A DNA stretch of 64,000 bases from contig NZ_JABJXS010000004.1 in assembly GCF_013155275.1 (NCBI RefSeq), forward strand, positions 1 to 64,000. The letters are read 5' to 3'. A program made the position numbers and the translations under genes. Below the pieces are notes generated by a model. It was given only the letters and a program-made list of their open reading frames with translations, did not search any database and had not been told where the DNA came from. This DNA is from Brenneria sp. hezel4-2-4. Its GTDB lineage: Bacteria; Pseudomonadota; Gammaproteobacteria; Enterobacterales; Enterobacteriaceae. Below, in pieces: positions 1-64,000 of this stretch (position 1 is its first letter; each line of letters opens with the position of its first letter).

Positions 1-47
1 TTCAGGGCAAAAGCAATTTGCTCTTCAGTACAGCGGATCTTTTTCAT
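1..47 (-). mobile_element. IS3-family transposase OrfA, N-terminal fragment cut by window edge
   Basis: Reading the minus strand from an ATG at 47 gives MKKIRCTEEQIAFAL before the window ends. This resembles the start of the short helix-turn-helix OrfA protein of IS3-family elements, which usually begins MKK-x-R-x-T-E-E-Q-I. A purine-rich stretch (AAAAAAGAGG) lies just upstream of the ATG. OrfA is normally the first of two overlapping frames, OrfB carrying the DDE catalytic domain; the rest lies outside the window. I could not place the element's terminal inverted repeat with certainty, although it should fall between 48 and about 120. Only 15 codons are visible, so the family call rests on a short motif. 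Confidence 0.6.
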
Positions 48-120
48 GGCCGGATTGCCTCTTTTTTAAGGAAAAGAAGGGCAGAAAACTCCAGTTTAGC
101 CTGGTCCTGTTTAATGGGAA

Positions 121-203
121 GAGATCACTTTTTGCTTTCCGTCAAAGTGGTAGAGCGGCTGCCAGTATTTCACGCCATCAGGATGTACCAGTAGATCAAT
201 CGC
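121..203 (-). pseudogene. remnant of a P4-type tyrosine integrase (N-terminal arm-binding part)
   Basis: The minus strand encodes, without a stop, a stretch containing LLVHPDGVKYW and, a few residues later, YHFDGKQK. This is the pattern of the N-terminal domain of P4-like phage and island integrases (LxVxPxGxKYWRxxYxFxGKxK). Upstream the similarity fades, and downstream it is cut within about 25 codons, close to where the neighbouring IS3-family element should end. What remains is therefore a gene scrap, probably split by that insertion. It suggests that a genomic island edge once lay here. The match is short and was judged by eye only. Confidence 0.45.
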
Positions 204-383
204 GAAGCAATGAACAGGATGCGATAAAGGATTTAATATTTATCTTTGGTATTGGCAAGAACGCATTGCTGGATGAATCACTTTCACACAGTATTTTATT
301 TATCTCTTCAATAGACAATAATTTAGTACTCCGGAGTGAACACTAACTATCCAAAATGTGATGGCGGATATTGTATCGGCTGG

Positions 384-401
384 CTAATACCGCAGTATTA
401 G
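384..401. promoter_or_regulatory. inverted repeat upstream of the LysR gene
   Basis: A perfect 7-base inverted repeat, CTAATAC and GTATTAG around the loop CGCA, is followed by a run of T at 413-419. It contains a T-N11-A core of the type bound by LysR proteins, so it could be an autoregulatory operator. It could also be a weak terminator for anything transcribed from the island side. A second perfect palindrome, GATTGTACAATC, lies at 520-531, 63 bases before the LysR start codon. The rest of the 204-593 spacer shows no gene. Confidence 0.3.
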
Positions 402-593
402 TCTCTATAGGATTTTTTTAGCGCAACCCGGGCCAAACGTTGCCGGACTTCGTAACCATACGGATTTTCCGCATCAGGCGTCGTCCGATTGTCGGTTTGT
501 GATATTTGTCGATTGACCGGATTGTACAATCTGGACTGAGAGCCCTGCGGGGGATCTACTATCTAAAACAGTTAGTTAACAGAAGATCTTACT

Positions 594-1511
594 ATGGAAT
601 TTCGTGATATTAAATATGTGTTAATGGTCGCAGAAGAAAAGAGTTTTTCTAACGCGGCGCAAAGACTCTTTATTACTCAGCCGTCGTTGAGCCAATCCAT
701 CGCCCGCATCGAGGAATCACTGGGGGTAAAATTGTTTGATCGCAGCAGAAAGCCTTTAATGCTGACTTTCGCCGGGAAGCAATTTCTTGAAATGGCTTAT
801 CAGATTTTAAATTATGAAAAACAACTTCATAAGAAGATGAAGGACATAGCCGATTTAAAAAATGGAAATATCACCGTTGGCATTTCTCAATTCCGGGGAA
901 AGTACTTTTTCCCCAAAGTGCTTCCGATTTTCTATAATAAATACCCCGGCATAACAGTTTCTATTTATGAAAATAATGCATCAAAACTTGAAAGTGCTGT
1001 ACTTACTGGTGATATAGATTTTTGCGTGGAAATTTTACCGGTAAAAAACAACGATCTAACCCATTCTCTTATCAATAAGGAAAGGCATTTAATCGTATTG
1101 CCCCGCGATCATCCTGTTAACAGTAAGTATAAAGTCAATAGTTCTGTTGATTCATATCCCTCAATCAATCTGGTTGATTTACAAAATGAGCCGTTTATTT
1201 ATCTTCTTCCGGATTCTCAATCCAGAATCCAGCTCACAAATTTCTTTAAAAAACAAAAATTTACACCCAAACAAATCATTGAGGTCAGAAGCATGGAAAC
1301 GGCCCACGCGTTAGCCGTCGCCGGCATAGGCGTTGCGTTCGTATCGGAAGTGATCATTCCTTACTGCAATCCCGAATTTCGCGGAAAATATTATATATTA
1401 AACGGCTGTGTGCCTGATCAATTGCAAGTGGGGTTTGTTTATAGAAAAAATGCTTATCTGTCTAAAGATGTATTTTCTTTTTTTTCAACGGTAAAAAGTA
1501 TTTACAGGTAA
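594..1511 (+). CDS. LysR-family transcriptional regulator
   Basis: A 305-residue protein of standard LysR length. Residues 1-60 form the winged helix-turn-helix: MEFRDIKYVLMVAEEKSFS, then AAQRLFITQPSLSQSIARIE as recognition region, followed by LGVKLFDRS. Residues from about 90 on are the periplasmic-binding-protein-like effector domain. The gene converges with the DcuC-like transporter and dehydratase genes to its right. By analogy with such arrangements it probably senses the substrate or product of that pathway and acts at the promoter upstream of 4309; this is inference. Base composition is AT-richer than most of the window, as often seen for horizontally acquired accessory regulators. The inducer cannot be read from sequence. 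Confidence 0.9.
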   Translation: MEFRDIKYVLMVAEEKSFSNAAQRLFITQPSLSQSIARIEESLGVKLFDRSRKPLMLTFAGKQFLEMAYQILNYEKQLHKKMKDIADLKNGNITVGISQFRGKYFFPKVLPIFYNKYPGITVSIYENNASKLESAVLTGDIDFCVEILPVKNNDLTHSLINKERHLIVLPRDHPVNSKYKVNSSVDSYPSINLVDLQNEPFIYLLPDSQSRIQLTNFFKKQKFTPKQIIEVRSMETAHALAVAGIGVAFVSEVIIPYCNPEFRGKYYILNGCVPDQLQVGFVYRKNAYLSKDVFSFFSTVKSIYR

Positions 1512-1537
1512 TGCCGGTTTATCTGCCGACGGCATTA
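1509..1537. terminator. candidate bidirectional terminator hairpin
   Basis: TAATGCCG and CGGCATTA form a perfect 8-base stem around a 13-base loop, overlapping the stop codon of the LysR gene. No long T run follows on the plus strand, so termination strength is uncertain. It sits between convergent genes. The rest of the spacer up to 1744 (about 200 bases) shows no convincing gene. Confidence 0.35.
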
Positions 1538-1744
1538 ATCCTGATTTTCAGCCCCAGCCACCTGCCGTCCCTGGCGCCATTCATCACAATATTAATAATT
1601 TTCTTTTTACCGAACTTATGGGCGTAGTAATAGCCGTAATACCGTGAAAATACCATGACAGTTCTGATAGAGATAGTGCTTAACTTTACGAAAATAATTA
1701 TTTTTCTGGCGGTAACGGCCCTGGAGTTGGCAAAGTCACCCTTA

Positions 1745-2998
1745 TTACATTAATGTAAACAATACGATAAATGCCGCAATGATCGTTGGAATCATATTAC
1801 GTTTACTAATTTCTATAGGATTAACGCCCGCAATTTTAGCCAGAATAATTGCCGCCGGACATACCGGTGACATTGTGCGCCCTAAAGCGGCCCCGATTTG
1901 AACCATGGATCCCATTTCGATAATACCATAGCCGAAACTCGGGGCGTGTGGTGTTACGGCTCCATTAAAAGCAAGTGCCGCCGCATTTCCCGTGCCTGAT
2001 ATGGCCGCTATAATAAAAGGACCAAACGCCGCCGAGAATTTGGCCAGTTGCTGCGAACTTTTCATTATATCCAGCAACTCGTCAACCAGACCAATGGCCT
2101 GCATCCCCTGAATAAACATTGCGGCGGAAGCGATAATGCCGACGACATCGCAGAAACCATCCCCCATTCCGCGGAAGAACTGCTTTGTCATCTCTTTTAA
2201 ATGCCGTCGGGTAATAATAAACCCTAACGCGGTTCCCAAGATCATTGCCTGAGGCACTGTAAATTCAGGTATCAACTGAACCTGTTTACTGCCTAAAACT
2301 AAAATAACAATCGGGACGACAGGTATAAAGGAAAATAAATAATTGACCTTGTTTTTTTCAATTTCCCCATCTTTACTGACTGAAGGGCTGCTTCCCACGC
2401 CTTCTTTTTTTACATAAGCAATCACCATTAAAATCAATGCGGCGGCAACAGCAGCAACTAATACCTGTCTGGAAAAGGTCGAGATAACGGTCATGACATC
2501 CACCCCAGCCATTTCAGCTACCTGAGGGTTAAACATCAGGCCGGGACTCATGACGCTCCCCCATGTTCCTAAAAACACAGCGCTGCCGGCCATTGCCGGA
2601 CGAACACCTGCGGCCAGCAAAGTAGGAATTAAAAGTGTTCCTACGGCAGCAGCAACGCCAGCCGCGCTTGGTATAGCAATATTCAGGAAAAATGTGGATA
2701 AAACAGCACCGGGAATAATAATTAACGGCACTTTCTTTAACAAATTCGTCATAAAAGTAATCAGATGTTTGCTACAGCCTGTATAGTCCATTACGTAGCT
2801 GAAGCCCATGACTGTGCAAATTGTTGGCACCAGACCGGGATTGGTTAACTCTTTGACAAAGGCATTGACCGCACTGACAACATTTCCCCCGAGTAATGCC
2901 ATAACTGCGCCGGAAATAATTAGCACTAATCTGGTTTCATAATTTTTTATGATAAAATAAAATGTTGCAATAATAATAAGAATACCAGCCCATATCAT
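1745..2998 (-). CDS. DcuC-family anion transporter (C4-dicarboxylate/sugar-acid permease)
   Basis: A 417-residue very hydrophobic protein with roughly ten to twelve membrane segments and the glycine/alanine-rich loops of the DcuC superfamily, for example IPSAAGVAAAVGTLLIPTL near residues 110-130 and SGTGNAAALAFNGAVTPHAP near 330-350. I chose the ATG at 2998 because AAGGAG lies about 9 bases upstream; the frame stays open to 3100 but the added segment is charged and unlike a permease start. E. coli DcuC is 461 residues and exchanges dicarboxylates anaerobically. Here the neighbour is an acid-sugar dehydratase, so the substrate may be an aldonate or related acid. The protein sits in the inner membrane and is probably co-transcribed with the dehydratase (195-base gap). 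Confidence 0.8.
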   Translation of the reverse strand: MIWAGILIIIATFYFIIKNYETRLVLIISGAVMALLGGNVVSAVNAFVKELTNPGLVPTICTVMGFSYVMDYTGCSKHLITFMTNLLKKVPLIIIPGAVLSTFFLNIAIPSAAGVAAAVGTLLIPTLLAAGVRPAMAGSAVFLGTWGSVMSPGLMFNPQVAEMAGVDVMTVISTFSRQVLVAAVAAALILMVIAYVKKEGVGSSPSVSKDGEIEKNKVNYLFSFIPVVPIVILVLGSKQVQLIPEFTVPQAMILGTALGFIITRRHLKEMTKQFFRGMGDGFCDVVGIIASAAMFIQGMQAIGLVDELLDIMKSSQQLAKFSAAFGPFIIAAISGTGNAAALAFNGAVTPHAPSFGYGIIEMGSMVQIGAALGRTMSPVCPAAIILAKIAGVNPIEISKRNMIPTIIAAFIVLFTLM

Positions 2999-3193
2999 AA
3001 TTTTATTCTCCTTAATATAATTGCATTGGTTTTTATTGTTGGCTTTACCTGGTTTTGCAAATCGGCGGATTATTCGACGCCATGCAAAATCTCCGTGCAA
3101 CGCAGGGCCATTTTTATGTGGTCAATTTTATTACTATTATGCGAGAGTAAAACAGCATGGACATTCGTCAGATTATTTTATTTTTAGGTAACC

Positions 3194-4309
3194 TTATTTT
3201 ATATCGCATTTATCGAAGTCCCATTCCCAGTCACAATATGGAGCCGTTTCTCTAACATCATCCCGCAGCTCAACACCAAGTCCCGGACCTTCCGGCACCA
3301 TTAAGTAGCCATTCTCAATTTTAAACGGCGTGGTTATCTCTTTTTGAATCTTCTCCCATTCACTTGTAATAGGACACATTTCCATTACTTCAAAATTAGG
3401 TATTGCGGCGGCCAGATGCAGACTACCGGCAAGATTAATGCTGCCAGTAGCAACATGCGGAATAACATTTACATAATGACTTTCCGCAATTGCTGCGGCT
3501 TTTTTACAACCGGTAATGCCCGCCATAACACAAATGTCCGGCCGAATAAAACTAACGCTTTCCTCCCGAAGCAGCATATCAACATCCTGAATGCAGAAAC
3601 TGCGCTCTCCGGCACTGATCGGTGTTTTAGTTTTACGCGTTATTTCTTTTAGCGATAAATAATTTTCATAATTAATAGGATCCTCGAAGAAGAGAAGATT
3701 GCAGTCTTCTACTATCCTCAGCAGAGTAATACTTTCATGCGGCTGTAACGCACGATGAATTTCGCAACCAATATCCATATCCAGACCAACAGCTTCACGC
3801 ACGGCATGAATCATATCGCTCATTGCTTTCATCTGGCGCGCGTAAGTACCGGTGGCCTCCCTGATGTTGGTTGGATTTAAACGAATGCAGGTATATCCTT
3901 CCGCCTGTAGCTTTATCGCTGATTCAACGCTCTCCTCAATGGTTTTGCCATTCACAACGCCCCATAAACGAATTTTCTTGCGCACGGCGCCGCCTAACAG
4001 CTCATAAATAGGGGCATTATAAAACTTACCCTTGATATCCCACAAAGCAATGTCAATGGCGGAAATCGCGCTGCCGACAACCGTGCCGCCGAATTTAAAC
4101 CGGTTATATAACTCGCTTCCGATATATTCTATCCGCATCGGATCCTGACCAATCAACGGTTTTGCCATGCGGGCAACAGCGCCGGCCACCGCTTCCCTGA
4201 AGCCCCAGTTCCCGCCTTCGCCTGTGCCGATAATACCTTCGTCAGTGTACACTTTTACGAATAAGCGGCGAGAGCCTGTTAAAATAGATTCAACTTTTGT
4301 GATCTTCAT
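3194..4309 (-). CDS. enolase-superfamily dehydratase, galactonate-dehydratase-like
   Basis: A 371-residue mandelate racemase/muconate lactonizing enzyme-type protein: capping domain at residues 1-115, then a TIM barrel. The metal and catalytic positions line up with D-galactonate dehydratase without gaps. They are Glu183 in CEIHR (Asp in GalD), Glu209 in FFEDP, Glu235 in SAGER, with His185 and His285 (IPHVATGS) as the candidate acid/base pair. Such enzymes remove water from aldonic acids to give 2-keto-3-deoxy acids. The Asp-to-Glu change at ligand one and the pairing with a DcuC-type rather than a major-facilitator-type transporter mean the substrate may not be galactonate. First gene of the minus-strand unit; regulated probably by the LysR protein at 594. 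Confidence 0.85.
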   Translation of the reverse strand: MKITKVESILTGSRRLFVKVYTDEGIIGTGEGGNWGFREAVAGAVARMAKPLIGQDPMRIEYIGSELYNRFKFGGTVVGSAISAIDIALWDIKGKFYNAPIYELLGGAVRKKIRLWGVVNGKTIEESVESAIKLQAEGYTCIRLNPTNIREATGTYARQMKAMSDMIHAVREAVGLDMDIGCEIHRALQPHESITLLRIVEDCNLLFFEDPINYENYLSLKEITRKTKTPISAGERSFCIQDVDMLLREESVSFIRPDICVMAGITGCKKAAAIAESHYVNVIPHVATGSINLAGSLHLAAAIPNFEVMEMCPITSEWEKIQKEITTPFKIENGYLMVPEGPGLGVELRDDVRETAPYCDWEWDFDKCDIK

Positions 4310-4838
4310 TCATTTTTCCTTTATGAAAATATTATCGAAATATAGAGCACTTAACATATTCGAGATATTCGCGCATAATTCAGGATTTTTTTAATGATAA
4401 ATAGTGAGATAACAGCCAATAATTCCGCCGTAAATCTCTAAAAATTTCGCCTCATTGGCTATTTATTTGGACTATCGCACTCTATAAATAATAATTCAAA
4501 TTGGAAATTACATATAATATTATAGGTTTTGATTATACTTCATTTTAAATAGCTATTTTGGGTTCCCTTCTTAATAGGGAGGGTCATGTAATAAACAGTT
4601 TTTATTAAGTGATATGAGTAAGGAAATTACTGGATCGGTATCAACCGGGAATACCGACTAGCCGCCCAAATGCGATATGGCCTGGCTCCCACCAACAGCG
4701 ACACAACCGGCTCCGGCCGGTTGTGTCGTTTCTACGGCCATACTCAATAAAGATGAAATTATCGATTAGGTTTAATTGATATAAACTTGGCGGATAAATC
4801 GATTATTTTATTCTCTTTGAGTATGTTCAATCGAAGGA
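4310..4838. other. AT-rich spacer, possible promoter region and small reading frame
   Basis: This 529-base gap holds the likely promoter of the dehydratase-transporter pair on its left side; the stretch 4310-4560 is strongly AT-rich. On the plus strand a start-stop pair ATGTAA at 4586 follows the ribosome-site-like AGGGAGGG. A 15-codon frame beginning ATGAGTAAGGAAATT starts at 4614 and ends with TAG just before a strong hairpin (listed separately). No longer gene is seen on either strand. Whether the small frame is translated cannot be judged here. Confidence 0.4.
4699..4728 (+). terminator. strong hairpin with short T run (plus strand)
   Basis: CGACACAACCGGC pairs perfectly with GCCGGTTGTGTCG over 13 bases around the loop TCCG, followed by TTTCT on the plus strand. 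The geometry is that of an intrinsic terminator. Its orientation favours a plus-strand transcript, yet both flanking annotated genes are on the minus strand. It may also stop read-through from grxB. Confidence 0.55.
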
Positions 4839-5474
4839 TCACATCGCCCGATCGCTCAGCAGATCAACCTTACTTGTCTTGGCGATATGCTCAATGTAAC
4901 TGGCGACATTCGGCCCGAAGCTAACGCCTTTAACAATGGTCAGCGAGCGGAGAACCGGGAACAGAATAAAATCGGTGGTGGAGATATCCCGTTTATTGGC
5001 CAGCAGAGGTTCAAGCTCGGCGAGTTTTTGCCGGACATCAGCGACCAATGCGGGAGTATCGGCAATGAGCGCGTCCAGATCGCCAAAGGCCTTTTCTTCC
5101 CGCAGTAAATAAGCCGAGCGCGCTTGCGGGGTAGATAGCTCTTTAAACTCAGATCGGGTGAAGCGCGGAACGGCCAGTTTGAAAACCGCCCCGGAGGCTG
5201 CCTTGCACCATTCTTCAATGACGGGATCCGCGGGTTTATCCGCCAATAACGGCGTTTTCAGGCTGTCTACATAATGAACGATATCCATACTTTCCGGCAT
5301 AAAGCCGCCATCGTCTTTCTGCAAAATAGGCACGACTTTGCGTCCGACCATTCGGGTTGGGGTTTCAACGTCGCCCTCCATAATAACGGACAGTTCAAAT
5401 GGCAATTCTTTCAGACCGAAAATCATTCTGGCTCTGACGCAAAACGGGCAATGCTCATAGATGAAAAGTTTCAC
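4839..5474 (-). CDS. grxB: glutaredoxin 2
   Basis: A 211-residue protein closely matching E. coli GrxB (215 residues). It has an N-terminal thioredoxin fold with the redox motif CPFC at residues 9-12 (CPYC in E. coli), the segments TPTRMVG, VPILQKDD and MPESMDIVHYVD for glutathione binding, and an all-helical C-terminal domain like glutathione transferases. It reduces mixed glutathione disulphides in the cytoplasm. The start is GTG at 5474: AGGAG lies 6 bases upstream and the protein then begins (M)KLFIYEHC as in the family; the open frame upstream to 5510 is not conserved. Single gene, downstream of the first Tad operon on the same strand. Confidence 0.95.
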   Translation of the reverse strand: MKLFIYEHCPFCVRARMIFGLKELPFELSVIMEGDVETPTRMVGRKVVPILQKDDGGFMPESMDIVHYVDSLKTPLLADKPADPVIEEWCKAASGAVFKLAVPRFTRSEFKELSTPQARSAYLLREEKAFGDLDALIADTPALVADVRQKLAELEPLLANKRDISTTDFILFPVLRSLTIVKGVSFGPNVASYIEHIAKTSKVDLLSDRAM

Positions 5475-5599
5475 AGTTGACTCCTGGGTGACGTAAAACG
5501 GCGGGATCATTGTTTTGTCCCGCGCTTTCCAAAAACGATGTCACCAGAGTAATACCAGCGATGGGCGTCGGTAAAGAAAATGCATCCGTCACCGGCCTC

Positions 5600-7390
5600 T
5601 CATTTACTGAGCCGCAGTTCGGTTCGTGAGTTGGCGATGCTGGCGAACGCCGCCGACAGATGGTTCACGTTGGAAGCATCAAAATAATAACCGCCCGCGC
5701 CGCTGGAGCAGTTCTGCATCAGCGTTTTCGTCGCCTCACTCACGCTGTCGCCCAGCACCACCGTGTAAATTTTAATACCCTCTTGCTTCATCCTGGTACA
5801 GAGCGTGGCGGTTAACTTATTCATAGCGGCGTTATCCATTTTCTCTCCGTACGGCTGTATCGCCGTGCCGCCGCTTCTTATTTCGGCGATGGAACCTACC
5901 CGCAATGAGGTAAAATCAACGCTGTTGGCATACTTATAAGACGAAAGCAGGTGATTATCGTCGTTCAGTTTTTCGATATAAGCGCTGTAAGAGTCGTCCT
6001 CTGCTTCAGACCAGGCGCTATTACCGTCTTTTCGTACCTGATATTTGAAGTGAACGGCATACTCCACGGCAATGTCTTTTTCGCCATCGATGGTGACGCC
6101 GGCGTCAAGCTGGTTATTGCCGTCGGTCAGCAGAACCACGGCTTTATCCAGGTTGATAGACTTATCGCGAGGCTTTTGTCCGTCTCCCCAGCCTGAGCGC
6201 CAGCCGGGTTCCAACATGCGCCATGACCAGAGCAACCCTAATGGAATAATGGTGCGCCCATCGTCAACCATGTCGCCGATTTTTTGTTCCAGCGCCGCTT
6301 TATTGTCGGTCAGAAACAGCATTTCCCGGCTAGAGGGACAATTATCATGGCGGACATTTTTTTGTATATAGTCAGGATTGAAAGCGAATTGCGGCACGAT
6401 ATTGCCGTTACTATCGATGTCGGCGCGAATACTGCGAGGGCCGGTAATCTGCGGTGCAAAAGCAGGAAAAATGCGATATTCCGCCACCGCCTTGCCGCCG
6501 TTTCTTTGCCTCTCATAGCGGGCTTTCAGCTGTGCGGTGGTAATTAGATGGTTATCGGGCGCGCTGAGGGTCGCGACGGTGATCAGCGGTTCAAATCGTC
6601 CCGGTAATCCCGGCTCGGCCGCAAACGTATCGCCAACATACGGTTCCACCAGGCAACCCGCCCAATTTATGTTGCTGGCGATATAAGGGGATTTTTGCGC
6701 CGACGGCGACAGCCAGTGTGCCTTATCTCTACCAACGTAGACGGTATCGGCAAACGGCACGATACCGATAGCGACATCACTGTCGCCGTTACGGCTATCT
6801 TGCAACAGCGACGCGACCAAGTTTTTCGACGCCGCTTTCAATGCATCGATTTTTTTCGGATTGCCCTGCCCCATCGAACCGGTATTATCCAGCGCCAGCA
6901 CCATTTCCAGATCGCCTCTGCGGCGCACCGCTTCATTCGCCACCGATAAATTAAAGGACGTTCTCTCCATCATCCCGGTGGTCAGCAACGGAAGCGTACC
7001 GCTGGCCGACATCTGTACCAATTGTGCGCCGATTGCGCCCTGTCCGGTATTCCCCGTTGCGTAATCGATCTTCAGCGACTCAGGCGGGATCCGGCTGCCG
7101 AGAAAACCCTGCGGCATATTGCTGTGAAAATAGCCGGCGGCGTCGGCGCGCCAGCGGGTTTCATGGTCGGAACCGACCTCCGGGGTAAATTTTTCCAGAT
7201 TACGTCCGGCGGAAATCGCCGCCGCATCCAGCGCATTTTGCAACTTGCCCTGCGCCAGGCTGTAGCGAATAAAATCAATCGATCCCAGCAACATAAACAA
7301 GATCACCGGAAAACAAAGCAGATAGGTCACCGTTACCGCGCCGCGCTGTTCGTGCAGGAGTTTGTGAATAAATAATCGGAGTGTGGTCAT
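5600..7390 (-). CDS. tadG: TadG-like protein with von Willebrand A domain (Tad locus 1)
   Basis: About 596 residues. Residues 15-45 form a TadE/G-type hydrophobic segment (GAVTVTYLLCFPVILFMLLG) that anchors the protein in the inner membrane or serves as a pseudopilin-like signal. A von Willebrand A domain starts near residue 155 with the metal site DNTGSMG (a DxSxS variant) and later VVLLTDGNN. The long middle insert typical of TadG is present. Tad minor proteins of this type are needed for Flp pilus formation or anchoring. Start uncertain: ATG 7390 has AAGG 11 bases upstream; ATG 7408, next to the stop of the preceding gene, would add six residues. Last gene of the operon. Confidence 0.85.
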   Translation of the reverse strand: MTTLRLFIHKLLHEQRGAVTVTYLLCFPVILFMLLGSIDFIRYSLAQGKLQNALDAAAISAGRNLEKFTPEVGSDHETRWRADAAGYFHSNMPQGFLGSRIPPESLKIDYATGNTGQGAIGAQLVQMSASGTLPLLTTGMMERTSFNLSVANEAVRRRGDLEMVLALDNTGSMGQGNPKKIDALKAASKNLVASLLQDSRNGDSDVAIGIVPFADTVYVGRDKAHWLSPSAQKSPYIASNINWAGCLVEPYVGDTFAAEPGLPGRFEPLITVATLSAPDNHLITTAQLKARYERQRNGGKAVAEYRIFPAFAPQITGPRSIRADIDSNGNIVPQFAFNPDYIQKNVRHDNCPSSREMLFLTDNKAALEQKIGDMVDDGRTIIPLGLLWSWRMLEPGWRSGWGDGQKPRDKSINLDKAVVLLTDGNNQLDAGVTIDGEKDIAVEYAVHFKYQVRKDGNSAWSEAEDDSYSAYIEKLNDDNHLLSSYKYANSVDFTSLRVGSIAEIRSGGTAIQPYGEKMDNAAMNKLTATLCTRMKQEGIKIYTVVLGDSVSEATKTLMQNCSSGAGGYYFDASNVNHLSAAFASIANSRTELRLSK

Positions 7391-7409
7391 GGCTGCTGCC
7401 GCCTTCATA

Positions 7410-8057
7410 CTATTCAGACTCAATACGTAACGGGATAAAGCGCGGGCGATAAAATACCCGGCTGACGATTTGCCGTTCAGCGCCGAGCGCCCGCCAAAAT
7501 GTCGAGCCAATCGCAAACGGGGTGTAGTGATAAAAGACTTCCACCACAATGGCCGCATCGCCGACCTCGGCCTGCGGGAAGCCCGCCGGCGGGGCCAACC
7601 GCGAAACCGGAACGCGGCTGTTGCCGCTGCCCTTAAAAATTTTCGACGGCCTTTCCGGTATCGTTTGCCAGACAGCCTCGCCGTTGGCCTCTTCCGCGGT
7701 ATAGAAACTAATCACTAAACCGCCATTGCGTTGATAATCGAGCGGGGTCATCAAATCCGGCGCAATGGTCTGATAGGTACAAATATCATCCGCCAAACGG
7801 CACCCATTGCCGTCTTTCAGTTCACGCTGCATCGACAAGCTGTTGGCCACCATAAATGCCGCGCGATCCACCACCGCCGCCGTTCGAAAATAGTGGTATA
7901 GCTCCCACGCCCCAATGATCAGAAACACCGCCAGGGGAATAATCAGCGCCGCTTCGATCGCCACCACGCCACGGCAGTTTCGCCCGACACGCCACAACGC
8001 CGCCTGCGCCACACGTTGCCGCAGATAACCACAGATATTCATCGCTCGCTGTCTCAT
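7410..8057 (-). CDS. tadF: TadF-like minor pseudopilin (Tad locus 1)
   Basis: 215 residues with a single N-terminal membrane helix after a short basic segment: CRGVVAIEAALIIPLAVFLIIG near residues 28-50. The GVVAIEAAL stretch is the TadE/F-type prepilin-like motif, with the conserved Glu a few residues after the cleavage-site glycine. The remainder is a periplasmic domain. The start overlaps the tadE stop as ATGA, indicating translational coupling. Such proteins are processed by the TadV prepilin peptidase and form minor components of the Flp pilus machine. The split between TadE and TadF names rests on gene order. Confidence 0.8.
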   Translation of the reverse strand: MRQRAMNICGYLRQRVAQAALWRVGRNCRGVVAIEAALIIPLAVFLIIGAWELYHYFRTAAVVDRAAFMVANSLSMQRELKDGNGCRLADDICTYQTIAPDLMTPLDYQRNGGLVISFYTAEEANGEAVWQTIPERPSKIFKGSGNSRVPVSRLAPPAGFPQAEVGDAAIVVEVFYHYTPFAIGSTFWRALGAERQIVSRVFYRPRFIPLRIESE

Positions 8058-8539
8058 GGTTCGTTCTGAATCAGGATCACGCGTTCAAAACGCATTCTGT
8101 TATAGCCCAGCCAGAAGAGAAATCCCGTCAGGCCGGGGCGATCAAAACCCAGCCGATAGATCACCATATCGCCCCGCTTGCCGGCGTCACATACCGGCTG
8201 ATAGTTTTCGTCGTTCAGATCGCTGAACTGATTATCTTCCCCGGGGGTGTAGATCCTGGCATCAACATATATCGCCTTTTCGCTGCTGACCCAGGTCGAT
8301 AGCGTGTTTTTCATTACGCCGCGCACCGCCTGTCGACAATCCCCCTCAATACCGATGCGCCCCATCCGCGCCACCCGATTGGCGGCAATATCCAGATGCG
8401 CATCGGCCAGCATGATGAAAGCCACTTCAACGGCAATAAACACCACCGCAAACAACAACGGCGCCACCAGCGCGAACTCCAGCGCGCTAACGCCGCGCGG
8501 ATTACGGCGCAACAGACGGAACAGGGTTAACGCTTTCAT
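8054..8539 (-). CDS. tadE: TadE minor pseudopilin (Tad locus 1)
   Basis: 161 residues. Residues 12-40 read NPRGVSALEFALVAPLLF, the canonical TadE prepilin-like motif: Gly/Val cleavage site with Glu five residues further on, leading into a hydrophobic helix. A short periplasmic domain with two cysteines follows. The ATG at 8539 has GAGGTG five bases upstream, overlapping the end of tadD. It is expected to be cleaved by TadV and to act in pilus initiation. It is coupled to tadF downstream by an ATGA overlap. Confidence 0.88.
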   Translation of the reverse strand: MKALTLFRLLRRNPRGVSALEFALVAPLLFAVVFIAVEVAFIMLADAHLDIAANRVARMGRIGIEGDCRQAVRGVMKNTLSTWVSSEKAIYVDARIYTPGEDNQFSDLNDENYQPVCDAGKRGDMVIYRLGFDRPGLTGFLFWLGYNRMRFERVILIQNEP

Positions 8540-8543
8540 CGCA

Positions 8544-9308
8544 TCACCTCATGTTCTGTCGCAGGTAGTGATAGAACGCCAGATTGTCCTCTACCGCGCT
8601 GCGTGACTGGTTGCTCATCAGAATCTCTTCGGCGGCGTCATCCCGCCCCAGCATTCCATAAGCCAACGCCAGATTGTCCCGCTCCTGCGGCAGTTTGCCG
8701 GACACGCCGCTGTCGCCCAGCAGGACATTGATCGCTTCGCGGGGTTTCCCGTTCAGCGCCAGCGATAACCCCAGATTGGTGCGTAACGCGCTATCATCGG
8801 GATGCAGGCTCAACCCGCGCCGATAGGTGCTCTGCGCTCGATCGGGATCGTTGGCCAGATCGTAACTGACGCCCAGCCCGGACAAAGCCAACGGATGGTC
8901 GGGAAAATGGCTGAGAATAGACTGGAAACGGGCAATGGCCGCCGTCAGGTTGCGCTGTCGCACCAAAACCCGGGCTTGCCCCAACTGGGCGTCGATATTT
9001 TCCGGCTCCAGCCGCTGTGCGGTCGCGTACGCTTTACTGGCGGCGCCCAGTTCGCCCGATAAGAAATGAATGTCCGCCATCCCCAGCCAGGCCGAGGCAT
9101 TATCGGGCTGTTGCTCGATTAAACGGCTATAGATTGGCAGCGCGACATTAAGATCCCCGCTGTGTAGCGCGCTGGCCGCGATACGCAGGTCGCTCTCCCC
9201 CATGGTCGCGTGCCGCTGGGCCGTTTTATCCGCATGCGGGGGAACCACGCAGCCCGCCAGCGAAATCAGTACACACAGCACCACGCCTATCCGATATTTA
9301 TAATCCAT
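8544..9308 (-). CDS. tadD: TadD tetratricopeptide lipoprotein (Tad locus 1)
   Basis: 254 residues with a lipoprotein signal: basic start, hydrophobic stretch and lipobox SLAGC at about residues 16-20. The mature part holds about five tetratricopeptide repeats (for example ASAWLGMADIHFLSGELGAA and PLALSGLGVSYDLANDPDRA). TadD proteins act as pilotins, helping the RcpA secretin reach the outer membrane. Three ATGs cluster at 9317, 9314 and 9308. I chose 9308 because GGAAGG then sits 9 bases upstream; from 9317 the ribosome site would touch the start codon. Confidence 0.88.
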   Translation of the reverse strand: MDYKYRIGVVLCVLISLAGCVVPPHADKTAQRHATMGESDLRIAASALHSGDLNVALPIYSRLIEQQPDNASAWLGMADIHFLSGELGAASKAYATAQRLEPENIDAQLGQARVLVRQRNLTAAIARFQSILSHFPDHPLALSGLGVSYDLANDPDRAQSTYRRGLSLHPDDSALRTNLGLSLALNGKPREAINVLLGDSGVSGKLPQERDNLALAYGMLGRDDAAEEILMSNQSRSAVEDNLAFYHYLRQNMR

Positions 9309-9336
9309 CGCCATCATCCTTCCGGTTATATTTTTA

Positions 9337-10275
9337 TTACGGCTGTTCGGCGAAAAAAGCCATCAACCCCAGCACCGACGGCCCTGCCGCCACAATTAAT
9401 ACCGTGGGCAGAATAAACAGCATCATGGGCAGCGTGATTTTCACCGCCAGCTTGGCGGCCGCTTCTTCCAGCCGCATCATGCGGGCGGTGCGTTCGGAGC
9501 GGGCCAGAATACGCAACGCCTGGGTAATCGCCGTGCCATACTGACGGGATTGCAGCAGCGTATTCACCAGCGAGTTGATGGAATCCAGCCCGGTGCGCGC
9601 GGCCAGCCGCTTGAGTACGGTTTCGGTATCGCTGCTGAGCTGCATTTCCCCGGAGGTTAAACGCAGCTCATCCGCCAGAGCGGGGCAGACGATTTCAATC
9701 TCCTCGGCAACCCGCTGGATGGCGCTGTTCAGGCCCAGCCCGGCGTTGGTGCAGATCACCAACAGATCGAGCGCATCCGGTAAACTTTGCTGGATCAGAC
9801 GCTGACGCCGCGCCACCAGCCGGTCGAGCAACAGGCGCGGAAATAGCGTCCCCAGATAGAGCGCCATCAGGCCGAGCGCCATACCATATAGCCGGTTGCC
9901 CTCCAGATACGGCCAGACGAAGATCGCCACCAGCGCGGCCAGCGAAAGCATCGACAACAACGATAGCGCCGCGACGACAATCAATGCCTGAGGGCCGCGG
10001 AATCCGGCGGAAACCAGTTTGCCGGCGATTTCCGTGCGCTGAGCTGCGCTGAACAGCGGCGCAAAGCGGCCGATATGCTGCAACATCCGCATCATTCGCT
10101 GAGGCAAAGCATGATACCGCCAGGACTGAACCGGCCCCTGTTGCTGGTTACGCTTGCGTAATACTTCGGCGCGCAGCCGTTCGGCCAGCCTGGCGCGGCG
10201 CCCGATGCGGGCATACAGATACAGCGCCACCCCGGCGACCGCGCACAGCAGATAGATGAGATTAAACAGATCCAC
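9337..10275 (-). CDS. tadC: TadC inner-membrane platform protein (Tad locus 1)
   Basis: 312 residues, with the type II secretion system F domain (GspF/TadC family) from about residue 150 to 285, including the cytoplasmic helical bundle LPDALDLLVICTNAGLGLNS and membrane segments at the N terminus, near 105-150 and at the C terminus. With TadB it forms the inner-membrane platform on which the TadA ATPase acts. The start is GTG at 10275, immediately after the tadB stop, with a strong GGAGG six bases upstream inside tadB. Confidence 0.92.
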   Translation of the reverse strand: MDLFNLIYLLCAVAGVALYLYARIGRRARLAERLRAEVLRKRNQQQGPVQSWRYHALPQRMMRMLQHIGRFAPLFSAAQRTEIAGKLVSAGFRGPQALIVVAALSLLSMLSLAALVAIFVWPYLEGNRLYGMALGLMALYLGTLFPRLLLDRLVARRQRLIQQSLPDALDLLVICTNAGLGLNSAIQRVAEEIEIVCPALADELRLTSGEMQLSSDTETVLKRLAARTGLDSINSLVNTLLQSRQYGTAITQALRILARSERTARMMRLEEAAAKLAVKITLPMMLFILPTVLIVAAGPSVLGLMAFFAEQP

Positions 10276-11259
10276 TCAAACCTCCATTTTGGCAATCTTG
10301 CGAATCGACATCACGCCCAGCGCCAGCATGATGCCCGCCGTCCATAACAGACTTCGCCCGTTGGGCGTCTCAAACAGAATGCTGATGTAATCGGGGTTAA
10401 GCGCATACAGCGCGCCGCCGATAAAAAACGGCAGCAGCGCGAGGATCGTGCCGGACAAGCGCCCTTCGGCGGTCATCGCTTTGGTTTTCAGCCGCAGATC
10501 GCGCCGCGCCCGGATAATGGCGGAAAGATTATCCAGCGCTTCCACCAGCGAACCGCCGGTGTCGCGTTGCAAGGCGAGGCAAACGGCAAAAAAGGCAAAG
10601 TCAGGTAATTCGATACGCAATACCGCTTCGTCCACCACTTCCTGAATATCGTTGCCCAACAGCAGCCCGTCGCCCATTTTCAGAAATTCCGGCCCGAGCG
10701 GCGCGGCTACGTGGTCGCCGACATTGCGAATGGATTGGGTGACCGGGATCCCGGCCTGACTGGCGCGGGTGATCATATCCATCGCCTCCGGCAGTTGATC
10801 GAGAAACCGCAGTTGAAAACGCGCAACCTGTTTCTGGTAAATAAAAGCGACCGCCGCCAGCGGAGCAACCAGCAACGCCAGCGGGAGGCTCCACCAGCTA
10901 ACCGGGATAAAACCGTAGGACAGCAGAGTGGCGGCCAGCAGGAGCACCGCCGCCGCGGCTATTGCCAGCGTCCGCTTTCCCTGCCTGCCGCCGACGGTAT
11001 CCAGGCGGTTAAGATAGTATCCCAATGTTCCCATGGCCTGACGCCGACGGCGGCGGCGCGCGGCGGCCTGCGCCCGCGCCAGTTCCAGCAGGATTTTTTG
11101 CCGCGAAACGTTGGCGGATACGCCGGAGATCGTTTTCAAACGCTGCCGGATGCGCGCGCCGGCCCGCTGGCGCAGCGCGTTGCTCACGACGATAACGGCC
11201 AGCCCGGCCAATACGCTGGCGGCGAAAGCCGCCATCATCACCACATCTGCCTGACTCAT
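10276..11259 (-). CDS. tadB: TadB inner-membrane platform protein (Tad locus 1)
   Basis: 327 residues. An N-terminal membrane helix is followed by a basic cytoplasmic stretch rich in arginine (residues 30-75), two membrane helices near 85-130, an F domain with LPEAMDMITRASQAGIPVTQ near 155-175, and two C-terminal helices. Paralogue and partner of TadC; together they replace the single GspF/PilC protein of other type IV pilus systems. The start overlaps the tadA stop as ATGA. Confidence 0.92.
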   Translation of the reverse strand: MSQADVVMMAAFAASVLAGLAVIVVSNALRQRAGARIRQRLKTISGVSANVSRQKILLELARAQAAARRRRRRQAMGTLGYYLNRLDTVGGRQGKRTLAIAAAAVLLLAATLLSYGFIPVSWWSLPLALLVAPLAAVAFIYQKQVARFQLRFLDQLPEAMDMITRASQAGIPVTQSIRNVGDHVAAPLGPEFLKMGDGLLLGNDIQEVVDEAVLRIELPDFAFFAVCLALQRDTGGSLVEALDNLSAIIRARRDLRLKTKAMTAEGRLSGTILALLPFFIGGALYALNPDYISILFETPNGRSLLWTAGIMLALGVMSIRKIAKMEV

Positions 11260-12704
11260 GGCCGCACCGCCTCCAGCAACGCGTTTTCCATGCCGTAATA
11301 GCGCGCCCGCTCGGCAAAAGCCGGGCGCATGCCGCTGCTGTCGAAGGTTCCCTTGACGTCATCGTCAAAGGCGCTGGCATCGTAACTGAAGTGAAACAGC
11401 TCCTGGGTGACAATCACATCCCCTTCCATTCCCGCCAGTTCGGTAATGCTGGTGACGCGCCGGGCACCGTCACGCATGCGTTCAACCTGAACAATCAGAT
11501 GCACCGCGCTGGAAATCTGCCGGCGAATGGAATACAGCGGCAGATTGCCGTTCGCCATCAGCACCATGCTTTCCAGACGGATCAGCGCATCACGCGGATT
11601 GTTGGCGTGCAGCGTGGTCATCGAACCATCATGGCCGGTATTCATCGCCTGGAGCACATCCAGCGCTTCCACGCCGCGCGTCTCCCCCAGAATGATGCGA
11701 TCCGGCCGCATACGCAGCGCATTGCGAACCAGATCGCCCTGCGCCACCCGGCCGATCCCCTCCAGATTCGCCGGGCGCGTCTCCAGTCTTAAGACATGGG
11801 GCTGCTGTAGCTGTAATTCAGCCGCATCCTCAACGGTAATCACCCGCTCGGAAACAGAGATAAACCGCGACAGCGCATTGAGCAGCGTGGTTTTGCCCGA
11901 GCCGGTGCCGCCGGAAATAATGATGTTGAGCCGACTGGCCGCCGCAATCTCCAGCACCCGCGCCATAGCCGGCGACAGGCAGCCTCTCGCCACCAGCCGC
12001 TGTAGCGTCAGATCCCGGCGTGAAAACTTACGGATCGAGATCGAGGCGCCGTCTATCGCCAGCGGCGGTAAAATCACGTTGACGCGGCTACCGTCAGGCA
12101 GACGGGCGTCCACCATCGGGCTGCTTTCATCCACCCGCCGCCCCACCGATGACGCGATACGCTGGGCGACGCTGATGACATGCGCATTATCGCGGAACTT
12201 GAGCGGCGTCAGTTCCAGCTTGCCGAAACGCTCCACATAAATCTGATCCGGGCCGTTGACCATAATGTCGGACACCGTTTCATCCTGTAACAACGGCTCA
12301 ATCGGCCCGACACCGAACATGTCGTTGAGGATCTCCTGTCCCATCAACCGTTGCTCGGTTTGCGTCACCGGCATGTTATCCATCACCACCGTTTCGGCGA
12401 TAATGGCTTCAACATCGCGCTTTACCTCCTCACGGGTACGATTGAGCGCGCTGGAGACATCAATAGTGGAAAACACGGTCTGCCGGATCCGCACATAATA
12501 TTCGGAGCGCACTACCGTCGCCTCGCTATCGGGCAGACGATACGTCGCCAGCGGATCGCGTGCGGAAGCGGCGGCGTCCGACACCGGCGCCAGCACGGCG
12601 GCCTCTTTGTGTTCCCGGCCGCGATTATTTTCCAGGGGCGGGGTCGCCACACGCGGCGCCAGCGCCGTTTCAGGCGCGGCGGTCAATTTGCGGCCGAAGC
12701 TCAT
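11256..12704 (-). CDS. tadA: TadA/CpaF secretion ATPase (Tad locus 1)
   Basis: 482 residues. After a variable N-terminal region (1-75) come the CpaF N domain and the AAA-like ATPase core. The core has Walker A SGGTGSGKTT near 263-272, the Asp box and Walker B region around DRIILGETRG, and the His box around TGHDGSMTTLHANN. It powers Flp pilus extension, and in CpaF-type systems retraction too. Start ATG 12704 overlaps the tadZ stop as ATGA and has AAGGGG six bases upstream; the frame is open to 12737 but that start would overlap tadZ needlessly. Confidence 0.95.
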   Translation of the reverse strand: MSFGRKLTAAPETALAPRVATPPLENNRGREHKEAAVLAPVSDAAASARDPLATYRLPDSEATVVRSEYYVRIRQTVFSTIDVSSALNRTREEVKRDVEAIIAETVVMDNMPVTQTEQRLMGQEILNDMFGVGPIEPLLQDETVSDIMVNGPDQIYVERFGKLELTPLKFRDNAHVISVAQRIASSVGRRVDESSPMVDARLPDGSRVNVILPPLAIDGASISIRKFSRRDLTLQRLVARGCLSPAMARVLEIAAASRLNIIISGGTGSGKTTLLNALSRFISVSERVITVEDAAELQLQQPHVLRLETRPANLEGIGRVAQGDLVRNALRMRPDRIILGETRGVEALDVLQAMNTGHDGSMTTLHANNPRDALIRLESMVLMANGNLPLYSIRRQISSAVHLIVQVERMRDGARRVTSITELAGMEGDVIVTQELFHFSYDASAFDDDVKGTFDSSGMRPAFAERARYYGMENALLEAVRP

Positions 12705-13909
12705 GCTGACCCCTTGCTGAGTATCTTCTGCCACCATGACGCCTGCTGCCTGGCCTGTGCTTCACCGGTCAATACGCCGGTAAGCTGTTTAACGCCGCGG
12801 GCAAACTCACTGCGCTCCGGCAGCGCCTCAGCCAGATTTTCCGCCAGCGACAGCGACTGGGCGTCGTAGCCGATTTGAACCGCGATCGCCAGATCCACCG
12901 CCTTAACGAAATCGTCGATATTGACTTTATTACGGTTCAGCGGCTGTGGCTGGTTGACGATGCTGTACACGGTAGCCGGGTTGGGATGCGCTTCGATATG
13001 GCGCGCCAGCCTGACCAGCGTTCGGGCGGAGTAAACCGATCGATCCGCCACCACGCAGGCCAGACTGGCATGGGAAAACACCTCGGAAGCCAGTTCGCCG
13101 CCCCGCTGCGGCACATCCAGCACCACATAGTGGAAATGTTGGCTGAGCGTGGTCAGCAACGCGCCCAGCGCGCCTTCCGCCGGCGTATAGGCGTCCATAA
13201 AATCCAGTTCGCCGCCCAGGGCATACAGCCGATTGTCCACCGTAGACAGCGTCCGTTCCAGATACTGCGGATCCAGACGGTTCACATTGCCCATGATTTC
13301 AATCAGCGCGTTCCCGCCCGCCAGTCCCAACATCCCCATACCGGCGCCGCCATAAAAATCGAGATCGATATAGACCACGCGCCGATGCGCGCCGCCGTCG
13401 GCAAGCCCCCGGGCCAGATGCGTCGCCACGCTGGTGGTGCCGACCCCGCCGCGCGTGCCGATAACGGCGATAACCTTGCCAAGCCGCCGCTGACGTACCC
13501 TGTTGCTCTCGTCCGCTTCCAGCGCGCGACGCAATAATTCGGTTCCCAACGGCTTCACCAAATAGTCTTGCACCCCGCGTTGCAGCAGATTGCGATACAG
13601 ACCGACGTCATTGCGATCCCCCACCACATAGACCCGCACCGACGGCTCGCAGGCGTTGGCCAGCCGTTCCAGCTCATCCAGCGGCCCGCTGGAACCGGAA
13701 ATATCCACCATCAGGCGCTGCGGCGAGCGGCCGGTTTTTTTCAGCCAGGCGATCGCATCATCGATATCGCCGCGCTCAACCCGGCTATCGGTCAGGGTGC
13801 CGGCTTTCAGGAAACGCGTCAGTTCCTCTTTGCTGTCGGAATCATGAACAAATGCCGCGAAATTTACCGCGCGCTGCTCACCCCGTTCTTTCTCACCCAG
13901 TACGCTCAT
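12701..13909 (-). CDS. tadZ: TadZ/CpaE localization ATPase-like protein (Tad locus 1)
   Basis: 402 residues. The N-terminal receiver-like domain (about 15-135) ends with the GVQDYLVKPLG motif; a MinD/ParA-like domain follows. Its P-loop reads IGTRGGVGTTSVATHLA: the usual Walker A lysine of GKT/S is replaced by threonine and the signature lysine of the deviant motif by arginine, as known for atypical TadZ proteins. TadZ-type proteins place the Tad machine at the cell pole. AGGGA lies before the ATG at 13909. Coupled to tadA by ATGA. Confidence 0.9.
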   Translation of the reverse strand: MSVLGEKERGEQRAVNFAAFVHDSDSKEELTRFLKAGTLTDSRVERGDIDDAIAWLKKTGRSPQRLMVDISGSSGPLDELERLANACEPSVRVYVVGDRNDVGLYRNLLQRGVQDYLVKPLGTELLRRALEADESNRVRQRRLGKVIAVIGTRGGVGTTSVATHLARGLADGGAHRRVVYIDLDFYGGAGMGMLGLAGGNALIEIMGNVNRLDPQYLERTLSTVDNRLYALGGELDFMDAYTPAEGALGALLTTLSQHFHYVVLDVPQRGGELASEVFSHASLACVVADRSVYSARTLVRLARHIEAHPNPATVYSIVNQPQPLNRNKVNIDDFVKAVDLAIAVQIGYDAQSLSLAENLAEALPERSEFARGVKQLTGVLTGEAQARQQASWWQKILSKGSA

Positions 13910-13923
13910 AGATCCCTATCCGC

Positions 13924-14331
13924 CTAATCACCTGATTTTGAAGTAGAGTGCGTCTGCCGCAACGGCTCGACCGTATTCTGGCGATAGCGCGTCACCGATA
14001 AGGCCGCCGCATCCGCTTGCATACCGCTATACACCCGGGGCCGGGATAAGTCCTGCGGCCGCGCCAGACTCACCGCCAGATTGGTGTAGGTCGCACAGCC
14101 GAACGCCACTTGTCGGCGACCGTTATGACTCCAGTGATAGTCGGGTTGGAGCAACGGGTAGCAATCCGGCGGCATCGCCACCCACCGTTTGCCGTACTGC
14201 TGCAATTTGATTGATGAAACATCCGGCATACCGGCCTTATCCCGCTGCCATGAAGCGCACCCCGCCATCAGCCCGATGCCGCCGGCGATGAGCAGTAACG
14301 CGGACAGGCGCAGTCTTGTATCAACAGCCAT
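13924..14331 (-). CDS. cpaD: CpaD-family pilus lipoprotein, short form (Tad locus 1)
   Basis: About 135 residues with a signal peptide and lipobox LMAGC at roughly residues 20-24. The family signature FGCATYTNLAVSLARPQDL lies at about 78-96; CpaD/RcpB-like proteins have this GCAxxxNLA and P-x-DL pattern. The usual central domain of around 100 residues is missing compared with the 232-residue counterpart at 60446-61144. It may be a minimal natural form, or a deletion product. ATG 14331 is preferred: AAGGAG lies seven bases upstream, whereas for ATG 14337 it is almost adjacent. Confidence 0.75.
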   Translation of the reverse strand: MAVDTRLRLSALLLIAGGIGLMAGCASWQRDKAGMPDVSSIKLQQYGKRWVAMPPDCYPLLQPDYHWSHNGRRQVAFGCATYTNLAVSLARPQDLSRPRVYSGMQADAAALSVTRYRQNTVEPLRQTHSTSKSGD

Positions 14332-14359
14332 CCTCATACTCCTTTATGTCAACGAATCA

Positions 14360-15724
14360 CTAATACACAAAACCAGCCGATCCCGTCAGGCGGGGAACTT
14401 CATTTTGCAAGGGGTCATAACCGATCTTTTTGTTCACGATAAATTCGATATCGGAATTGGCCCGCATGCTGTCCAGCGGCGTCGCCAGTTGCGCGGCGGC
14501 CGCGGGCCGCACCAGATACGGCGTGACGATCACCACCAGTTCGCTTTTGTTGTTTTGATAATCCGTAGAAGAAAACAGTTTGCCCAACACCGGCACCGAA
14601 CCCAGCCCCGGGATTTTAGAAAGCACATCGCTGACGTTGTTCTGCAACAGACCGCCAATGGCGAAACTTTGGCCGCTCGCCAGTTCGATGGTGGTTTCCA
14701 CGCGGCGCACGGACACCCCGGGGATCGTCAACCCTTCCATCACGATGCTGTTGTTGGGATCGATATCGCTGATTTCTGGACGCACTTTGAGGCTGATGCG
14801 GTCGTCGCCCAATACCGTGGGGGTAAAATCGAGCGCCACGCCGAATGGTTTGAACTCCACGCTCATCGATTCGGATTCCTGACGGATAGGAACCGGGAAC
14901 TCCCCGCCGGCCAGAAAACTGGCGGTCTGACCGGACACCGCGGTCAGGTTAGGCTCGGCCAGAATGCTGATTAAGCCTTCCTTATCCAGCGCGTCAATCA
15001 TGGTTTCAATCGACGTATTGCCGGTACGGAACCCGCCGATACCGCCATAGGCGCCCGATGCCCGGGTATAGTTCCTCACCCCCGTAGCGGCGTCGGTCGT
15101 CGCAAAGTCCCGCATTCCAGCCAGCCCAAGCAGAAAGTTTCCCGGGGTGGAAACCGCCTCCCAGTTCACCCCCAGTTGTTGAACGACCTGGCGCGACACC
15201 TCGGTGACGCGCACCCGCAGATGCACCTGCACCGGGCTGGCGATAGTCAACTGGTTGAGCAACTGCTCCTTTTCCGCCAGATAGGGACGAATGGTCTGGA
15301 CAACCGCCTCGGCGGCTTCGGCATCCGGCACCGAACCGGTAACCATGATCGAACCCGGCGTCGAGGTCAGCGCCAGCCGCAGTTTCGGGAAACGCTGGCG
15401 CAACGAACTTTGCAGTTCGCCCAGATTATGCCGCACCACCACCGTGCGTTGCAGCAGCGGTTTGCCCGCTTCATCCAGCGCGTACAGCGAGGTGGTGCCC
15501 ACCCGTTTCCCCAGCACCAGCACCGCGCCCTGAGCCGGCGACTGCACATCGGCGATCTCCGGGTCGGCGACGAATACCGTCGTCATTTCAGCGGCGACGT
15601 TGATTAATTTCCCCGCCCCGACAGACAGCGCCAGCGTCTGTTGCGCCTTAACCGCCGTCGTCAACAGCAAACCGGCCATAGCCAGCGTAAGCATAAAAGT
15701 GCTCAATGAAATCCTAGCGAGCAT
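14360..15724 (-). CDS. rcpA: RcpA/CpaC outer-membrane secretin (Tad locus 1)
   Basis: 454 residues. Signal peptide 1-27; the N-terminal pilus-assembly domain has the repeated pattern FVADPEIADVQ and GTTSLYALDEAG; a BON-like segment follows around 105-155. The secretin domain is C-terminal, with SILAEPNLTAVSGQTASFLAGGEFP split over about 255-280 and later ASGQSFAIGGLLQN and KIPGLGSVPVLGKLF. It forms the outer-membrane ring through which the Flp pilus passes. The start overlaps the rcpC stop by 11 bases. Confidence 0.95.
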   Translation of the reverse strand: MLARISLSTFMLTLAMAGLLLTTAVKAQQTLALSVGAGKLINVAAEMTTVFVADPEIADVQSPAQGAVLVLGKRVGTTSLYALDEAGKPLLQRTVVVRHNLGELQSSLRQRFPKLRLALTSTPGSIMVTGSVPDAEAAEAVVQTIRPYLAEKEQLLNQLTIASPVQVHLRVRVTEVSRQVVQQLGVNWEAVSTPGNFLLGLAGMRDFATTDAATGVRNYTRASGAYGGIGGFRTGNTSIETMIDALDKEGLISILAEPNLTAVSGQTASFLAGGEFPVPIRQESESMSVEFKPFGVALDFTPTVLGDDRISLKVRPEISDIDPNNSIVMEGLTIPGVSVRRVETTIELASGQSFAIGGLLQNNVSDVLSKIPGLGSVPVLGKLFSSTDYQNNKSELVVIVTPYLVRPAAAAQLATPLDSMRANSDIEFIVNKKIGYDPLQNEVPRLTGSAGFVY

Positions 15725-16640
15725 GAGAGCTAAACTCCTGTTCCTGACGTTGACTGCCCCGCATAATCACCACCTGACGCGGCGCTAGCGGGCGCGCATT
15801 TCCTTCCGATGACGCCGATGCGCCGTTCCCCAATGCCCGGGAGACATCGCCGCCCCATATTGGCCGGTTCTCCTTCCCGACCGTCTTATCCCATGCCACC
15901 ACCGAGGCCGTCGCCTGCTGCTGATCGTCGCCCTCGCCCCCATCCCGCTCGTCCACCGCGAAGCTGCGCAGCGCCATGGACAGGCTGCCCAACTGCGCCG
16001 CCACGGTCACCGCCTCCGCCGCCCGGGGCGCCACTTCAATGGTCACGGTGCCGGCGCGGATCGGCTTGCCGTTATCTTCGGTTTTGCGCTGTATGCTGGA
16101 GCCGACGGCGATAATACGCACCCGCTCGACCACTGTTTCACTCACCACCGCCCGCGCATCATGACGGGGGTTGTTCTCGTCCTGACGTAGGCGCTGGGTG
16201 AGGATAATGTCGACGAAATCGCCCGGCTGAATCAGCCCGGCGTTGCCGGAAACCTCATCCACCGGCACCGAGACGGCGCGCATGCCCGGTTTCAACACCG
16301 CCGCCAGAAAACCCGGGGCGTCCGGGCGGATGACATCGCTCTCCAGAATCAGCGTCCCCGCCGCCATCTGTTTGCGCAGCAGCGCCCCGTTAAGATTGGC
16401 CGCGCGGCCGTCCGCCGTCAGCGCCCCTTCCGGCACCTTGTTTTCCGGGTAGGCTTGCCAACCCAGATCCCCCTCGCGCAGCAGCAACCCTTCCGGCAAC
16501 GCGGCAGCGGTGATACGCACTTGCACACGTTGTTCCGGCGGCGCGTCGCTCTGCTCGCTAGTGACGAACATCATGCGGGCCAGCGCCGCCAGCAGGGCCG
16601 CCGCCAGCAGAATCAAGGCCAGTTTCAATACCGAAGACAT
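15714..16640 (-). CDS. rcpC: RcpC/CpaB pilus assembly protein (Tad locus 1)
   Basis: 308 residues. One N-terminal membrane segment (about 4-25) precedes a SAF domain around residues 42-100 (LLLREGDLGWQAYPEN and ALLRKQMAAGTLI). The conserved CpaB region contains VLKPGMRAVSVPVDEVSGNAG and GDFVDIILTQRL. CpaB-type proteins are periplasmic partners of the secretin and contribute to channel assembly. Between it and tadV is a 48-base gap. Confidence 0.92.
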   Translation of the reverse strand: MSSVLKLALILLAAALLAALARMMFVTSEQSDAPPEQRVQVRITAAALPEGLLLREGDLGWQAYPENKVPEGALTADGRAANLNGALLRKQMAAGTLILESDVIRPDAPGFLAAVLKPGMRAVSVPVDEVSGNAGLIQPGDFVDIILTQRLRQDENNPRHDARAVVSETVVERVRIIAVGSSIQRKTEDNGKPIRAGTVTIEVAPRAAEAVTVAAQLGSLSMALRSFAVDERDGGEGDDQQQATASVVAWDKTVGKENRPIWGGDVSRALGNGASASSEGNARPLAPRQVVIMRGSQRQEQEFSSHAR

Positions 16641-16688
16641 CGACAGACCACTCCCAAATGGATTAGCAGATGACTGAAAAAGCGATCA

Positions 16689-17189
16689 TTAACCCTGGCC
16701 GAGGATCAGCACCGTTATTCCGCCCGCGACCAGCGCCACGCCGGGCACCCCGCGCCGGGCCGACAGGGCATAAGCCAGTGACGGTTCGTTTACCGGATCG
16801 GCGACCGCCGGCGGCCGCTTTGCCAGTTTATCCGCCAGCCAACCCGCCACGCCGATCAACGCGCCGACCAGACCAATGACGACCAAAGCCGGGGCCGCGT
16901 ACAGCGGCCCGGCCCAAAGCATGACTACCGCGCCCAACTTGACGTCGCCGCCGCCGACGCCGCCGCGTATAAACGGCGGCAGCAGCAGCGCAAAGGCGAT
17001 CGCGCCAACCAGACAATGTGTCGCGAATTGCGCCCCGTTCAGCCCCTGATAAAAGGCATACAAGGGAAATAACAGGGCGTAATACAATACCCACCGGTTG
17101 GGCAAACAGCGCCGGGTTAAATCGGCGCGGATTAATAGCCCAAATAACGCCAGTAGCGACGCGGTAATGGTTAGCTTAATAAAAAGCAT
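16689..17189 (-). CDS. tadV: TadV/CpaA prepilin peptidase (Tad locus 1)
   Basis: 166 residues, an A24-type aspartic protease of the inner membrane with about four to six hydrophobic segments. Both catalytic aspartates are visible: one in RADLTRRCLPN near residue 22 and one in GGGDVKLG near residue 81. It removes the leader from Flp pilin and the TadE/F pseudopilins. ATG 17189 lies seven bases after the flp stop; the open frame to 17249 would overlap flp. Confidence 0.9.
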   Translation of the reverse strand: MLFIKLTITASLLALFGLLIRADLTRRCLPNRWVLYYALLFPLYAFYQGLNGAQFATHCLVGAIAFALLLPPFIRGGVGGGDVKLGAVVMLWAGPLYAAPALVVIGLVGALIGVAGWLADKLAKRPPAVADPVNEPSLAYALSARRGVPGVALVAGGITVLILGQG

Positions 17190-17196
17190 TAACGAT

Positions 17197-17391
17197 TTAT
17201 TTTTTCGCTTCGCTTTCGGTAACCGCTTTCTCAATCGATGTATTAGCATTCTTAAAAAGCGTATCGACCTTATCGCCGAAAGTTGTTATTCCGCCGGCGA
17301 CAATCACCACGATCACCCCTGCCAGAATGGCGTATTCCAGTGCGGAAACGCCACGTTCGTCTTTTTGTAGTTTCTTTAAAAAATTACGCAT
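17197..17391 (-). CDS. flp: Flp major pilin (Tad locus 1)
   Basis: 64 residues. The leader MRNFLKKLQKDERG ends at the prepilin cleavage site, followed by VSALEYAILAGVIVVIVAGG: the Flp motif with Glu and Tyr at positions 5 and 6 of the mature protein. The mature pilin is about 50 residues, typical for type IVc Flp pilins. AGGAG sits seven bases before the ATG at 17391. First gene of the operon; its promoter should lie in the AT-rich spacer to the right. It is the only flp copy for locus 1. Confidence 0.95.
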   Translation of the reverse strand: MRNFLKKLQKDERGVSALEYAILAGVIVVIVAGGITTFGDKVDTLFKNANTSIEKAVTESEAKK

Positions 17392-18013
17392 CACTTCTCT
17401 CCTAAGCGTTAATGTTGATAAATTAAATATTTCACTACAATAAAATAACAATCAGTAAGGTTAATATAAATTGATACGCACCACCGTCTGAAAGACGCGC
17501 AAAGAAGCGCTGCGCATGGCTGCTCGTCACAGTCTGGCGCTTATCAAAATAGTAGAACCGATAATTGAAACCGATAAAAAGATGACATTTAACGCATCTA
17601 AATATGGCGGAACAATCCTATCCAATTAAATAATTAACGCAAGCATTTTAATCAGAATGCTTATCAAGTTTTAACCAGATCACAGAAATAAAAATAATAA
17701 GTCGAATTCCCTTATAACGAATAACAAATAAACGTTACACATTCATGTTATTAATAATACAGCCGACCCAATAAAACAATATTAATAGGAGACTAATTAA
17801 TAACTCCATCAATAAAACACGATTCATAATCTAATAATTTTTTAAAACATCATTAAAAATATGATTACCTCTATTCATAAGAAAAGTTATTAATCGCATA
17901 TACTCTAAATAATAGAGATCTTATGGTTGGTTTTTTCCGAGTGGGAAACGCCGACGCCGGCCGATATGCGACACGGACTTTTGAAACAGCGGCAGGATGC
18001 GACAGCGTTGTCG
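17392..18013. other. AT-rich promoter region upstream of the first Tad operon
   Basis: About 620 bases without a gene on either strand, strongly AT-rich from 17440 to 17935 in sharp contrast with the GC-rich operon. It must contain the promoter of flp-tad. I could not pick a convincing -35/-10 pair or a sigma-54 site. Such AT-rich leaders in Enterobacterales are often bound by the silencer H-NS; that is inference here. Confidence 0.4.
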
Positions 18014-18658
18014 TTAGCGTAACTCGATTAACGTCAGCAGGCCGCCGAATACGGCTCCGGTGTCGATGTAGAGCTGATTAAAAAAGATCAGGGGTTTGTG
18101 CAGCGGCGTATGGCCGAAGATAAACAGATAAGCGCCGACGATCGGACTTCCCGCGCCCGCCAGCGCCCGGGTAATGCGGGTACGCCCCCAGATAAGCGCA
18201 TCCTCATCAACCGCCTTGCCGAACGCGTAGTCGTTCGCCGGGTAGTCGGCATGGGCAATCACATAGCGGCGGCTGCCGATATGTACGTCAATGACCAGCG
18301 GCAGGCTGGAGGTTCGGGCTATCCGTTGCGCGGCGAGAGATTTATCCGCCGGATTAAGCGCGGCATACCATGTTCCGCCGTTGCGTTCCCAAAGCCAGTG
18401 GTTATCCTCGCTCAGCGCGGCCCGCGCCATTCGCTCATGATTGCCGCACACGGCGGTAAACCAGGGTTCATCCAGCAACGCCAGACAGGCCATACTGTCC
18501 GGCCCGCGATCGATCAGATCGCCAACCGAGATCAGCAGGTCGGTTTGACGGTTGAATTTTCGGGCCGACAGGGCATCCAGCAATAACCGATGGCAGCCGT
18601 GGATATCACCGACGACGAATACTTTTTGATAATCATCCCCACTGATGCTGCGATACAT
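18014..18658 (-). CDS. serine/threonine protein phosphatase, PrpA/PphA-type
   Basis: 214 residues, a calcineurin-like metallophosphatase of the phage lambda phosphatase/PrpA-PrpB type. Metal-binding blocks in order: VVGDIHGCH (about 15-23), VGDLIDRGPDS (about 44-54), CGNHERMA (about 71-78), and the C-terminal histidine blocks IAHADYP and FGHTPLHKP. Family members dephosphorylate phospho-Ser/Thr/Tyr peptides and link to envelope-stress signalling in E. coli. ATG 18658 is chosen because GGTGGGG precedes it and the protein then starts MYRSISG as in relatives; the frame is open upstream. Single gene; the AT-rich region to its left is shared with the Tad operon. Confidence 0.88.
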   Translation of the reverse strand: MYRSISGDDYQKVFVVGDIHGCHRLLLDALSARKFNRQTDLLISVGDLIDRGPDSMACLALLDEPWFTAVCGNHERMARAALSEDNHWLWERNGGTWYAALNPADKSLAAQRIARTSSLPLVIDVHIGSRRYVIAHADYPANDYAFGKAVDEDALIWGRTRITRALAGAGSPIVGAYLFIFGHTPLHKPLIFFNQLYIDTGAVFGGLLTLIELR

Positions 18659-18762
18659 GACTACCCCACCTTCGGCTCGCGGATATGCGCCCCTTGCGCG
18701 CTGAGATCGAGGAGGATTCAACACGCCAGCGAATCACGTTTCCGTCAGGCGGCGCGTTATCA

Positions 18763-19083
18763 TCACGCTCCCGTATCTCCACCGCGCGCGCGGGAAAGCT
18801 CAGGAAAATACTCGCGCAAGGTATTTGCCACCGCCTGTCGGTCATAACCCAGGCGGTGCAGGATGGTGGCGATTTGCCGGGCGGAAATGGCATCCTGATA
18901 TACCGTGATCAATACGTCGGCGATCAGCTGCGGCGTAATGACGGAAATAGCCGAGATCTCGCCGACATTGCCCCCGAAAGACTGAAGGATATGGTCGACA
19001 GCCTGTTCCGGGGTCATGCCTTGTGCCTGCAACGCGGCCAATACCGAAACCAACCGGTCTTTTAATTCATTCGTCGCCACCAT
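18763..19083 (-). CDS. small protein of unknown function
   Basis: 106 residues, predicted mainly helical, with no membrane segment or cysteine. It looks like two similar helical units: TPEQAVDHILQSFGGNVGEI and ISARQIATILHRLGYDRQAV share a pattern of a helix ending in hydrophobic pairs, possibly a duplicated UBA-like or helix-turn-helix fold. I do not recognise a family. The ATG at 19083 has GGAGC a few bases upstream. It is divergent from nifJ, with 269 bases between. Confidence 0.6.
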   Translation of the reverse strand: MVATNELKDRLVSVLAALQAQGMTPEQAVDHILQSFGGNVGEISAISVITPQLIADVLITVYQDAISARQIATILHRLGYDRQAVANTLREYFPELSRARGGDTGA

Positions 19084-19131
19084 TCGGCTCCTTCAAATCA
19101 GCGCCTCTCACAGTAGGATTATGGGCAGGCA

Positions 19132-19160
19132 AAGACACCACAATCCGCTAGGTATATAAT
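19132..19160 (+). promoter_or_regulatory. candidate promoter for nifJ
   Basis: AAGACA at 19132-19137 and a consensus TATAAT at 19155-19160 are separated by 17 bases. It lies in the divergent spacer between the small unknown gene and nifJ, about 190 bases before the nifJ start. The -35 box matches at four of six positions. Confidence 0.35.
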
Positions 19161-19352
19161 AGTGTCAAATAGACCAAAACACATATTGATACAACTCCAC
19201 GCGTATCGATTCATCATCTTCTTACCCGAAATGCGATAATCCCCCCGGATAAGAATCGTATTTCTGTTTATGCCCGATCAATTTCATGATGCCGCAAGCC
19301 GACGCACGCGCAATCTGAAAGATGAAGGGCTTTGTGAGCAAAAGGTTAAGTC

Positions 19353-22300
19353 ATGATCACCACCGACGGTAACAATGCGGTCGCTTCTGTGGCCTGGCGA
19401 ACAAATGAAGTTATCGCCATCTACCCGATTACGCCCAGTTCCACCATGGCCGAGCAGGCCGCCGCCTGGTCGAGCGACGGCGGAACGAATATATGGGGAG
19501 ACACGCCCCGCGTGGTTGAAATGCAGTCGGAAGGCGGCGCCATCGCCACCGTGCATGGCGCACTGCAAACCGGGACGCTGGCGACGACATTTACCTCATC
19601 GCAGGGTTTACTGCTGATGATCCCGACGCTGTATAAGCTGGCGGGCGAATTGACGCCGTTTGTCCTGCATGTGGCGGCCCGTACGGTAGCGACCCACGCT
19701 TTATCCATTTTCTGCGATCACTCAGACGTGATGGCGGTACGCCAGACCGGCTGCGCCATGCTGTGCGCCAGCAACGTGCAGGAAGCGCAGGACTTCGCGC
19801 TGATCGCACAGATTGCCAGTCTCAACAGTCGACTGCCGTTTATCCATTTCTTCGACGGTTTCCGCACCTCGCATGAAATCAACAAGATCGAACCGCTGAG
19901 CGATGAAGCGCTGCGCCAGCTATTGCCGCAGAAAGCCATCGATGCGCATCGTGAGCGAGCGCTTACTCCCGAACATCCGGTGATCCGTGGAACTGCCTCC
20001 AACCCGGACACCTTTTTCCAGGCGCGGGAAGCGACCAACCCGTGGTATGACGCCGCTTATCGGCATGTTGAACAGGCAATGGACGATTTCGCCGCCGCCA
20101 CGGGACGTCAGTACCGGCCGTTTGACTATTACGGTCATCCGGAAGCCACCCGCGTGATTGTTCTGATGGGTTCAGGCGTCGGCACCTGTGAAGAGGTCAT
20201 CGATACGCGGCTGACGCACGGCGAGAAGGTCGGCGTGGTGAAAGTACGCCTGTATCGTCCGTTCTCCGCGCAACATCTGCTGGCAGCCATTCCGCCGACG
20301 GCGAAAAGCATTGCCGTGCTGGATCGCACCAAAGAACCGGGCGCGCTGGCCGAACCACTGTACCTGGATGTGATGACCTCGCTGGCGGAAGCCTTCTCAA
20401 TCGGTGAGCGCTCGCAAATGCCGCGGGTGATTGGCGGTCGTTATGGCTTGTCATCCAAAGAATTTACCCCGCAATGCGTGCAGGCTATATTCAATGAGTT
20501 AGCGCTTGCCAACCCACGACCGCGCTTCACCGTGGGGATTTATGATGACGTCACGCATCTTTCACTGCCGTTGCCGACACAGCATCTGCCTACCGGCGCC
20601 TCGCTGGAAGCCTTGTTCTATGGGCTGGGCAGCGATGGAACCGTATCCGCCACCAAAAACGCGATCAAGATCGTCGGCGAAACCACGCCGATGTTTGTAC
20701 AGGGCTACTTTGTCTATGACTCCAAGAAAGCGGGCAGTCTGACGGTTTCCCATATGCGCGTCGGCCCGCACCCCATCAATTCCGCCTACCTGATCGATCG
20801 GGCGGATTTCGTCGCCTGTCACCAGTGGCAGTTCATTGATAAGTACAGCATGGTGGAACGGCTGAAGCCCGGCGGCGTGTTCCTGATTAACGCCCCGTAC
20901 GCCAGCGATGATTTGTGGCATCGTCTGCCGCAGGACGTTCAGGCCGGCCTTAATCAACGCAAGGCCCAGGTGTACTGCATCAATGCCGCCAAGATCGCCC
21001 GTGAATGCCAGTTGGGCGCCCGTATCAATACCGTGATGCAGATGGCGTTCTTCCATCTGTCGCAGATCCTGCCGGGCGAGCTTGCCGTCGAAAAACTGCG
21101 GGCGGCGATCGCCAAAAGCTACGGCAGTAAAGGTCAGGAGCTGGTTGAACGCAACTGGCTGGCGCTCGACGCCACCCTGGCCGCCTTATCGGCCGTGCCG
21201 CTGGAAGCGGTCAACCCGCAAAGCCCGCTGCGCCCGCCGGTGGTTTCCGACGCCGCGCCGGACTTCGTGAAAACCGTGACGGCGACAATGCTGGCCGGTT
21301 TGGGCGATACCCTGCCGGTCTCGGCGCTGCCGCCGGACGGCACCTGGCCGACCGGCACCACCCAATGGGAAAAACGCAATATCGCGGAAGAAATTCCGCT
21401 GTGGCAGCCCCAACTGTGTACCCAGTGCAACCACTGCGTCGCCGCCTGCCCGCACGCCGCCATTCGCGCCAAAGTAGTGCCGGCCGAGGCGATGGAGCAC
21501 GCGCCGTCGTCGCTGCAGTCGCTGGACGTGAAAGCCCGCGATATGCGCGGTCAGAAATATGTTTTGCAGGTCGCGCCGGAAGACTGCACCGGCTGTAATC
21601 TGTGCGTGGAGGTTTGTCCGGCGAAAGATCGCCAAAATCCAGAGATTAAAGCCATCAACATGGCATCGCGTCTGGATAACCTGAACGTCGAAAAAGAGAA
21701 CTTTGACTTCTTCCTGCAACTGCCGGAAATCGACAAATCCAAGCTGGAACGTATCGATATCCGTACTTCTCAGTTGATTTCGCCGCTGTTTGAATATTCC
21801 GGCGCCTGCTCCGGCTGCGGCGAAACCCCTTACATCAAACTGCTGACCCAGTTGTATGGCGATCGCCTGCTGGTGGCCAACGCCACCGGCTGTTCGTCCA
21901 TCTACGGCGGCAACCTGCCCACCACGCCGTGGACCACCGACGCCAACGGGCGCGGGCCGGCCTGGGCCAACTCGCTGTTCGAAGATAACGCCGAATTCGG
22001 TCTGGGCTTCCGCCTGAGCGTCGATCAGCATCGCCAGCGCGCCGTGCGTTTACTGCACGAGTTGGCGCCGCAACTGCCGGCCGATTTAGTCGCCGCGCTA
22101 CAGGAAGAAGCGATCGCACCGGAACTGCGTCGTCAGCAAATTGCGCAACTGCGGATGCTGCTGGCCGATCTCGGCGGCGACGCCGCCATAGCGCTGGCCG
22201 CCGCCGCCGATCATCTGGTGGACAAATCCATTTGGCTTATCGGCGGCGACGGCTGGGCATATGACATCGGCTACGGCGGTCTGGATCACGTGATGAGCCT

Positions 22301-22886
22301 GAGCGAAAACGTCAACGTGCTGGTGCTGGACACCCAGTGTTACTCCAACACCGGCGGCCAGCAGTCCAAAGCCACCCCGCTGGGTGCGGTGACCAAGTTC
22401 GGCGAAAAAGGCAAACGCAAGGCGCGCAAAGATCTCGGCATCAACGTCATGATGTACGGCCACGTGTACGTGGCGCAGATTTCACTGGGCGCGCAGCTTA
22501 ACCAGACGGTGAAAGCGATTCAGGAAGCGGAAGCCTGGCCGGGGCCGTCGCTGATTATTGCTTACAGTCCCTGTGAGGAACACGGCTACGATCTGGCATT
22601 CAGCCATGACCAGATGCGCCAGTTGACCGCCACCGGATTCTGGCCGCTCTATCGCTTCGATCCGCGCCGCGCCGAGGAAGGAAAAGCGGCGCTGGTGACC
22701 GATTCCCGTCCGCCTTCCAGCAGCCTGAGCGACACCCTGCTGAAAGAGCAGCGTTTCCGCCGTCTGAATACCCAGATGCCGGAAGAAACCGCGCTGCTTT
22801 ACCAAGAGGCCGAATTGGATCTGCGCCGCCGCTATGATTTCCTGACCATGATGGCCGGAAAAACAGAGAAAAACCCGCAGGAGTAA
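19353..22886 (+). CDS. nifJ: pyruvate:flavodoxin/ferredoxin oxidoreductase
   Basis: 1177 residues, matching the single-chain YdbK/NifJ enzyme (E. coli 1174) along its whole length. It oxidises pyruvate with CoA to acetyl-CoA and CO2, passing electrons to flavodoxin or ferredoxin. Visible parts: N-terminal pyrimidine-binding domain (AIYPITPSSTMAE), gamma and CoA-binding domains, two 4Fe-4S motifs CTQCNHCVAACP near 690 and CTGCNLCVEVCP near 747, the proximal-cluster cysteines in CSGCGETP near 820, and the thiamine diphosphate site GGDGWAYDIGYGGLDHV near 964. The ribosome site AAAGG precedes the ATG by about seven bases. No nif genes are nearby, so a role in redox balance or oxidative stress is likelier than nitrogen fixation. 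Confidence 0.96.
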   Translation: MITTDGNNAVASVAWRTNEVIAIYPITPSSTMAEQAAAWSSDGGTNIWGDTPRVVEMQSEGGAIATVHGALQTGTLATTFTSSQGLLLMIPTLYKLAGELTPFVLHVAARTVATHALSIFCDHSDVMAVRQTGCAMLCASNVQEAQDFALIAQIASLNSRLPFIHFFDGFRTSHEINKIEPLSDEALRQLLPQKAIDAHRERALTPEHPVIRGTASNPDTFFQAREATNPWYDAAYRHVEQAMDDFAAATGRQYRPFDYYGHPEATRVIVLMGSGVGTCEEVIDTRLTHGEKVGVVKVRLYRPFSAQHLLAAIPPTAKSIAVLDRTKEPGALAEPLYLDVMTSLAEAFSIGERSQMPRVIGGRYGLSSKEFTPQCVQAIFNELALANPRPRFTVGIYDDVTHLSLPLPTQHLPTGASLEALFYGLGSDGTVSATKNAIKIVGETTPMFVQGYFVYDSKKAGSLTVSHMRVGPHPINSAYLIDRADFVACHQWQFIDKYSMVERLKPGGVFLINAPYASDDLWHRLPQDVQAGLNQRKAQVYCINAAKIARECQLGARINTVMQMAFFHLSQILPGELAVEKLRAAIAKSYGSKGQELVERNWLALDATLAALSAVPLEAVNPQSPLRPPVVSDAAPDFVKTVTATMLAGLGDTLPVSALPPDGTWPTGTTQWEKRNIAEEIPLWQPQLCTQCNHCVAACPHAAIRAKVVPAEAMEHAPSSLQSLDVKARDMRGQKYVLQVAPEDCTGCNLCVEVCPAKDRQNPEIKAINMASRLDNLNVEKENFDFFLQLPEIDKSKLERIDIRTSQLISPLFEYSGACSGCGETPYIKLLTQLYGDRLLVANATGCSSIYGGNLPTTPWTTDANGRGPAWANSLFEDNAEFGLGFRLSVDQHRQRAVRLLHELAPQLPADLVAALQEEAIAPELRRQQIAQLRMLLADLGGDAAIALAAAADHLVDKSIWLIGGDGWAYDIGYGGLDHVMSLSENVNVLVLDTQCYSNTGGQQSKATPLGAVTKFGEKGKRKARKDLGINVMMYGHVYVAQISLGAQLNQTVKAIQEAEAWPGPSLIIAYSPCEEHGYDLAFSHDQMRQLTATGFWPLYRFDPRRAEEGKAALVTDSRPPSSSLSDTLLKEQRFRRLNTQMPEETALLYQEAELDLRRRYDFLTMMAGKTEKNPQE

Positions 22887-22991
22887 GTGGTCCAGCCCCG
22901 CCTCGGCCCGTCCTCCGTCAAGGGGGAAGCCAGGTGGGGAATCAGAGTAACGCATCGAATTTTATCGATGGTCTGGAAAAAGGAAACGGAT

Positions 22992-23786
22992 ATGAAGGTC
23001 GCACTCGGGCAATTCGCGGTTGACCGCGACTGGCAAAATAATGTCACGACGATATCCGCGCTGATGTCGGACGCACAGCGTGCGGGGGCCGATCTGTTGG
23101 TATTGCCTGAAGGCGTTCTGGCGCGCGACATCACCAATCCCAAGCTGGTGTTGACCGCCGCTCAACCGCTGGACGGCCCGTTCGTCACCCAGGTGCTGAC
23201 GGCCAGCAAAGGCAGCGACATGACCGTCATAATGAGCATTCATGTGCCGAACGGTGCGGAAAAAGTGTGGAATGTGCTCATCGCCATTCGTAACGGCGAG
23301 ATCATCGCCCAGTATCGGAAACTGCATCTGTACGATGCCTTTTCAATGCGGGAATCGGAAAACGTCGTTCCCGGCGATGAAGTGCCGCCGCTGGTCGCCG
23401 TCGCGGGGTTGAAAATCGGTCTGATGACCTGTTACGACATTCGTTTCCCCGAATTGGCCCGACGCCTGGCGCTGGACGGCGCCGACGTCCTGGTTCTGCC
23501 GGCCGCCTGGATCAAAGGGCCGTTAAAAGAGTCGCACTGGGAATTGCTGGTTCGCGCGCGCGCATTGGAAAACACCGCTTATGTGGTGGCGGTCGGCGAA
23601 TGCGGCGTCAAGAATATCGGCAACAGCATGGTGGTTGATCCCTTGGGCGTCGTCGTCGTTCAGGCTCCTGAAGTACCGGCGCTGCTCTACGCGGATATCG
23701 ATCCTGCCCGCCTGGGTTACGCACGGGAGGTATTGCCTGCGCTGGCGAACCGCCGTTTCGACATACCGCGCCTGCCGAATGAATAA
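22992..23786 (+). CDS. ybeM: nitrilase-superfamily amidase, YbeM-like (deaminated glutathione amidase type)
   Basis: 264 residues with the Glu-Lys-Cys triad of carbon-nitrogen hydrolases: Glu40 in LPEGVL, Lys110 in YRKLHLYD and Cys147 in MTCYDIRFPEL. Length and sequence resemble E. coli YbeM and the Nit1-type enzymes that hydrolyse deaminated glutathione, a repair reaction. ATG 22992 is chosen since AAAAAGGAAACGGAT precedes it and the protein then starts MKVALGQF; the frame is open to 22887 directly after nifJ, but that part is not conserved. The 105-base gap could allow co-transcription with nifJ. Confidence 0.88.
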   Translation: MKVALGQFAVDRDWQNNVTTISALMSDAQRAGADLLVLPEGVLARDITNPKLVLTAAQPLDGPFVTQVLTASKGSDMTVIMSIHVPNGAEKVWNVLIAIRNGEIIAQYRKLHLYDAFSMRESENVVPGDEVPPLVAVAGLKIGLMTCYDIRFPELARRLALDGADVLVLPAAWIKGPLKESHWELLVRARALENTAYVVAVGECGVKNIGNSMVVDPLGVVVVQAPEVPALLYADIDPARLGYAREVLPALANRRFDIPRLPNE

Positions 23787-23967
23787 CCAGCGCCGACTGG
23801 CGCTGAATAATAACCGCAAGAACCATTCAAGATAAAAAAGTGTGATTCGTTACACATGTTGTTTCCCTCCGAGGCGGTTCTGCACATATAATGCGCATCC
23901 GGTCATATCGACCCAGAACAAACCAGATCCCGCTTTTCTGGTATGGCATTTACCACTCAACAAAGAC

Positions 23968-25095
23968 ATGAAAATGAGTATTCGCGCGATCCTTACCTTA
24001 GTTATGGCAGCCGCGGCATTCAGCCAGGCCGCTTTTGCCGTTGTCTACCCTCTGCCCGCGGCCAACAGCCGACTGGTGGGAGATAATCTGGAAGTCACTA
24101 TCCCCACGGACAGTACGTTGCCGCTAGAGCATTTTGCCGCCCAATATCAAATGGGGCTGAGCAACATGATGGAGGCGAACCCGGGAATTGATGCCTACCT
24201 GCCGATGCCGGGCAGCACCATGATTGTTCCTCATCAATTGATTCTTCCGGACGCGCCGCGCGAAGGTATCGTGATCAACAGTGCGGAAATGCGCCTGTAT
24301 TACTACCCGAAAGGCACCAAAACCGTCGTGGTGCTGCCGATCGGCATCGGTGAGTTGGGCAAGGATACGCCGATTGACTGGACGACGTCGGTACAGCGTA
24401 AAAAAGCCGGCCCGACCTGGACGCCGACGGCCGCCATGCATGCGGAATATGCCGCGCGCGGTGAAACATTACAGAAAGTTTTCCCCGCCGGCCCAGATAA
24501 CCCGATGGGGCTTTACGCTCTGTATATCGGCCGGCTGTACGCCATTCACGGCACCAACGCCAATTTTGGCATCGGTCTGCGCGTCAGCCACGGCTGCGTG
24601 CGTTTACGGGCGGATGACATAAAATACCTGTTCGATCACGTCCCGGTCGGCACGCGCGTGCAATTTATCAACGAACCGATCAAGGCAACGGTGGAACCGG
24701 ATGGTTCGCGTTATGTGGAAGTTCATCACCCGCTGTCGCGCACCGTGGAAGAATTTAACTCCGAAGCCCCGACGCCGCTGACCATCAGCGCCAAAGTCGG
24801 CAAAGTGGTCGCCGATGCCGGCGTCAACCAGCACCAACTTGACAAGGCACTTCAGGAACGCTCCGGCATGCCGGTCAAGATCAACGGTCTGATTGAAGAA
24901 GCGGCGCCTACGGTGCCGGTTGAATCCGTCGCGGCGCCGATTGCGCCGGATGCGGCAGATCCCGCCGTCGCGCCGCCGCAGGATAATGCGGCGCAAGAAT
25001 CCGCGCCAAACGACGCCGCCCAAACGCCCGCACAGGACAATACCGCGCCGCAAACAGATGCCGCCGCGCCAGCGTCCAACGCCGATCACTCCTGA
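23968..25095 (+). CDS. L,D-transpeptidase (YkuD family), periplasmic
   Basis: 375 residues. Signal peptide 1-24 ending AAFA, then a LysM-like N-terminal part (about 40-92, with [19 protein letters not shown]) and the YkuD catalytic domain at about 98-237 with His194 in IHGTN and the SHGCVR motif (His208, Cys210). Such enzymes (ErfK/YbiS/YcfS/YnhG group) attach Braun lipoprotein to peptidoglycan or make 3-3 crosslinks. The C-terminal 75 residues are low-complexity, rich in Ala, Pro, Asp and Gln, which the E. coli enzymes (about 310-330 residues) lack. ATG 23968 was chosen by the signal peptide; a second ATG follows at 23974. A TATAAT box lies at 23887-23892 without a clear -35. Confidence 0.88.
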
Positions 25096-25105
25096 TTGCT
25101 CATCT

Positions 25106-25137
25106 CGTGAAAAATGGCACGGACGCCATTTTTCACG
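25106..25137. terminator. bidirectional terminator between convergent genes
   Basis: CGTGAAAAATGGC and GCCATTTTTCACG form a perfect 13-base stem around the loop ACGGAC. The A and T runs inside the stem make it usable in both directions. It lies 11 bases after the L,D-transpeptidase stop and 31 bases before the end of the convergent AI-2E-type gene. Confidence 0.75.
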
Positions 25138-25167
25138 CTTCCCGCATGGCGCTTTCGCCGCCGGTCG

Positions 25168-26178
25168 TCAAATCAGCGCCGCTTCTTTCAGTTCGCTTTT
25201 CAGATAAGCATAATAAATCGGCGCGGCGATCACGCCGGATAAACCAAACGCTGCTTCAAACACCAGCATCGCCAGCAGAATTTCCCAGGCATGGGCTTTA
25301 ATTCGGGTGCCGACAATCTGCGCGTTGAGAAAATATTCGAACTTATGAATCAGCATCAGATAAATCAGCGCCACCAGCGCGATCGGCAAGGAAATAGACA
25401 GCGCGGAAATAAACACAATCGAATTGGAAATTAAATTACCGATAACCGGCAATAAGCCGAAGACGAACGTCAAAACCACCAGGGTTTTAGAGAACGGCAA
25501 ATGAATGCCGAAACAGGGAAACGCCCCGAGAATAAAAATCGCGGACAGTACGGTATTGACGGCGGAAATTTTTACCTGGGCAAAAACAATATTGCGGAAT
25601 GAGGCCGACAACAGCGATACCCGACGCAGCAATTCAGCCTTCAGCAGCGGTTTTTCTTCATCACTTTCCACATTATATAAAGAGATAATGGCGCCCAGCA
25701 CCATACCAATCAGCATGGTGACAAAACCGTGCAGAAAGCTTTTCCCCATGTTTTGCAGGATAGCGATATGCTGCTGCACCCATTGCAGAAACTCATGCTG
25801 CAACTCTTCGACGCTAACCGGCAAATATCCCGGCAGATACAGCATCAACTGCTGCTGGATATCGTTGAGAATATAGGCGATGCGCGTGTTAAACGCCGTG
25901 GTATCTTTCATTTCCTGCATCAGCAAGCCGACCAGACTGCCGAACAGCAGGCTCAACAGGCTGACCACCAGCGTGCTGATGATCGCCACCACCATCCAGC
26001 GGGCGCGCTTACCGCTAATCACTTTTTGAAAATAGGGTGTCAGCAGATTAACGATTTCATAAACCAGAAAACCGGCGATAAAACAGGCTAACAGACGCAA
26101 GGGCAGCAACAGTAACAGGCCCCCCATAATAAAGAAAAAGCTCAAAAACCGGGCTTGTTTCAGATTCAATAACTGCAT
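25168..26178 (-). CDS. AI-2E/UPF0118-family membrane protein
   Basis: 336 residues with about eight hydrophobic segments, arranged as in the PerM/YdiK/TqsA family: two to three N-terminal helices, an amphipathic middle (about 95-155) and a C-terminal bundle containing VFGLLPVIGNLISN and EILLAMLVFEAAFGLSGVIA. Members have been linked to autoinducer-2 export, sodium/proton exchange or general permease roles; the substrate cannot be told here. ATG 26178 follows GGGGCG. Single gene, convergent with the L,D-transpeptidase gene across a strong hairpin. Confidence 0.85.
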   Translation of the reverse strand: MQLLNLKQARFLSFFFIMGGLLLLLPLRLLACFIAGFLVYEIVNLLTPYFQKVISGKRARWMVVAIISTLVVSLLSLLFGSLVGLLMQEMKDTTAFNTRIAYILNDIQQQLMLYLPGYLPVSVEELQHEFLQWVQQHIAILQNMGKSFLHGFVTMLIGMVLGAIISLYNVESDEEKPLLKAELLRRVSLLSASFRNIVFAQVKISAVNTVLSAIFILGAFPCFGIHLPFSKTLVVLTFVFGLLPVIGNLISNSIVFISALSISLPIALVALIYLMLIHKFEYFLNAQIVGTRIKAHAWEILLAMLVFEAAFGLSGVIAAPIYYAYLKSELKEAALI

Positions 26179-26273
26179 GATGACGCCCCGTATGCGTAAA
26201 ACTAATGCTAAATGCCAAATCGACGTTTTAAGCAGTTATTCTTGGCGTTTTAGCGCGGAAACGCCAGCGGGTT

Positions 26274-27209
26274 TTAACGTTGGCTGATGTCAATCCACCA
26301 GGAAAAGCGTTTTGTCGCCTGAACGGGCAACGTTCGGGCCAATGCGGCAAGTAAGCGATCCGTTTCGCGCAGCGGAAACACGCCGGAAATACGCAACCCC
26401 GCCACCTGCTTATCCACGTGGAAATAGCCATTATGATAACGGGAAAACTCATCGATAAGCTGATCCAGACGCATATTATCCGCCACCAGCACACCGGTGC
26501 GCCAGCTTTCCCGAAAGCGCTCGACGGGCGTGGGAGGGCTGCCGCCGTCCTGGTTAAACACAATCTGTTGCCCAGCGGCGACCTGCTGCGCCGACGCCGC
26601 GGTATGCAGCATGGCTTCGCCATCGAATACGGAAAGGAAACTCTGCGCCGGGGTATAGCGTAAAACAATCTGACAGGGTAATGGCGCATCAACCCGTCCG
26701 TGGGGAGTCATCAGCCCGATCGGCTGAGCGGTGCGGTTTTCCATCATCAGTTCCCCTTTGACCAACTGAAACGTCAGCGGCTGGGCGCCGCCGGTTCGTT
26801 GATTCAGGGCGGAATCGGTATTTAGCCAGACGCTCATGTCATCGGCAATCTTCAGCTCGCGGGTTTCGCCGGTGCCCGTCCGATAGTCGGCAGCATAGCT
26901 TTCCCACGGCAATCCGGCGCCTAGCCCCCCGGTCAGAGCGACGATGATCAGCAGTTTGAGCATCCGCCGCCGTTCCTGCCCGCGCTGGCGCAGCACCGAA
27001 GACGCCAGTTGGCCGTCTACCGCATGGAAACGGGCATGGATCTGTTCGACCTGTTGCCAGGCCAGACGGTGCGTATCGTCACGCATCAGCCACTGTTGCC
27101 ATTCCTGCCGATCGCGTTCGCTGCACGCTTCATCGTACAGCGTGGCATACCACTCTGCGGCGGCATACAGCACCTCTTTTGGAATATCGGATTTAACCGC
27201 GGAGATCAT
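26274..27209 (-). CDS. fecR: FecR-family sigma-factor regulator
   Basis: 311 residues. The N-terminal cytoplasmic DUF4880-type segment (about 12-60) has the pattern AAEWYATLYDEACSERDRQEW. A single membrane helix sits near 84-103 (MLKLLIIVALTGGLGAGLPW), followed by the periplasmic FecR domain with TGTGETRELKIADDMSVWLN and a C-terminal STN-like part that contacts the receptor. FecR-type proteins relay receptor occupancy to the cognate ECF sigma factor. The ATG at 27209 overlaps the fecI stop as ATGA. Confidence 0.88.
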   Translation of the reverse strand: MISAVKSDIPKEVLYAAAEWYATLYDEACSERDRQEWQQWLMRDDTHRLAWQQVEQIHARFHAVDGQLASSVLRQRGQERRRMLKLLIIVALTGGLGAGLPWESYAADYRTGTGETRELKIADDMSVWLNTDSALNQRTGGAQPLTFQLVKGELMMENRTAQPIGLMTPHGRVDAPLPCQIVLRYTPAQSFLSVFDGEAMLHTAASAQQVAAGQQIVFNQDGGSPPTPVERFRESWRTGVLVADNMRLDQLIDEFSRYHNGYFHVDKQVAGLRISGVFPLRETDRLLAALARTLPVQATKRFSWWIDISQR

Positions 27210-27730
27210 GAGTCCTGACAGAGCAGACAATTCAGCATCGCCTGCGCCATATATTTTTTTACCATCCGCTCGGAGACCGCCAATCGTTCGGCGACCTGCT
27301 TGTAGGTCAGGCCGTCAAGATGAACCCAGAGAAACGCCTGACGCGCCTTGGCGGGCAGCGTCGCCAGCATGCTATCAATCTCGATTAGCGCATCAACCAC
27401 TATCGCTTGCTGCTCGGGCGAAGGCGTGTCGCACCTCTCCTGCTCCGCCAGCACTTGCAGGTAGGCGTTTTCAATATCCTTGCGCCGCCAGTGATTCACC
27501 ACCAAACCGTGCGCCACGGTGGTCAGCCAGGCGCGAGGCTCGCGGATTTGCATCGCCTGATGCTGGCTGATAAGCCGTAAAAACGTATCCTGCGCCAAAT
27601 CGGCCGCCTGCTGCGAACATCCCAAACGCCGACGCAGCCAGGCCTGTAACCAGGAGTGATGGTCGTGATAAATCTGCTGAACCACAAAAGACTCAGTCTG
27701 ATTTGAATAAGCGAGCGCGGGACTATTCAC
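27206..27730 (-). CDS. fecI: FecI-like ECF sigma factor
   Basis: 174 residues with region 2 (about 20-85: DLAQDTFLRLISQH then REPRAWLTTVAHGLVVNHWRRK) and region 4 (about 110-165: LPAKARQAFLWVHLDGLTYKQVAERLAVS). The start appears to be GTG at 27730: an in-frame TGA lies six codons upstream and no early ATG exists. It should direct transcription of the TonB-dependent receptor gene next door when ferric siderophore binds. A Fur box lies 25 bases upstream. The order receptor-fecI-fecR differs from the classic E. coli fecIR-fecA order. Confidence 0.9.
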   Translation of the reverse strand: MNSPALAYSNQTESFVVQQIYHDHHSWLQAWLRRRLGCSQQAADLAQDTFLRLISQHQAMQIREPRAWLTTVAHGLVVNHWRRKDIENAYLQVLAEQERCDTPSPEQQAIVVDALIEIDSMLATLPAKARQAFLWVHLDGLTYKQVAERLAVSERMVKKYMAQAMLNCLLCQDS

Positions 27731-27754
27731 GGGCGTAACTCGATGTCATAGCGA

Positions 27755-27773
27755 TGAAATGATTTTCATTATC
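27755..27773. promoter_or_regulatory. Fur box upstream of fecI
   Basis: The 19 bases TGAAATGATTTTCATTATC match the consensus GATAATGATAATCATTATC at 14 positions, including all of ATGAT and TCATTATC. It lies between the receptor gene's end and the fecI start, so iron repression of fecIR by Fur is expected. Confidence 0.75.
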
Positions 27774-27848
27774 ACTATCGATAAAGTCAATGAATTTTCG
27801 CCGCGTTCGCGACCGGCAGGCCTTTTCCCTTCCCTGGGAAGAGACGCC

Positions 27849-30221
27849 TTACCAGCGGTAGCTGATATTGGCGCTTACGTTACGACCCTCGCCGTAATAG
27901 CACCAGAAATTACAGGCGCTGACATATTCATGATTGGTCAGATTGGTGGCATTAACCTGCAACCGCCAGTCTTTACTGAAGTCATAGGCGATCATCGCGT
28001 CCCACAGGGTATAAGCCGGTACTTTCATCTCCGCGCTATTGGCGATATCGCCGTAAGAACTTCCCACATACCGCACGCCGCTGCCGACCGTCAGGCCTTC
28101 CAGCGGCCCGTTAAACGCATAGCTCACCCAGCCGGAAACCACATGCTCCGGTAATCCGGGCAGGCGCTTGCCCAATTCGCCGACCGTGCCGGATTTGGTG
28201 GTCTCAACTTGGTTATAGGTGTAGTTCGCCGTTAACGTCAGCCCCGAATACACCTCGCCGCTGAATTCCAGTTCCACGCCGCGGGAGCGCGCTTCCCCGG
28301 CCTGAACGGTGATATTGGGGTTGGCGGGATCGGTGGTCTTAACGTTTTTCTGTTCCAGATTAAACAACGCCGCCGAGGCGTAGCCATTAAATCCTTCCGG
28401 CGTATATTTTACCCCGACTTCAGTCTGCTGCCCTTCTTCAGGAACATAGGGGCGCTCATAGCCGTCACGCCCTGAAACCGGCAGGAAAGATTCCGAGTAG
28501 CTGATATAGGGCGACAGGCCGTTATCGAACAGATACATCAAGCCGGCGGTTTTGGTAAATTTGGTGTCATCGGTACGGGTGTCAGCGCCGGACGTGAGAT
28601 TGCGATCGCGGGATTTCGCCACATCGTAGCGGCCCCCCAACAGGAAGATCAGGCGCTCATTATATTTAATCTGATTCTGAATATAGTAACCCGTCTGGTG
28701 ACGTCCCGAACGGTGATCGAAAAGCTCGCTATCGGTCGGCGAAGTATAGTTGCCGTAAACCGGGTTAAAGATATCAATCGGATCGCCGAAAGAATACAAG
28801 TTGGCGTCGCGGCTTTGCGTATTGGCCCGACGATAATCCACCCCCAGCAGCAAGGTATTCTCAACGTCGCTAAACTGCCACTCGCCCACCATACGGTTAT
28901 CCGTCGACCAGTTTTGCGCAAAACCATCACGATAGGTCAGCCCACGGTAAGCCTCGCGATCGCTGACCATACCCAGGACATAGGCGCCCCGTAGATCCAT
29001 GTTCAGGTAGGCGTAATTCAGATTTTGATGAAACGTCCAGGTATCGTTTAGATGGTGGGTAAACTCATACCCGAGGTTAAACTGGCGGGTATTGTGGTGG
29101 TTAATACCCGGCTCACCGAGCGAGGTTTTATAACCAACCTTGCCAAACGGCGTGTTATGCAGGGTGCCGTATGGCAGTTTGAACCCATTGGTCATACCCG
29201 ACTGGGTATCCATATAACTGGCCAGGATCGTTAACTCGGTATCTTCTCCCAGCAATGTCACGCTGGGCGCCAGATAGAAACGCTTGCTCTCGGCAAAATC
29301 AACCTCGCCCGAGGTGTCTCGCGCCAGCGCGACCACGCGATACAATACTGAACCGTCGTCGTTCAACGGCCCGGAGCTATCAATCGCTAAATGACGATAG
29401 TCGTCGGAACCGTATTCCAGTTCGATCTGCCCCTGGGGAAGACGTGTCGGTCGCTTGGTGATCACGTTCACCAAACCGCCCGGCGGATTCTGCCCGTACA
29501 ACACCGAGGCCGGGCCTTTCAGCACCTCGATACGCTCCACGCCGAACGGTTCGATCTGCTGGCCGTAAAAACCGTCTTCATTCAGCGTAGCCAGCCCGTT
29601 TTGAAAGCGGGACTGATCGCTGAAGCCGCGAATCGTTACCCATTCAGCTTTGTTATCCGGCCCGTAAGGCGTCGCCAGAATACCGGTGCTATACCGCAGC
29701 GCCTGATCGATCTTCTGCGCGCCGCGCTCCTGAATCTGTTGTTCAGTCACCACCGAAACCGCCCGCGGCGTTTCTGAAAGGGGAACGTCCAGCTTTAATG
29801 CCGTGTTGGGCGGCGCGGTAACCACAATCCGATCGTTGTTAGCCGCTGTCGATCCTGAAGCCGCCGCCGGCGCATTCGCGGTTTGCGGCGCCAGCGTTAC
29901 GCTGCCGTCAGCGCTGTAGCGGGCCGTCAGGCCATTGCCGCCGAGCAACTGTTGAAACCCCTGCTCGATGCTGTAACGACCTTGCAAGCCGGCGCTGTTT
30001 TTCCCCGCAACCAGCACCGGATCATAAGAGAGCAGCACGCCGGACTGTTGTGCGAACTGATTTAAAACCTGATTAAGCGGCCCCGACGGTACATGATACT
30101 GCTGAACAGCCGCCGCCGGCGCGGCGTACGCCACCACCGCCGGCAGTGTCATAACGAAACCGGCCCCCAGCATCCCGGCGCGTATGGCGCGGGCCAACAG
30201 ATGGGTACGCAATCTTGCCAT
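27849..30221 (-). CDS. TonB-dependent siderophore receptor with N-terminal signalling domain
   Basis: 790 residues. Signal peptide 1-33 (ending VVAYA), STN signalling domain about 40-112 (VPSGPLNQVLNQFAQQSGVLL), TonB-box-like DRIVVTAP near 130, plug domain about 145-270 with VERIEVLKGPASVLYGQNPPG, then a 22-strand barrel ending NISYRW with the usual C-terminal aromatic. The sequence is of the ferri-hydroxamate type (FoxA/FpvA/FhuE-like); the exact siderophore is not readable. The STN domain together with fecIR immediately downstream indicates transcriptional self-regulation. AAAGGGG lies before the ATG. Confidence 0.93.
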   Translation of the reverse strand: MARLRTHLLARAIRAGMLGAGFVMTLPAVVAYAAPAAAVQQYHVPSGPLNQVLNQFAQQSGVLLSYDPVLVAGKNSAGLQGRYSIEQGFQQLLGGNGLTARYSADGSVTLAPQTANAPAAASGSTAANNDRIVVTAPPNTALKLDVPLSETPRAVSVVTEQQIQERGAQKIDQALRYSTGILATPYGPDNKAEWVTIRGFSDQSRFQNGLATLNEDGFYGQQIEPFGVERIEVLKGPASVLYGQNPPGGLVNVITKRPTRLPQGQIELEYGSDDYRHLAIDSSGPLNDDGSVLYRVVALARDTSGEVDFAESKRFYLAPSVTLLGEDTELTILASYMDTQSGMTNGFKLPYGTLHNTPFGKVGYKTSLGEPGINHHNTRQFNLGYEFTHHLNDTWTFHQNLNYAYLNMDLRGAYVLGMVSDREAYRGLTYRDGFAQNWSTDNRMVGEWQFSDVENTLLLGVDYRRANTQSRDANLYSFGDPIDIFNPVYGNYTSPTDSELFDHRSGRHQTGYYIQNQIKYNERLIFLLGGRYDVAKSRDRNLTSGADTRTDDTKFTKTAGLMYLFDNGLSPYISYSESFLPVSGRDGYERPYVPEEGQQTEVGVKYTPEGFNGYASAALFNLEQKNVKTTDPANPNITVQAGEARSRGVELEFSGEVYSGLTLTANYTYNQVETTKSGTVGELGKRLPGLPEHVVSGWVSYAFNGPLEGLTVGSGVRYVGSSYGDIANSAEMKVPAYTLWDAMIAYDFSKDWRLQVNATNLTNHEYVSACNFWCYYGEGRNVSANISYRW

Positions 30222-30951
30222 TATTCATCCCCTTTAGATTAAAAAAATTATCGTTTTCAGGAGGTATGCCAACTGAGGAGCGCAAAAGGGGAACCGCAAA
30301 ATCAAAAAATGTTAGTTAGTAGAATAGTGGATGAGATCATAAATACAAAAATCGAAGATACTGAGATTAATGACAACGATCATTTCCGGGGTTAAAAAAC
30401 CAATATGTTAATGATCTAAAATGGATTATTGCTTTTACGGCGATAACAAAAGTGAAGAGAGTGACGGGGTTGCCAACATGGGTCGCCCGCGACGTATCAG
30501 CACGGGAAAGGTTGTCGGCTGTCTGGAACAATAAAATAGCATTTTATGTATAAACAATATTGCTTAGTAGACTCATCGAAGAAAGTATAAATCACGCAAG
30601 AAAAGACAACCTGGCAAATAATTCGGCAAGCGATAAAAACCACCATTGCCATTATTTTTATGATGGTTAAGTCATTTAGAGTAATTCATGTTTTCTCTTC
30701 TCTAATTCGGAGAATGATACCAAAACCGAATGCCCGAACGCTTCGCTTTCTGAAACGCTATCAGACAGATCAATAAGAGCAGGTAATGAATTTTAAACCC
30801 GACAGGCCTTATGCAAATAACTCGCAGATCAATGCAACCGGTTGCTATTGATATCGGCCTTGCGCCTGGCGTTACACTCGCTGACGTTGCTCATCTTTGT
30901 TAATCAAAACGTCATAAAACTCTGCTATTTATGCTCGCCAATACCGTGTGT
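30222..30951. other. non-coding spacer upstream of the siderophore receptor
   Basis: About 730 bases with no convincing reading frame. The left part, 30240-30330, should hold the FecI-dependent promoter of the receptor. I see an AT-rich stretch ACGATAATTTTTTTAATC near it but no good 19-base Fur match. The right part contains many stops in all frames. Confidence 0.4.
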
Positions 30952-31344
30952 TTAAGAATCCAGATTGGTTGGCGATTCCGCTGAATCCTGGTTGAGGATT
31001 AATAAAGAAAGCACACGGTTTTCGACATTCAATTTAGAGAAAGATAACGTACTCAGCTGTTTTTTTGTAAAGCCGTCCGACAGCAGGTCTGAGACCACGC
31101 GGGTACTTAACACATTGGAATTGGTGATAAAATCCTGATACGCGAACTTCACGTTAATCGGCAGTACGTCATCGATGGAAACCGACGCGTTCATTTCGGC
31201 GCGCAGTCCAAAATGGGCGTTAAAAGCAGAGTTGGCGCAGACAACTTTACATGTCTCGTCAATCACTGCGGCAGCACGCCGTTCATTCTGAACAGGTTGA
31301 CTTAGCATGCCAATGATCTCATTCCGGCCAAATATCAGACTCAT
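30952..31344 (-). CDS. small PAS-like domain protein, unknown role
   Basis: About 130 residues from ATG 31344, which has AGAGGA five bases upstream; the frame remains open to 31551 but the added part is not protein-like for a soluble sensor and has no good ribosome site. Residues 22-95 resemble a PAS fold (AAAVIDETCKVVCANSAFNAHFGL is the typical start of the sheet and helix region). No output domain is encoded, so this could be a free-standing sensor, a partner of a signalling protein or a truncated LuxR-type regulator. I do not recognise the family. The gene is isolated between two long spacers. Confidence 0.55.
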   Translation of the reverse strand: MSLIFGRNEIIGMLSQPVQNERRAAAVIDETCKVVCANSAFNAHFGLRAEMNASVSIDDVLPINVKFAYQDFITNSNVLSTRVVSDLLSDGFTKKQLSTLSFSKLNVENRVLSLLILNQDSAESPTNLDS

Positions 31345-32048
31345 TATTTCCTCTGCTTCATGCTGTATAAAAAGGTATCGCAGGTCGCTACCAGGCAAGT
31401 TCTCGCTCAGACACCCCGGCGATAAGCATTCAACCCACCGGATCACATAGGGCACCGGCATAATGTAGTTATCTAAGTTGTTTAGTTTTGGAAACCGGAT
31501 GTTGCTAAATAAAAAACAAAAATAAAAATTAGCTTCCGGCCTGACTGACAAACCGTTCGCTGCTGTTCTTCGTCAATAGAGCGGCGTTTCTATTAACGTA
31601 TCGTCTTGCATTGTAGATTATCCATACCAACCAGCCGGTTGAATCAGATAAATCTAAATAGCGATAGCGGGAAAAATATACCTCAATGATGTTGTCACTA
31701 TCGGCGGAATAAGAGAGATCTTTATGCTTTTTGATCGTAAAGGACGATCAAACTGGGAATAACAATAGACGCAATCTATTGAAAACAATAGATTGATCGT
31801 TATACCCGTCGCGAAGCAGGGAATAATTCTCATAATTTTTTATAGCGTGACATATATCACTTGAAGAAACGCTGTTTTCATGCCGTAACTTGCTTATTTC
31901 CTAAGGGCTTAGGCAATAACTTTAGGCCATCCGCTGATTACTTTCCTGCATTGCGTGATCCATCGCTCAAAAAAGAAACAAATATTGCCAGTTAACTACA
32001 ATTAACCATTGATTGACATATCCTTAACATGTTTAAGGAGAAGCGCAC
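31345..32048. other. spacer with acs promoter region
   Basis: About 700 bases between the PAS-like gene and acs. The part near acs is AT-rich and carries the CRP site listed separately. An overlapping open frame (31345-31551, minus strand) exists but lacks support. An acs promoter sequence could not be pinned down; TTGACA at 32013 has no matching -10 before the start codon. Confidence 0.4.
31846..31861. promoter_or_regulatory. CRP (cAMP receptor protein) site upstream of acs
   Basis: CGTGACATATATCACT contains both half-sites GTGA-N6-TCAC exactly spaced. It lies 188 bases before the acs ATG. The acs operon is CRP-activated in E. coli from sites upstream of its main promoter, so this position is sensible. 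Confidence 0.65.
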
Positions 32049-34010
32049 ATGACTCAACATCATAAACATGCCATACCTGCCGCCATTGCGGAAACAGCCC
32101 TGATAAATGCCGATCAATATACCCGGTTGTACCGGCAATCCATTGACGACCCTGAGTCTTTCTGGCGTGAGCAGGGGAAAATCGTCGACTGGATCAAACC
32201 CTATCAGCAAGTGAAAAATACGTCCTTTGACCCCGGTCATATTCGTATTCGCTGGTTTGAAGACGGCACGTTGAATGTCGCGGCCAACTGTCTTGACCGC
32301 CATCTTGCAGAGCGCGGCGATCAAACGGCGATAATCTGGGAAGGGGACGACGCCAAAGAAAGCAAAAAGATCACCTACCGCGAGTTATATCAATCGGTTT
32401 GCCGCTTTGCCAACGCCATGAAATCTCTGGGGATTAAAAAAGGCGATGTGGTTGCCATCTACATGCCGATGGTGCCGGAGGCGGCCGTCGCCATGCTGGC
32501 CTGCGCCCGCATCGGCGCTATTCATTCCGTTATCTTCGGCGGTTTTTCCCCGGAGGCTATCGCCGGGCGAATCATCGATTCCAACGCCAGGCTGGTGATT
32601 ACCGCCGATGAAGGCATCCGCGCCGGACGCGTCATCCCACTTAAGAAAAACATTGATGAAGCGCTGAAAAATCCGGGCGTCAAGACCATCACCAACACGA
32701 TCGTATTCCGTCGCACCGGAAAACAGGGCGAATGGCAAAACGGACGCGACCTCTGGTGGCACGATCTGATCGCGCAGGCTGACGAACATTGCCCGCCGGA
32801 AGAGATGAATGCCGAAGATCCGCTGTTTATCCTTTATACCTCCGGCTCCACCGGAAAACCCAAAGGCGTATTACACACCACCGGCGGTTATCTGGTCTAC
32901 GCGACGCTGACGTTCAAATATGTCTTTGACTATCATCCGGGGGATATTTACTGGTGTACGGCGGATGTCGGCTGGATCACCGGCCACAGCTATCTGCTGT
33001 ACGGCCCGCTGGCCTGCGGCGCCATCACGCTGATGTTCGAAGGCGTTCCCAACTGGCCGGACGCGCGGCGTATGGCACAGGTTGTCGATAAGCATCGGGT
33101 CAATATTCTCTATACCGCCCCCACGGCGATCCGGGCGCTGATGGCGGAAGGCGACAAAGCCATCGAAGGCACGTCGCGGGAATCGCTGAAAATCATGGGT
33201 TCCGTCGGCGAACCGATCAACCCGGAAGCCTGGGAGTGGTATTTCAACAAGATCGGCAACGGCAAGTGTCCGATCGTCGATACCTGGTGGCAGACGGAAA
33301 CCGGCGGCTTCATGATCACCCCGCTGCCCGGCGCGATTGAAGCGAAAGCCGGGTCGGCCACCTATCCTTTCTTCGGCGTTCAACCGGCGCTGGTGGATAA
33401 TCTGGGCAACCCGCAGGAAGGCGCCTGCGAAGGCAATCTGGTGATTACCGATTCCTGGCCCGGTCAGGCGCGAACCCTGTTCGGCGATCACCATCGGTTT
33501 GAACAAACCTATTTCTCCACCTTTAAAGGGATGTACTTCAGCGGTGACGGCGCCCGCCGTGACGAAGATGGCTACTACTGGATCACCGGCCGCGTCGATG
33601 ATGTGCTGAACGTTTCCGGCCACCGTCTGGGGACGGCGGAAATCGAGTCGGCGCTGGTCGCTCACCCAAAAATCGCCGAAGCGGCGGTGGTGGGTATTCC
33701 GCACAATATGAAAGGCCAGGCGATTTATGCCTACATCACGCTTAACCACGGTGAAGAACCGTCCAGCGAATTGTATACCGAGGTGCGCAACTGGGTTCGC
33801 AAAGAGATCGGGCCGATCGCCACACCGGACATTCTCCACTGGACGGACTCTTTGCCGAAAACGCGATCCGGCAAAATCATGCGCCGTATTCTGCGCAAAA
33901 TTGCCGCGGGCGACACCAGCAATCTGGGAGATACCTCCACGCTGGCCGATCCCGGCGTCGTCGAAAAGCTGTTGGAAGAAAAGCAGGCCATGAGCACATC
34001 CTCCCCATGA
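32049..34010 (+). CDS. acs: acetyl-CoA synthetase
   Basis: 653 residues, full length (E. coli 652). It makes acetyl-CoA from acetate, ATP and CoA for scavenging low acetate. Adenylation-domain motifs: [20 protein letters not shown] near 260-280, [11 protein letters not shown] near 410, [20 protein letters not shown] near 495-515. The C-terminal [11 protein letters not shown] near 605-615 contains the lysine acetylated in regulation. AAGGAG lies nine bases before the ATG. First gene of acs-yjcH-actP. Confidence 0.97.
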
Positions 34011-34105
34011 TCGTGTAATCCCTTGTTCCTTCACACACCACCGGGCCAGATAGCGGTTCGATGGCGTGTGGCTGCGATCGATCAATCGTTTACTGGAGAC
34101 TTACG

Positions 34106-34417
34106 ATGAATGATGACATTTATCAACGGATTGAAAGTAACCCCCTGTTTAGAGAACTGGTGAATAAACGGCAGCGCTTCGCGACGATCCTTTCTCTGAT
34201 CATGCTGGTGCTTTACGTCGGCTTTATTCTGTTGATCGCCTTTGCCCCCGGCTGGCTGGGAACCCCAATCGCTTCCGGATCGAGCATTACACGCGGGATC
34301 CCGATTGGGGTTGGGTTGATCGTCACCTCTTTTATTCTCACCGGTATTTATGTCTACCGTGCCAACGGTGAATTTGATCGCCTGACCAAACAGTTACTGA
34401 ACGAGGTAAAGCAATGA
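34106..34417 (+). CDS. yjcH: DUF485 inner-membrane protein YjcH
   Basis: 103 residues with two membrane helices (about 28-52 and 66-90) separated by a short loop, the standard DUF485 layout. It is always found between acs and actP and is presumed to assist the acetate permease, role not proven. Start ATG 34106 follows TGGAGACTTACG. The stop overlaps the actP start as ATGA. Confidence 0.93.
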
Positions 34418-36078
34418 AAACGCGTTTCATGATGCTGCTCGGGCTGCTCGCTTTATCTCCGGCGGTATTGGCCGCCAAAGCCCTGACCGGTGAGGTTCAG
34501 CGTCAACCGCTGAATATCCAGGCCATTGTGATGTTCCTGCTGTTTGTCTGCGCCACGTTGTATATCACCTATTGGGCGTCCAAACGGACACGCTCGCGCA
34601 GCGATTACTATACCGCGGGCGGCAATATCACCGGATTTCAGAACGGACTGGCGATTGCCGGCGACTATATGTCGGCGGCCTCCTTTCTGGGGATCTCCGC
34701 GCTGGTCTATACCTCTGGCTATGACGGGCTGATTTACTCGCTCGGCTTTCTGGTCGGCTGGCCGATCATCCTGTTTTTAATCGCCGAACGCCTGCGCAAC
34801 CTCGGGCGTTACACCTTTGCCGACGTAGCGTCGTATCGTCTGCAACAGCGCCCGATCCGCAGTCTGTCGGCCTGTGGCTCGCTGGTGGTGGTGGCGCTGT
34901 ACCTGATCGCCCAGATGGTCGGCGCGGGCAAACTGATCGAACTGCTGTTCGGCCTTAACTATCATGTCGCGGTCATTCTGGTCGGGATCCTGATGGTGAT
35001 GTACGTGATGTTTGGCGGGATGCTGGCGACCACCTGGGTACAGATCATCAAGGCAGTGCTGCTGTTGTTCGGCGCGACGTTCATGGCGGTCATGGTGATG
35101 AAATCCGTCAACTTCAGCTTTGACAGCCTGTTCAGGCAGGCCATGGCCGTTCACCCGAAAGGCGTTGACATCATGAGCCCCGGCGGGCTGGTTTCCGATC
35201 CGATCTCCGCGCTGTCGCTGGGGCTGGGACTGATGTTCGGCACCGCGGGCCTGCCGCATATCCTGATGCGTTTTTTCACCGTCAGCGACGCCAAAGAAGC
35301 GCGGAAAAGCGTGTTCTACGCCACCGGCTTTATGGGCTATTTTTACTTCCTGACCTTTATCATCGGCTTTGGCGCAATCCTGCTGGTCAGCGCCAATCCT
35401 GACTTTAAGGATGCGACCGGGGCGCTGATTGGCGGCAACAACATGGCCGCCGTTCATCTGGCCGATGCGGTAGGCGGTAATTTCTTCCTGGGATTTATCT
35501 CCGCCGTCGCCTTCGCCACCATTCTGGCGGTGGTCGCCGGGCTGACGCTGGCGGGCGCATCGGCGGTTTCCCACGATCTGTATTCCCACGTCATCAAAAA
35601 AGGCAAAGCTACCGAACGTAACGAATTAAAAGTCTCGAAAATAACCGTTTTGGTGCTGGGCATCGTCGCCATCGCGCTGGGGATTCTGTTTGAAAATCAG
35701 AACATCGCCTTTATGGTCGGTCTGGCTTTCTCCATCGCCGCAAGCTGCAACTTCCCGATCATCATCATCTCGATGTACTGGTCGAAACTCACCACCCGCG
35801 GGGCGATGATCGGCGGCTGGGCCGGATTGCTGACGGCGGTGATTCTGATGATTCTGGGGCCGACGGTATGGGTGAAAATTCTCGGCCACGCGACGCCGAT
35901 TTATCCGTATGAATATCCGGCGTTGTTCTCCATGCTGGTGGCCTTTATCGGCATCTGGCTATTCTCCATCACCGATCGCTCCGCCGCAGGTCAGCAAGAG
36001 CGCGCCCGTTTCCATTCACAGTTTGTGCGTTCACAAACCGGCGTCGGCGCTTCGCGCAGCGGTTCGCATGTGGGATAG
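34414..36078 (+). CDS. actP: cation/acetate symporter ActP
   Basis: 554 residues, a solute:sodium symporter family protein with signal-like first helix and about thirteen further membrane segments. Typical family stretches include [17 protein letters not shown] and [19 protein letters not shown]. It imports acetate with a cation for use by Acs. It is coupled to yjcH by the four-base overlap. No convincing terminator follows; the next 460 bases hold a structured spacer. Confidence 0.96.
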
Positions 36079-36536
36079 CGTCTCTGTGGTAAGAGTGCCT
36101 CTTAGTAACAACTCAGGAAGAGACTCTAGGCAACAGGTTGTTTTTCCTTTGGCGTAAAAGGGGCTGAGTCGGGAGAGGCCTTTAGGATGAGCCGCAAGGA
36201 TGCGGTTCAAGCCAGTGCCGCGTAGGGAACGCGTCACCGGCGGTCCGTCAGAAGGACTCCCTCGGCAAAAATACCTCTCTTTTCGCGCACGAAATGACAC
36301 CGACCTCATATATGCCATTATCAGTAATTATGTAGTTAACATCAGTAAATACATGACTAAGAAACATCCCTGTCAATGGGAAGATTAGACGGAGCATTAA
36401 TGGCAAAGCGCCTAACTTTTTGCGAAGCGCTTTCCCGATCCTGTCTCTCCAGCTTGGCCGCTGTTATTTATCCGCTATGGTGCTGAAAGAACGCGGATCG
36501 GCGCCTCCTCGTATTCACAGCCCTGCCGCCGGAAAT
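36079..36536. other. structured non-coding spacer after actP
   Basis: No gene seen. Between 36185 and 36270 three small hairpins follow each other: CCGCA/TGCGG (36192-36205), CGCGT/ACGCG (36219-36233) and GTCC/GGAC (36243-36257). A further pair AAAGCGC/GCGCTTT lies at 36405-36433. The GC-rich block is set in otherwise mixed DNA and resembles dispersed intergenic elements found in several copies in enterobacterial genomes; a second copy is not present in this window. It might alternatively be the 3' end of the actP message or a small RNA. Confidence 0.35.
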
Positions 36537-36571
36537 TATAGGTTTACGCCTATATAGCATTTAAGCTATAT
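36537..36571. promoter_or_regulatory. two overlapping palindromic operators of the toxin-antitoxin pair
   Basis: TATAGG-N6-CCTATA (36537-36554) and ATATAGC-N6-GCTATAT (36552-36571... arms ending at 36571) share the half-site TATAG(G/C) and overlap by a few bases. They end 16 bases before the toxin start codon. Autorepression by the HTH antitoxin at such paired sites is usual for HigBA systems. Confidence 0.6.
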
Positions 36572-36586
36572 TTACTCGGGAAAGTT

Positions 36587-36943
36587 ATGTGGACTATCGA
36601 AACCACCGACATCTTTGACCATTGGTTCGATGGCCTGGGTGACGCCGACAGAATCAATGTACTGGCCTCCATCATGGTGCTGCGGGAAAAAGGCCCCATG
36701 CTGACCAGACCTTATGCAGACAGCGTTAATGGTTCACGCCATCGCAACATGAAAGAATTGCGGGTTCAAAGCCAGGGAGATCCAATAAGAGTTTTCTTTG
36801 CATTCGATCCCTGGCGGAGAGGCATTTTACTTTGCGGCGGCAACAAGACCACTAATGAGAAAAGATTTTATACAGTAACCATCCCGATAGCAGACCGCGA
36901 GTTTTCTGCTCATCTGGCGAAACTCAAGAAAAACGGAGAGTAA
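36587..36943 (+). CDS. higB: HigB-type toxin (RelE/Gp49-like superfamily)
   Basis: 118 residues. The pattern FDHWFDGLGDADRINVLASI, then MKELRVQSQGDPIRVFFAFDPWR and GGNKTTNEKRFY, is that of the phage-derived Gp49-like toxins in the RelE/ParE superfamily. These cut mRNA at the ribosome. The toxin gene precedes the antitoxin, the HigBA order. The basic residues Arg and Lys in the ELR and RFY regions are the usual catalytic candidates. A GGGAAAG stretch precedes the ATG at 36587. Expression is probably repressed by the downstream antitoxin through the palindromes at 36537-36571. Confidence 0.88.
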   Translation: MWTIETTDIFDHWFDGLGDADRINVLASIMVLREKGPMLTRPYADSVNGSRHRNMKELRVQSQGDPIRVFFAFDPWRRGILLCGGNKTTNEKRFYTVTIPIADREFSAHLAKLKKNGE

Positions 36944-36948
36944 TAAGT

Positions 36949-37251
36949 ATGGCAAGAACATTCGACCAAATGCTGGAGAACGAAAATCCTGAGGTTGTTG
37001 CCAAAGCTCGGGCCAAAGCGGACGAGATTTTGCTTAACATCCATCTGGCGGAGATTCGTGAACGGGTGCAAAAAACCCAACAGGAAGTCGCTCTGGCGCT
37101 TGGCATCAAACAGCCAACCGTAGCCGGTATGGAAAAGCGAGGCCGTGATCTGAAACTGTCATCGCTAAAACGTTACGTTGAAGCCGCCGGCGGTAAACTG
37201 CACCTTGATATTGAGCTGCCCGACGGCACCCGCTACATTTTTTCCATCTGA
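36949..37251 (+). CDS. higA: HigA-type helix-turn-helix antitoxin
   Basis: 100 residues. The N-terminal helix (1-35) presumably wraps the toxin. An XRE-type helix-turn-helix lies at about 39-75 (RVQKTQQEVALALGIKQPTV). The C-terminal tail is short, GGKLHLDIELPDG. It starts five bases after the toxin stop, with GGAGAG overlapping that stop as ribosome site. It should bind the operators upstream of higB. Confidence 0.9.
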   Translation: MARTFDQMLENENPEVVAKARAKADEILLNIHLAEIRERVQKTQQEVALALGIKQPTVAGMEKRGRDLKLSSLKRYVEAAGGKLHLDIELPDGTRYIFSI

Positions 37252-37268
37252 GAGGCCCGGCTCTTGTT

Positions 37269-37294
37269 AATGCCGCCCCGCCATCAGCGGCATT
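37269..37294. terminator. hairpin between convergent higA and export cluster
   Basis: AATGCCGC and GCGGCATT form a perfect 8-base stem around a 10-base loop. It lies between the end of higA and the end of the minus-strand export cluster. No T run, so the terminator call is tentative. Confidence 0.4.
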
Positions 37295-37333
37295 GCTCAT
37301 CGAAAGGCGCTTCCGGCGGGCAATAGACCGGCA

Positions 37334-39457
37334 TTAAAACGACAATTCCCGTATCAATACCGCCGATACCACTTTCCAGCCGCGCACCAGCAGGCTTTGC
37401 GCTTCGCCGTCCATTGCCACCGTGCCGCGCAGCATCTGTGGTTGACTGTCGCTGTCGGCCGGCAGACTTAGCACTACCCGGTAAACCACCTGCTCGGGAT
37501 GCAGTTTGCGCTGCGCATCGCTTAAGGTGGCGATATCGCCGCCGTATGTAGAAGCCAGTTCCGGTACGGCGCTTAAGTCACGGGTGGCGGTATGGTCGAT
37601 ATCCACAATGGTCACCGGCAACGACGGGCGGCTGGCATCCTGCGGGTAAAAACGCCCTTGCCCGCCGACTTTCAGCCGCTGCCAATCCTTTTCCGAGACG
37701 AACGCCTCCACCAGCCCGCCGGTGGGTTTGGTAATCACCGCCAGCCATTCGCCCTGCGCCAGCCACTCCCCGGTCGCCAGCGGCATGGCCATGTCCGCCA
37801 CCACGCCGCTTATCGGGGCGCGTACCGTCAACTGCGCCGACTGCCGCGTTAATACCGCCAGCTTTTGCAACGCGGCCTGACGTTCCTGATTCACCCGCTG
37901 ATGTTCGCCCACCGTCTCTTTATTGAATACCTGAAATGCCCCTTGCCAGCTCAGGGTGGCGATTTGGCGCTCTAATTGTTGCCGCTCATGCACTAACGTA
38001 TCGGCCGCCAGCGTGAATAACGTCTGTCCGGCCTGAACGGGCTGCCCGACCTGAACGGCAATGCCGTCGATCATCGCCGGCAACGGCATATATAAACTGC
38101 TCTGTTGTTCAGCGCGCAACAGCGCCGGCGCATACACCGTGTTCTGCCAGGGGATCGCCAGCAGCAGCAGTAATACGCAGCCTGATGTCAGCGTCACGAT
38201 CATATTGCGATTCATACGATAATCCTTGCGGCGTTTGCTCCACTCATGCAGTTCATTCACCACCGGCATGATGACGAAATAACCGATCTCCACCGCGAAA
38301 AGCAGCATACCCAGCAGCTTGAACGCCATGTGATAAACCAGAATGGCGATGCCGGTAAACAGAAAAAGCCGGTATATCCACACGCAGAAGGCATAGCCGA
38401 CCAGCGTGCGCCGTAGCCAGCGGGGAAAGGGCTCCGGCGGGGCATCGCCCAATCCGAACAGCCATTCACGCATCTGCCAGCGGCCGATGGCAAACCCCCG
38501 GTTTTGCAGATTCGGGATCTGGAGCCAATCCGACAGCAGAAAATAGCCGTCAAAGCGCATAAACGGGCTGAGGTTAATCGCCAGCGTCATAATCCAGGTG
38601 GTGGTCGCCAGCATAAAGGCCGCGCTGCGCAGCATACCGTCCGGCAGAAAGCTCCAGGCCAGCGTCGCCCAGGCCGCCAGCGCCAGTTCGGTCAGCATCC
38701 CGGCGCCGCCGATCGCCATACGCTGCCGGCGACGGGTCAGCTTCCATGAGCCGGAGGTATCGGTATACAGCACCGGCATCAGCACCAGAAAGGCGACGCC
38801 CATGGTGGCGACCCGCGCCCCAAAGCGCTTACAGGTATAGGCATGCCCCAGTTCATGCAGCACTTTGGTGCAGCACAGCGTGATGCCTGCCAGCGCGGCC
38901 CCTTCCAGAGTAAAAAAGTGCATAAAGGTGTGCTTGAAGGTTTCCCATTGCCGCCCGGCCAGAAACAGCCCCAACACCGCGGCCATCAGCGTCAGAGTTA
39001 AAAATAAACGGCTGAAAAAGGGTTCCACCCACGCCAGGGTACGGCTGAGAAAGCGATCCGGATGACACAGCGGAATACGGAAAAACAGATAGTTCTTCAG
39101 CAACTTACGCCACACCGACACCCGCGTTTTCGCCAATTGCCGCCCAAACTGCGCCAGCGCCTCATCGCCCGTTGCCCGCGTCAGGCTATTAGCCTGCAAA
39201 AAACGGCTGAAATCCTGTACGTCGCTGTCATCGACGGTCAGCGGCAGCGTCTGGCTGATCGCCGTCGCAATTTTCGCCGCATCCCCCAGCGACCAGCGCG
39301 ACAGCATCGCCATTTCCGCCCAGCCGATGCGGAAAAACAGCCCGCGCAACGGATCTTCCAGCGTCCAACTGGGCGATCCGTCACGGTTGGCAGGCCCGGT
39401 ATGCAGGATCAGTTCATCCCGCAGCGGGCTAAGCGCAGGAACCGGACGGTCGTTCAT
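37334..39457 (-). CDS. M50 site-2-type metalloprotease fused to HlyD-type adaptor
   Basis: 707 residues. The N-terminal 130 residues are cytoplasmic. Membrane helices start near 150; the zinc motif HELGH lies at about 201-205 and the second metal-binding block FDGYF at about 302-306, both as in intramembrane site-2 proteases. After further helices to about 420, one more helix (about 425-445) leads into a periplasmic adaptor: lipoyl-like segment with PAMIDGIAVQVGQPVQAG, a short helical hairpin of about 45 residues, a second lipoyl half with VRAPISGVVADM, and a beta-barrel region. Last gene of the cluster. ATG 39457 lies 16 bases after the previous stop and has no clear ribosome site. Proposed role: inner-membrane part of an exporter, perhaps also processing cargo. 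Confidence 0.82.
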   Translation of the reverse strand: MNDRPVPALSPLRDELILHTGPANRDGSPSWTLEDPLRGLFFRIGWAEMAMLSRWSLGDAAKIATAISQTLPLTVDDSDVQDFSRFLQANSLTRATGDEALAQFGRQLAKTRVSVWRKLLKNYLFFRIPLCHPDRFLSRTLAWVEPFFSRLFLTLTLMAAVLGLFLAGRQWETFKHTFMHFFTLEGAALAGITLCCTKVLHELGHAYTCKRFGARVATMGVAFLVLMPVLYTDTSGSWKLTRRRQRMAIGGAGMLTELALAAWATLAWSFLPDGMLRSAAFMLATTTWIMTLAINLSPFMRFDGYFLLSDWLQIPNLQNRGFAIGRWQMREWLFGLGDAPPEPFPRWLRRTLVGYAFCVWIYRLFLFTGIAILVYHMAFKLLGMLLFAVEIGYFVIMPVVNELHEWSKRRKDYRMNRNMIVTLTSGCVLLLLLAIPWQNTVYAPALLRAEQQSSLYMPLPAMIDGIAVQVGQPVQAGQTLFTLAADTLVHERQQLERQIATLSWQGAFQVFNKETVGEHQRVNQERQAALQKLAVLTRQSAQLTVRAPISGVVADMAMPLATGEWLAQGEWLAVITKPTGGLVEAFVSEKDWQRLKVGGQGRFYPQDASRPSLPVTIVDIDHTATRDLSAVPELASTYGGDIATLSDAQRKLHPEQVVYRVVLSLPADSDSQPQMLRGTVAMDGEAQSLLVRGWKVVSAVLIRELSF

Positions 39458-39473
39458 GGTAGAGACGGCATCA

Positions 39474-40832
39474 TCATACGCCCAGCCACACGCGCAGCGT
39501 CGCCAATGGCTTACGCAACAGGTAGACGAACAGCACGGTGCGATGACCATACACTTTCGCCGTGCCTTTCAACCCCACGCGCAACAGCGGATCATCCTGG
39601 GTGAACCTGGCCCGCAGCCGATAAGCCATAATGTTGTCCGGCGTCGGCGCCGAACGGTAGCCGATGTGTTCCAACAGCGCCGACTGCGCCGAATTTGGCG
39701 CCACGTTGAGGAATAGGCGCACATCGGCCCCTTTCTCCAGCGCGATGGCGTCGGCGGCGGGCAGTTGGATCTCCAGTTCGACATCGTGCGGATCGGCAAT
39801 CATCATGATACGTTCGCCAATCGCCACCGAACGGCCGATCCAGTCGCTGGCATCATCAAAAATCGCTACGCCGTCACGTGGGGAAACCAGTTGCATACGC
39901 GCCAGTTGCCGTTGCAGAAAATCCATCTCGCTTTGCGCCTGTCCCCGGCGGCTTTGCAGCACCGCCAGACTGGCCTTGCTATTGGCATCGAACAGCGCCT
40001 GCTGCTGCGCCTGACGGAATTGCGCATCGGCGCTGGCAAACGCCTGCCGCGCCGATTCCAACCGGTTTTCCAGTTCGCGGGCGTCCAGACGCACCAGCGG
40101 TTGATTGGCCGCGATCTGCTGATTGGGGCGCACCAGAATGTCGTCCACCACCCCGGCCACCGGCGCCCGCACCATCACCGGACGATGCGCGACGATCTCC
40201 GCGGGCGCCAGCACCGACTGGCGCACCGGGATCAGCATAATCAGCAACAACGCGATCGCCCCCGCCAGCATCAGGCGGCGGCGGTTGGGACGGACGTCTG
40301 CTGTAGCGCGCCGATGTCTGCCTAACCCCAGCCAGGCGTGGGAATAGGCGTCGGCCAGCTTTTCCAGCAGCACCAGCTCGGCGGGTTGCCATGGGCGGTC
40401 GCGCGCCAGAATCAGCACCAGCGGCTGTTCCCCCTGCGGACGCCGCAGCGGCAGCCACAACAAAAATTCCGGCAGATGTTCCTGCCACAGCAACCGATCG
40501 CTGGCCGGCAGATCCAGCCAGCGCAGGGATTGCGTCTGCCGCCCTTGCTGTTGCCACTGGCGACACAGGTTGCTGAATTCGCTGCAAAACGGCGCATTGG
40601 GATCGAGCGCCGCCAGCCCGGATGCCGTACGCAGACGCTGCTTTTCGCAGTCCCACAGCAACGCCTGGCGGTACTTCACCAGATTGTGCGTTTCATTCAC
40701 CATGAAGAACGCCAGCTCATCCTGCGTTTCCCGCGCTCTGGCGCGGCTTTGCAACTGCAACAGCTCGGCCAGCAGCGCCAGACGGTTATCCGCCTCGTTT
40801 GCTGTCTGCCCGGCGGGATGATTGATGGTCAT
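39474..40832 (-). CDS. membrane adaptor with N-terminal GAF-like domain and HlyD domain
   Basis: 452 residues. Residues 15-165 look like a cytoplasmic GAF-type sensor domain (LAFFMVNETHNLVKYRQALLW at its start, then LWLPLRR and LEKLADAYSHAWLG at its end). A single membrane helix at about 187-208 is followed by the adaptor part: MVRAPVAGVVDDILVRPNQQ, a coiled-coil hairpin of about 75 residues, and SPRDGVAIFDD as second lipoyl half, then a beta-barrel domain. A sensor on the cytoplasmic face joined to an envelope adaptor is unusual. The start is coupled to the preceding adaptor gene by ATGA. Confidence 0.8.
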   Translation of the reverse strand: MTINHPAGQTANEADNRLALLAELLQLQSRARARETQDELAFFMVNETHNLVKYRQALLWDCEKQRLRTASGLAALDPNAPFCSEFSNLCRQWQQQGRQTQSLRWLDLPASDRLLWQEHLPEFLLWLPLRRPQGEQPLVLILARDRPWQPAELVLLEKLADAYSHAWLGLGRHRRATADVRPNRRRLMLAGAIALLLIMLIPVRQSVLAPAEIVAHRPVMVRAPVAGVVDDILVRPNQQIAANQPLVRLDARELENRLESARQAFASADAQFRQAQQQALFDANSKASLAVLQSRRGQAQSEMDFLQRQLARMQLVSPRDGVAIFDDASDWIGRSVAIGERIMMIADPHDVELEIQLPAADAIALEKGADVRLFLNVAPNSAQSALLEHIGYRSAPTPDNIMAYRLRARFTQDDPLLRVGLKGTAKVYGHRTVLFVYLLRKPLATLRVWLGV

Positions 40833-41575
40833 GGCGCAGCGCCGCCCGGCGCGGGCGGGGCAATCAGCGCGACGCCGCTCATGCCCGGCAGCAGCCCGGC
40901 GGTGGACTGGGTAATACGCCCAAACACCTTGACCGACTGGCTGACCGGCTCCACCGCCGAAGAGATGCGGCTGATTTCCGCCGGATAACTCAGCCCGGTT
41001 TCATCCAGCGTCACCTGAAAGGGATTCCCCTGCTTTAGCCACGCCAGCCAGCGCGACGGCACGATCATTTCCAGCTCAAAGGCGCTGTCATCGTAAATCG
41101 CCAGCAGTTCCTTGCCTTCCGGCACCGACTCCCAGCGCTTCACTTTGCTTTCCGTCACCCGGCCGGAGAACGGCGCTTTAATGGCGCAGCGTTGCAGCAT
41201 GGCGCGGTTGACGCCGCTTTCCGCCTGCGCCATCGCCACCGCCGAACGGGCCTGATCGACCTCGGACAGGCTGATCGAGTTCAGCTTGTCCAGCCGGTTG
41301 GCGATAGCCAGTTTTTTACGGGCGGCATGTTCTGCCGCGGCGGAATAATTCAGCTTTTCTTTCAGCACCGTACAGTCAAAGCTCAACAGCGTATCGCCCT
41401 GCTTGAAATGCTCGCCCTCTTTCACCGCGATATCGGTGACTTTGGCCGAAATTTCACTGGAAAGGGTGGTGTAACGCACCGCGCTGAGCTGTACGCGAAT
41501 ATCGCTGTTATCGGCCGCCTGCCCCCACAGCGGCGTCAGCAGCGCCCCCGCCAACAGAAACTGCCGCGCTTTCAT
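40829..41575 (-). CDS. HlyD/RND-type periplasmic adaptor
   Basis: 248 residues with signal peptide 1-21 (ending WGQAA). Lipoyl-type halves DIAVKEGEHFKQGDTLLSFD and IKAPFSGRVTESKVKRWE frame a hairpin of about 60 residues; the C-terminal part is a short beta-barrel. It is small for the family. The start ATG shares one base with the TolC stop (TGATG). Likely partner of the lipoprotein channel encoded directly upstream. Confidence 0.85.
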   Translation of the reverse strand: MKARQFLLAGALLTPLWGQAADNSDIRVQLSAVRYTTLSSEISAKVTDIAVKEGEHFKQGDTLLSFDCTVLKEKLNYSAAAEHAARKKLAIANRLDKLNSISLSEVDQARSAVAMAQAESGVNRAMLQRCAIKAPFSGRVTESKVKRWESVPEGKELLAIYDDSAFELEMIVPSRWLAWLKQGNPFQVTLDETGLSYPAEISRISSAVEPVSQSVKVFGRITQSTAGLLPGMSGVALIAPPAPGGAAP

Positions 41576-43275
41576 CAATGGGCGCCTCCGGCTTGTAAGG
41601 ATTGCAGGTTGTCCCACATGTCGGTGTTTACCGTACGGTAGGGTTTGGCCGGCGTCGCCGCGACGGCGACCGGCTGAGCGACCACCGGCGTTACGGTTGT
41701 CGCCGCCGCGCCCGGCGCAGCCAGTGAAAGACGCGGCACCGGCACGCTCCCGGTTTCAATATTGCTGGTGGTGCGGGCGATGGTATTGCTTAACGCCGCC
41801 AGACTGGTATCGCCGACATGATCGGGCAGCACGTCCAGCCCGGCGGCCTGATACACCGCGCCCAGCGCATTCTGCACATCGGCAAAGCTGCGGTCGCGGG
41901 CGCGGGTGGTGAGGATGGTTTCCGTGCTGACGCGCACCTGCTCCATCTGCGTCGCCGCCTGATTACGCACGCTTAACTCGGTCTGATTGAGAATGCCGCG
42001 TTGAATACGCGCCAGTTCCTGATAACGGTTAAACATGCGCGTGCTTTGCTGATACTCCTGCCAGGCGACGTTCACCTGCGTCAGCACCGCCATGCGCAAT
42101 GCCTGACGCCGCGCTTCCGCCAGTTCTTCGTTGGCCTCGCCGGCGCGCTTTACCGGCGACCATGCCAGCACATTCAGTAGGTTGCCGCTGACCTGTAACC
42201 CGGCGCTGGCCCACTGGTGGTTCACCAGATAGCTGTTGCTGTCGCCATTGATGCCGGCGAACAGCGAGACGCCGGGCAGCAGCCGCAGCAGCGATTTACG
42301 GGTTTCCAATACCGCATTGCGCGCCAGATAGCTCTCTTCGCGCACTTCAGGCCGTTTCACCATCGAGAAGTTTTCCAGATCGTCGAGGGTATAGGCCATT
42401 TTCGGCGCCGCCAGACTGCTTTCGACGGGCGCCGCCAGATCAAATTTGCTGGCCGGCGGCAGGTTCATCAGCGCAGCCAGACGGGACTTGGCCATCACCA
42501 GATCGCTGTCGACGATTTCAAGCTGGCGCACCATTTCCAGCATATTTTTCTGGAAACGCAGCGCGTCTACCGGCGCCAGCAAACGTTGTTGCTCGGTCTG
42601 ACGGGCATATTCCAGCGCCTGACGCGCGTCGACCAGCGCGGCCGTCACTTCCGGCTGCAAGCGCTGGGCGGTGGCCGCTTCCCAATAGGCGGTACGCACC
42701 TGACGGGTAATATCCGCCACCACGCGGCGGCGGCGCTCTTCGGCCGCCAGCGATTTGTTCGCCTGCATCTTGGCGTTGAAGTAGCTGATGCCGAAATCCA
42801 GCACGTTCCAGCTCAACGACAAATCCGCCGTGCGCGTCGTTTTATCCTGACTGGTGGAGGCTTCCAACGACTGCTCGCCGGTGGTCACCGATTCGCTGCT
42901 GGATCCGGCCACGTTATTGCGGGTTTGCAGCCCCGCCCGCGCCGCCAGCTTAGGCAACATGTCCAGACTGGAAACGCCGATCAGGTTATCTTCCATCGCC
43001 TGTTCCATCAGCGCCACCCGCTGTTGCAGGTTGTATTTCAGCGCCCGGGCAATCGCCTCGTCCAGCGTAATGGTGCCGCGCACCGGCTCCTGATTGGCGA
43101 ACATCTGCGTCCGATCGCTTAGCGCCTGCGCCACCTGTTGCTCCGTGGTCACCGGTTCAGGCTTGACCGCACAGCCGGCCAGCCCCAGGCAGGCCAGCGT
43201 TACCGCTACTTTCAGCGCCCGGGAACCGGCAGACTGTTGCTTGCTATCCCGGAGTTTTGCTATGTGCTGATTCAC
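41575..43275 (-). CDS. TolC-family outer-membrane channel lipoprotein
   Basis: About 566 residues. Lipobox LAGC near residue 35 after a longer basic leader. Two outer-membrane-efflux repeats follow, with typical heptad-rich helices (ITRQVRTAYWEAATAQRLQP and later VLTQVNVAWQEYQQSTRMF). The C-terminal 80 residues are low-complexity (Ala, Pro, Val, Thr). GTG 43275 is preferred since GGGGAG precedes it by seven bases; ATG 43290 would add five residues but lacks a ribosome site. It provides the outer-membrane tunnel of the cluster; a lipidated form is more like OprM/NodT than the type I secretion TolC. Confidence 0.88.
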   Translation of the reverse strand: MNQHIAKLRDSKQQSAGSRALKVAVTLACLGLAGCAVKPEPVTTEQQVAQALSDRTQMFANQEPVRGTITLDEAIARALKYNLQQRVALMEQAMEDNLIGVSSLDMLPKLAARAGLQTRNNVAGSSSESVTTGEQSLEASTSQDKTTRTADLSLSWNVLDFGISYFNAKMQANKSLAAEERRRRVVADITRQVRTAYWEAATAQRLQPEVTAALVDARQALEYARQTEQQRLLAPVDALRFQKNMLEMVRQLEIVDSDLVMAKSRLAALMNLPPASKFDLAAPVESSLAAPKMAYTLDDLENFSMVKRPEVREESYLARNAVLETRKSLLRLLPGVSLFAGINGDSNSYLVNHQWASAGLQVSGNLLNVLAWSPVKRAGEANEELAEARRQALRMAVLTQVNVAWQEYQQSTRMFNRYQELARIQRGILNQTELSVRNQAATQMEQVRVSTETILTTRARDRSFADVQNALGAVYQAAGLDVLPDHVGDTSLAALSNTIARTTSNIETGSVPVPRLSLAAPGAAATTVTPVVAQPVAVAATPAKPYRTVNTDMWDNLQSLQAGGAH

Positions 43276-43335
43276 CAGGGTTCTCCCCATCAATGTAGTG
43301 TGTTTATGTTGTTTTTATGCGGCGCTAAATTCACG

Positions 43336-46300
43336 TCACGCCGCCGGTGACGCGGTGTTTTCCGTTAACTGACTTAAGGCGTTCAGTAATTCGTCGTACT
43401 CTTTCTGCGCCTGATATGCACTCTGTTCCTGTTGCAGTTGCGCGGAGAAAGCGACTTTGGCGTCCGGCCCGTCCGACTGCGGCATCTGCTGCCCAAGTCG
43501 CGCGTTTTCCGGTGTGGTTCGCAGAGATGAAAAATCCACCGCGTCCAGCGGCGGCATCAGCGTCGCCATAATCGGATCCAACTGCCAGGGCGTTGCGGCA
43601 TAATCCATTTCCCCGTTCACCAGCGGATATCGCTCGGTGGACAACGCGTCGCCGGACAACGGCGTCGCCCCTGTCGCCAGGTTGGATACGGAAGGCATTG
43701 CGCGCGTAACCGGACGGGAGGCGCCGCCTATCGCCTCTTCCGGCCGCTCCTCTTCCTGCCGGGCGTCCCCCCCTTGCTCCATCATGCCCGGCGCGTTGGA
43801 CGGAGGCAGGAAAACCGGCGATACCGGCTGTTTATCAACCGCCAACGTCAGGTTGCGGGTGGCGGTTCCGCCCTGTCCGTCGCTTACCGTTACCGTCAGC
43901 TCGAAGCTGCCGACGGCGAACGTCCTGCCGCTGATGGTTCGCGTGTCGGGGTCAAAGCCCAGACCGTCCGGTAGCCCGTCGACGCGCCAGCTCAGCGTGT
44001 CGCCGTTGACGTCGCTGAACAGATCGCCCGATAGCGTGGCGCTATATGCCGCGGCCCGCGTCGCCGTCGGCAGTTCTGCCTCGGCGTCCGTCGCCTGCGG
44101 CGCGCTGTTGACGATATTTACCCTGGCCGCGATCGACAACGCAGTGGTGTTCTCACCGCCAGCGGCGGTGCCGCCGTCGTCCCGTACCGCCGTCAGGCTA
44201 ATGACCCGCTCGCCGGTGGAAACCGTGCCGTCGGTGTTGGCGTAAGTCAGGCCGTCGATCAGCGCCTGCGCGTCGGCCTGGCTGAGTCCGGCGTTACTGG
44301 TGATAATCAGCGTAGCGGTGCCTTGATCGACGGCGACCGTCACGTTCAGACCGCCGACGGTGGTCACACTGACGCCATCGGTCAGCGTCACGGTCGTGCC
44401 GTCGACCAGCAGACTTTCGGCAGCGTCGACCACGCCGGAGACGGTGATGGTCAACGCCGCGATGGACTGGCCGTCCTCCACGGTGGAAACGTGGGTGCCA
44501 TCGAACAGCGGTGCGCCATTATCGCCTGCCGCGTAGCTGGCATCGGTGGGCGTGGTCGTTAGTACCGGCGCATTGTTGACCGCGGTGACGCCGACGGTGG
44601 CGACAATATTCAGCGCGGCGGTGTCGCTGCCGCCGTTATCCAGGCCGCCGTTATCCTGAATCGCCGTCAGCGTGACGGTTCGCGCGCCGGCCGTCGGATC
44701 GTCGCTGGCGTTGGCATACGCCATGCCGTTGATGAGTATGGCCGCGTCGGCGGCAGAAATGCCGGTCGCACTGGAAATCACCACGCTAGCGATGCCGTCG
44801 CTGAGCGAGATGCTATAGGCATAGCCGCTGGCGGTGACGCCGGAACCGTCGACCAGCGCCACCACGCCGCCGTCGAGGGTCAGGGTTTCATTGTCCCCAT
44901 CGCTCAGACCGGAAACGCTCAGCGTCAGAGCGCTCAGCGCCTGCCCGGCTTCCACGGTGGAAACGCCGGCGTTGCTGAACAGAGCGGCGGCGGCGGCGCC
45001 TTCCACATAAACGGTGTCGGCGGGGGTGGCGTTCAGCACCGGCGCGTCGTTAACTTCGGTGACGTTTAGCGCCAATATCGCACTGACGCTGGCGGCATAG
45101 GCATCGGTCACGGCGATCGCCAGCCGAATACTCGCGCCCGGATCGTCGCTGGCGTTGGTATAGCTGATCTGTTGCAGTACCCGATTGGCGGTGACGCCAG
45201 TCACATCCGCTGTAAAGGTCAGCGTCAGGGCGCCGCCGTCGCTGGTGAAGTCGGCGATGGCCGCGCCGTCCAGATAGAGCGTACCGTCTGTCAGCGTCAA
45301 ACCGTTGCCGTCTACGAATCCATAACCATCGTCGCCGTTGGCGCCGCCTTCACGCACGAGTGTGATAACCGCACCGTTATAGTTGCCCGCGCCGTCGGCC
45401 AGCGCGTCGTAATCCGCATCGCTGAGGGTAATCACATCGGCAGGCAGAACCGTTCCCTGCTCGTGGTAATCAATGGTGATTTGCGTCAGCGCGTCTTTTA
45501 GGCTGACCACGCCGCCGCTGCCAATCACCACCACCGCGCCATGGGCGCCGGTCGCCACGCGCTGCGCGCCGGCCAGCGCGGCCGTCGACGTGCTGGAGAG
45601 CGTTTCAATCAGCGTCAGCGTACCGCCCTCGGACTTGTAGCGGTTGATACTGCCGTCCGAACGGGTGACATACAGTGTGCCGTCGTCGCCGGACAACGCG
45701 ATATCCGTTACGTTGGACAAGTCGCCAACCGCGCCGAGATAGCTCAACGCGCCGCTGGCGGCGTCAAGGCTGAATGCGGCGACGCCATCCTGGCTGGCGA
45801 CATAAATCGTGCCGCCATCGCCGGCAACGGCGATGGCGACGGGGCTGGACATGGCAACGGCGTCTTCGCCCGCGGCCGCGCCGTCGCGCAGCCAGGCGAC
45901 CGCGCTGAGCGTGCCGTCCGTCGCGCGTTGATAGACAATCAGCGTATTGGCGACCGTCTCCGCGGCCGGATTGGTGATCACATACACGTAGTCGCCCACC
46001 ACCTCAATGCCCACCGCAGTGAACAGATAAGGTTCGCTGCTGGTGGAAGCGGCGACGGACTGGCTCAGCGCATACTGGCCGCTGTCGGTATCCAGGGTGT
46101 AGACCAACAGGCCGGAGTAGTTGCCGTCCACCACATACAGAGCGCTGCCGTCAGCGGACAGGGTCAGGTCGACGACGTTTTCGGTGGTCAGCGTCTGAAC
46201 CAGCGTCAGGCTACCGTCGCGGCTATCACGGCTGAATACCGTTACGCTGCCCCCGTCCGCGCCAAGCATAAACACCGTGCCGCCATCGTCGCTCACTTCG

Positions 46301-49300
46301 ATCAGCGAGACGGACGAGACGCCGCTATCCAGCGTCTGCAACAGCGCCAGTTCGCCGGTGTGGGCGTTGCGACTGAACACGGCAATATCGCCATCGCTAC
46401 TGACCACATACAGGTAATCGCCTGCCGTCGTCAGCGCACCGGCCGTAATGTCGGCAAGACCGCTAATCGCCGTCAGGCTGGCGGCGACATCCAGATTGGT
46501 GTAATCGGCGGCGGCGCTGAGTTCAGGTACTGAGTTGTTCACCACGTCAACGGAGGAGACCGCCTGCAACGCGGCGGTATCGCTGCCGCCGTTGTCCTGT
46601 CCCCCGCTGTCCCGCACGCTAAGGGCGATAGTGCGCACGCCGGCGGTCTGGGTATTACTGAGATTGGCGTAGCGGGTCTGTTCGATCAGCGCGATGGCGG
46701 CATCGGCGGCGATACCGCCGTCGCTGACAATCGTCACGGTAGCGGTATCGCCGTCAAGGGTAACGCTATAAGCGTAACCGTTATCGAGCGTGCCGCTGCC
46801 ATCGACCAACCCGATACGCGTGCCCGAGACGGTCAGCGACTCGTTGCCGCCGTCGAGCAGCCCTGAAACGGTAAAGGTGATGGCGGAGAGAGTCTGACCG
46901 CTTTCCACCGTCGATAGGGAAACATCGCTGAACAGACTGACGTTGCTGCCGGAAGTGGCGTAAGTGACATCAGCCGCTGTTGCATCGATCACCGGCGCAT
47001 CGTTAACCGCAACCACCGTTATGCTCGCCGCGATAGCCGGTGAAACGGTATCGCTGCCGCCGTTGGCCGTACCGCCGTCGTCCTGAACGGAAGTCAACGT
47101 GATGGTGCGCGTAGCCGCCGTGGGATCATCGCTCTGATTGGCATAGCTTAGCCCGGCGATCAGCGCCGTGGCATCGTCCACGGCGATCCCGTCGCTGTCG
47201 CTGATAACCACGATGGCCGTTCCGCCTTCCAGAGTAATGCTATAGCTGTAGCCGCCGGCCGTGACGCCGGAACCGTCAACCAGCGCCACCACGCTGCCGT
47301 CGAGGGTCAGGGTTTCACTCGCGCCGTCGGTCAGGCCGGAGACGGTCAGGGTAATATTGGCAATCGCCTGCCCCGGCTCGGTGGTGGAGAGCGTCACGCC
47401 GTCGAACAGCACCACCGCTTCGCCGTTCTCCGTGAAGGTGGCCGTGTTGCCGGTCGCGGCGACGGCGGGCGCGGCGTTGGTCAGGCTGACGGTGACCGTG
47501 CTGGCGATCGCCAGCGTCGTGCTGTTGACGCCGCCATTGTCGGTGCCGCCACTGTCCTGAATCGAGGTGAGCGTGATGGTTCGTGCGCCGAGGGTCGGAT
47601 TGTCGCTGCTATTGGCATAACCGACGCTATCCAGCAGCGTGGCGGTCGCCGCGGCGGGCAGATTGCCGCTAAGCGTCACGGTGGCGATGCCGTCGACCAC
47701 GCTGACCGCAAGGGTATAGCCATAACTGACGGTGCTGCCGTCATCGGCGGCGACGTCAATGCTGCCGCTGGCGCTGGCGCCGTCGATCAGCGCCACGCTG
47801 ATGCCGCCCACCGTCAGGGTTTCGCTTTCGCCGTCCGTCAGGCCGGAGACGGTCAGGGTGACGCTGCTGACCTGTTGGCCGGCTTCAACCGTTGAAACCG
47901 CACTGTCGTCGAACAACTTAACCGCGTTGCCGCCGCTGGTGTAAACCACGCTGCCGCCGCTGGTTTCCACAATCGGCGCATCATTAATCTCGGTGACGTT
48001 GAGCAGCAGATCGAGGCTCGATGAGGCGTACTGGTCCGCTACGGTCAACGTAAGCGCAATGCTGCCGCCCGGATCGCTGCTGGTATTGCTGTAGCCGATC
48101 TGGCGCAGCACCAGATTGGCGGTGGCGGTGGTAACGTCTGTGGTGAACGTCACGGTCAGCGTACCGTCCGCGCTCACAAAGGTGCCGATGGCCGTACCGT
48201 TGAGCGAAATCACCCCATCGGCCAGAGTCAGCCCGTTGCCGTCGCTAAAACTGTAGCTGTCCGCCGCATCGGCGCCGCCTGCACGCGCCAGCGTGATGCT
48301 CGCGCCGTTGTAGTTGCCCGCGCCGCCGTTAAGCGCGTCGTAATCGGCGTCGGACAAGGTGATGGCGGTCAGCGGCTGGGCGGCGGCGCCTTCGGTGTAG
48401 GACGCGGCCACCGCGCCGGCGCTGATCTGGCCCAGGCCGGCAGCGTTGTAGAAACCGCCGTAGTAAATGCTGGAGCCGTCCGAGGAAACGGCAAAGCGGT
48501 TAGCCCGGCCGCTGCTGTTGGACAGCGTACTGATCTGGGACAGCGAGCCGTCTTCGTTGACGCGGTAGACATAGATGTTGCCGATAAAATAACCCGCATA
48601 GAGCGCAGTGCCATCGGCCGAAAGAGACACACCCCAGACGTTCGCAACAGAAATAGAAGCGATTTGGGTGACGCTATTGGCATCGCTGTCATAATGCAGC
48701 GTGACGATCTTCCCACCCGCGCCGGTGGCCACATAGAGGTAGCCGCTGTCGGAGACGACCATGCTACGCATAAAGTTGCTCAGGCCATTTGTATAGGTGG
48801 TGGCGTATGTCAGGGTGCCGTCGTCGTTGGTGGTGTAGACGACGATCCTGGAGTCGCCTGCCACATAGACCACGCCGGAAGCGTTATCGATGACGATGGC
48901 GCTTGCGCCGGCCGTGTAGTCGCTGCTTCTGTAGCTGTCGCTGTAGGCGCCGGCCAGTGTCAGGTTGCCGTTCTCGCCGACCGAATAGGCATAGAGAGTG
49001 TTGCTGGAAATAATGTACAGCGAATCGCCGTCGTCCGATGCCGCCATCCCCTTGATTTGCGATGCGTCGGTAATCTCGACGCTCAGGTCGGTGGCGCTGA
49101 GAGCGCCGCCCTCGTTGACGCCAAGCACGGTAATGGCATAAACGCCGGCAGCGTTCTTGCCCACCAGATAGACATACTTGCCGTCGGCGGAATAGATCGC
49201 CGAGGTGGCGCTGTCCAGGCCATTGATCTCAATGCCGTTGGAGTCGTCGCCATCGTCAGCCGTACCCTGCACGAACGTCTGCACCAACGTCAGGTTGCCG

Positions 49301-52125
49301 GTTTCGCTGTCGCGACTGTAAACATACAGAGTGCTATTGCCCGAAGGCGAGAGCAGTTGGGAATTCGAGTCATTGCCCAGCACGATCAGGTGACGCTCGT
49401 CGGAAGACAGCTCCAGGTTGTAAACGTACTGGCTGAACCCGGTCAAATTGCCTTCGACGGTGTACGCCAGCTCACTGTCATCCGCATCCAGCGACGGCGC
49501 GCTGTTGTTGGCCTCATCCGTGGTGATCACCCGCAGCGTCAATTCGACTGAAGAACCGGCGCCCGACTCGTCAGTCGCCGTCACGGTGACGGTGTAGTCG
49601 CCCACCGCGCTGGAAGAGCCGGAAATGGTCAGGGTCGCGGCATCGAAGGTGAAACCGTCTGGCAGGCCGCTGACGCGCCAGGTCAGGCTGTCGCCGTAGA
49701 GGCTATCGGCGTCGCTGAACATCGTACTGTCCAGCGTCGTGCCGTAGGCGGCGCCCTCGGTGGCATAGGCCAGCGTGGCGGAGACGTTCTCGTTGATTTC
49801 CGGCGCGCGGTTGGCGATCTGTTCGACCGTCAAATCCAGTTCCAGCGCGGCGCTGGCGCCGGAGACGTCGGTAACGGTCACGGTCACGATAAAGCTGCCG
49901 GTTGCCAGCGCCGCTCCGGAAATGGTACGGGTCGTGGCGTCGAAAGTCAGACCTTCAGGCAAACCGCTGACGCTCCAGGTCAGGCTGTCGCCGTCGGCAT
50001 CGCCGAACAGGCCGGAGAACAGCGTGAAGCTGTAGGGCGTCTCACTGGTGGCGGCGCTCAGACTATAGCCGGTGGACGCATCGATGTTGACCTGCGGCGC
50101 CGCATTCACCCGCAGGGTAATCGCCACGGCGCTGCTGGCCAGCGTCGCGTCGCTGGCGATCACGCTGAGCTGGATAAAACTGCCGACCGTCGCGCCGGCG
50201 TTGGCGTAGGTGAGCTGTTGCAGCACCTGGTTGGCGACCGCCGTGGTGGCGTCGGCGGTGAAAATCACCGTCAGCACGCCATCATCGCTCGCGCTCAAGG
50301 CGGCGATGGCGCTGCCGTCCAGGGAAATAACGCCGTTCGACAAACTCAGTCCGTTTCCATCGGCGAAACCATAGCTGCCAGTATCAACGTTGGCGCTGAC
50401 GGTGATACCGGCGCCGTTGTAGTTGCCCGCGCCGTTGCTCAGCACGTCATAGTTGCTATCTTTCAGCGTCAGGCCGGCGGCAAAGGTCAGCGCCTCCCCC
50501 TGATCCAACGTCTGCGCGCTGGTATAGCGGTATACGCTGCCGCCGGCCACCAGTATGGACAGGCCGTCAGCGGAAATAGCAATATCACTGCCGCCGCCGG
50601 CAATACGGCTGCTCAGGGTCAGCGCGCCGTCGCCGGCGACCGAGAAGACGCTGATGCCGCCGTCGACGGATACGGCATAGAGCAAACCGTCCTCATCACT
50701 TAAGGCGATGCTGGATATGCCGCTGATGGAAAGGGTATCAAGCTGGGTGAGGGCGTTATCCCTGAACTGATAGATTAAAACCACCTCTTTGAGCGGCGCC
50801 GCAATATAGAGATACTGACCATCCGCCGAAACCGCCAGAGTGGCATCGCTGACATCGTTGGTGTAGTTCGGGTTATTCCAGTCAATATTATCCCAGTCTG
50901 TATCGAGGTCGCTGACTGTCACGTTGGTGATGGCGTCAAGTGAACCGTCGTCATTGCGCTGGTAAACACTCAGGCTGACTGAACCGAAATTACCTGCGCC
51001 GGAGTAAATCACGTAAACATAGTCGCCGGCGGCGGCGATCACACCCTCGCGGCTGTTGTCGTCCGGCGCGCGCCCTACATAGGTCAGCGCGCCGGTGGCG
51101 GCATCGCGGCTGTAGATCACCACCCCGTTCGATTCGGTGCCGACATAGACCCAGGCGTCATCGTCAGCGATCGCCATCCCGCCGGTTACGTCGCCGTTGT
51201 CGGTAGCGACGGTTGATACATTATCGATCTTACCGTCGTCGCCAACGCTGAAGACATATACGTTGCTGCTGCCGTCAATGACGTAGATCGAACGGTCATC
51301 CGCGCTGATCACCATTTCCGTGGCTTTGCTCATTCCATCGACAGCCAGCGTGTCGGCCAGCGTCAGACGCCCGCCGTCATCAATGGAAAAGACGGCAACT
51401 ACGCCCTCTCCGGCGGCGTAGGCGTAGTTGCCGTCGCCGGAATAGACAACCTCCGCGATGTCGCCAACGGTAATGGATTCGGCGGCTTCCAGCGCGCCAT
51501 CATCCGACAACACCGGGGCGACGTTGATCTGGCTGTCGATGGTGATGGTGGAGCTGATGCCCAATTGCGCCGTGTCGCTGTTGTCGCTCAAAGTGGACAG
51601 GGTCACAGTGACGGTGCCGCTTTCCACCGTGTTATCCAGCGTGCTATAGGCAATACCGTCGATCAGGCTGGCGACGTCGGAAGCCGTGGTGTCTTCCACC
51701 GAGTCGAGAGCGATCGTGACGGTGGTGGTATTGCCGCTGACCGCGACAGAATAGAAATAGCTTTTGCCGGTCGTGGCGCCGCTTCCGGTCTCAAGGGAGA
51801 TAGCGCTGCCGTCAATAATCAGCGCCTGGTTGCCGCCGCTGCTATCCACGGTTATCACCAACGAGGATAATGACTCGCTGCTGTTGTCGAGCGTGACGCT
51901 GACGCCGCTGAACATATCCACGCTTTGGCTACCGGAGGATTCATCAATGGTAACGGTGGCTTCGGCCCCGCTGGCGGTAACGCCGGGCGCGGTGTCGGTG
52001 GCGGCCACCACCGCTTCCGCCGTGGCGACGGCGGCGGCGTCGAACATCATGCGAGGTTCCAGCGCCCATGCCTGCTGAGGAAGGCGCCGGTGTGCCGCGC
52101 GCGATGCGGAACGTGAATAGGTCAT
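43336..52125 (-). CDS. giant LEPR-motif repeat protein, probable exported surface adhesin
   Basis: 2929 residues. The N terminus has no Sec signal; it is basic and holds LEPRMMFDAAA at 23-33, the motif seen at the start of large exported repeat proteins. Approximate order: Ig-like module (50-200); seven-bladed lactonase-like propeller (205-540); DxDYD-type module (541-672); two cadherin/dystroglycan-like domains (675-875); propeller (880-1235); DxDYD module (1240-1375); three 150-residue Ig-like modules (1380-1855); propeller (1865-2220); DxDYD module (2220-2355); two Ig-like modules (2358-2670); cadherin-like domain (2675-2765); charged tail with no RTX nonapeptides. AGGA lies ten bases before the ATG. 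Acidic, cysteine-poor. Likely cargo of the four-gene exporter downstream; function as adhesin is inference. Confidence 0.85.
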   Translation of the reverse strand: MTYSRSASRAAHRRLPQQAWALEPRMMFDAAAVATAEAVVAATDTAPGVTASGAEATVTIDESSGSQSVDMFSGVSVTLDNSSESLSSLVITVDSSGGNQALIIDGSAISLETGSGATTGKSYFYSVAVSGNTTTVTIALDSVEDTTASDVASLIDGIAYSTLDNTVESGTVTVTLSTLSDNSDTAQLGISSTITIDSQINVAPVLSDDGALEAAESITVGDIAEVVYSGDGNYAYAAGEGVVAVFSIDDGGRLTLADTLAVDGMSKATEMVISADDRSIYVIDGSSNVYVFSVGDDGKIDNVSTVATDNGDVTGGMAIADDDAWVYVGTESNGVVIYSRDAATGALTYVGRAPDDNSREGVIAAAGDYVYVIYSGAGNFGSVSLSVYQRNDDGSLDAITNVTVSDLDTDWDNIDWNNPNYTNDVSDATLAVSADGQYLYIAAPLKEVVLIYQFRDNALTQLDTLSISGISSIALSDEDGLLYAVSVDGGISVFSVAGDGALTLSSRIAGGGSDIAISADGLSILVAGGSVYRYTSAQTLDQGEALTFAAGLTLKDSNYDVLSNGAGNYNGAGITVSANVDTGSYGFADGNGLSLSNGVISLDGSAIAALSASDDGVLTVIFTADATTAVANQVLQQLTYANAGATVGSFIQLSVIASDATLASSAVAITLRVNAAPQVNIDASTGYSLSAATSETPYSFTLFSGLFGDADGDSLTWSVSGLPEGLTFDATTRTISGAALATGSFIVTVTVTDVSGASAALELDLTVEQIANRAPEINENVSATLAYATEGAAYGTTLDSTMFSDADSLYGDSLTWRVSGLPDGFTFDAATLTISGSSSAVGDYTVTVTATDESGAGSSVELTLRVITTDEANNSAPSLDADDSELAYTVEGNLTGFSQYVYNLELSSDERHLIVLGNDSNSQLLSPSGNSTLYVYSRDSETGNLTLVQTFVQGTADDGDDSNGIEINGLDSATSAIYSADGKYVYLVGKNAAGVYAITVLGVNEGGALSATDLSVEITDASQIKGMAASDDGDSLYIISSNTLYAYSVGENGNLTLAGAYSDSYRSSDYTAGASAIVIDNASGVVYVAGDSRIVVYTTNDDGTLTYATTYTNGLSNFMRSMVVSDSGYLYVATGAGGKIVTLHYDSDANSVTQIASISVANVWGVSLSADGTALYAGYFIGNIYVYRVNEDGSLSQISTLSNSSGRANRFAVSSDGSSIYYGGFYNAAGLGQISAGAVAASYTEGAAAQPLTAITLSDADYDALNGGAGNYNGASITLARAGGADAADSYSFSDGNGLTLADGVISLNGTAIGTFVSADGTLTVTFTTDVTTATANLVLRQIGYSNTSSDPGGSIALTLTVADQYASSSLDLLLNVTEINDAPIVETSGGSVVYTSGGNAVKLFDDSAVSTVEAGQQVSSVTLTVSGLTDGESETLTVGGISVALIDGASASGSIDVAADDGSTVSYGYTLAVSVVDGIATVTLSGNLPAAATATLLDSVGYANSSDNPTLGARTITLTSIQDSGGTDNGGVNSTTLAIASTVTVSLTNAAPAVAATGNTATFTENGEAVVLFDGVTLSTTEPGQAIANITLTVSGLTDGASETLTLDGSVVALVDGSGVTAGGYSYSITLEGGTAIVVISDSDGIAVDDATALIAGLSYANQSDDPTAATRTITLTSVQDDGGTANGGSDTVSPAIAASITVVAVNDAPVIDATAADVTYATSGSNVSLFSDVSLSTVESGQTLSAITFTVSGLLDGGNESLTVSGTRIGLVDGSGTLDNGYAYSVTLDGDTATVTIVSDGGIAADAAIALIEQTRYANLSNTQTAGVRTIALSVRDSGGQDNGGSDTAALQAVSSVDVVNNSVPELSAAADYTNLDVAASLTAISGLADITAGALTTAGDYLYVVSSDGDIAVFSRNAHTGELALLQTLDSGVSSVSLIEVSDDGGTVFMLGADGGSVTVFSRDSRDGSLTLVQTLTTENVVDLTLSADGSALYVVDGNYSGLLVYTLDTDSGQYALSQSVAASTSSEPYLFTAVGIEVVGDYVYVITNPAAETVANTLIVYQRATDGTLSAVAWLRDGAAAGEDAVAMSSPVAIAVAGDGGTIYVASQDGVAAFSLDAASGALSYLGAVGDLSNVTDIALSGDDGTLYVTRSDGSINRYKSEGGTLTLIETLSSTSTAALAGAQRVATGAHGAVVVIGSGGVVSLKDALTQITIDYHEQGTVLPADVITLSDADYDALADGAGNYNGAVITLVREGGANGDDGYGFVDGNGLTLTDGTLYLDGAAIADFTSDGGALTLTFTADVTGVTANRVLQQISYTNASDDPGASIRLAIAVTDAYAASVSAILALNVTEVNDAPVLNATPADTVYVEGAAAAALFSNAGVSTVEAGQALSALTLSVSGLSDGDNETLTLDGGVVALVDGSGVTASGYAYSISLSDGIASVVISSATGISAADAAILINGMAYANASDDPTAGARTVTLTAIQDNGGLDNGGSDTAALNIVATVGVTAVNNAPVLTTTPTDASYAAGDNGAPLFDGTHVSTVEDGQSIAALTITVSGVVDAAESLLVDGTTVTLTDGVSVTTVGGLNVTVAVDQGTATLIITSNAGLSQADAQALIDGLTYANTDGTVSTGERVISLTAVRDDGGTAAGGENTTALSIAARVNIVNSAPQATDAEAELPTATRAAAYSATLSGDLFSDVNGDTLSWRVDGLPDGLGFDPDTRTISGRTFAVGSFELTVTVSDGQGGTATRNLTLAVDKQPVSPVFLPPSNAPGMMEQGGDARQEEERPEEAIGGASRPVTRAMPSVSNLATGATPLSGDALSTERYPLVNGEMDYAATPWQLDPIMATLMPPLDAVDFSSLRTTPENARLGQQMPQSDGPDAKVAFSAQLQQEQSAYQAQKEYDELLNALSQLTENTASPAA
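43830..51975 (-). repeat. long coding repeats within the giant gene
   Basis: Several unit types recur: six Ig-like modules marked by STVEAGQ and YANxSDxPxxGxRTITLT-like segments; three modules marked by ITLSDADYDAL and GNGLTL-like segments (near 45060-45460, 48000-48400 and 50110-50500); three propellers (near 45460-46530, 48420-49480, 50500-51520); three cadherin-like units with GLPxGxxFDxxTxTISG. At DNA level short blocks such as GTTGCCCGCGCC recur at 45385, 48318 and 50421. Propeller plus DxDYD module recurs as a pair three times. Confidence 0.75.
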
Positions 52126-52162
52126 GGTGTCATATCCTGTCAGTCAAAAGGCACATGGGCCG

Positions 52163-53794
52163 TTATTCAATCAATCGAACGAAACTGCTTTTCTGATGCA
52201 GTTCGTCAACAATGTCACTTAGGCGATCCCTGATTTTGCTTTCCGAGGCGACAAAGTCCTCACCGTTGTAATACGTCAGATCGCTGCTTTTCTCGGCGCA
52301 ACTTTGTAATCCCGCCCCGGCAATACGGCGAAATTCCGAAGCGCTGGCAATGGCGCCGTCTTCATCCGTCGCCTCGTCGTTGCCGGTGGTAATCATGTAG
52401 AACTTAAGATTACGAGCACGAAAGCTGGCGCACAGGTTGGCGAAACGCTCAGTGGTAAGCGCCGCGTAATTGTTGCAATTGGCCTCACTGGCGGAGACGG
52501 AACACCCGTCTATGGGGTTGCCCACATAACTGTTGTAGCTGTCAGTGTCGAACCAGCGCTGACCGGTGGAATTAACCAGCATGACGATAGCCTTGATGCG
52601 TTCGCCGTTGCCCTCGTCAAAATCCTTAGGCAAATCGTCATCCAGATCCCAACCGGCGCTGCCGCGAAACTCAGGCGCTAGCGCCATGGCCGCCCAGCCT
52701 AGCGCGATGGCGTAGTTGGTATTGAAACGTCGGGACATCTCGTCGAGGCGTTCGGCGATCTTGTCCAGATCGTTGGTCAGCGGCAGCAGAGCGGCGCTGG
52801 GGCAGCCGCGATCGGTGATCAAGGTGCGGGTATCATTCACGCCGGTAGCCTGACCAAAATCAGGGTTGGGGCCGATCCAACTGATGGTGTAGGGTTCGAT
52901 GCCGAAATTGGTGTCGTTCGACGGTATATCGGCGCGGTAATAAATGTTGAACTGCCCGCTGGGCGCTTCGTCCCAGAAATAGTTTTCCCCCCGCGCCAGT
53001 CCCCGGTACATACACAGGAGTTTGGCGCGCCGATCGGGCATACGGGCATCGGCCAGTCCGCTGTAGCCGACGCTGAACAGCGAGGTCAGTTCCACCGGTC
53101 TTAGCGCGCCGGATGCGGCCCACTGCCGGATGCGGTTGCTATGATCATTATCGTAGATGCTAACCGATTGGCTATGCGGCACCAGCGCCAGCCAGACGTT
53201 ATCGCTGTCGCCGATCAGATTCTCCGCGAACTCATTGCCGATACGGCGCAACACCGCCAGATTAGCGCTGTCCTCATTCAAGGTATTGGGCAATATCAGG
53301 GACACTTCCGTCGAACGGTTGACCACCTCCACCGTGGAGTGGATCTGCTGCTCGGAGGATGCCAGCGTCAAGAGTTCCGGAGAGGCGGTAAAGCCGACCG
53401 TCACGGTATAGGTCGGATAGTTGTCGCCGTTGCGCCCTTCGCTCAGACTCACCTTATCAAAGGTAATATCCTCGGCCAGCTTGCTGTTCACGCCCAGATT
53501 CGCCCGGATATAATCGAACGCCAGCTCCGTCAGTTGCTCCTGACTGACGTTTTCATTCTGTTTTCCGCTCAGCAGCGCCTGATGCCCCACCGCCAGCGCC
53601 GCGGCATCGGCGGCGCGTTTAATCTGCGCCGCATCGCCCGTCGCAGTGGAAGAATCAACAATGAAGGCCGCGCTGACCAGCAGTGCCATCGCGCCCAACA
53701 CGTAGAGCGACGCGCCCGCACCGCGCTCCTGCCGCGCAAAAACTCGCAGGGCATGCGTCAAACGCCGCATACGGCCACCGGAATTATCCTTCAT
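52163..53794 (-). CDS. tadG: TadG-like protein (Tad locus 2)
   Basis: About 543 residues. N-terminal TadE/G-type segment GAGASLYVLGAMALLVSAAF (about 25-45) followed by the TadG Flp-like region AAQIKRAADAAALAVGHQAL. The position of the von Willebrand metal site reads LILPNTLNED instead of the DxSxS pattern seen in locus 1, so the metal site is lost. Later blocks such as ALGWAAMALAPEF and IKAIVMLVNSTGQ still fit the fold. ATG 53794 overlaps the tadF stop by 11 bases. Last gene of the Tad order; only 37 bases separate it from the giant gene. Confidence 0.82.
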   Translation of the reverse strand: MKDNSGGRMRRLTHALRVFARQERGAGASLYVLGAMALLVSAAFIVDSSTATGDAAQIKRAADAAALAVGHQALLSGKQNENVSQEQLTELAFDYIRANLGVNSKLAEDITFDKVSLSEGRNGDNYPTYTVTVGFTASPELLTLASSEQQIHSTVEVVNRSTEVSLILPNTLNEDSANLAVLRRIGNEFAENLIGDSDNVWLALVPHSQSVSIYDNDHSNRIRQWAASGALRPVELTSLFSVGYSGLADARMPDRRAKLLCMYRGLARGENYFWDEAPSGQFNIYYRADIPSNDTNFGIEPYTISWIGPNPDFGQATGVNDTRTLITDRGCPSAALLPLTNDLDKIAERLDEMSRRFNTNYAIALGWAAMALAPEFRGSAGWDLDDDLPKDFDEGNGERIKAIVMLVNSTGQRWFDTDSYNSYVGNPIDGCSVSASEANCNNYAALTTERFANLCASFRARNLKFYMITTGNDEATDEDGAIASASEFRRIAGAGLQSCAEKSSDLTYYNGEDFVASESKIRDRLSDIVDELHQKSSFVRLIE

Positions 53795-54395
53795 TGTCTT
53801 CGTATTCCTCTTTCGGCTGTCCGGCTTCCTGCCCCAGGGCGCTATCCAACGCAATCACGCCATCCCCGGTCCGGTTTACCATCGTGACGTTCAGCAGGTT
53901 ACTCAGCGACAGCCCGCCGGCCAGGCTGATGTCTTTCCCTTCACGGCACAGTTCCACCACCACCATAGAAATGTTCTCGCTGCCGGTTTCCTGATCTTTT
54001 TCCGGTAAATCGCCCGGATAGTGTTCGCCGTAACCGGCCTGATTGGCGGTACAGAGTTGGTCCGAATTGCCGCGATCAAGCTGCCAGTACAGCTCCCCGG
54101 TCTGGCGCACATTGCTGATAAGCAACTGGTAATTTCCCAGTCCTTCCTCCGGCAGCACCGCATCCAGCAGACCTTGCAACCCTTCTTGCGTCAGTTCCCG
54201 CTGCATGCCGAGAATTGAGACGATGGCGCCGGCCCGCTGCTCCATGCGTTCACGTTCAAGACCGACGGTATAGATATCCGCGCACAGCGCGCCGATTGCC
54301 AACACGATGGGCAGCGCCAGCGCCGTTTCAACGGCGACGGAAGCACGGACGGAAGAGCGGAAGCGACGCCAGCCGCGCGGGCGGAAACTAGTCAT
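53784..54395 (-). CDS. tadF: TadF-like minor pseudopilin (Tad locus 2)
   Basis: 203 residues. The prepilin-like segment SVAVETALALPIVLAIGALC (about 20-39) has the conserved Glu and leads into one membrane helix. The rest is a soluble periplasmic domain ending in a strongly acidic tail. ATG 54395 overlaps the tadE stop; GGA lies nine bases upstream. Equivalent by position to 7410-8057, with weak sequence similarity. Confidence 0.78.
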   Translation of the reverse strand: MTSFRPRGWRRFRSSVRASVAVETALALPIVLAIGALCADIYTVGLERERMEQRAGAIVSILGMQRELTQEGLQGLLDAVLPEEGLGNYQLLISNVRQTGELYWQLDRGNSDQLCTANQAGYGEHYPGDLPEKDQETGSENISMVVVELCREGKDISLAGGLSLSNLLNVTMVNRTGDGVIALDSALGQEAGQPKEEYEDNEG

Positions 54396-54882
54396 TACGC
54401 AGTTCCGTGCCGAAAACATGCTTGTACTGGTAGCGGAAGGTATCCCCCAGCGTCAGTACCTCCGGCAACGGGGTAATAAACGCTTTGGTGATCTGCACCG
54501 TGACCGACCAGACCGGCAGCGTGCCGCTGTCCTCGCTGTCGCTATTGATCGTCAGCCCGCCCAGTTGACTCAGATTGTCGAAATGCAACACGCTGACGGT
54601 TAAATCCTCTTCTTGCAGATAACCGTATGCCGAACTGATCATGCGTTCTTTCAGATTGCCGCCCATCTGTTCGGCGCTGTCGCTCTGGAGATCGTCAAGA
54701 CGAAATGTCTGCACCGCTTTATCCAGCGCCGCGCTGCCCACGGCAATCACCAGCGCGATACGCGCCAGTTCGAACAGCATCATCACGCCGACCAGCACCA
54801 CCGGCATCAAAAAGGCCACCTCTGTGGCGATCACGCCGCGCGTACTGCGCCAGTTCCGTTCGTTAACCGGGATCATCGCCAT
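54388..54882 (-). CDS. tadE: TadE minor pseudopilin (Tad locus 2)
   Basis: 164 residues. TRGVIATEVAFLMPVVLVGV at about 14-33 is the TadE prepilin-like motif (Gly/Val site, Glu, hydrophobic helix). A periplasmic domain of about 110 residues follows. The ATG directly follows the tadD stop (TAAATG). Expected substrate of the TadV peptidase. Confidence 0.85.
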   Translation of the reverse strand: MAMIPVNERNWRSTRGVIATEVAFLMPVVLVGVMMLFELARIALVIAVGSAALDKAVQTFRLDDLQSDSAEQMGGNLKERMISSAYGYLQEEDLTVSVLHFDNLSQLGGLTINSDSEDSGTLPVWSVTVQITKAFITPLPEVLTLGDTFRYQYKHVFGTELRND

Positions 54883-55734
54883 TTACTCAGGGCTGCTCAG
54901 TTGCAGGCGCTGACGACTGGACAGCAACAGGGTTTCGCCGCGGGAGCCGTCCTGACGCAGTTGCTGTAGGCGTTGATTCAAGGCGTCGATCAGCCCGTCG
55001 ATACGATCCGGCTGCGCGATGGTCGCCAGCGTACTGCGGGCGTCCTCTTCCCGATCGCTGTCGAGATAGGCCAGCGCCAGGTTAAGCTTGCCGGCCGGGT
55101 TAGCGTTATCCGCCGATCGCAACAAGCCGATAGCTTGATCCGCATCGCCGCTGGCCAGCCAGGAAAGCGCCAGATTGTTGATGGCGGCGAGATCGGCCGG
55201 GTTGACCTGCAACGCTTTTTCAAACAGTTGACGCGCTTCAGTGTGTTTACCGGCCGCATCCATCACCACGCCCATGCCATTGAGCGCCCCGGCGTTGTCT
55301 GGCTGGGCTTGCAGCGCACAGCTAAAATCTTTCTGCGCCATCGCATTGCGTCCCAGCGCCAGATGCGCGCGCCCCATGCCTAAACAGATAGCCAGCGCTT
55401 CCTGCGGTTTTAACTGGTTGGTATCGCCGCCCAGCGCATGCCGGGCGCGGCCGTACAGCTCCAGCGTTTGCTGCGGCCGACGAACCGGCGCCGCCACGCT
55501 GGCGTATTCCAGCAGTTCGGTGCCTTTCAGTTCGCCGCGGCTGTCGATACGGGCATAGACTTCCGTGGCCGCTTCAATCCGTCCCTGATCGCGCAGTAAG
55601 CGCGCCAGCCGCAGCCCTTCGTCTTTGGTGCCCTTGATCGCCGTGGAACTGGCGCACCCCGCCAGTAGCGTACTCATCACCAGCAACGCCAGAAACGACG
55701 CGCCGCGTTTATATGTTGTTATCAGACCGACCAT
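54883..55734 (-). CDS. tadD: TadD tetratricopeptide lipoprotein (Tad locus 2)
   Basis: 283 residues. Signal peptide with lipobox LLAGC at about residues 23-27, then four to five tetratricopeptide repeats (for example NAGALNGMGVVMDAAGKHTE and DLAAINNLALSWLASGDADQ). Likely pilotin of the secretin. ATG 55734 has GGAG nine bases upstream; ATG 55749 is possible. The longer N-terminal repeats make it about 30 residues larger than the locus 1 protein. Confidence 0.87.
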   Translation of the reverse strand: MVGLITTYKRGASFLALLVMSTLLAGCASSTAIKGTKDEGLRLARLLRDQGRIEAATEVYARIDSRGELKGTELLEYASVAAPVRRPQQTLELYGRARHALGGDTNQLKPQEALAICLGMGRAHLALGRNAMAQKDFSCALQAQPDNAGALNGMGVVMDAAGKHTEARQLFEKALQVNPADLAAINNLALSWLASGDADQAIGLLRSADNANPAGKLNLALAYLDSDREEDARSTLATIAQPDRIDGLIDALNQRLQQLRQDGSRGETLLLSSRQRLQLSSPE

Positions 55735-55797
55735 CGTCGAGCACTCCATCCGTTATTGTCTGTTCATTTCCGGTCAATATTGCCGGGGAAAGCATCG

Positions 55798-56757
55798 TTA
55801 TTGGGCCAGCAGGCGAATCACCCGCACCAGCGCCGGCGAGGCCATAATGGCGATAATCGGCGGCAGGATCAGCGCCATCAGCGGGATGCTGAGCTGCGCG
55901 GGCAATTTCCCCGCTTTTTCTTCCAGCCCCAGAATCAGCGTCTTACGACTTTCATCCGCAATGGTGCGCAGCGCCTGCGACAACGGCGTACCGTAACGTT
56001 CGGCCTGAATCAGCGTAGCGACCATACTTTCGATTTCCGCCACCCGGGTTCTTTCCGCCAGATGCACCATCGCCTGGGTACGATCGGCGAGGATCTGCAA
56101 CTCGGCCGCGGTGTAGTGCAGCTCATCGGCCATTTCCGGCGACGACAGCCCCAGCTCTTTCGAGACCACCTGTAATACGCGGCCAATCGGCAACCCGGCC
56201 TCGGCGCAGACCACCATTAAATCCAGCGCGTCCGGCACCGCCCGCGCCAGCTTCTCGCCCCGGCCGGCGGCGCGCCATTTCAGCCACCATTCCGGCAGCA
56301 GCGCGCCGACGAAAAAGCCGATCAGCCCGGCGGCGATGCCGGTCATACCCAAACGATCGGCAGGCGGCAGCCAGCCCCACACCAGGCTTATGGCGCACAG
56401 GAAACCCGCCAGGAATTTGCCCATCACCAGCCAACCCACCGCTTCGCTGCGGCGTAAGCCGGCCAGATCGAGCAGGCGGCGTAAATTAAGACGATCCCGT
56501 TCGGATCCGGAGAGGCGATAGCCCTGTTGCGCTATCGGTAAAAGAATTTTTTCCAGCCAGGGAGTAAGGGTTGTTCCCTGGCCTCTCAGGATAGTATCCT
56601 GAGAGGCCTCCCCTATAGGGGAGGTCGGCAAATGCGCCTGCATGCGCTCCGCCAGTTGGCGGTGCCGCCGCTGGCCGTTGTGGTAACGGGCAAGGTATAT
56701 CCCCGCGCCAATCAAACCCAGCGCCAGCAGTAATAAGGGATCGCTAAATATCGTCAT
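55798..56757 (-). CDS. tadC: TadC inner-membrane platform protein (Tad locus 2)
   Basis: 319 residues. N-terminal membrane helix, two central helices near 105-150, and an F domain with VPDALDLMVVCAEAGLPIGR and VEIESM-like segments around 175-255, ending with two hydrophobic helices. A short insertion around residues 40-60 is unlike locus 1. GGGAAGAG precedes the ATG at 56757. Confidence 0.92.
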   Translation of the reverse strand: MTIFSDPLLLLALGLIGAGIYLARYHNGQRRHRQLAERMQAHLPTSPIGEASQDTILRGQGTTLTPWLEKILLPIAQQGYRLSGSERDRLNLRRLLDLAGLRRSEAVGWLVMGKFLAGFLCAISLVWGWLPPADRLGMTGIAAGLIGFFVGALLPEWWLKWRAAGRGEKLARAVPDALDLMVVCAEAGLPIGRVLQVVSKELGLSSPEMADELHYTAAELQILADRTQAMVHLAERTRVAEIESMVATLIQAERYGTPLSQALRTIADESRKTLILGLEEKAGKLPAQLSIPLMALILPPIIAIMASPALVRVIRLLAQ

Positions 56758-56776
56758 GTTGGCTCTTCCCTCGTCC

Positions 56777-57757
56777 TTAACTTATCCGCTTGACCATAAA
56801 ATGCGTGACCAGCATCCCCAGCGCGACGCTGCACAAGGCATAAATCAGCACCGTCGTTCCCACCGGATCGGAAAACAGAAAGCTGAAATCATCCGGAGAT
56901 TTCATATACAAATAGGCCAGGCAGCAGGGAAACAGCGCCGCGACGATCTTCGCCGACGCCCGCGCTTCCGAGGTTTTGGACTGCACCTTAAGCTGCAACT
57001 CGCGGCGATCGCGCAGCGTGGCGGACAGCCGCTCCAGCGTTTCCCCCAGTCGCCCGCCGGCCTCCTGATTGATAATCAGGATCACCACGAAGAAACGGTA
57101 TTCCGCCATCGGTACGCGACCCGCCGAGGTCTGGATCACCTGACGCAGCGGGATCCCCAACTTCAGCCAGTGGTCGATGGTTTTAAATTCCGCCGACAGC
57201 GGCCCGGTTAAATGCTCCGCCACGATGGCGAAAGTATTCGCCACCGGCACCCCCGCCCGACAGCTGCGGGTAATGGCGTCAATGGCTTCCGGCAGGCTTT
57301 CGCGCAGCGCTTTCAGGTGCTTTTGCAGCGTGGCGCGAAACAGCAACGTCCCGATGGCGGCGAACAGCAGCAGGGAGAACATCAGCCCCAGCGTTAACGG
57401 CAGCAGTGTTTTTTGCCCCATCATCATTCCCAGCATCAGCGCCGGCAGCGCCAACAGCAGCGCCCGCTGACGTAAATTCTTCTTCCAGCCGATAAACGCC
57501 AGTTGCGCCCAGATCCCCGCCAGCCAGCGTCCCAACACCGGCACCCGCATCAACGGCGTTTTTATCTCATCACGCAGAATGGAATCGGAGACCGGTTGTT
57601 CCGTCTGCGGCGCCGCTTCGGCTAAAATCTGCCGCCAACGCTGTTCACTGCGCGCGCGGCGCTGGCGCGCCTGTTGCCAACCATGGAGGGCAAAAAGCGC
57701 CAGCAGCACGCAGCAAAACACCAGCAAGGTAATCAGATTGAGCAATAACGGGGTCAT
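56777..57757 (-). CDS. tadB: TadB inner-membrane platform protein (Tad locus 2)
   Basis: 326 residues. N-terminal helix, basic stretch, two helices near 105-150, F domain with LPEAIDAITRSCRAGVPVAN near 160-180, and two C-terminal helices. It pairs with TadC as platform for the TadA motor. AGGAG lies seven bases before the ATG at 57757. Confidence 0.92.
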   Translation of the reverse strand: MTPLLLNLITLLVFCCVLLALFALHGWQQARQRRARSEQRWRQILAEAAPQTEQPVSDSILRDEIKTPLMRVPVLGRWLAGIWAQLAFIGWKKNLRQRALLLALPALMLGMMMGQKTLLPLTLGLMFSLLLFAAIGTLLFRATLQKHLKALRESLPEAIDAITRSCRAGVPVANTFAIVAEHLTGPLSAEFKTIDHWLKLGIPLRQVIQTSAGRVPMAEYRFFVVILIINQEAGGRLGETLERLSATLRDRRELQLKVQSKTSEARASAKIVAALFPCCLAYLYMKSPDDFSFLFSDPVGTTVLIYALCSVALGMLVTHFMVKRIS

Positions 57758-57775
57758 CGGCGTCTCCTCAGTTCA

Positions 57776-59191
57776 TCACTGCGCATCAAACAGATGCGCT
57801 TTATCGCTGTAGAACTGCGGGCGCTGAATATGCTGAACGTATTCGCCGGTCAGTATCCCCTGCGCGTCCATGCCTTTGATCTGGAAAGTGAACAGATCCT
57901 GTAGCTGGATCACTTCATTCTCCATGCCGCACACTTCGGTAATCGACACCACCCGGCGCATGCCGTCGCGCATACGTTCGATCTGGACGATCAGGTGCAC
58001 CGCACTGGCGATCTGACGGCGGATCGCCATCAGCGGCAGTTGCATATTGGCCATCATCACCATGTTTTCCAGCCGCTGTATCGAATCACGCGAGGTGTTG
58101 GCATGCACGGTGCACAGCGAGCCGTCATGGCCGGTGTTCATCGCCTGCAACATGTCAAAACTTTCCCCGCCGCGAACTTCGCCGAGGATGATGCGGTCGG
58201 GACGCATACGCAGCGCGTTACGCATCAGATCGCGCTGATCGACGCGTCCGGTGCCTTCGGCGCTGATCGGGCGGGTTTCCAGCCTGACCACATGTTCCTG
58301 TTGCAATTGCAGCTCGGCGGCGTCTTCAATGGTGATGATGCGATCGGTGCTGCCGATCTTCTGCGACAGCGCATTCAGCAGCGTGGTTTTCCCCGCGCCG
58401 GTGCCGCCCGAGACAATCACATTCACCCGCGCCTGCATCGCCTTGTTCAACACATCCGCCATCGCGTATGACATACAGCGGCTTTCCGCCAGCGCTTCCA
58501 GCGACAGGTTGCGACGCATGAATTTACGAATGGAGATGGTGGTGCCGTCGATCGCCAGCGGATAGGTAATCACGTTGACGCGGCTGCCGTCCGGCAGACG
58601 GGCATCGACCATCGGGCTGGCTTCATCGATACGCCGCCCCACCGCCGCGGCAATCCGCTGGGCGGTATTGAACACATGCTCTTCGTCAATGAAGGTGATC
58701 GGCGAAAGTTCCAGCTTGCCGAAACGCTCGACAAACACCTGACCCGCGCCATTAACCAGAATATCGTTGACGGTATCGTCCGCCAGCAGCGGCTGGATCG
58801 GGCCGATCCCGGTCATCTCGTCCAGCATTTCCGTGGCGATGGCTTCTTCTTCCTGCCGGGAAAGCTGTAAACGCTGTTCGTCGCAGATACGGCGGATCAC
58901 CGTTTCAATCTGCACCAGCAGCTTGTCGCGCCCCATGATGGCGGCCTTGCCGGCATCGATCTGATCGTAAAGCTGAGAACGAATCAGACGCCGCTGGCTG
59001 GTGCGACCGTCCGTTTGTCTTGCCGCGGGCGTGGCGACCATCGGGTTATTTACCGCCGGCTGCGCACGATTTTCCGCCGCCGGACGGGCTTTCAGTTCGG
59101 TCACGCTGGCCGTCGCAGGCTGGGACGCGCTGTTATGCGCCTCGCCTTTTTGCTGGTTGTTTTTATATAAATTGTTTTTACGAATCAGCAT
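57776..59191 (-). CDS. tadA: TadA/CpaF secretion ATPase (Tad locus 2)
   Basis: 471 residues. Variable N-terminal stretch to about 70, then the CpaF core: Walker A SGGTGAGKTT near 258-267, DRIILGEVRGGE for the Walker B region, TGHDGSLCTVHANT for the His box. Core regions are highly similar to the locus 1 ATPase while the N-terminal regions differ. AAAAGG lies nine bases before ATG 59191. The gap to tadZ is 40 bases. Confidence 0.95.
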   Translation of the reverse strand: MLIRKNNLYKNNQQKGEAHNSASQPATASVTELKARPAAENRAQPAVNNPMVATPAARQTDGRTSQRRLIRSQLYDQIDAGKAAIMGRDKLLVQIETVIRRICDEQRLQLSRQEEEAIATEMLDEMTGIGPIQPLLADDTVNDILVNGAGQVFVERFGKLELSPITFIDEEHVFNTAQRIAAAVGRRIDEASPMVDARLPDGSRVNVITYPLAIDGTTISIRKFMRRNLSLEALAESRCMSYAMADVLNKAMQARVNVIVSGGTGAGKTTLLNALSQKIGSTDRIITIEDAAELQLQQEHVVRLETRPISAEGTGRVDQRDLMRNALRMRPDRIILGEVRGGESFDMLQAMNTGHDGSLCTVHANTSRDSIQRLENMVMMANMQLPLMAIRRQIASAVHLIVQIERMRDGMRRVVSITEVCGMENEVIQLQDLFTFQIKGMDAQGILTGEYVQHIQRPQFYSDKAHLFDAQ

Positions 59192-59231
59192 AGTGTTTAA
59201 CCTTTTGATAAACCGGCAATGTCAGCGGTAT

Positions 59232-60431
59232 TCATGCCCGTTTCAACCAGCGCGAAAACCAGCGTTTTTCCACCGGTCGGGCGCGCACGCCGCAGGCCAG
59301 ATCGACAAGCTGACGCAACCCTTGCTGGAACGCCGGCGCCGCCGCCAGATTCAGCGCGCCCAGGCTGAGGCTCTGCGCCAGCGCATGGCCGGCGTTCGGC
59401 AGCACCGCGTCGATCTTCCGGCCGACAAACTGCTCAAACTGCTCGCGACTGAGCGGCGTGTTGCCGACAAACCGGCTGTGGTTATGCACCAGCAGCAGGC
59501 GTTGTCCTTCGCTTTCATCGCCGATTTCATGCAACACCCGGCGGATATTGCGCGCATCCTGTAGCGTCAGTTCGGTAACGATGATGCGTAAGTCCGCGTA
59601 GGTCAGCACGTCCAGCGCCCCCGGCGGGTAGCTGCTGGGTAAATCCCAGATCACCTGATTAAACATGCGGCACAGCGCCCCGCCGAGGTTCAGCACGTTG
59701 TCCACCTCGACCGGGCTTAACTCGCCCAGTTCCGGTTTCTGCGCCAGCAGGTGCAGACGCGTATCCACCCGCAGCATGGCGCGCTGCAACAGCCGGGTAT
59801 CCAGCTCCTGCGTACCCAGCACCGCCGCCAGCCCGGCATCTTCGTTCTGCCCCAGCAGCAACAGTTGATCGCCATTGCGACGGTCAAAATCCACCAGCGC
59901 GACCGGTAAGTGCCGCTCGCCGGACATCAGCCGGCTGAGTCCCATGGCCACGGTACTGCCGCCGCTGCCGCCGCTGGCGCTGACCACCGCAACGGTGCGC
60001 CCCATACGGGCATACTCCGGCCCCGCCTGCTGGCCTTCGCATTTCGCCAACGTCGACGCCAGCAAATCCAGCGTGAACGGCTTTAGCAGATAGTCCACCA
60101 CGCCGGCCTGCAACAACGCCCGATACAAACCGACATCCTGCGCTTTGCCGGTGGCGATCACCTGACTGGCGGGGCCGCAAACGTTGAGCAATTCGTCCAG
60201 CTCCGGCAACGGCCAGTGCGCGCCGTCCAAATCCACCAGCAGAATGCGCGGCGGCGCATTCCGCTCGCACCATTGCCGTGCGGCGGCGATGCCCCCGGGC
60301 ATAACCGGCGCATCCGGCTGTTTCAGGCGGGCCAATTGGTCGCTGATATCAGCGACGTCGTGTTCGGTATGGACAAACGCCACTAGCGGCAGCGCCAGCT
60401 CTTCACCGTCGTTAAGGGTAATTTCACTCAT
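59232..60431 (-). CDS. tadZ: TadZ/CpaE-like protein (Tad locus 2)
   Basis: 399 residues. The N-terminal receiver-like domain ends GVVDYLLKPFT (about 108-118). The MinD-like domain has SASGGSGGSTVAMGLS in place of the P-loop: both lysines of the deviant Walker A are missing, even more degenerate than in locus 1. Probably a scaffold that positions the Tad machine rather than an active ATPase. It precedes tadA with a 40-base gap. Confidence 0.88.
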   Translation of the reverse strand: MSEITLNDGEELALPLVAFVHTEHDVADISDQLARLKQPDAPVMPGGIAAARQWCERNAPPRILLVDLDGAHWPLPELDELLNVCGPASQVIATGKAQDVGLYRALLQAGVVDYLLKPFTLDLLASTLAKCEGQQAGPEYARMGRTVAVVSASGGSGGSTVAMGLSRLMSGERHLPVALVDFDRRNGDQLLLLGQNEDAGLAAVLGTQELDTRLLQRAMLRVDTRLHLLAQKPELGELSPVEVDNVLNLGGALCRMFNQVIWDLPSSYPPGALDVLTYADLRIIVTELTLQDARNIRRVLHEIGDESEGQRLLLVHNHSRFVGNTPLSREQFEQFVGRKIDAVLPNAGHALAQSLSLGALNLAAAPAFQQGLRQLVDLACGVRARPVEKRWFSRWLKRA

Positions 60432-60445
60432 GGAATGCCCGGCCC

Positions 60446-61144
60446 TTAATCATCAAAGTTAATGTCGATGAGCTCTTTCACCTCATCGGATTGATAACGT
60501 TCGATGCTGTTGACCGCAACCACGCCGTCCGCATCATCCAGCGCTTTGGCCTGAATCAGATCGCGCGGCTCCGCCACCATCATCGCCAGATTGTTTTGTG
60601 TGGCGCAGCCCAGATAGCCGATGCCTTCAAACGGTTTCACCATCAGCAAATCAGGATCGTTCACCTGACAGCGAGTGGTTTTTACCGCCAGCGCCTCGGA
60701 AATCACCTCCACATCGCCAGACTGAGCGCCGGCCGTCGCTGCGCGCATCAGTTTGACTTTTTGCGCATCGGCGCCCGCGTTCTTCAGCACGCTCGCCAGC
60801 CTGGCGGCCATTTGCTCGCCGCGGGCGCTACGGGGGATCAGCGTTAACGTCTGTTTGGAAAGCCGCCCCTGATCCTTGAGCATCACATTGAGCTGTTTAA
60901 GCGATTCCGGGGTAAAGCCGCGCCCGTTTGCCGCCACCTGCAACGTGACCGCCAGCGAAGAAGGCCGGACGTCAATCGGCGCCAGCGCGGGCTGGTCATA
61001 GCGCTGCAAACGCTGGCTGTTGACGGCGCTATCGCCGCAGGCCGTCAGCAGCAAGCAGAGGGCGCAGAGCGTCAGGCCGAAAATCGGCCCGCCGGACGGC
61101 TGGCGCGCGGCGCGCGGGAATGTGTGAATATTGTGTTTATGCAT
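60446..61144 (-). CDS. cpaD: CpaD-family pilus lipoprotein (Tad locus 2)
   Basis: 232 residues. Signal peptide with lipobox LLTAC near residues 32-36; a central domain (about 60-160, with VTLQVAANGRGFTPESLKQL) that is missing in the locus 1 protein; and the CpaD signature YLGCATQNNLAMMVAEPRDL at about 178-197. Of normal family length. Likely outer-membrane partner of RcpA. ATG 61144 has GGTGAG upstream; ATG 61156 would add four residues. Confidence 0.87.
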   Translation of the reverse strand: MHKHNIHTFPRAARQPSGGPIFGLTLCALCLLLTACGDSAVNSQRLQRYDQPALAPIDVRPSSLAVTLQVAANGRGFTPESLKQLNVMLKDQGRLSKQTLTLIPRSARGEQMAARLASVLKNAGADAQKVKLMRAATAGAQSGDVEVISEALAVKTTRCQVNDPDLLMVKPFEGIGYLGCATQNNLAMMVAEPRDLIQAKALDDADGVVAVNSIERYQSDEVKELIDINFDD

Positions 61145-61168
61145 TGTGCTCACCATTAATCATCAGGC

Positions 61169-62593
61169 TCAGTAGAGATAGCCCACGGCGCCATAACTTG
61201 GCATCACCGAGTCCAGCGTTTTGACGCCCTGCCCCGGCATCTGAAGATCGCCCGCATTCACCGGCTCCACCACATACGCCGTGGCGATGATCACCAGTTC
61301 GGTTTCCTCATGACTTGCTGATTCGTTTTCAAAAGCACGGCCGATAATCGGAATGCGGCTTAACCCCGGCACGCCGGTCACCGTTTGGCTGTTGGAGCTG
61401 CGCAACATGCCGGCCAGGGCGAAACTCTGCCCGCTGGCCAGTTCCACCGTGGTATCGGCGCGGCGCACGGTCAGCGCCGGAATGGTTGATCCGCCTTCCA
61501 GCGTGACCGCCCCGACCGAGGTTAACTCACTGACTTCCGGGGCGATGTGCAGGCTGATGCGGTTGGCGGACAGTAAGGTCGGCGTCATGCGCAGGATCAC
61601 GCCGTACGATTTGTAATCGATATTGACGTTGTTATTGGTGATCACCACCACCGGCACTTCACCGCCGGCGGCAAAGGCGGCGGTTTCGCCCGACATGGCG
61701 GTGAGGTTCGGTTCCGCCAGCACGGAGGCCATGCCCTGTTTGTTCATGGCGGACAACAATCCGCTGAGCGATCCTTCGCCGCCGCCGACGTTGGCGCCAA
61801 AGAAGCTGCTCCCCTCGACGCCGGTAAACGCCCCGGTGCTGGAATCAAAAAAGCCGCCCAGCGTACCGGTGCCCAAACCAAAGTTGGCGCCGCCCCGGTT
61901 AAGCGAGGCTTCCCAGTTAAAACCCAGTTCGTGCGTCAGGTTGCGGGACACTTCCACCACCCGGACGCGGATATTGATTTGCGAGGGGGTTTTAATCTTC
62001 AACTGGTTGATCACTTTGCCGGACGATTCGCTGCTGCCGGGCAAGCCATTCGCTCCGCCGCCGCTGCCGCCGGCCGTAGAGGCGGAGGCGACGATATAAG
62101 CCTGTACGCTGTCGATCACCCGTTTGGCGTCTTGCGGGGTATCAACGCTGCCGCGCACAATCACGCCGCTGGGGATCCCCGCTTCCAGTTGAATGTCCGC
62201 ATTGGGAAATTCCCGCTTCATCCGTTGGCTTAAGGCTTTCAGATCGTGTTCGGAAACGATGCGGATGGCATTGATGACATTGCCGCTCTCATCCATGGCG
62301 TACAGCGTGGTGGTTCCCACATTCTTGGCATAGATAAACAGGTTGCCGGGAGAAGGCAGTTCGAAACTGGCTATTTCCGGATCCGCCACCAATACGCTGT
62401 CCGGTAAGGCATCCAACTGTAATAAACGCCCCTGATGCACCGTCATATGCACCACGTTGGTTTCAGCGACTTCAGAAATGCCCGCGGCGAAAATCGTGGC
62501 GGGCGACAATGCCATTGCCAGCCAGCCGGCGGCCAACCATCGTTTACACGCACCCCGGGAATCCGCTTTCAAAAACAGGGAAAACATCGTCAT
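61169..62593 (-). CDS. rcpA: RcpA/CpaC outer-membrane secretin (Tad locus 2)
   Basis: 474 residues. Signal peptide to about 37 (ending FAAG), N-terminal domain with LVADPEIASFELPSPGN and GTTTLYAMDESG, BON-like segment near 120-160, a Gly/Ser-rich insertion near 170-190, and the secretin core with VLAEPNLTAMSGETAAFAAG and LSRIPIIGRAF. The Gly/Ser linker is absent in locus 1. ATG 62593 or the in-frame ATG 62587; neither has a strong ribosome site. Confidence 0.95.
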   Translation of the reverse strand: MTMFSLFLKADSRGACKRWLAAGWLAMALSPATIFAAGISEVAETNVVHMTVHQGRLLQLDALPDSVLVADPEIASFELPSPGNLFIYAKNVGTTTLYAMDESGNVINAIRIVSEHDLKALSQRMKREFPNADIQLEAGIPSGVIVRGSVDTPQDAKRVIDSVQAYIVASASTAGGSGGGANGLPGSSESSGKVINQLKIKTPSQINIRVRVVEVSRNLTHELGFNWEASLNRGGANFGLGTGTLGGFFDSSTGAFTGVEGSSFFGANVGGGEGSLSGLLSAMNKQGMASVLAEPNLTAMSGETAAFAAGGEVPVVVITNNNVNIDYKSYGVILRMTPTLLSANRISLHIAPEVSELTSVGAVTLEGGSTIPALTVRRADTTVELASGQSFALAGMLRSSNSQTVTGVPGLSRIPIIGRAFENESASHEETELVIIATAYVVEPVNAGDLQMPGQGVKTLDSVMPSYGAVGYLY

Positions 62594-62681
62594 TTACTTA
62601 ATTTCCGTAATAGGCTTCATTTTTTCCGTAAACCGGCTGATTGAGCGATTCAGAGGCTGCCGGATGGATTGCTCGCCCGTC

Positions 62682-63626
62682 CTAACGGGCCGGGAACGTC
62701 AGCACATCTTTTTGCGCGCCGCGAAACACTTTTACCTGATGGCCGCTGCCGGACAGACCGTTATAAATGCTGGTGCTCTGCGACAGCGTGGTAACCGGCG
62801 ATGCGCCCTGCCGGGCATTGTCCAATTCATCCGGCGTTGAGCTGCGCAGCGCCAGATGCAACATTCCCACTTCTTTCGCCACCGCCAAAATCTCCGCCTG
62901 TTCCGACGTCACTTCTACCGTTACCGTCTGGTAACTGACGGAACGCGGCCGATTGCCGACGGCGGCCGTACGGCTTCTATTCGAGGCCGTTGTCTCGGCG
63001 TCATCTTCCTGCACCACGTCCTGCCGCGGACGCACGTCGGTGTCGGTTTGATTGTTCAGCGCCAGAACCCGTAAATCGCGCACGATGGTTTGCGACGCCA
63101 GCAGAGGCGCGGCCGTCTGTCCGCCGCCGGTCTGCGGTTCCGGCTGTTCGTCTCTGCGCAAACTGAGGATGATATCTACCCGATCGCCGGCGGCGACCAG
63201 ACCGGAGTTACTGGCTACGGCGTTGGTGGGAATCGAGATGGCGCGCATCCCTTTGCGCAACACGGCGGCGACAAAACCCGGCTCGTTGGGCTTCACCACC
63301 ACATTGCTGGTCAGCGGCGTGCCTGCGGTAATCGACTCGCGCAGGGTGGCGCCCAACAGCAGCGTCTGGCTGTCTTTACCGCGAATGAAATTGAAGGTAC
63401 GGGATACCGGCTCTGCCGTTACCTGCCAGCGCAGCGAGGAAGAATCCAGAAAATCGCCGGGATGAAGATCTTTCGCCGCCACCAGCACGGCAATCTGTTC
63501 CGGCGCTTTTACCGCAACCTGCTGGGGAACCGGCGGCGGTGACGACAAATGGCTGCGCACCATCAGCGCGACAATACCCGCCAGGATCAAGGCGCCTGAC
63601 AGTACATACGTAGAGTTAACTTTCAT
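62682..63626 (-). CDS. rcpC: RcpC/CpaB pilus assembly protein (Tad locus 2)
   Basis: 314 residues. Membrane segment about 5-25, SAF domain about 42-105 (AAKDLHPGDFLDSSSLRWQV), then VLRKGMRAISIPTNAVASNSG and DRVDIILSLRRDEQ as in CpaB. ATG 63626 is chosen; the frame continues upstream only to a TTG at 63644. The spacer to rcpA is 88 bases. Confidence 0.92.
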   Translation of the reverse strand: MKVNSTYVLSGALILAGIVALMVRSHLSSPPPVPQQVAVKAPEQIAVLVAAKDLHPGDFLDSSSLRWQVTAEPVSRTFNFIRGKDSQTLLLGATLRESITAGTPLTSNVVVKPNEPGFVAAVLRKGMRAISIPTNAVASNSGLVAAGDRVDIILSLRRDEQPEPQTGGGQTAAPLLASQTIVRDLRVLALNNQTDTDVRPRQDVVQEDDAETTASNRSRTAAVGNRPRSVSYQTVTVEVTSEQAEILAVAKEVGMLHLALRSSTPDELDNARQGASPVTTLSQSTSIYNGLSGSGHQVKVFRGAQKDVLTFPAR

Positions 63627-63674
63627 TTCAACTTGCCTACCCAAGTGTGTGCGTCTTAAAAAACAGCGACGGAA

Positions 63675-64000
63675 TTAAAACAAGGGAAAAATCAGGACGT
63701 ACGTCGCGCCGAATGCGATGGCGATGCCGTAAGGGATCCCTTGCAAAAGGTCGGCGGGCAGCGCGGGCGGAATGGGTAACCGGCTTTTAAACATCCGGTT
63801 GGTGGTTTGAATTCCCATTGTCACCGCGGCCGGTACGGTATTGAGCAACGGCAGACTCAGCGCCAATACGCCCCCCGCCAGCGCGGTTACCATGACAAAA
63901 ACGATCTGATGCCCATGTCCCACCCACAGACATAACACGCTCATCAGTTTCACATCGCCCGCGCCCAGCCTGCCGGTGAGGAAAAGCAAAAAACCGACCA
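63675..64000 (-). CDS. tadV: TadV/CpaA prepilin peptidase, partial (Tad locus 2)
   Basis: The frame runs off the right window edge, leaving about 108 C-terminal residues. The second catalytic aspartate is visible in LGAGDVKLM. The rest shows two or three hydrophobic segments (VFVMVTALAGGVLALSLPLL and YGIAIAFGATYVLIF). The N-terminal aspartate and the expected flp gene lie beyond the window. By order it is the peptidase of Tad locus 2. Confidence 0.88.
   Translation of the reverse strand, partial: VGFLLFLTGRLGAGDVKLMSVLCLWVGHGHQIVFVMVTALAGGVLALSLPLLNTVPAAVTMGIQTTNRMFKSRLPIPPALPADLLQGIPYGIAIAFGATYVLIFPLF

Follow-up and report, generated by a model that had tools for sequence, protein, structure and literature searches.

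Giant repeat proteins such as LapA, SiiE and the RTX giants leave the cell by type I secretion, in which an ABC exporter is combined with an HlyD-type adaptor and a TolC-type channel. In Gram-positive bacteria, serine-rich-repeat adhesins are exported by the accessory SecA2/SecY2 system. The LEPR-XLL (NF012209) and Pfam DUF4347 proteins have so far been known only as sequence families. For daptides, the accessible part of the report describes RRE domains fused N-terminally to a site-2 protease, a common N-terminal ELExMEAP motif in co-occurring ORFs and ABC transporters among the co-occurring genes, and proposes that an RRE-dependent intramembrane peptidase removes the leader (PMC10036551).

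Here we analysed a stretch of 64,000 nucleotides from Brenneria sp. hezel4-2-4 (the window; its genome is G000) containing a cluster that combines elements of these systems. On the basis of sequence comparisons, we consider it fairly probable that this cluster encodes a dedicated, ABC-less exporter with a SecA-type motor, serving one class of giant surface protein marked by an N-terminal leader.

Organisation of the gene cluster

The cluster was recovered at positions 37334–52125 as the five minus-strand genes of the preliminary description, in the order giant, TolC, HlyD, GAF/HlyD and M50/HlyD. The features of the region are as follows.

43336..52125, minus strand: giant LEPR repeat protein P0001 (2929 aa), the presumed cargo (ORF, domain scan)
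52033..52062, minus strand: LEPRMMFDAA N-terminal motif of P0001 (residues 22–31), the proposed export leader (sequence, motif statistics)
43435..43449, minus strand: FSAQL C-terminal motif of P0001 (residues 2893–2897), a possible second signal (sequence, motif statistics)
41575..43290, minus strand: TolC/OEP outer-membrane channel and lipoprotein P0002 (OEP domain; LAGC lipobox identified by eye)
40829..41575, minus strand: small HlyD adaptor P0003 with a Sec-like signal and no further TM segment by eye (HlyD_3)
39474..40832, minus strand: P0004, a GAF-like domain (presumably cytosolic), a TM segment and a periplasmic HlyD adaptor
37334..39454, minus strand: P0005 (M50-HlyD), an M50 site-2-type protease fused to an HlyD adaptor (Pfam, alignment)
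38996..39439, minus strand: N-terminal domain of M50-HlyD; its homologue in the sister lineage is weakly PqqD-like
38843..38857, minus strand: HELGH zinc motif of M50-HlyD (H, E and H invariant, 50/50)
38546..38575, minus strand: NLSPFMRFDG second protease motif of M50-HlyD (N, P and D invariant, 50/50)
52163..62593, minus strand: Tad (Flp) pilus genes, directly upstream and outside the predicted exporter, a possible functional partner in the window's lineage

The overlaps of 1–4 bases noted earlier in the middle of the cluster were measured as 1 base (TGATG) and 4 bases. Based on comparison with relatives and on the junction sequences, three starts were shifted downstream of the listed ORFs, probably to 43290 for TolC, 41575 for the small HlyD and approximately 39454 for M50-HlyD, whose ORF runs to 39550. 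After this trimming, the listed 77-base overlap between the GAF-HlyD and M50-HlyD genes became a gap of ~19 bases.

Pfam identified HlyD_3 in three of the cluster's proteins and OEP (TolC) in P0002. P0003 also scored above the cut-off of an RND adaptor model in NCBIfam. The domain scan found no ABC, RND or MFS pump among the five genes, as had been claimed, and the energised inner-membrane transporter of a tripartite efflux pump (RND, MFS, MacB) is likewise absent from them. The earlier designation of P0004 as a GAF-like/HlyD adaptor held for its HlyD part; Pfam detected no GAF domain in P0004 itself; the domain was found in 16 of 46 aligned GAF-HlyD proteins, and P0004 is not one of them. Among the best 60 matches of each search against solved structures we found adaptors of the HlyD/MacA type, biotin/lipoyl domains and weak matches to site-2 proteases; none of these spanned a full-length relative.

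Conservation of the cluster and co-occurrence with giant proteins

More than 100 relatives of the system were found in total. A scan of genome contigs with P0005 gave 21 named loci, and since the five-gene order recurs in 20 of them (Brenneria, Pectobacterium, Symbiopectobacterium, one Serratia record, Cedecea and Klebsiella sp.), it is not a product of chance. The giant is spread over several frames in one locus (L006) and several genes are broken in two others (L016, L017). The 21st locus, from Niveispirillum (L023), contains TolC, HlyD and M50-HlyD genes, with no GAF-HlyD in the ORF call and no P0001-like giant. The exporter proteins of Pectobacterium are ~79–88% identical to those of the window, and the giant is just ~28–36% alike over the matched part.

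We fetched 98 regions of the window's subtype (subtype A), 60 first as a discovery set and 38 later as a held-out set. GAF-HlyD lies directly upstream of M50-HlyD in 85 of the 98, a small HlyD was present in 81 and TolC was recognised in 55. A giant-like ORF was called within 6 kb in 41/60 discovery and 14/38 held-out regions, and none was called within this distance of M50-HlyD in 43 of the 98 loci. Many of the giant-less regions lie on short contigs or fell below the composition cut (L189 and L204, for example); others are long and show no near giant.

Across 398 genomes of the window's phylum (Pseudomonadota), with two M50-HlyD candidates scored per genome, the M50-HlyD profile matched 111 at E≤1e-10. 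The 21 genomes whose best E was weaker than 1e-30 were dropped as HlyD-only, M50-without-HlyD or fragmentary matches, leaving 90 with strong matches. The suggested co-occurrence of M50-HlyD with LEPR proteins was confirmed: 51 of the 53 LEPR-XLL genomes have a strong M50-HlyD match (p=6e-37; because the genomes are mutually related, neither this nor the other co-occurrence p-values represent independent tests). The two exceptions have frames of 64 aa (G279) and 2514 aa (G212). DUF4347, an independent 164-residue domain, was found in 93 genomes, 74 with and 19 without a strong M50-HlyD match. Nor are M50-HlyD genes equally common without LEPR or DUF4347 proteins, which occur in 85 of the 90 M50-HlyD genomes (p=1e-59, subject to the same relatedness); among the remaining five, two (the window genome and G298) have an adjacent giant with a motif that the models missed. 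As a control, giants of the RTX type (VCA0849) were present in 67 genomes, of which 21 have a strong M50-HlyD match (odds ratio 1.7, p=0.08), and show no clear link with this protein.

Proposed N-terminal leader and C-terminal motif of the giant proteins

P0001 has a basic N-terminus, and Pfam assigns it a lactonase beta-propeller and He_PIG/Ig-like repeats, with no DUF4347. Its LEPR motif is visible in the sequence (ALEPRMMFDAAA), although the protein falls below the NCBIfam cut-off for LEPR-XLL NF012209 (12.3 vs 17 bits). It also lacks any match to a VCA0849/RTX-type C-terminal signal at E≤1, in agreement with the absence of such a signal proposed earlier. Where DUF4347 is present, it comes after the motif in four of five giants scanned.

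The consensus leader of the giants is LExRxxFD[GA]A at the N-terminus, borne by open frames of up to 19,427 aa. We applied the pattern LE.R..[FYL][DS][AG] to adjacent giants whose N-terminus was visible. In the discovery set this N motif was found in 22/25 giants and 1/264 controls, the control match being a piece of a split giant (L097); the three misses were L081, the other piece of L097 and the second, different giant of L119. Both the N and the C motif were set on the discovery set and then frozen. The held-out regions, which come partly from other loci of discovery-set genomes, gave the N motif in 10/10 giants and 2/144 controls, both of the latter being giants falling below the composition cut.

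The C motif, [FL][ST].QL within the last 60 residues, was found in 11/29 giants, 0/264 controls and 2/913 internal windows of the discovery set, and in 5/9 giants, 3/144 controls and 2/255 internal windows of the held-out set. It is thus missing from many giants; P0001 has both motifs (LEPRMMFDA and FSAQL).

DUF4347 proteins offered a second comparison, in which the pattern was allowed one extra letter relative to the frozen motif. Beside M50-HlyD, all 34 distinct DUF4347 proteins with a visible N-terminus bear the motif (44 rows; one protein, L133, comes from a subtype-B locus, and the set overlaps the giants of the motif test). In genomes without detected M50-HlyD, the motif occurs in 0/6 such proteins, two of eight regions (L221, L223) being omitted as their N-terminus could not be fixed; two of these six (L222, L224) share one incomplete genome, G181, and M50-HlyD may therefore be missed there. 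The motif-less proteins L218 and L219 start with Sec-type signals by eye and have no LExR motif; the remaining ones show no Sec-type leader by eye, and L220 has an RTX-like tail end. Taken together, the motif linkage and the DUF4347 contrast support the N-terminal LEPR segment as a likely export signal, the role assigned to it in the preliminary description.

The M50-HlyD protein and a SecA-like ATPase in the sister lineage

P0005 matched Peptidase_M50 with 27.2 bits, exactly the Pfam cut-off, and also matched HlyD. Both peptidase M50 motifs, HExxH and the distal N-x-x-P-x4-D-G, are present in M50-HlyD, and an alignment of 50 M50-HlyD proteins of two subtypes showed H232, E233, H236, N326, P329 and D334 to be invariant in all of them. 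Pfam M50 was detected in 50/50 members at E≤0.1 and PqqD in 6/50 at the same threshold (best 1.1e-4, L127). The best NCBIfam match of P0005 is the daptide intramembrane protease NF041824 (8e-43, below cut-off).

Profile comparison related the N-terminal domain of subtype A to that of the sister lineage, subtype B, with 99.6% probability. Subtype B compared with the PqqD profile gave E 5e-4 at a probability of just 13%, and the subtype A domain, compared directly by profile with two PqqD sequences, returned no match (E=0.21). The connection to PqqD/RRE domains therefore goes only via the sister subtype.

In subtype-B clusters, M50-HlyD is directly followed by the gene for a SecA-like ATPase of ~660–680 aa; four of four such proteins matched SecA in Pfam (E 5e-81 to 4e-100). 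Some of these clusters have LEPR frames of 9,292–12,894 aa (G287, G159, G014:C25). Alignment with housekeeping SecA (four rows, one of them in a wrong frame and ignored) showed that the SecA-like ATPase retains the nucleotide-binding motifs and the preprotein-crosslinking domain. It ends before what we take to be the segment holding SecA's two-helix finger, wing and zinc tail.

Among 66 genomes, 17 SecA-like genes (>250 bits) were found in 13 genomes, all 17 beside a subtype-B M50-HlyD gene, including eight places fetched via the SecA match and not via the protease. A further weak SecA match of 66 bits was seen in G014. Of 19 subtype-B regions fetched via the protease, 15 have the SecA-like gene (weak in L134 and L140), and the profile scan, which omitted L145 and was seeded with rows L127, L128, L136 and L143, did not show it in L131, L133, L141 and L142. 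The window genome has no accessory SecA, only housekeeping SecA and a second match of 30 bits. Because a truncated SecA-like ATPase follows M50-HlyD in the sister lineage, the motor of the exporter is probably of SecA type; for the window's own lineage, the simplest guess is housekeeping SecA.

Proposed export route and alternatives

In the route that we propose, the giant would be synthesised with a basic leader at its N-terminus that closes with LExRxxFD[GA]A. Recognition of this leader would take place at the inner membrane; the N-terminal (PqqD/RRE-like) domain of M50-HlyD is its most likely binding partner, and the GAF-like domain of the second adaptor may assist. A SecA-type motor would drive the chain across the inner membrane, namely the dedicated truncated ATPase in the sister lineage and probably housekeeping SecA in the window's lineage. 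The intramembrane protease would trim or clear the leader, and the chain would reach the surface through a conduit formed in the periplasm by three HlyD-type adaptors together with the lipoprotein TolC. The C-terminal motif may have a late role, as transport finishes. An ABC pump is not expected to take part.

The best surviving alternative, which we regard as possible but less than likely, is that housekeeping SecA/SecYEG moves the giant by means of an atypical signal and that the HlyD, M50 and TolC proteins act only afterwards, to clear a signal anchor and deliver the chain to the cell surface. In the giant, a weakly hydrophobic stretch comes after a basic n-region, and the N-terminal hydropathy of P0001 (1.75) is near that of the Sec signal of P0003 (1.82). 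Site-2 proteases clear signal-peptide remnants, and the SecA-like motors of the sister clusters would also suit this explanation. However, the median hydropathy of the LExR leader is lower, at 1.41 (0.86–2.09) against 1.82–2.18 for four measured Sec-type N-termini, with no clean separation between the two groups. The Sec-like DUF4347 proteins L218 and L219 also speak against it, lacking LExR in genomes without detected M50-HlyD. Furthermore, two of the adaptors have seemingly cytosolic domains, which suggests recognition before translocation.

An ABC type I exporter encoded elsewhere could instead export the giant, leaving the cluster to supply adaptors, channel and processing only. We find this improbable. 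Two further canonical type I adaptors above cut-off are indeed encoded in the window genome, together with RTX-type giants, and for the window itself an exporter in trans is possible. On the other hand, no TIGR01843 adaptor match at E≤1e-20 was found in 7 of 40 system genomes; among the 38 of these with completeness of 90% or more and contamination of 5% or less, 5 lack such a match. An ABC exporter in trans is therefore unlikely as a general answer. Five of the seven genomes were searched for PF00664 exporters. G088 (95% complete) has none and G064 (99% complete, with LEPR giants) has one, with MsbA as its best match (600.4 bits, cut-off 602); the other three, G023, G298 and G213, still have 5, 4 and 5, one of which was classified (MsbA).

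Genes for ABC ATPases appear in few of the subtype-A regions (L091, L099 and L110 by motif; L115 and L116 by similarity). Exporter-type ABC proteins were found in just 2/98 (L123, L198), both outside the gene run. The 14 largest recurrent neighbour families, inspected by eye, are mostly sensors, ligand-binding or unrelated proteins with no conserved extra pump; one recurrent family, from seven loci, consists of mixed ABC proteins. A dedicated ABC exporter is thus absent from the cluster and from the scanned neighbours, and P0001 has no signal of the RTX type for such an exporter. The possibility that an ABC exporter elsewhere suffices was not borne out, and the linkage to LEPR giants and the genomes without type I adaptors support the distinct, ABC-less envelope-type cluster that had been claimed.

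The preliminary description further held that the protease replaces or gates the inner-membrane pump. That M50-HlyD itself is the pump or gate, with no ATPase, would fit the lack of an ATPase among the five genes of the window and the invariance of the protease residues. We nevertheless give this explanation little credence and found no support for the claim: the sister lineage has a SecA-type ATPase beside the same protein, and we know of no case of protein pumping by an intramembrane protease. It is more likely that the protease handles the leader.

Finally, the suggestion that the cluster matures the Tad pilus or its adhesin, with the Tad machine exporting the giant, is very improbable. In the window, the Tad genes stop 37 bases short of the giant, on its upstream side (with the ATPase gene tadA further upstream); such genes also lie directly upstream in Pectobacterium (L148) and flank L068. 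Of the 141 fetched regions, however, just 2 show a clear Tad linkage (three have any match), many regions ending before they pass the giant.

Comparison with known secretion and maturation systems

No NCBIfam model (June 2026) scored above cut-off for P0005, P0004 or P0001. A secretion review of June 2026 covers types I to XI, and its accessible part does not contain the terms "site-2 protease", "intramembrane" or "accessory Sec"; the accessible part of a paper on the Pectobacterium Flp/Tad system mentions neither HlyD nor TolC (PMC3767616). Literature searches over titles and the starts of abstracts, mostly outside subscription papers and preprints, showed no description of the system among the papers listed. 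The novelty lies in the architecture and its linkages, the exporter function being predicted.

On balance, we lean towards regarding these clusters as a putative class of secretion system that is undescribed so far, occurs widely in Pseudomonadota and is defined by a leader-binding S2P-HlyD protein, GAF-HlyD, TolC, the LExRxxFD[GA]A tag and SecA-type motors. In one branch of this putative class, the SecA core would lack the SecY-engaging parts. If this assignment is correct, some of the largest predicted bacterial proteins would exit by a route beyond the numbered secretion systems, with a new N-terminal signal, a protease-adaptor fusion where the pump subunit usually sits and, in the sister clusters, a SecA motor core tied to HlyD/TolC genes.

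The cluster resembles type I secretion in its TolC-type channel, HlyD-type adaptors and giant repeat cargo. It differs in having no ABC exporter, in a signal that is N-terminal rather than an RTX C-terminal one, and in the presence of an M50 protease fused to an adaptor and of a GAF-like adaptor. With the daptide RRE-S2P protein (MpaP, NF041824) it shares an N-terminal domain, of RRE type in daptides and only putatively so in the window, that is joined to a site-2 protease, as well as cargo with a conserved LE-containing leader motif. Daptide cargo, however, consists of short peptides, whereas that of the cluster is thousands of residues long and its protease bears an HlyD arm.

The accessory SecA2/SecY2 system is similar to the sister lineage only, in its dedicated SecA-type motor for giant adhesin-like proteins. 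The sister SecA core is truncated and accompanied by TolC/HlyD genes, with no SecY2 noted, and the window's lineage has no accessory SecA. The LEPR-XLL and DUF4347 families represent the predicted cargo, from which P0001 departs in lacking DUF4347 and scoring below the LEPR cut-off; both families now gain a concrete, testable export hypothesis.

Genomic neighbourhood of the proposed exporter cluster

In the window, Tad pilus genes (52163-62593) lie directly upstream of the gene for the giant repeat protein, and the same placement is seen in the Pectobacterium region L148. The giant gene of region L068 (genome G158) is surrounded by Tad pilus genes, and its product carries a lactonase propeller, as does the window giant. 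These three loci form a Tad-linked sub-branch; the region scan identified clear Tad linkage in 2 of 141 regions.

A two-component system was located in L148 and in two regions from Cedecea and Klebsiella:

L148, 2101-4288: two-component system
L019, 12291-14440: two-component system
L020, 13122-15271: two-component system

Its proteins have similar starts in all three, MRVLVVDDDSVL or MRVLIVDDDSIL. A published report describes the flp/tad genes of Pectobacterium as regulated by an adjoining two-component system (PMC3767616). In Pectobacterium the system lies upstream of Tad, whereas in Cedecea and Klebsiella it immediately follows the exporter on the downstream side; its primary partner may be the exporter.

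Variation among related clusters

The subtype-B cluster L127 places a SapC-family protein between the giant and GAF-HlyD, and L088 encodes a giant with an additional domain:

L127, 3703-4593: SapC-family protein (PF07277, 7e-75)
L088, 808-5529: LEPR/DUF4347 giant, C-terminal caspase-like domain (PF00656, 8e-21)

The cluster appears decayed in two Symbiopectobacterium records (L016 and L017). LEPR motif matches also fall within open frames, considered as frames only, of 19,427, 15,251, 14,920 and 15,434 aa (G061:C115:112865; G006:C1:2799186 and 2731726; G014:C1:496108). The window genome itself encodes a separate RTX-type giant near a canonical type I adaptor (G000:C5:70405 and 74412), a pair that provides a ready-made contrast with the window cluster.
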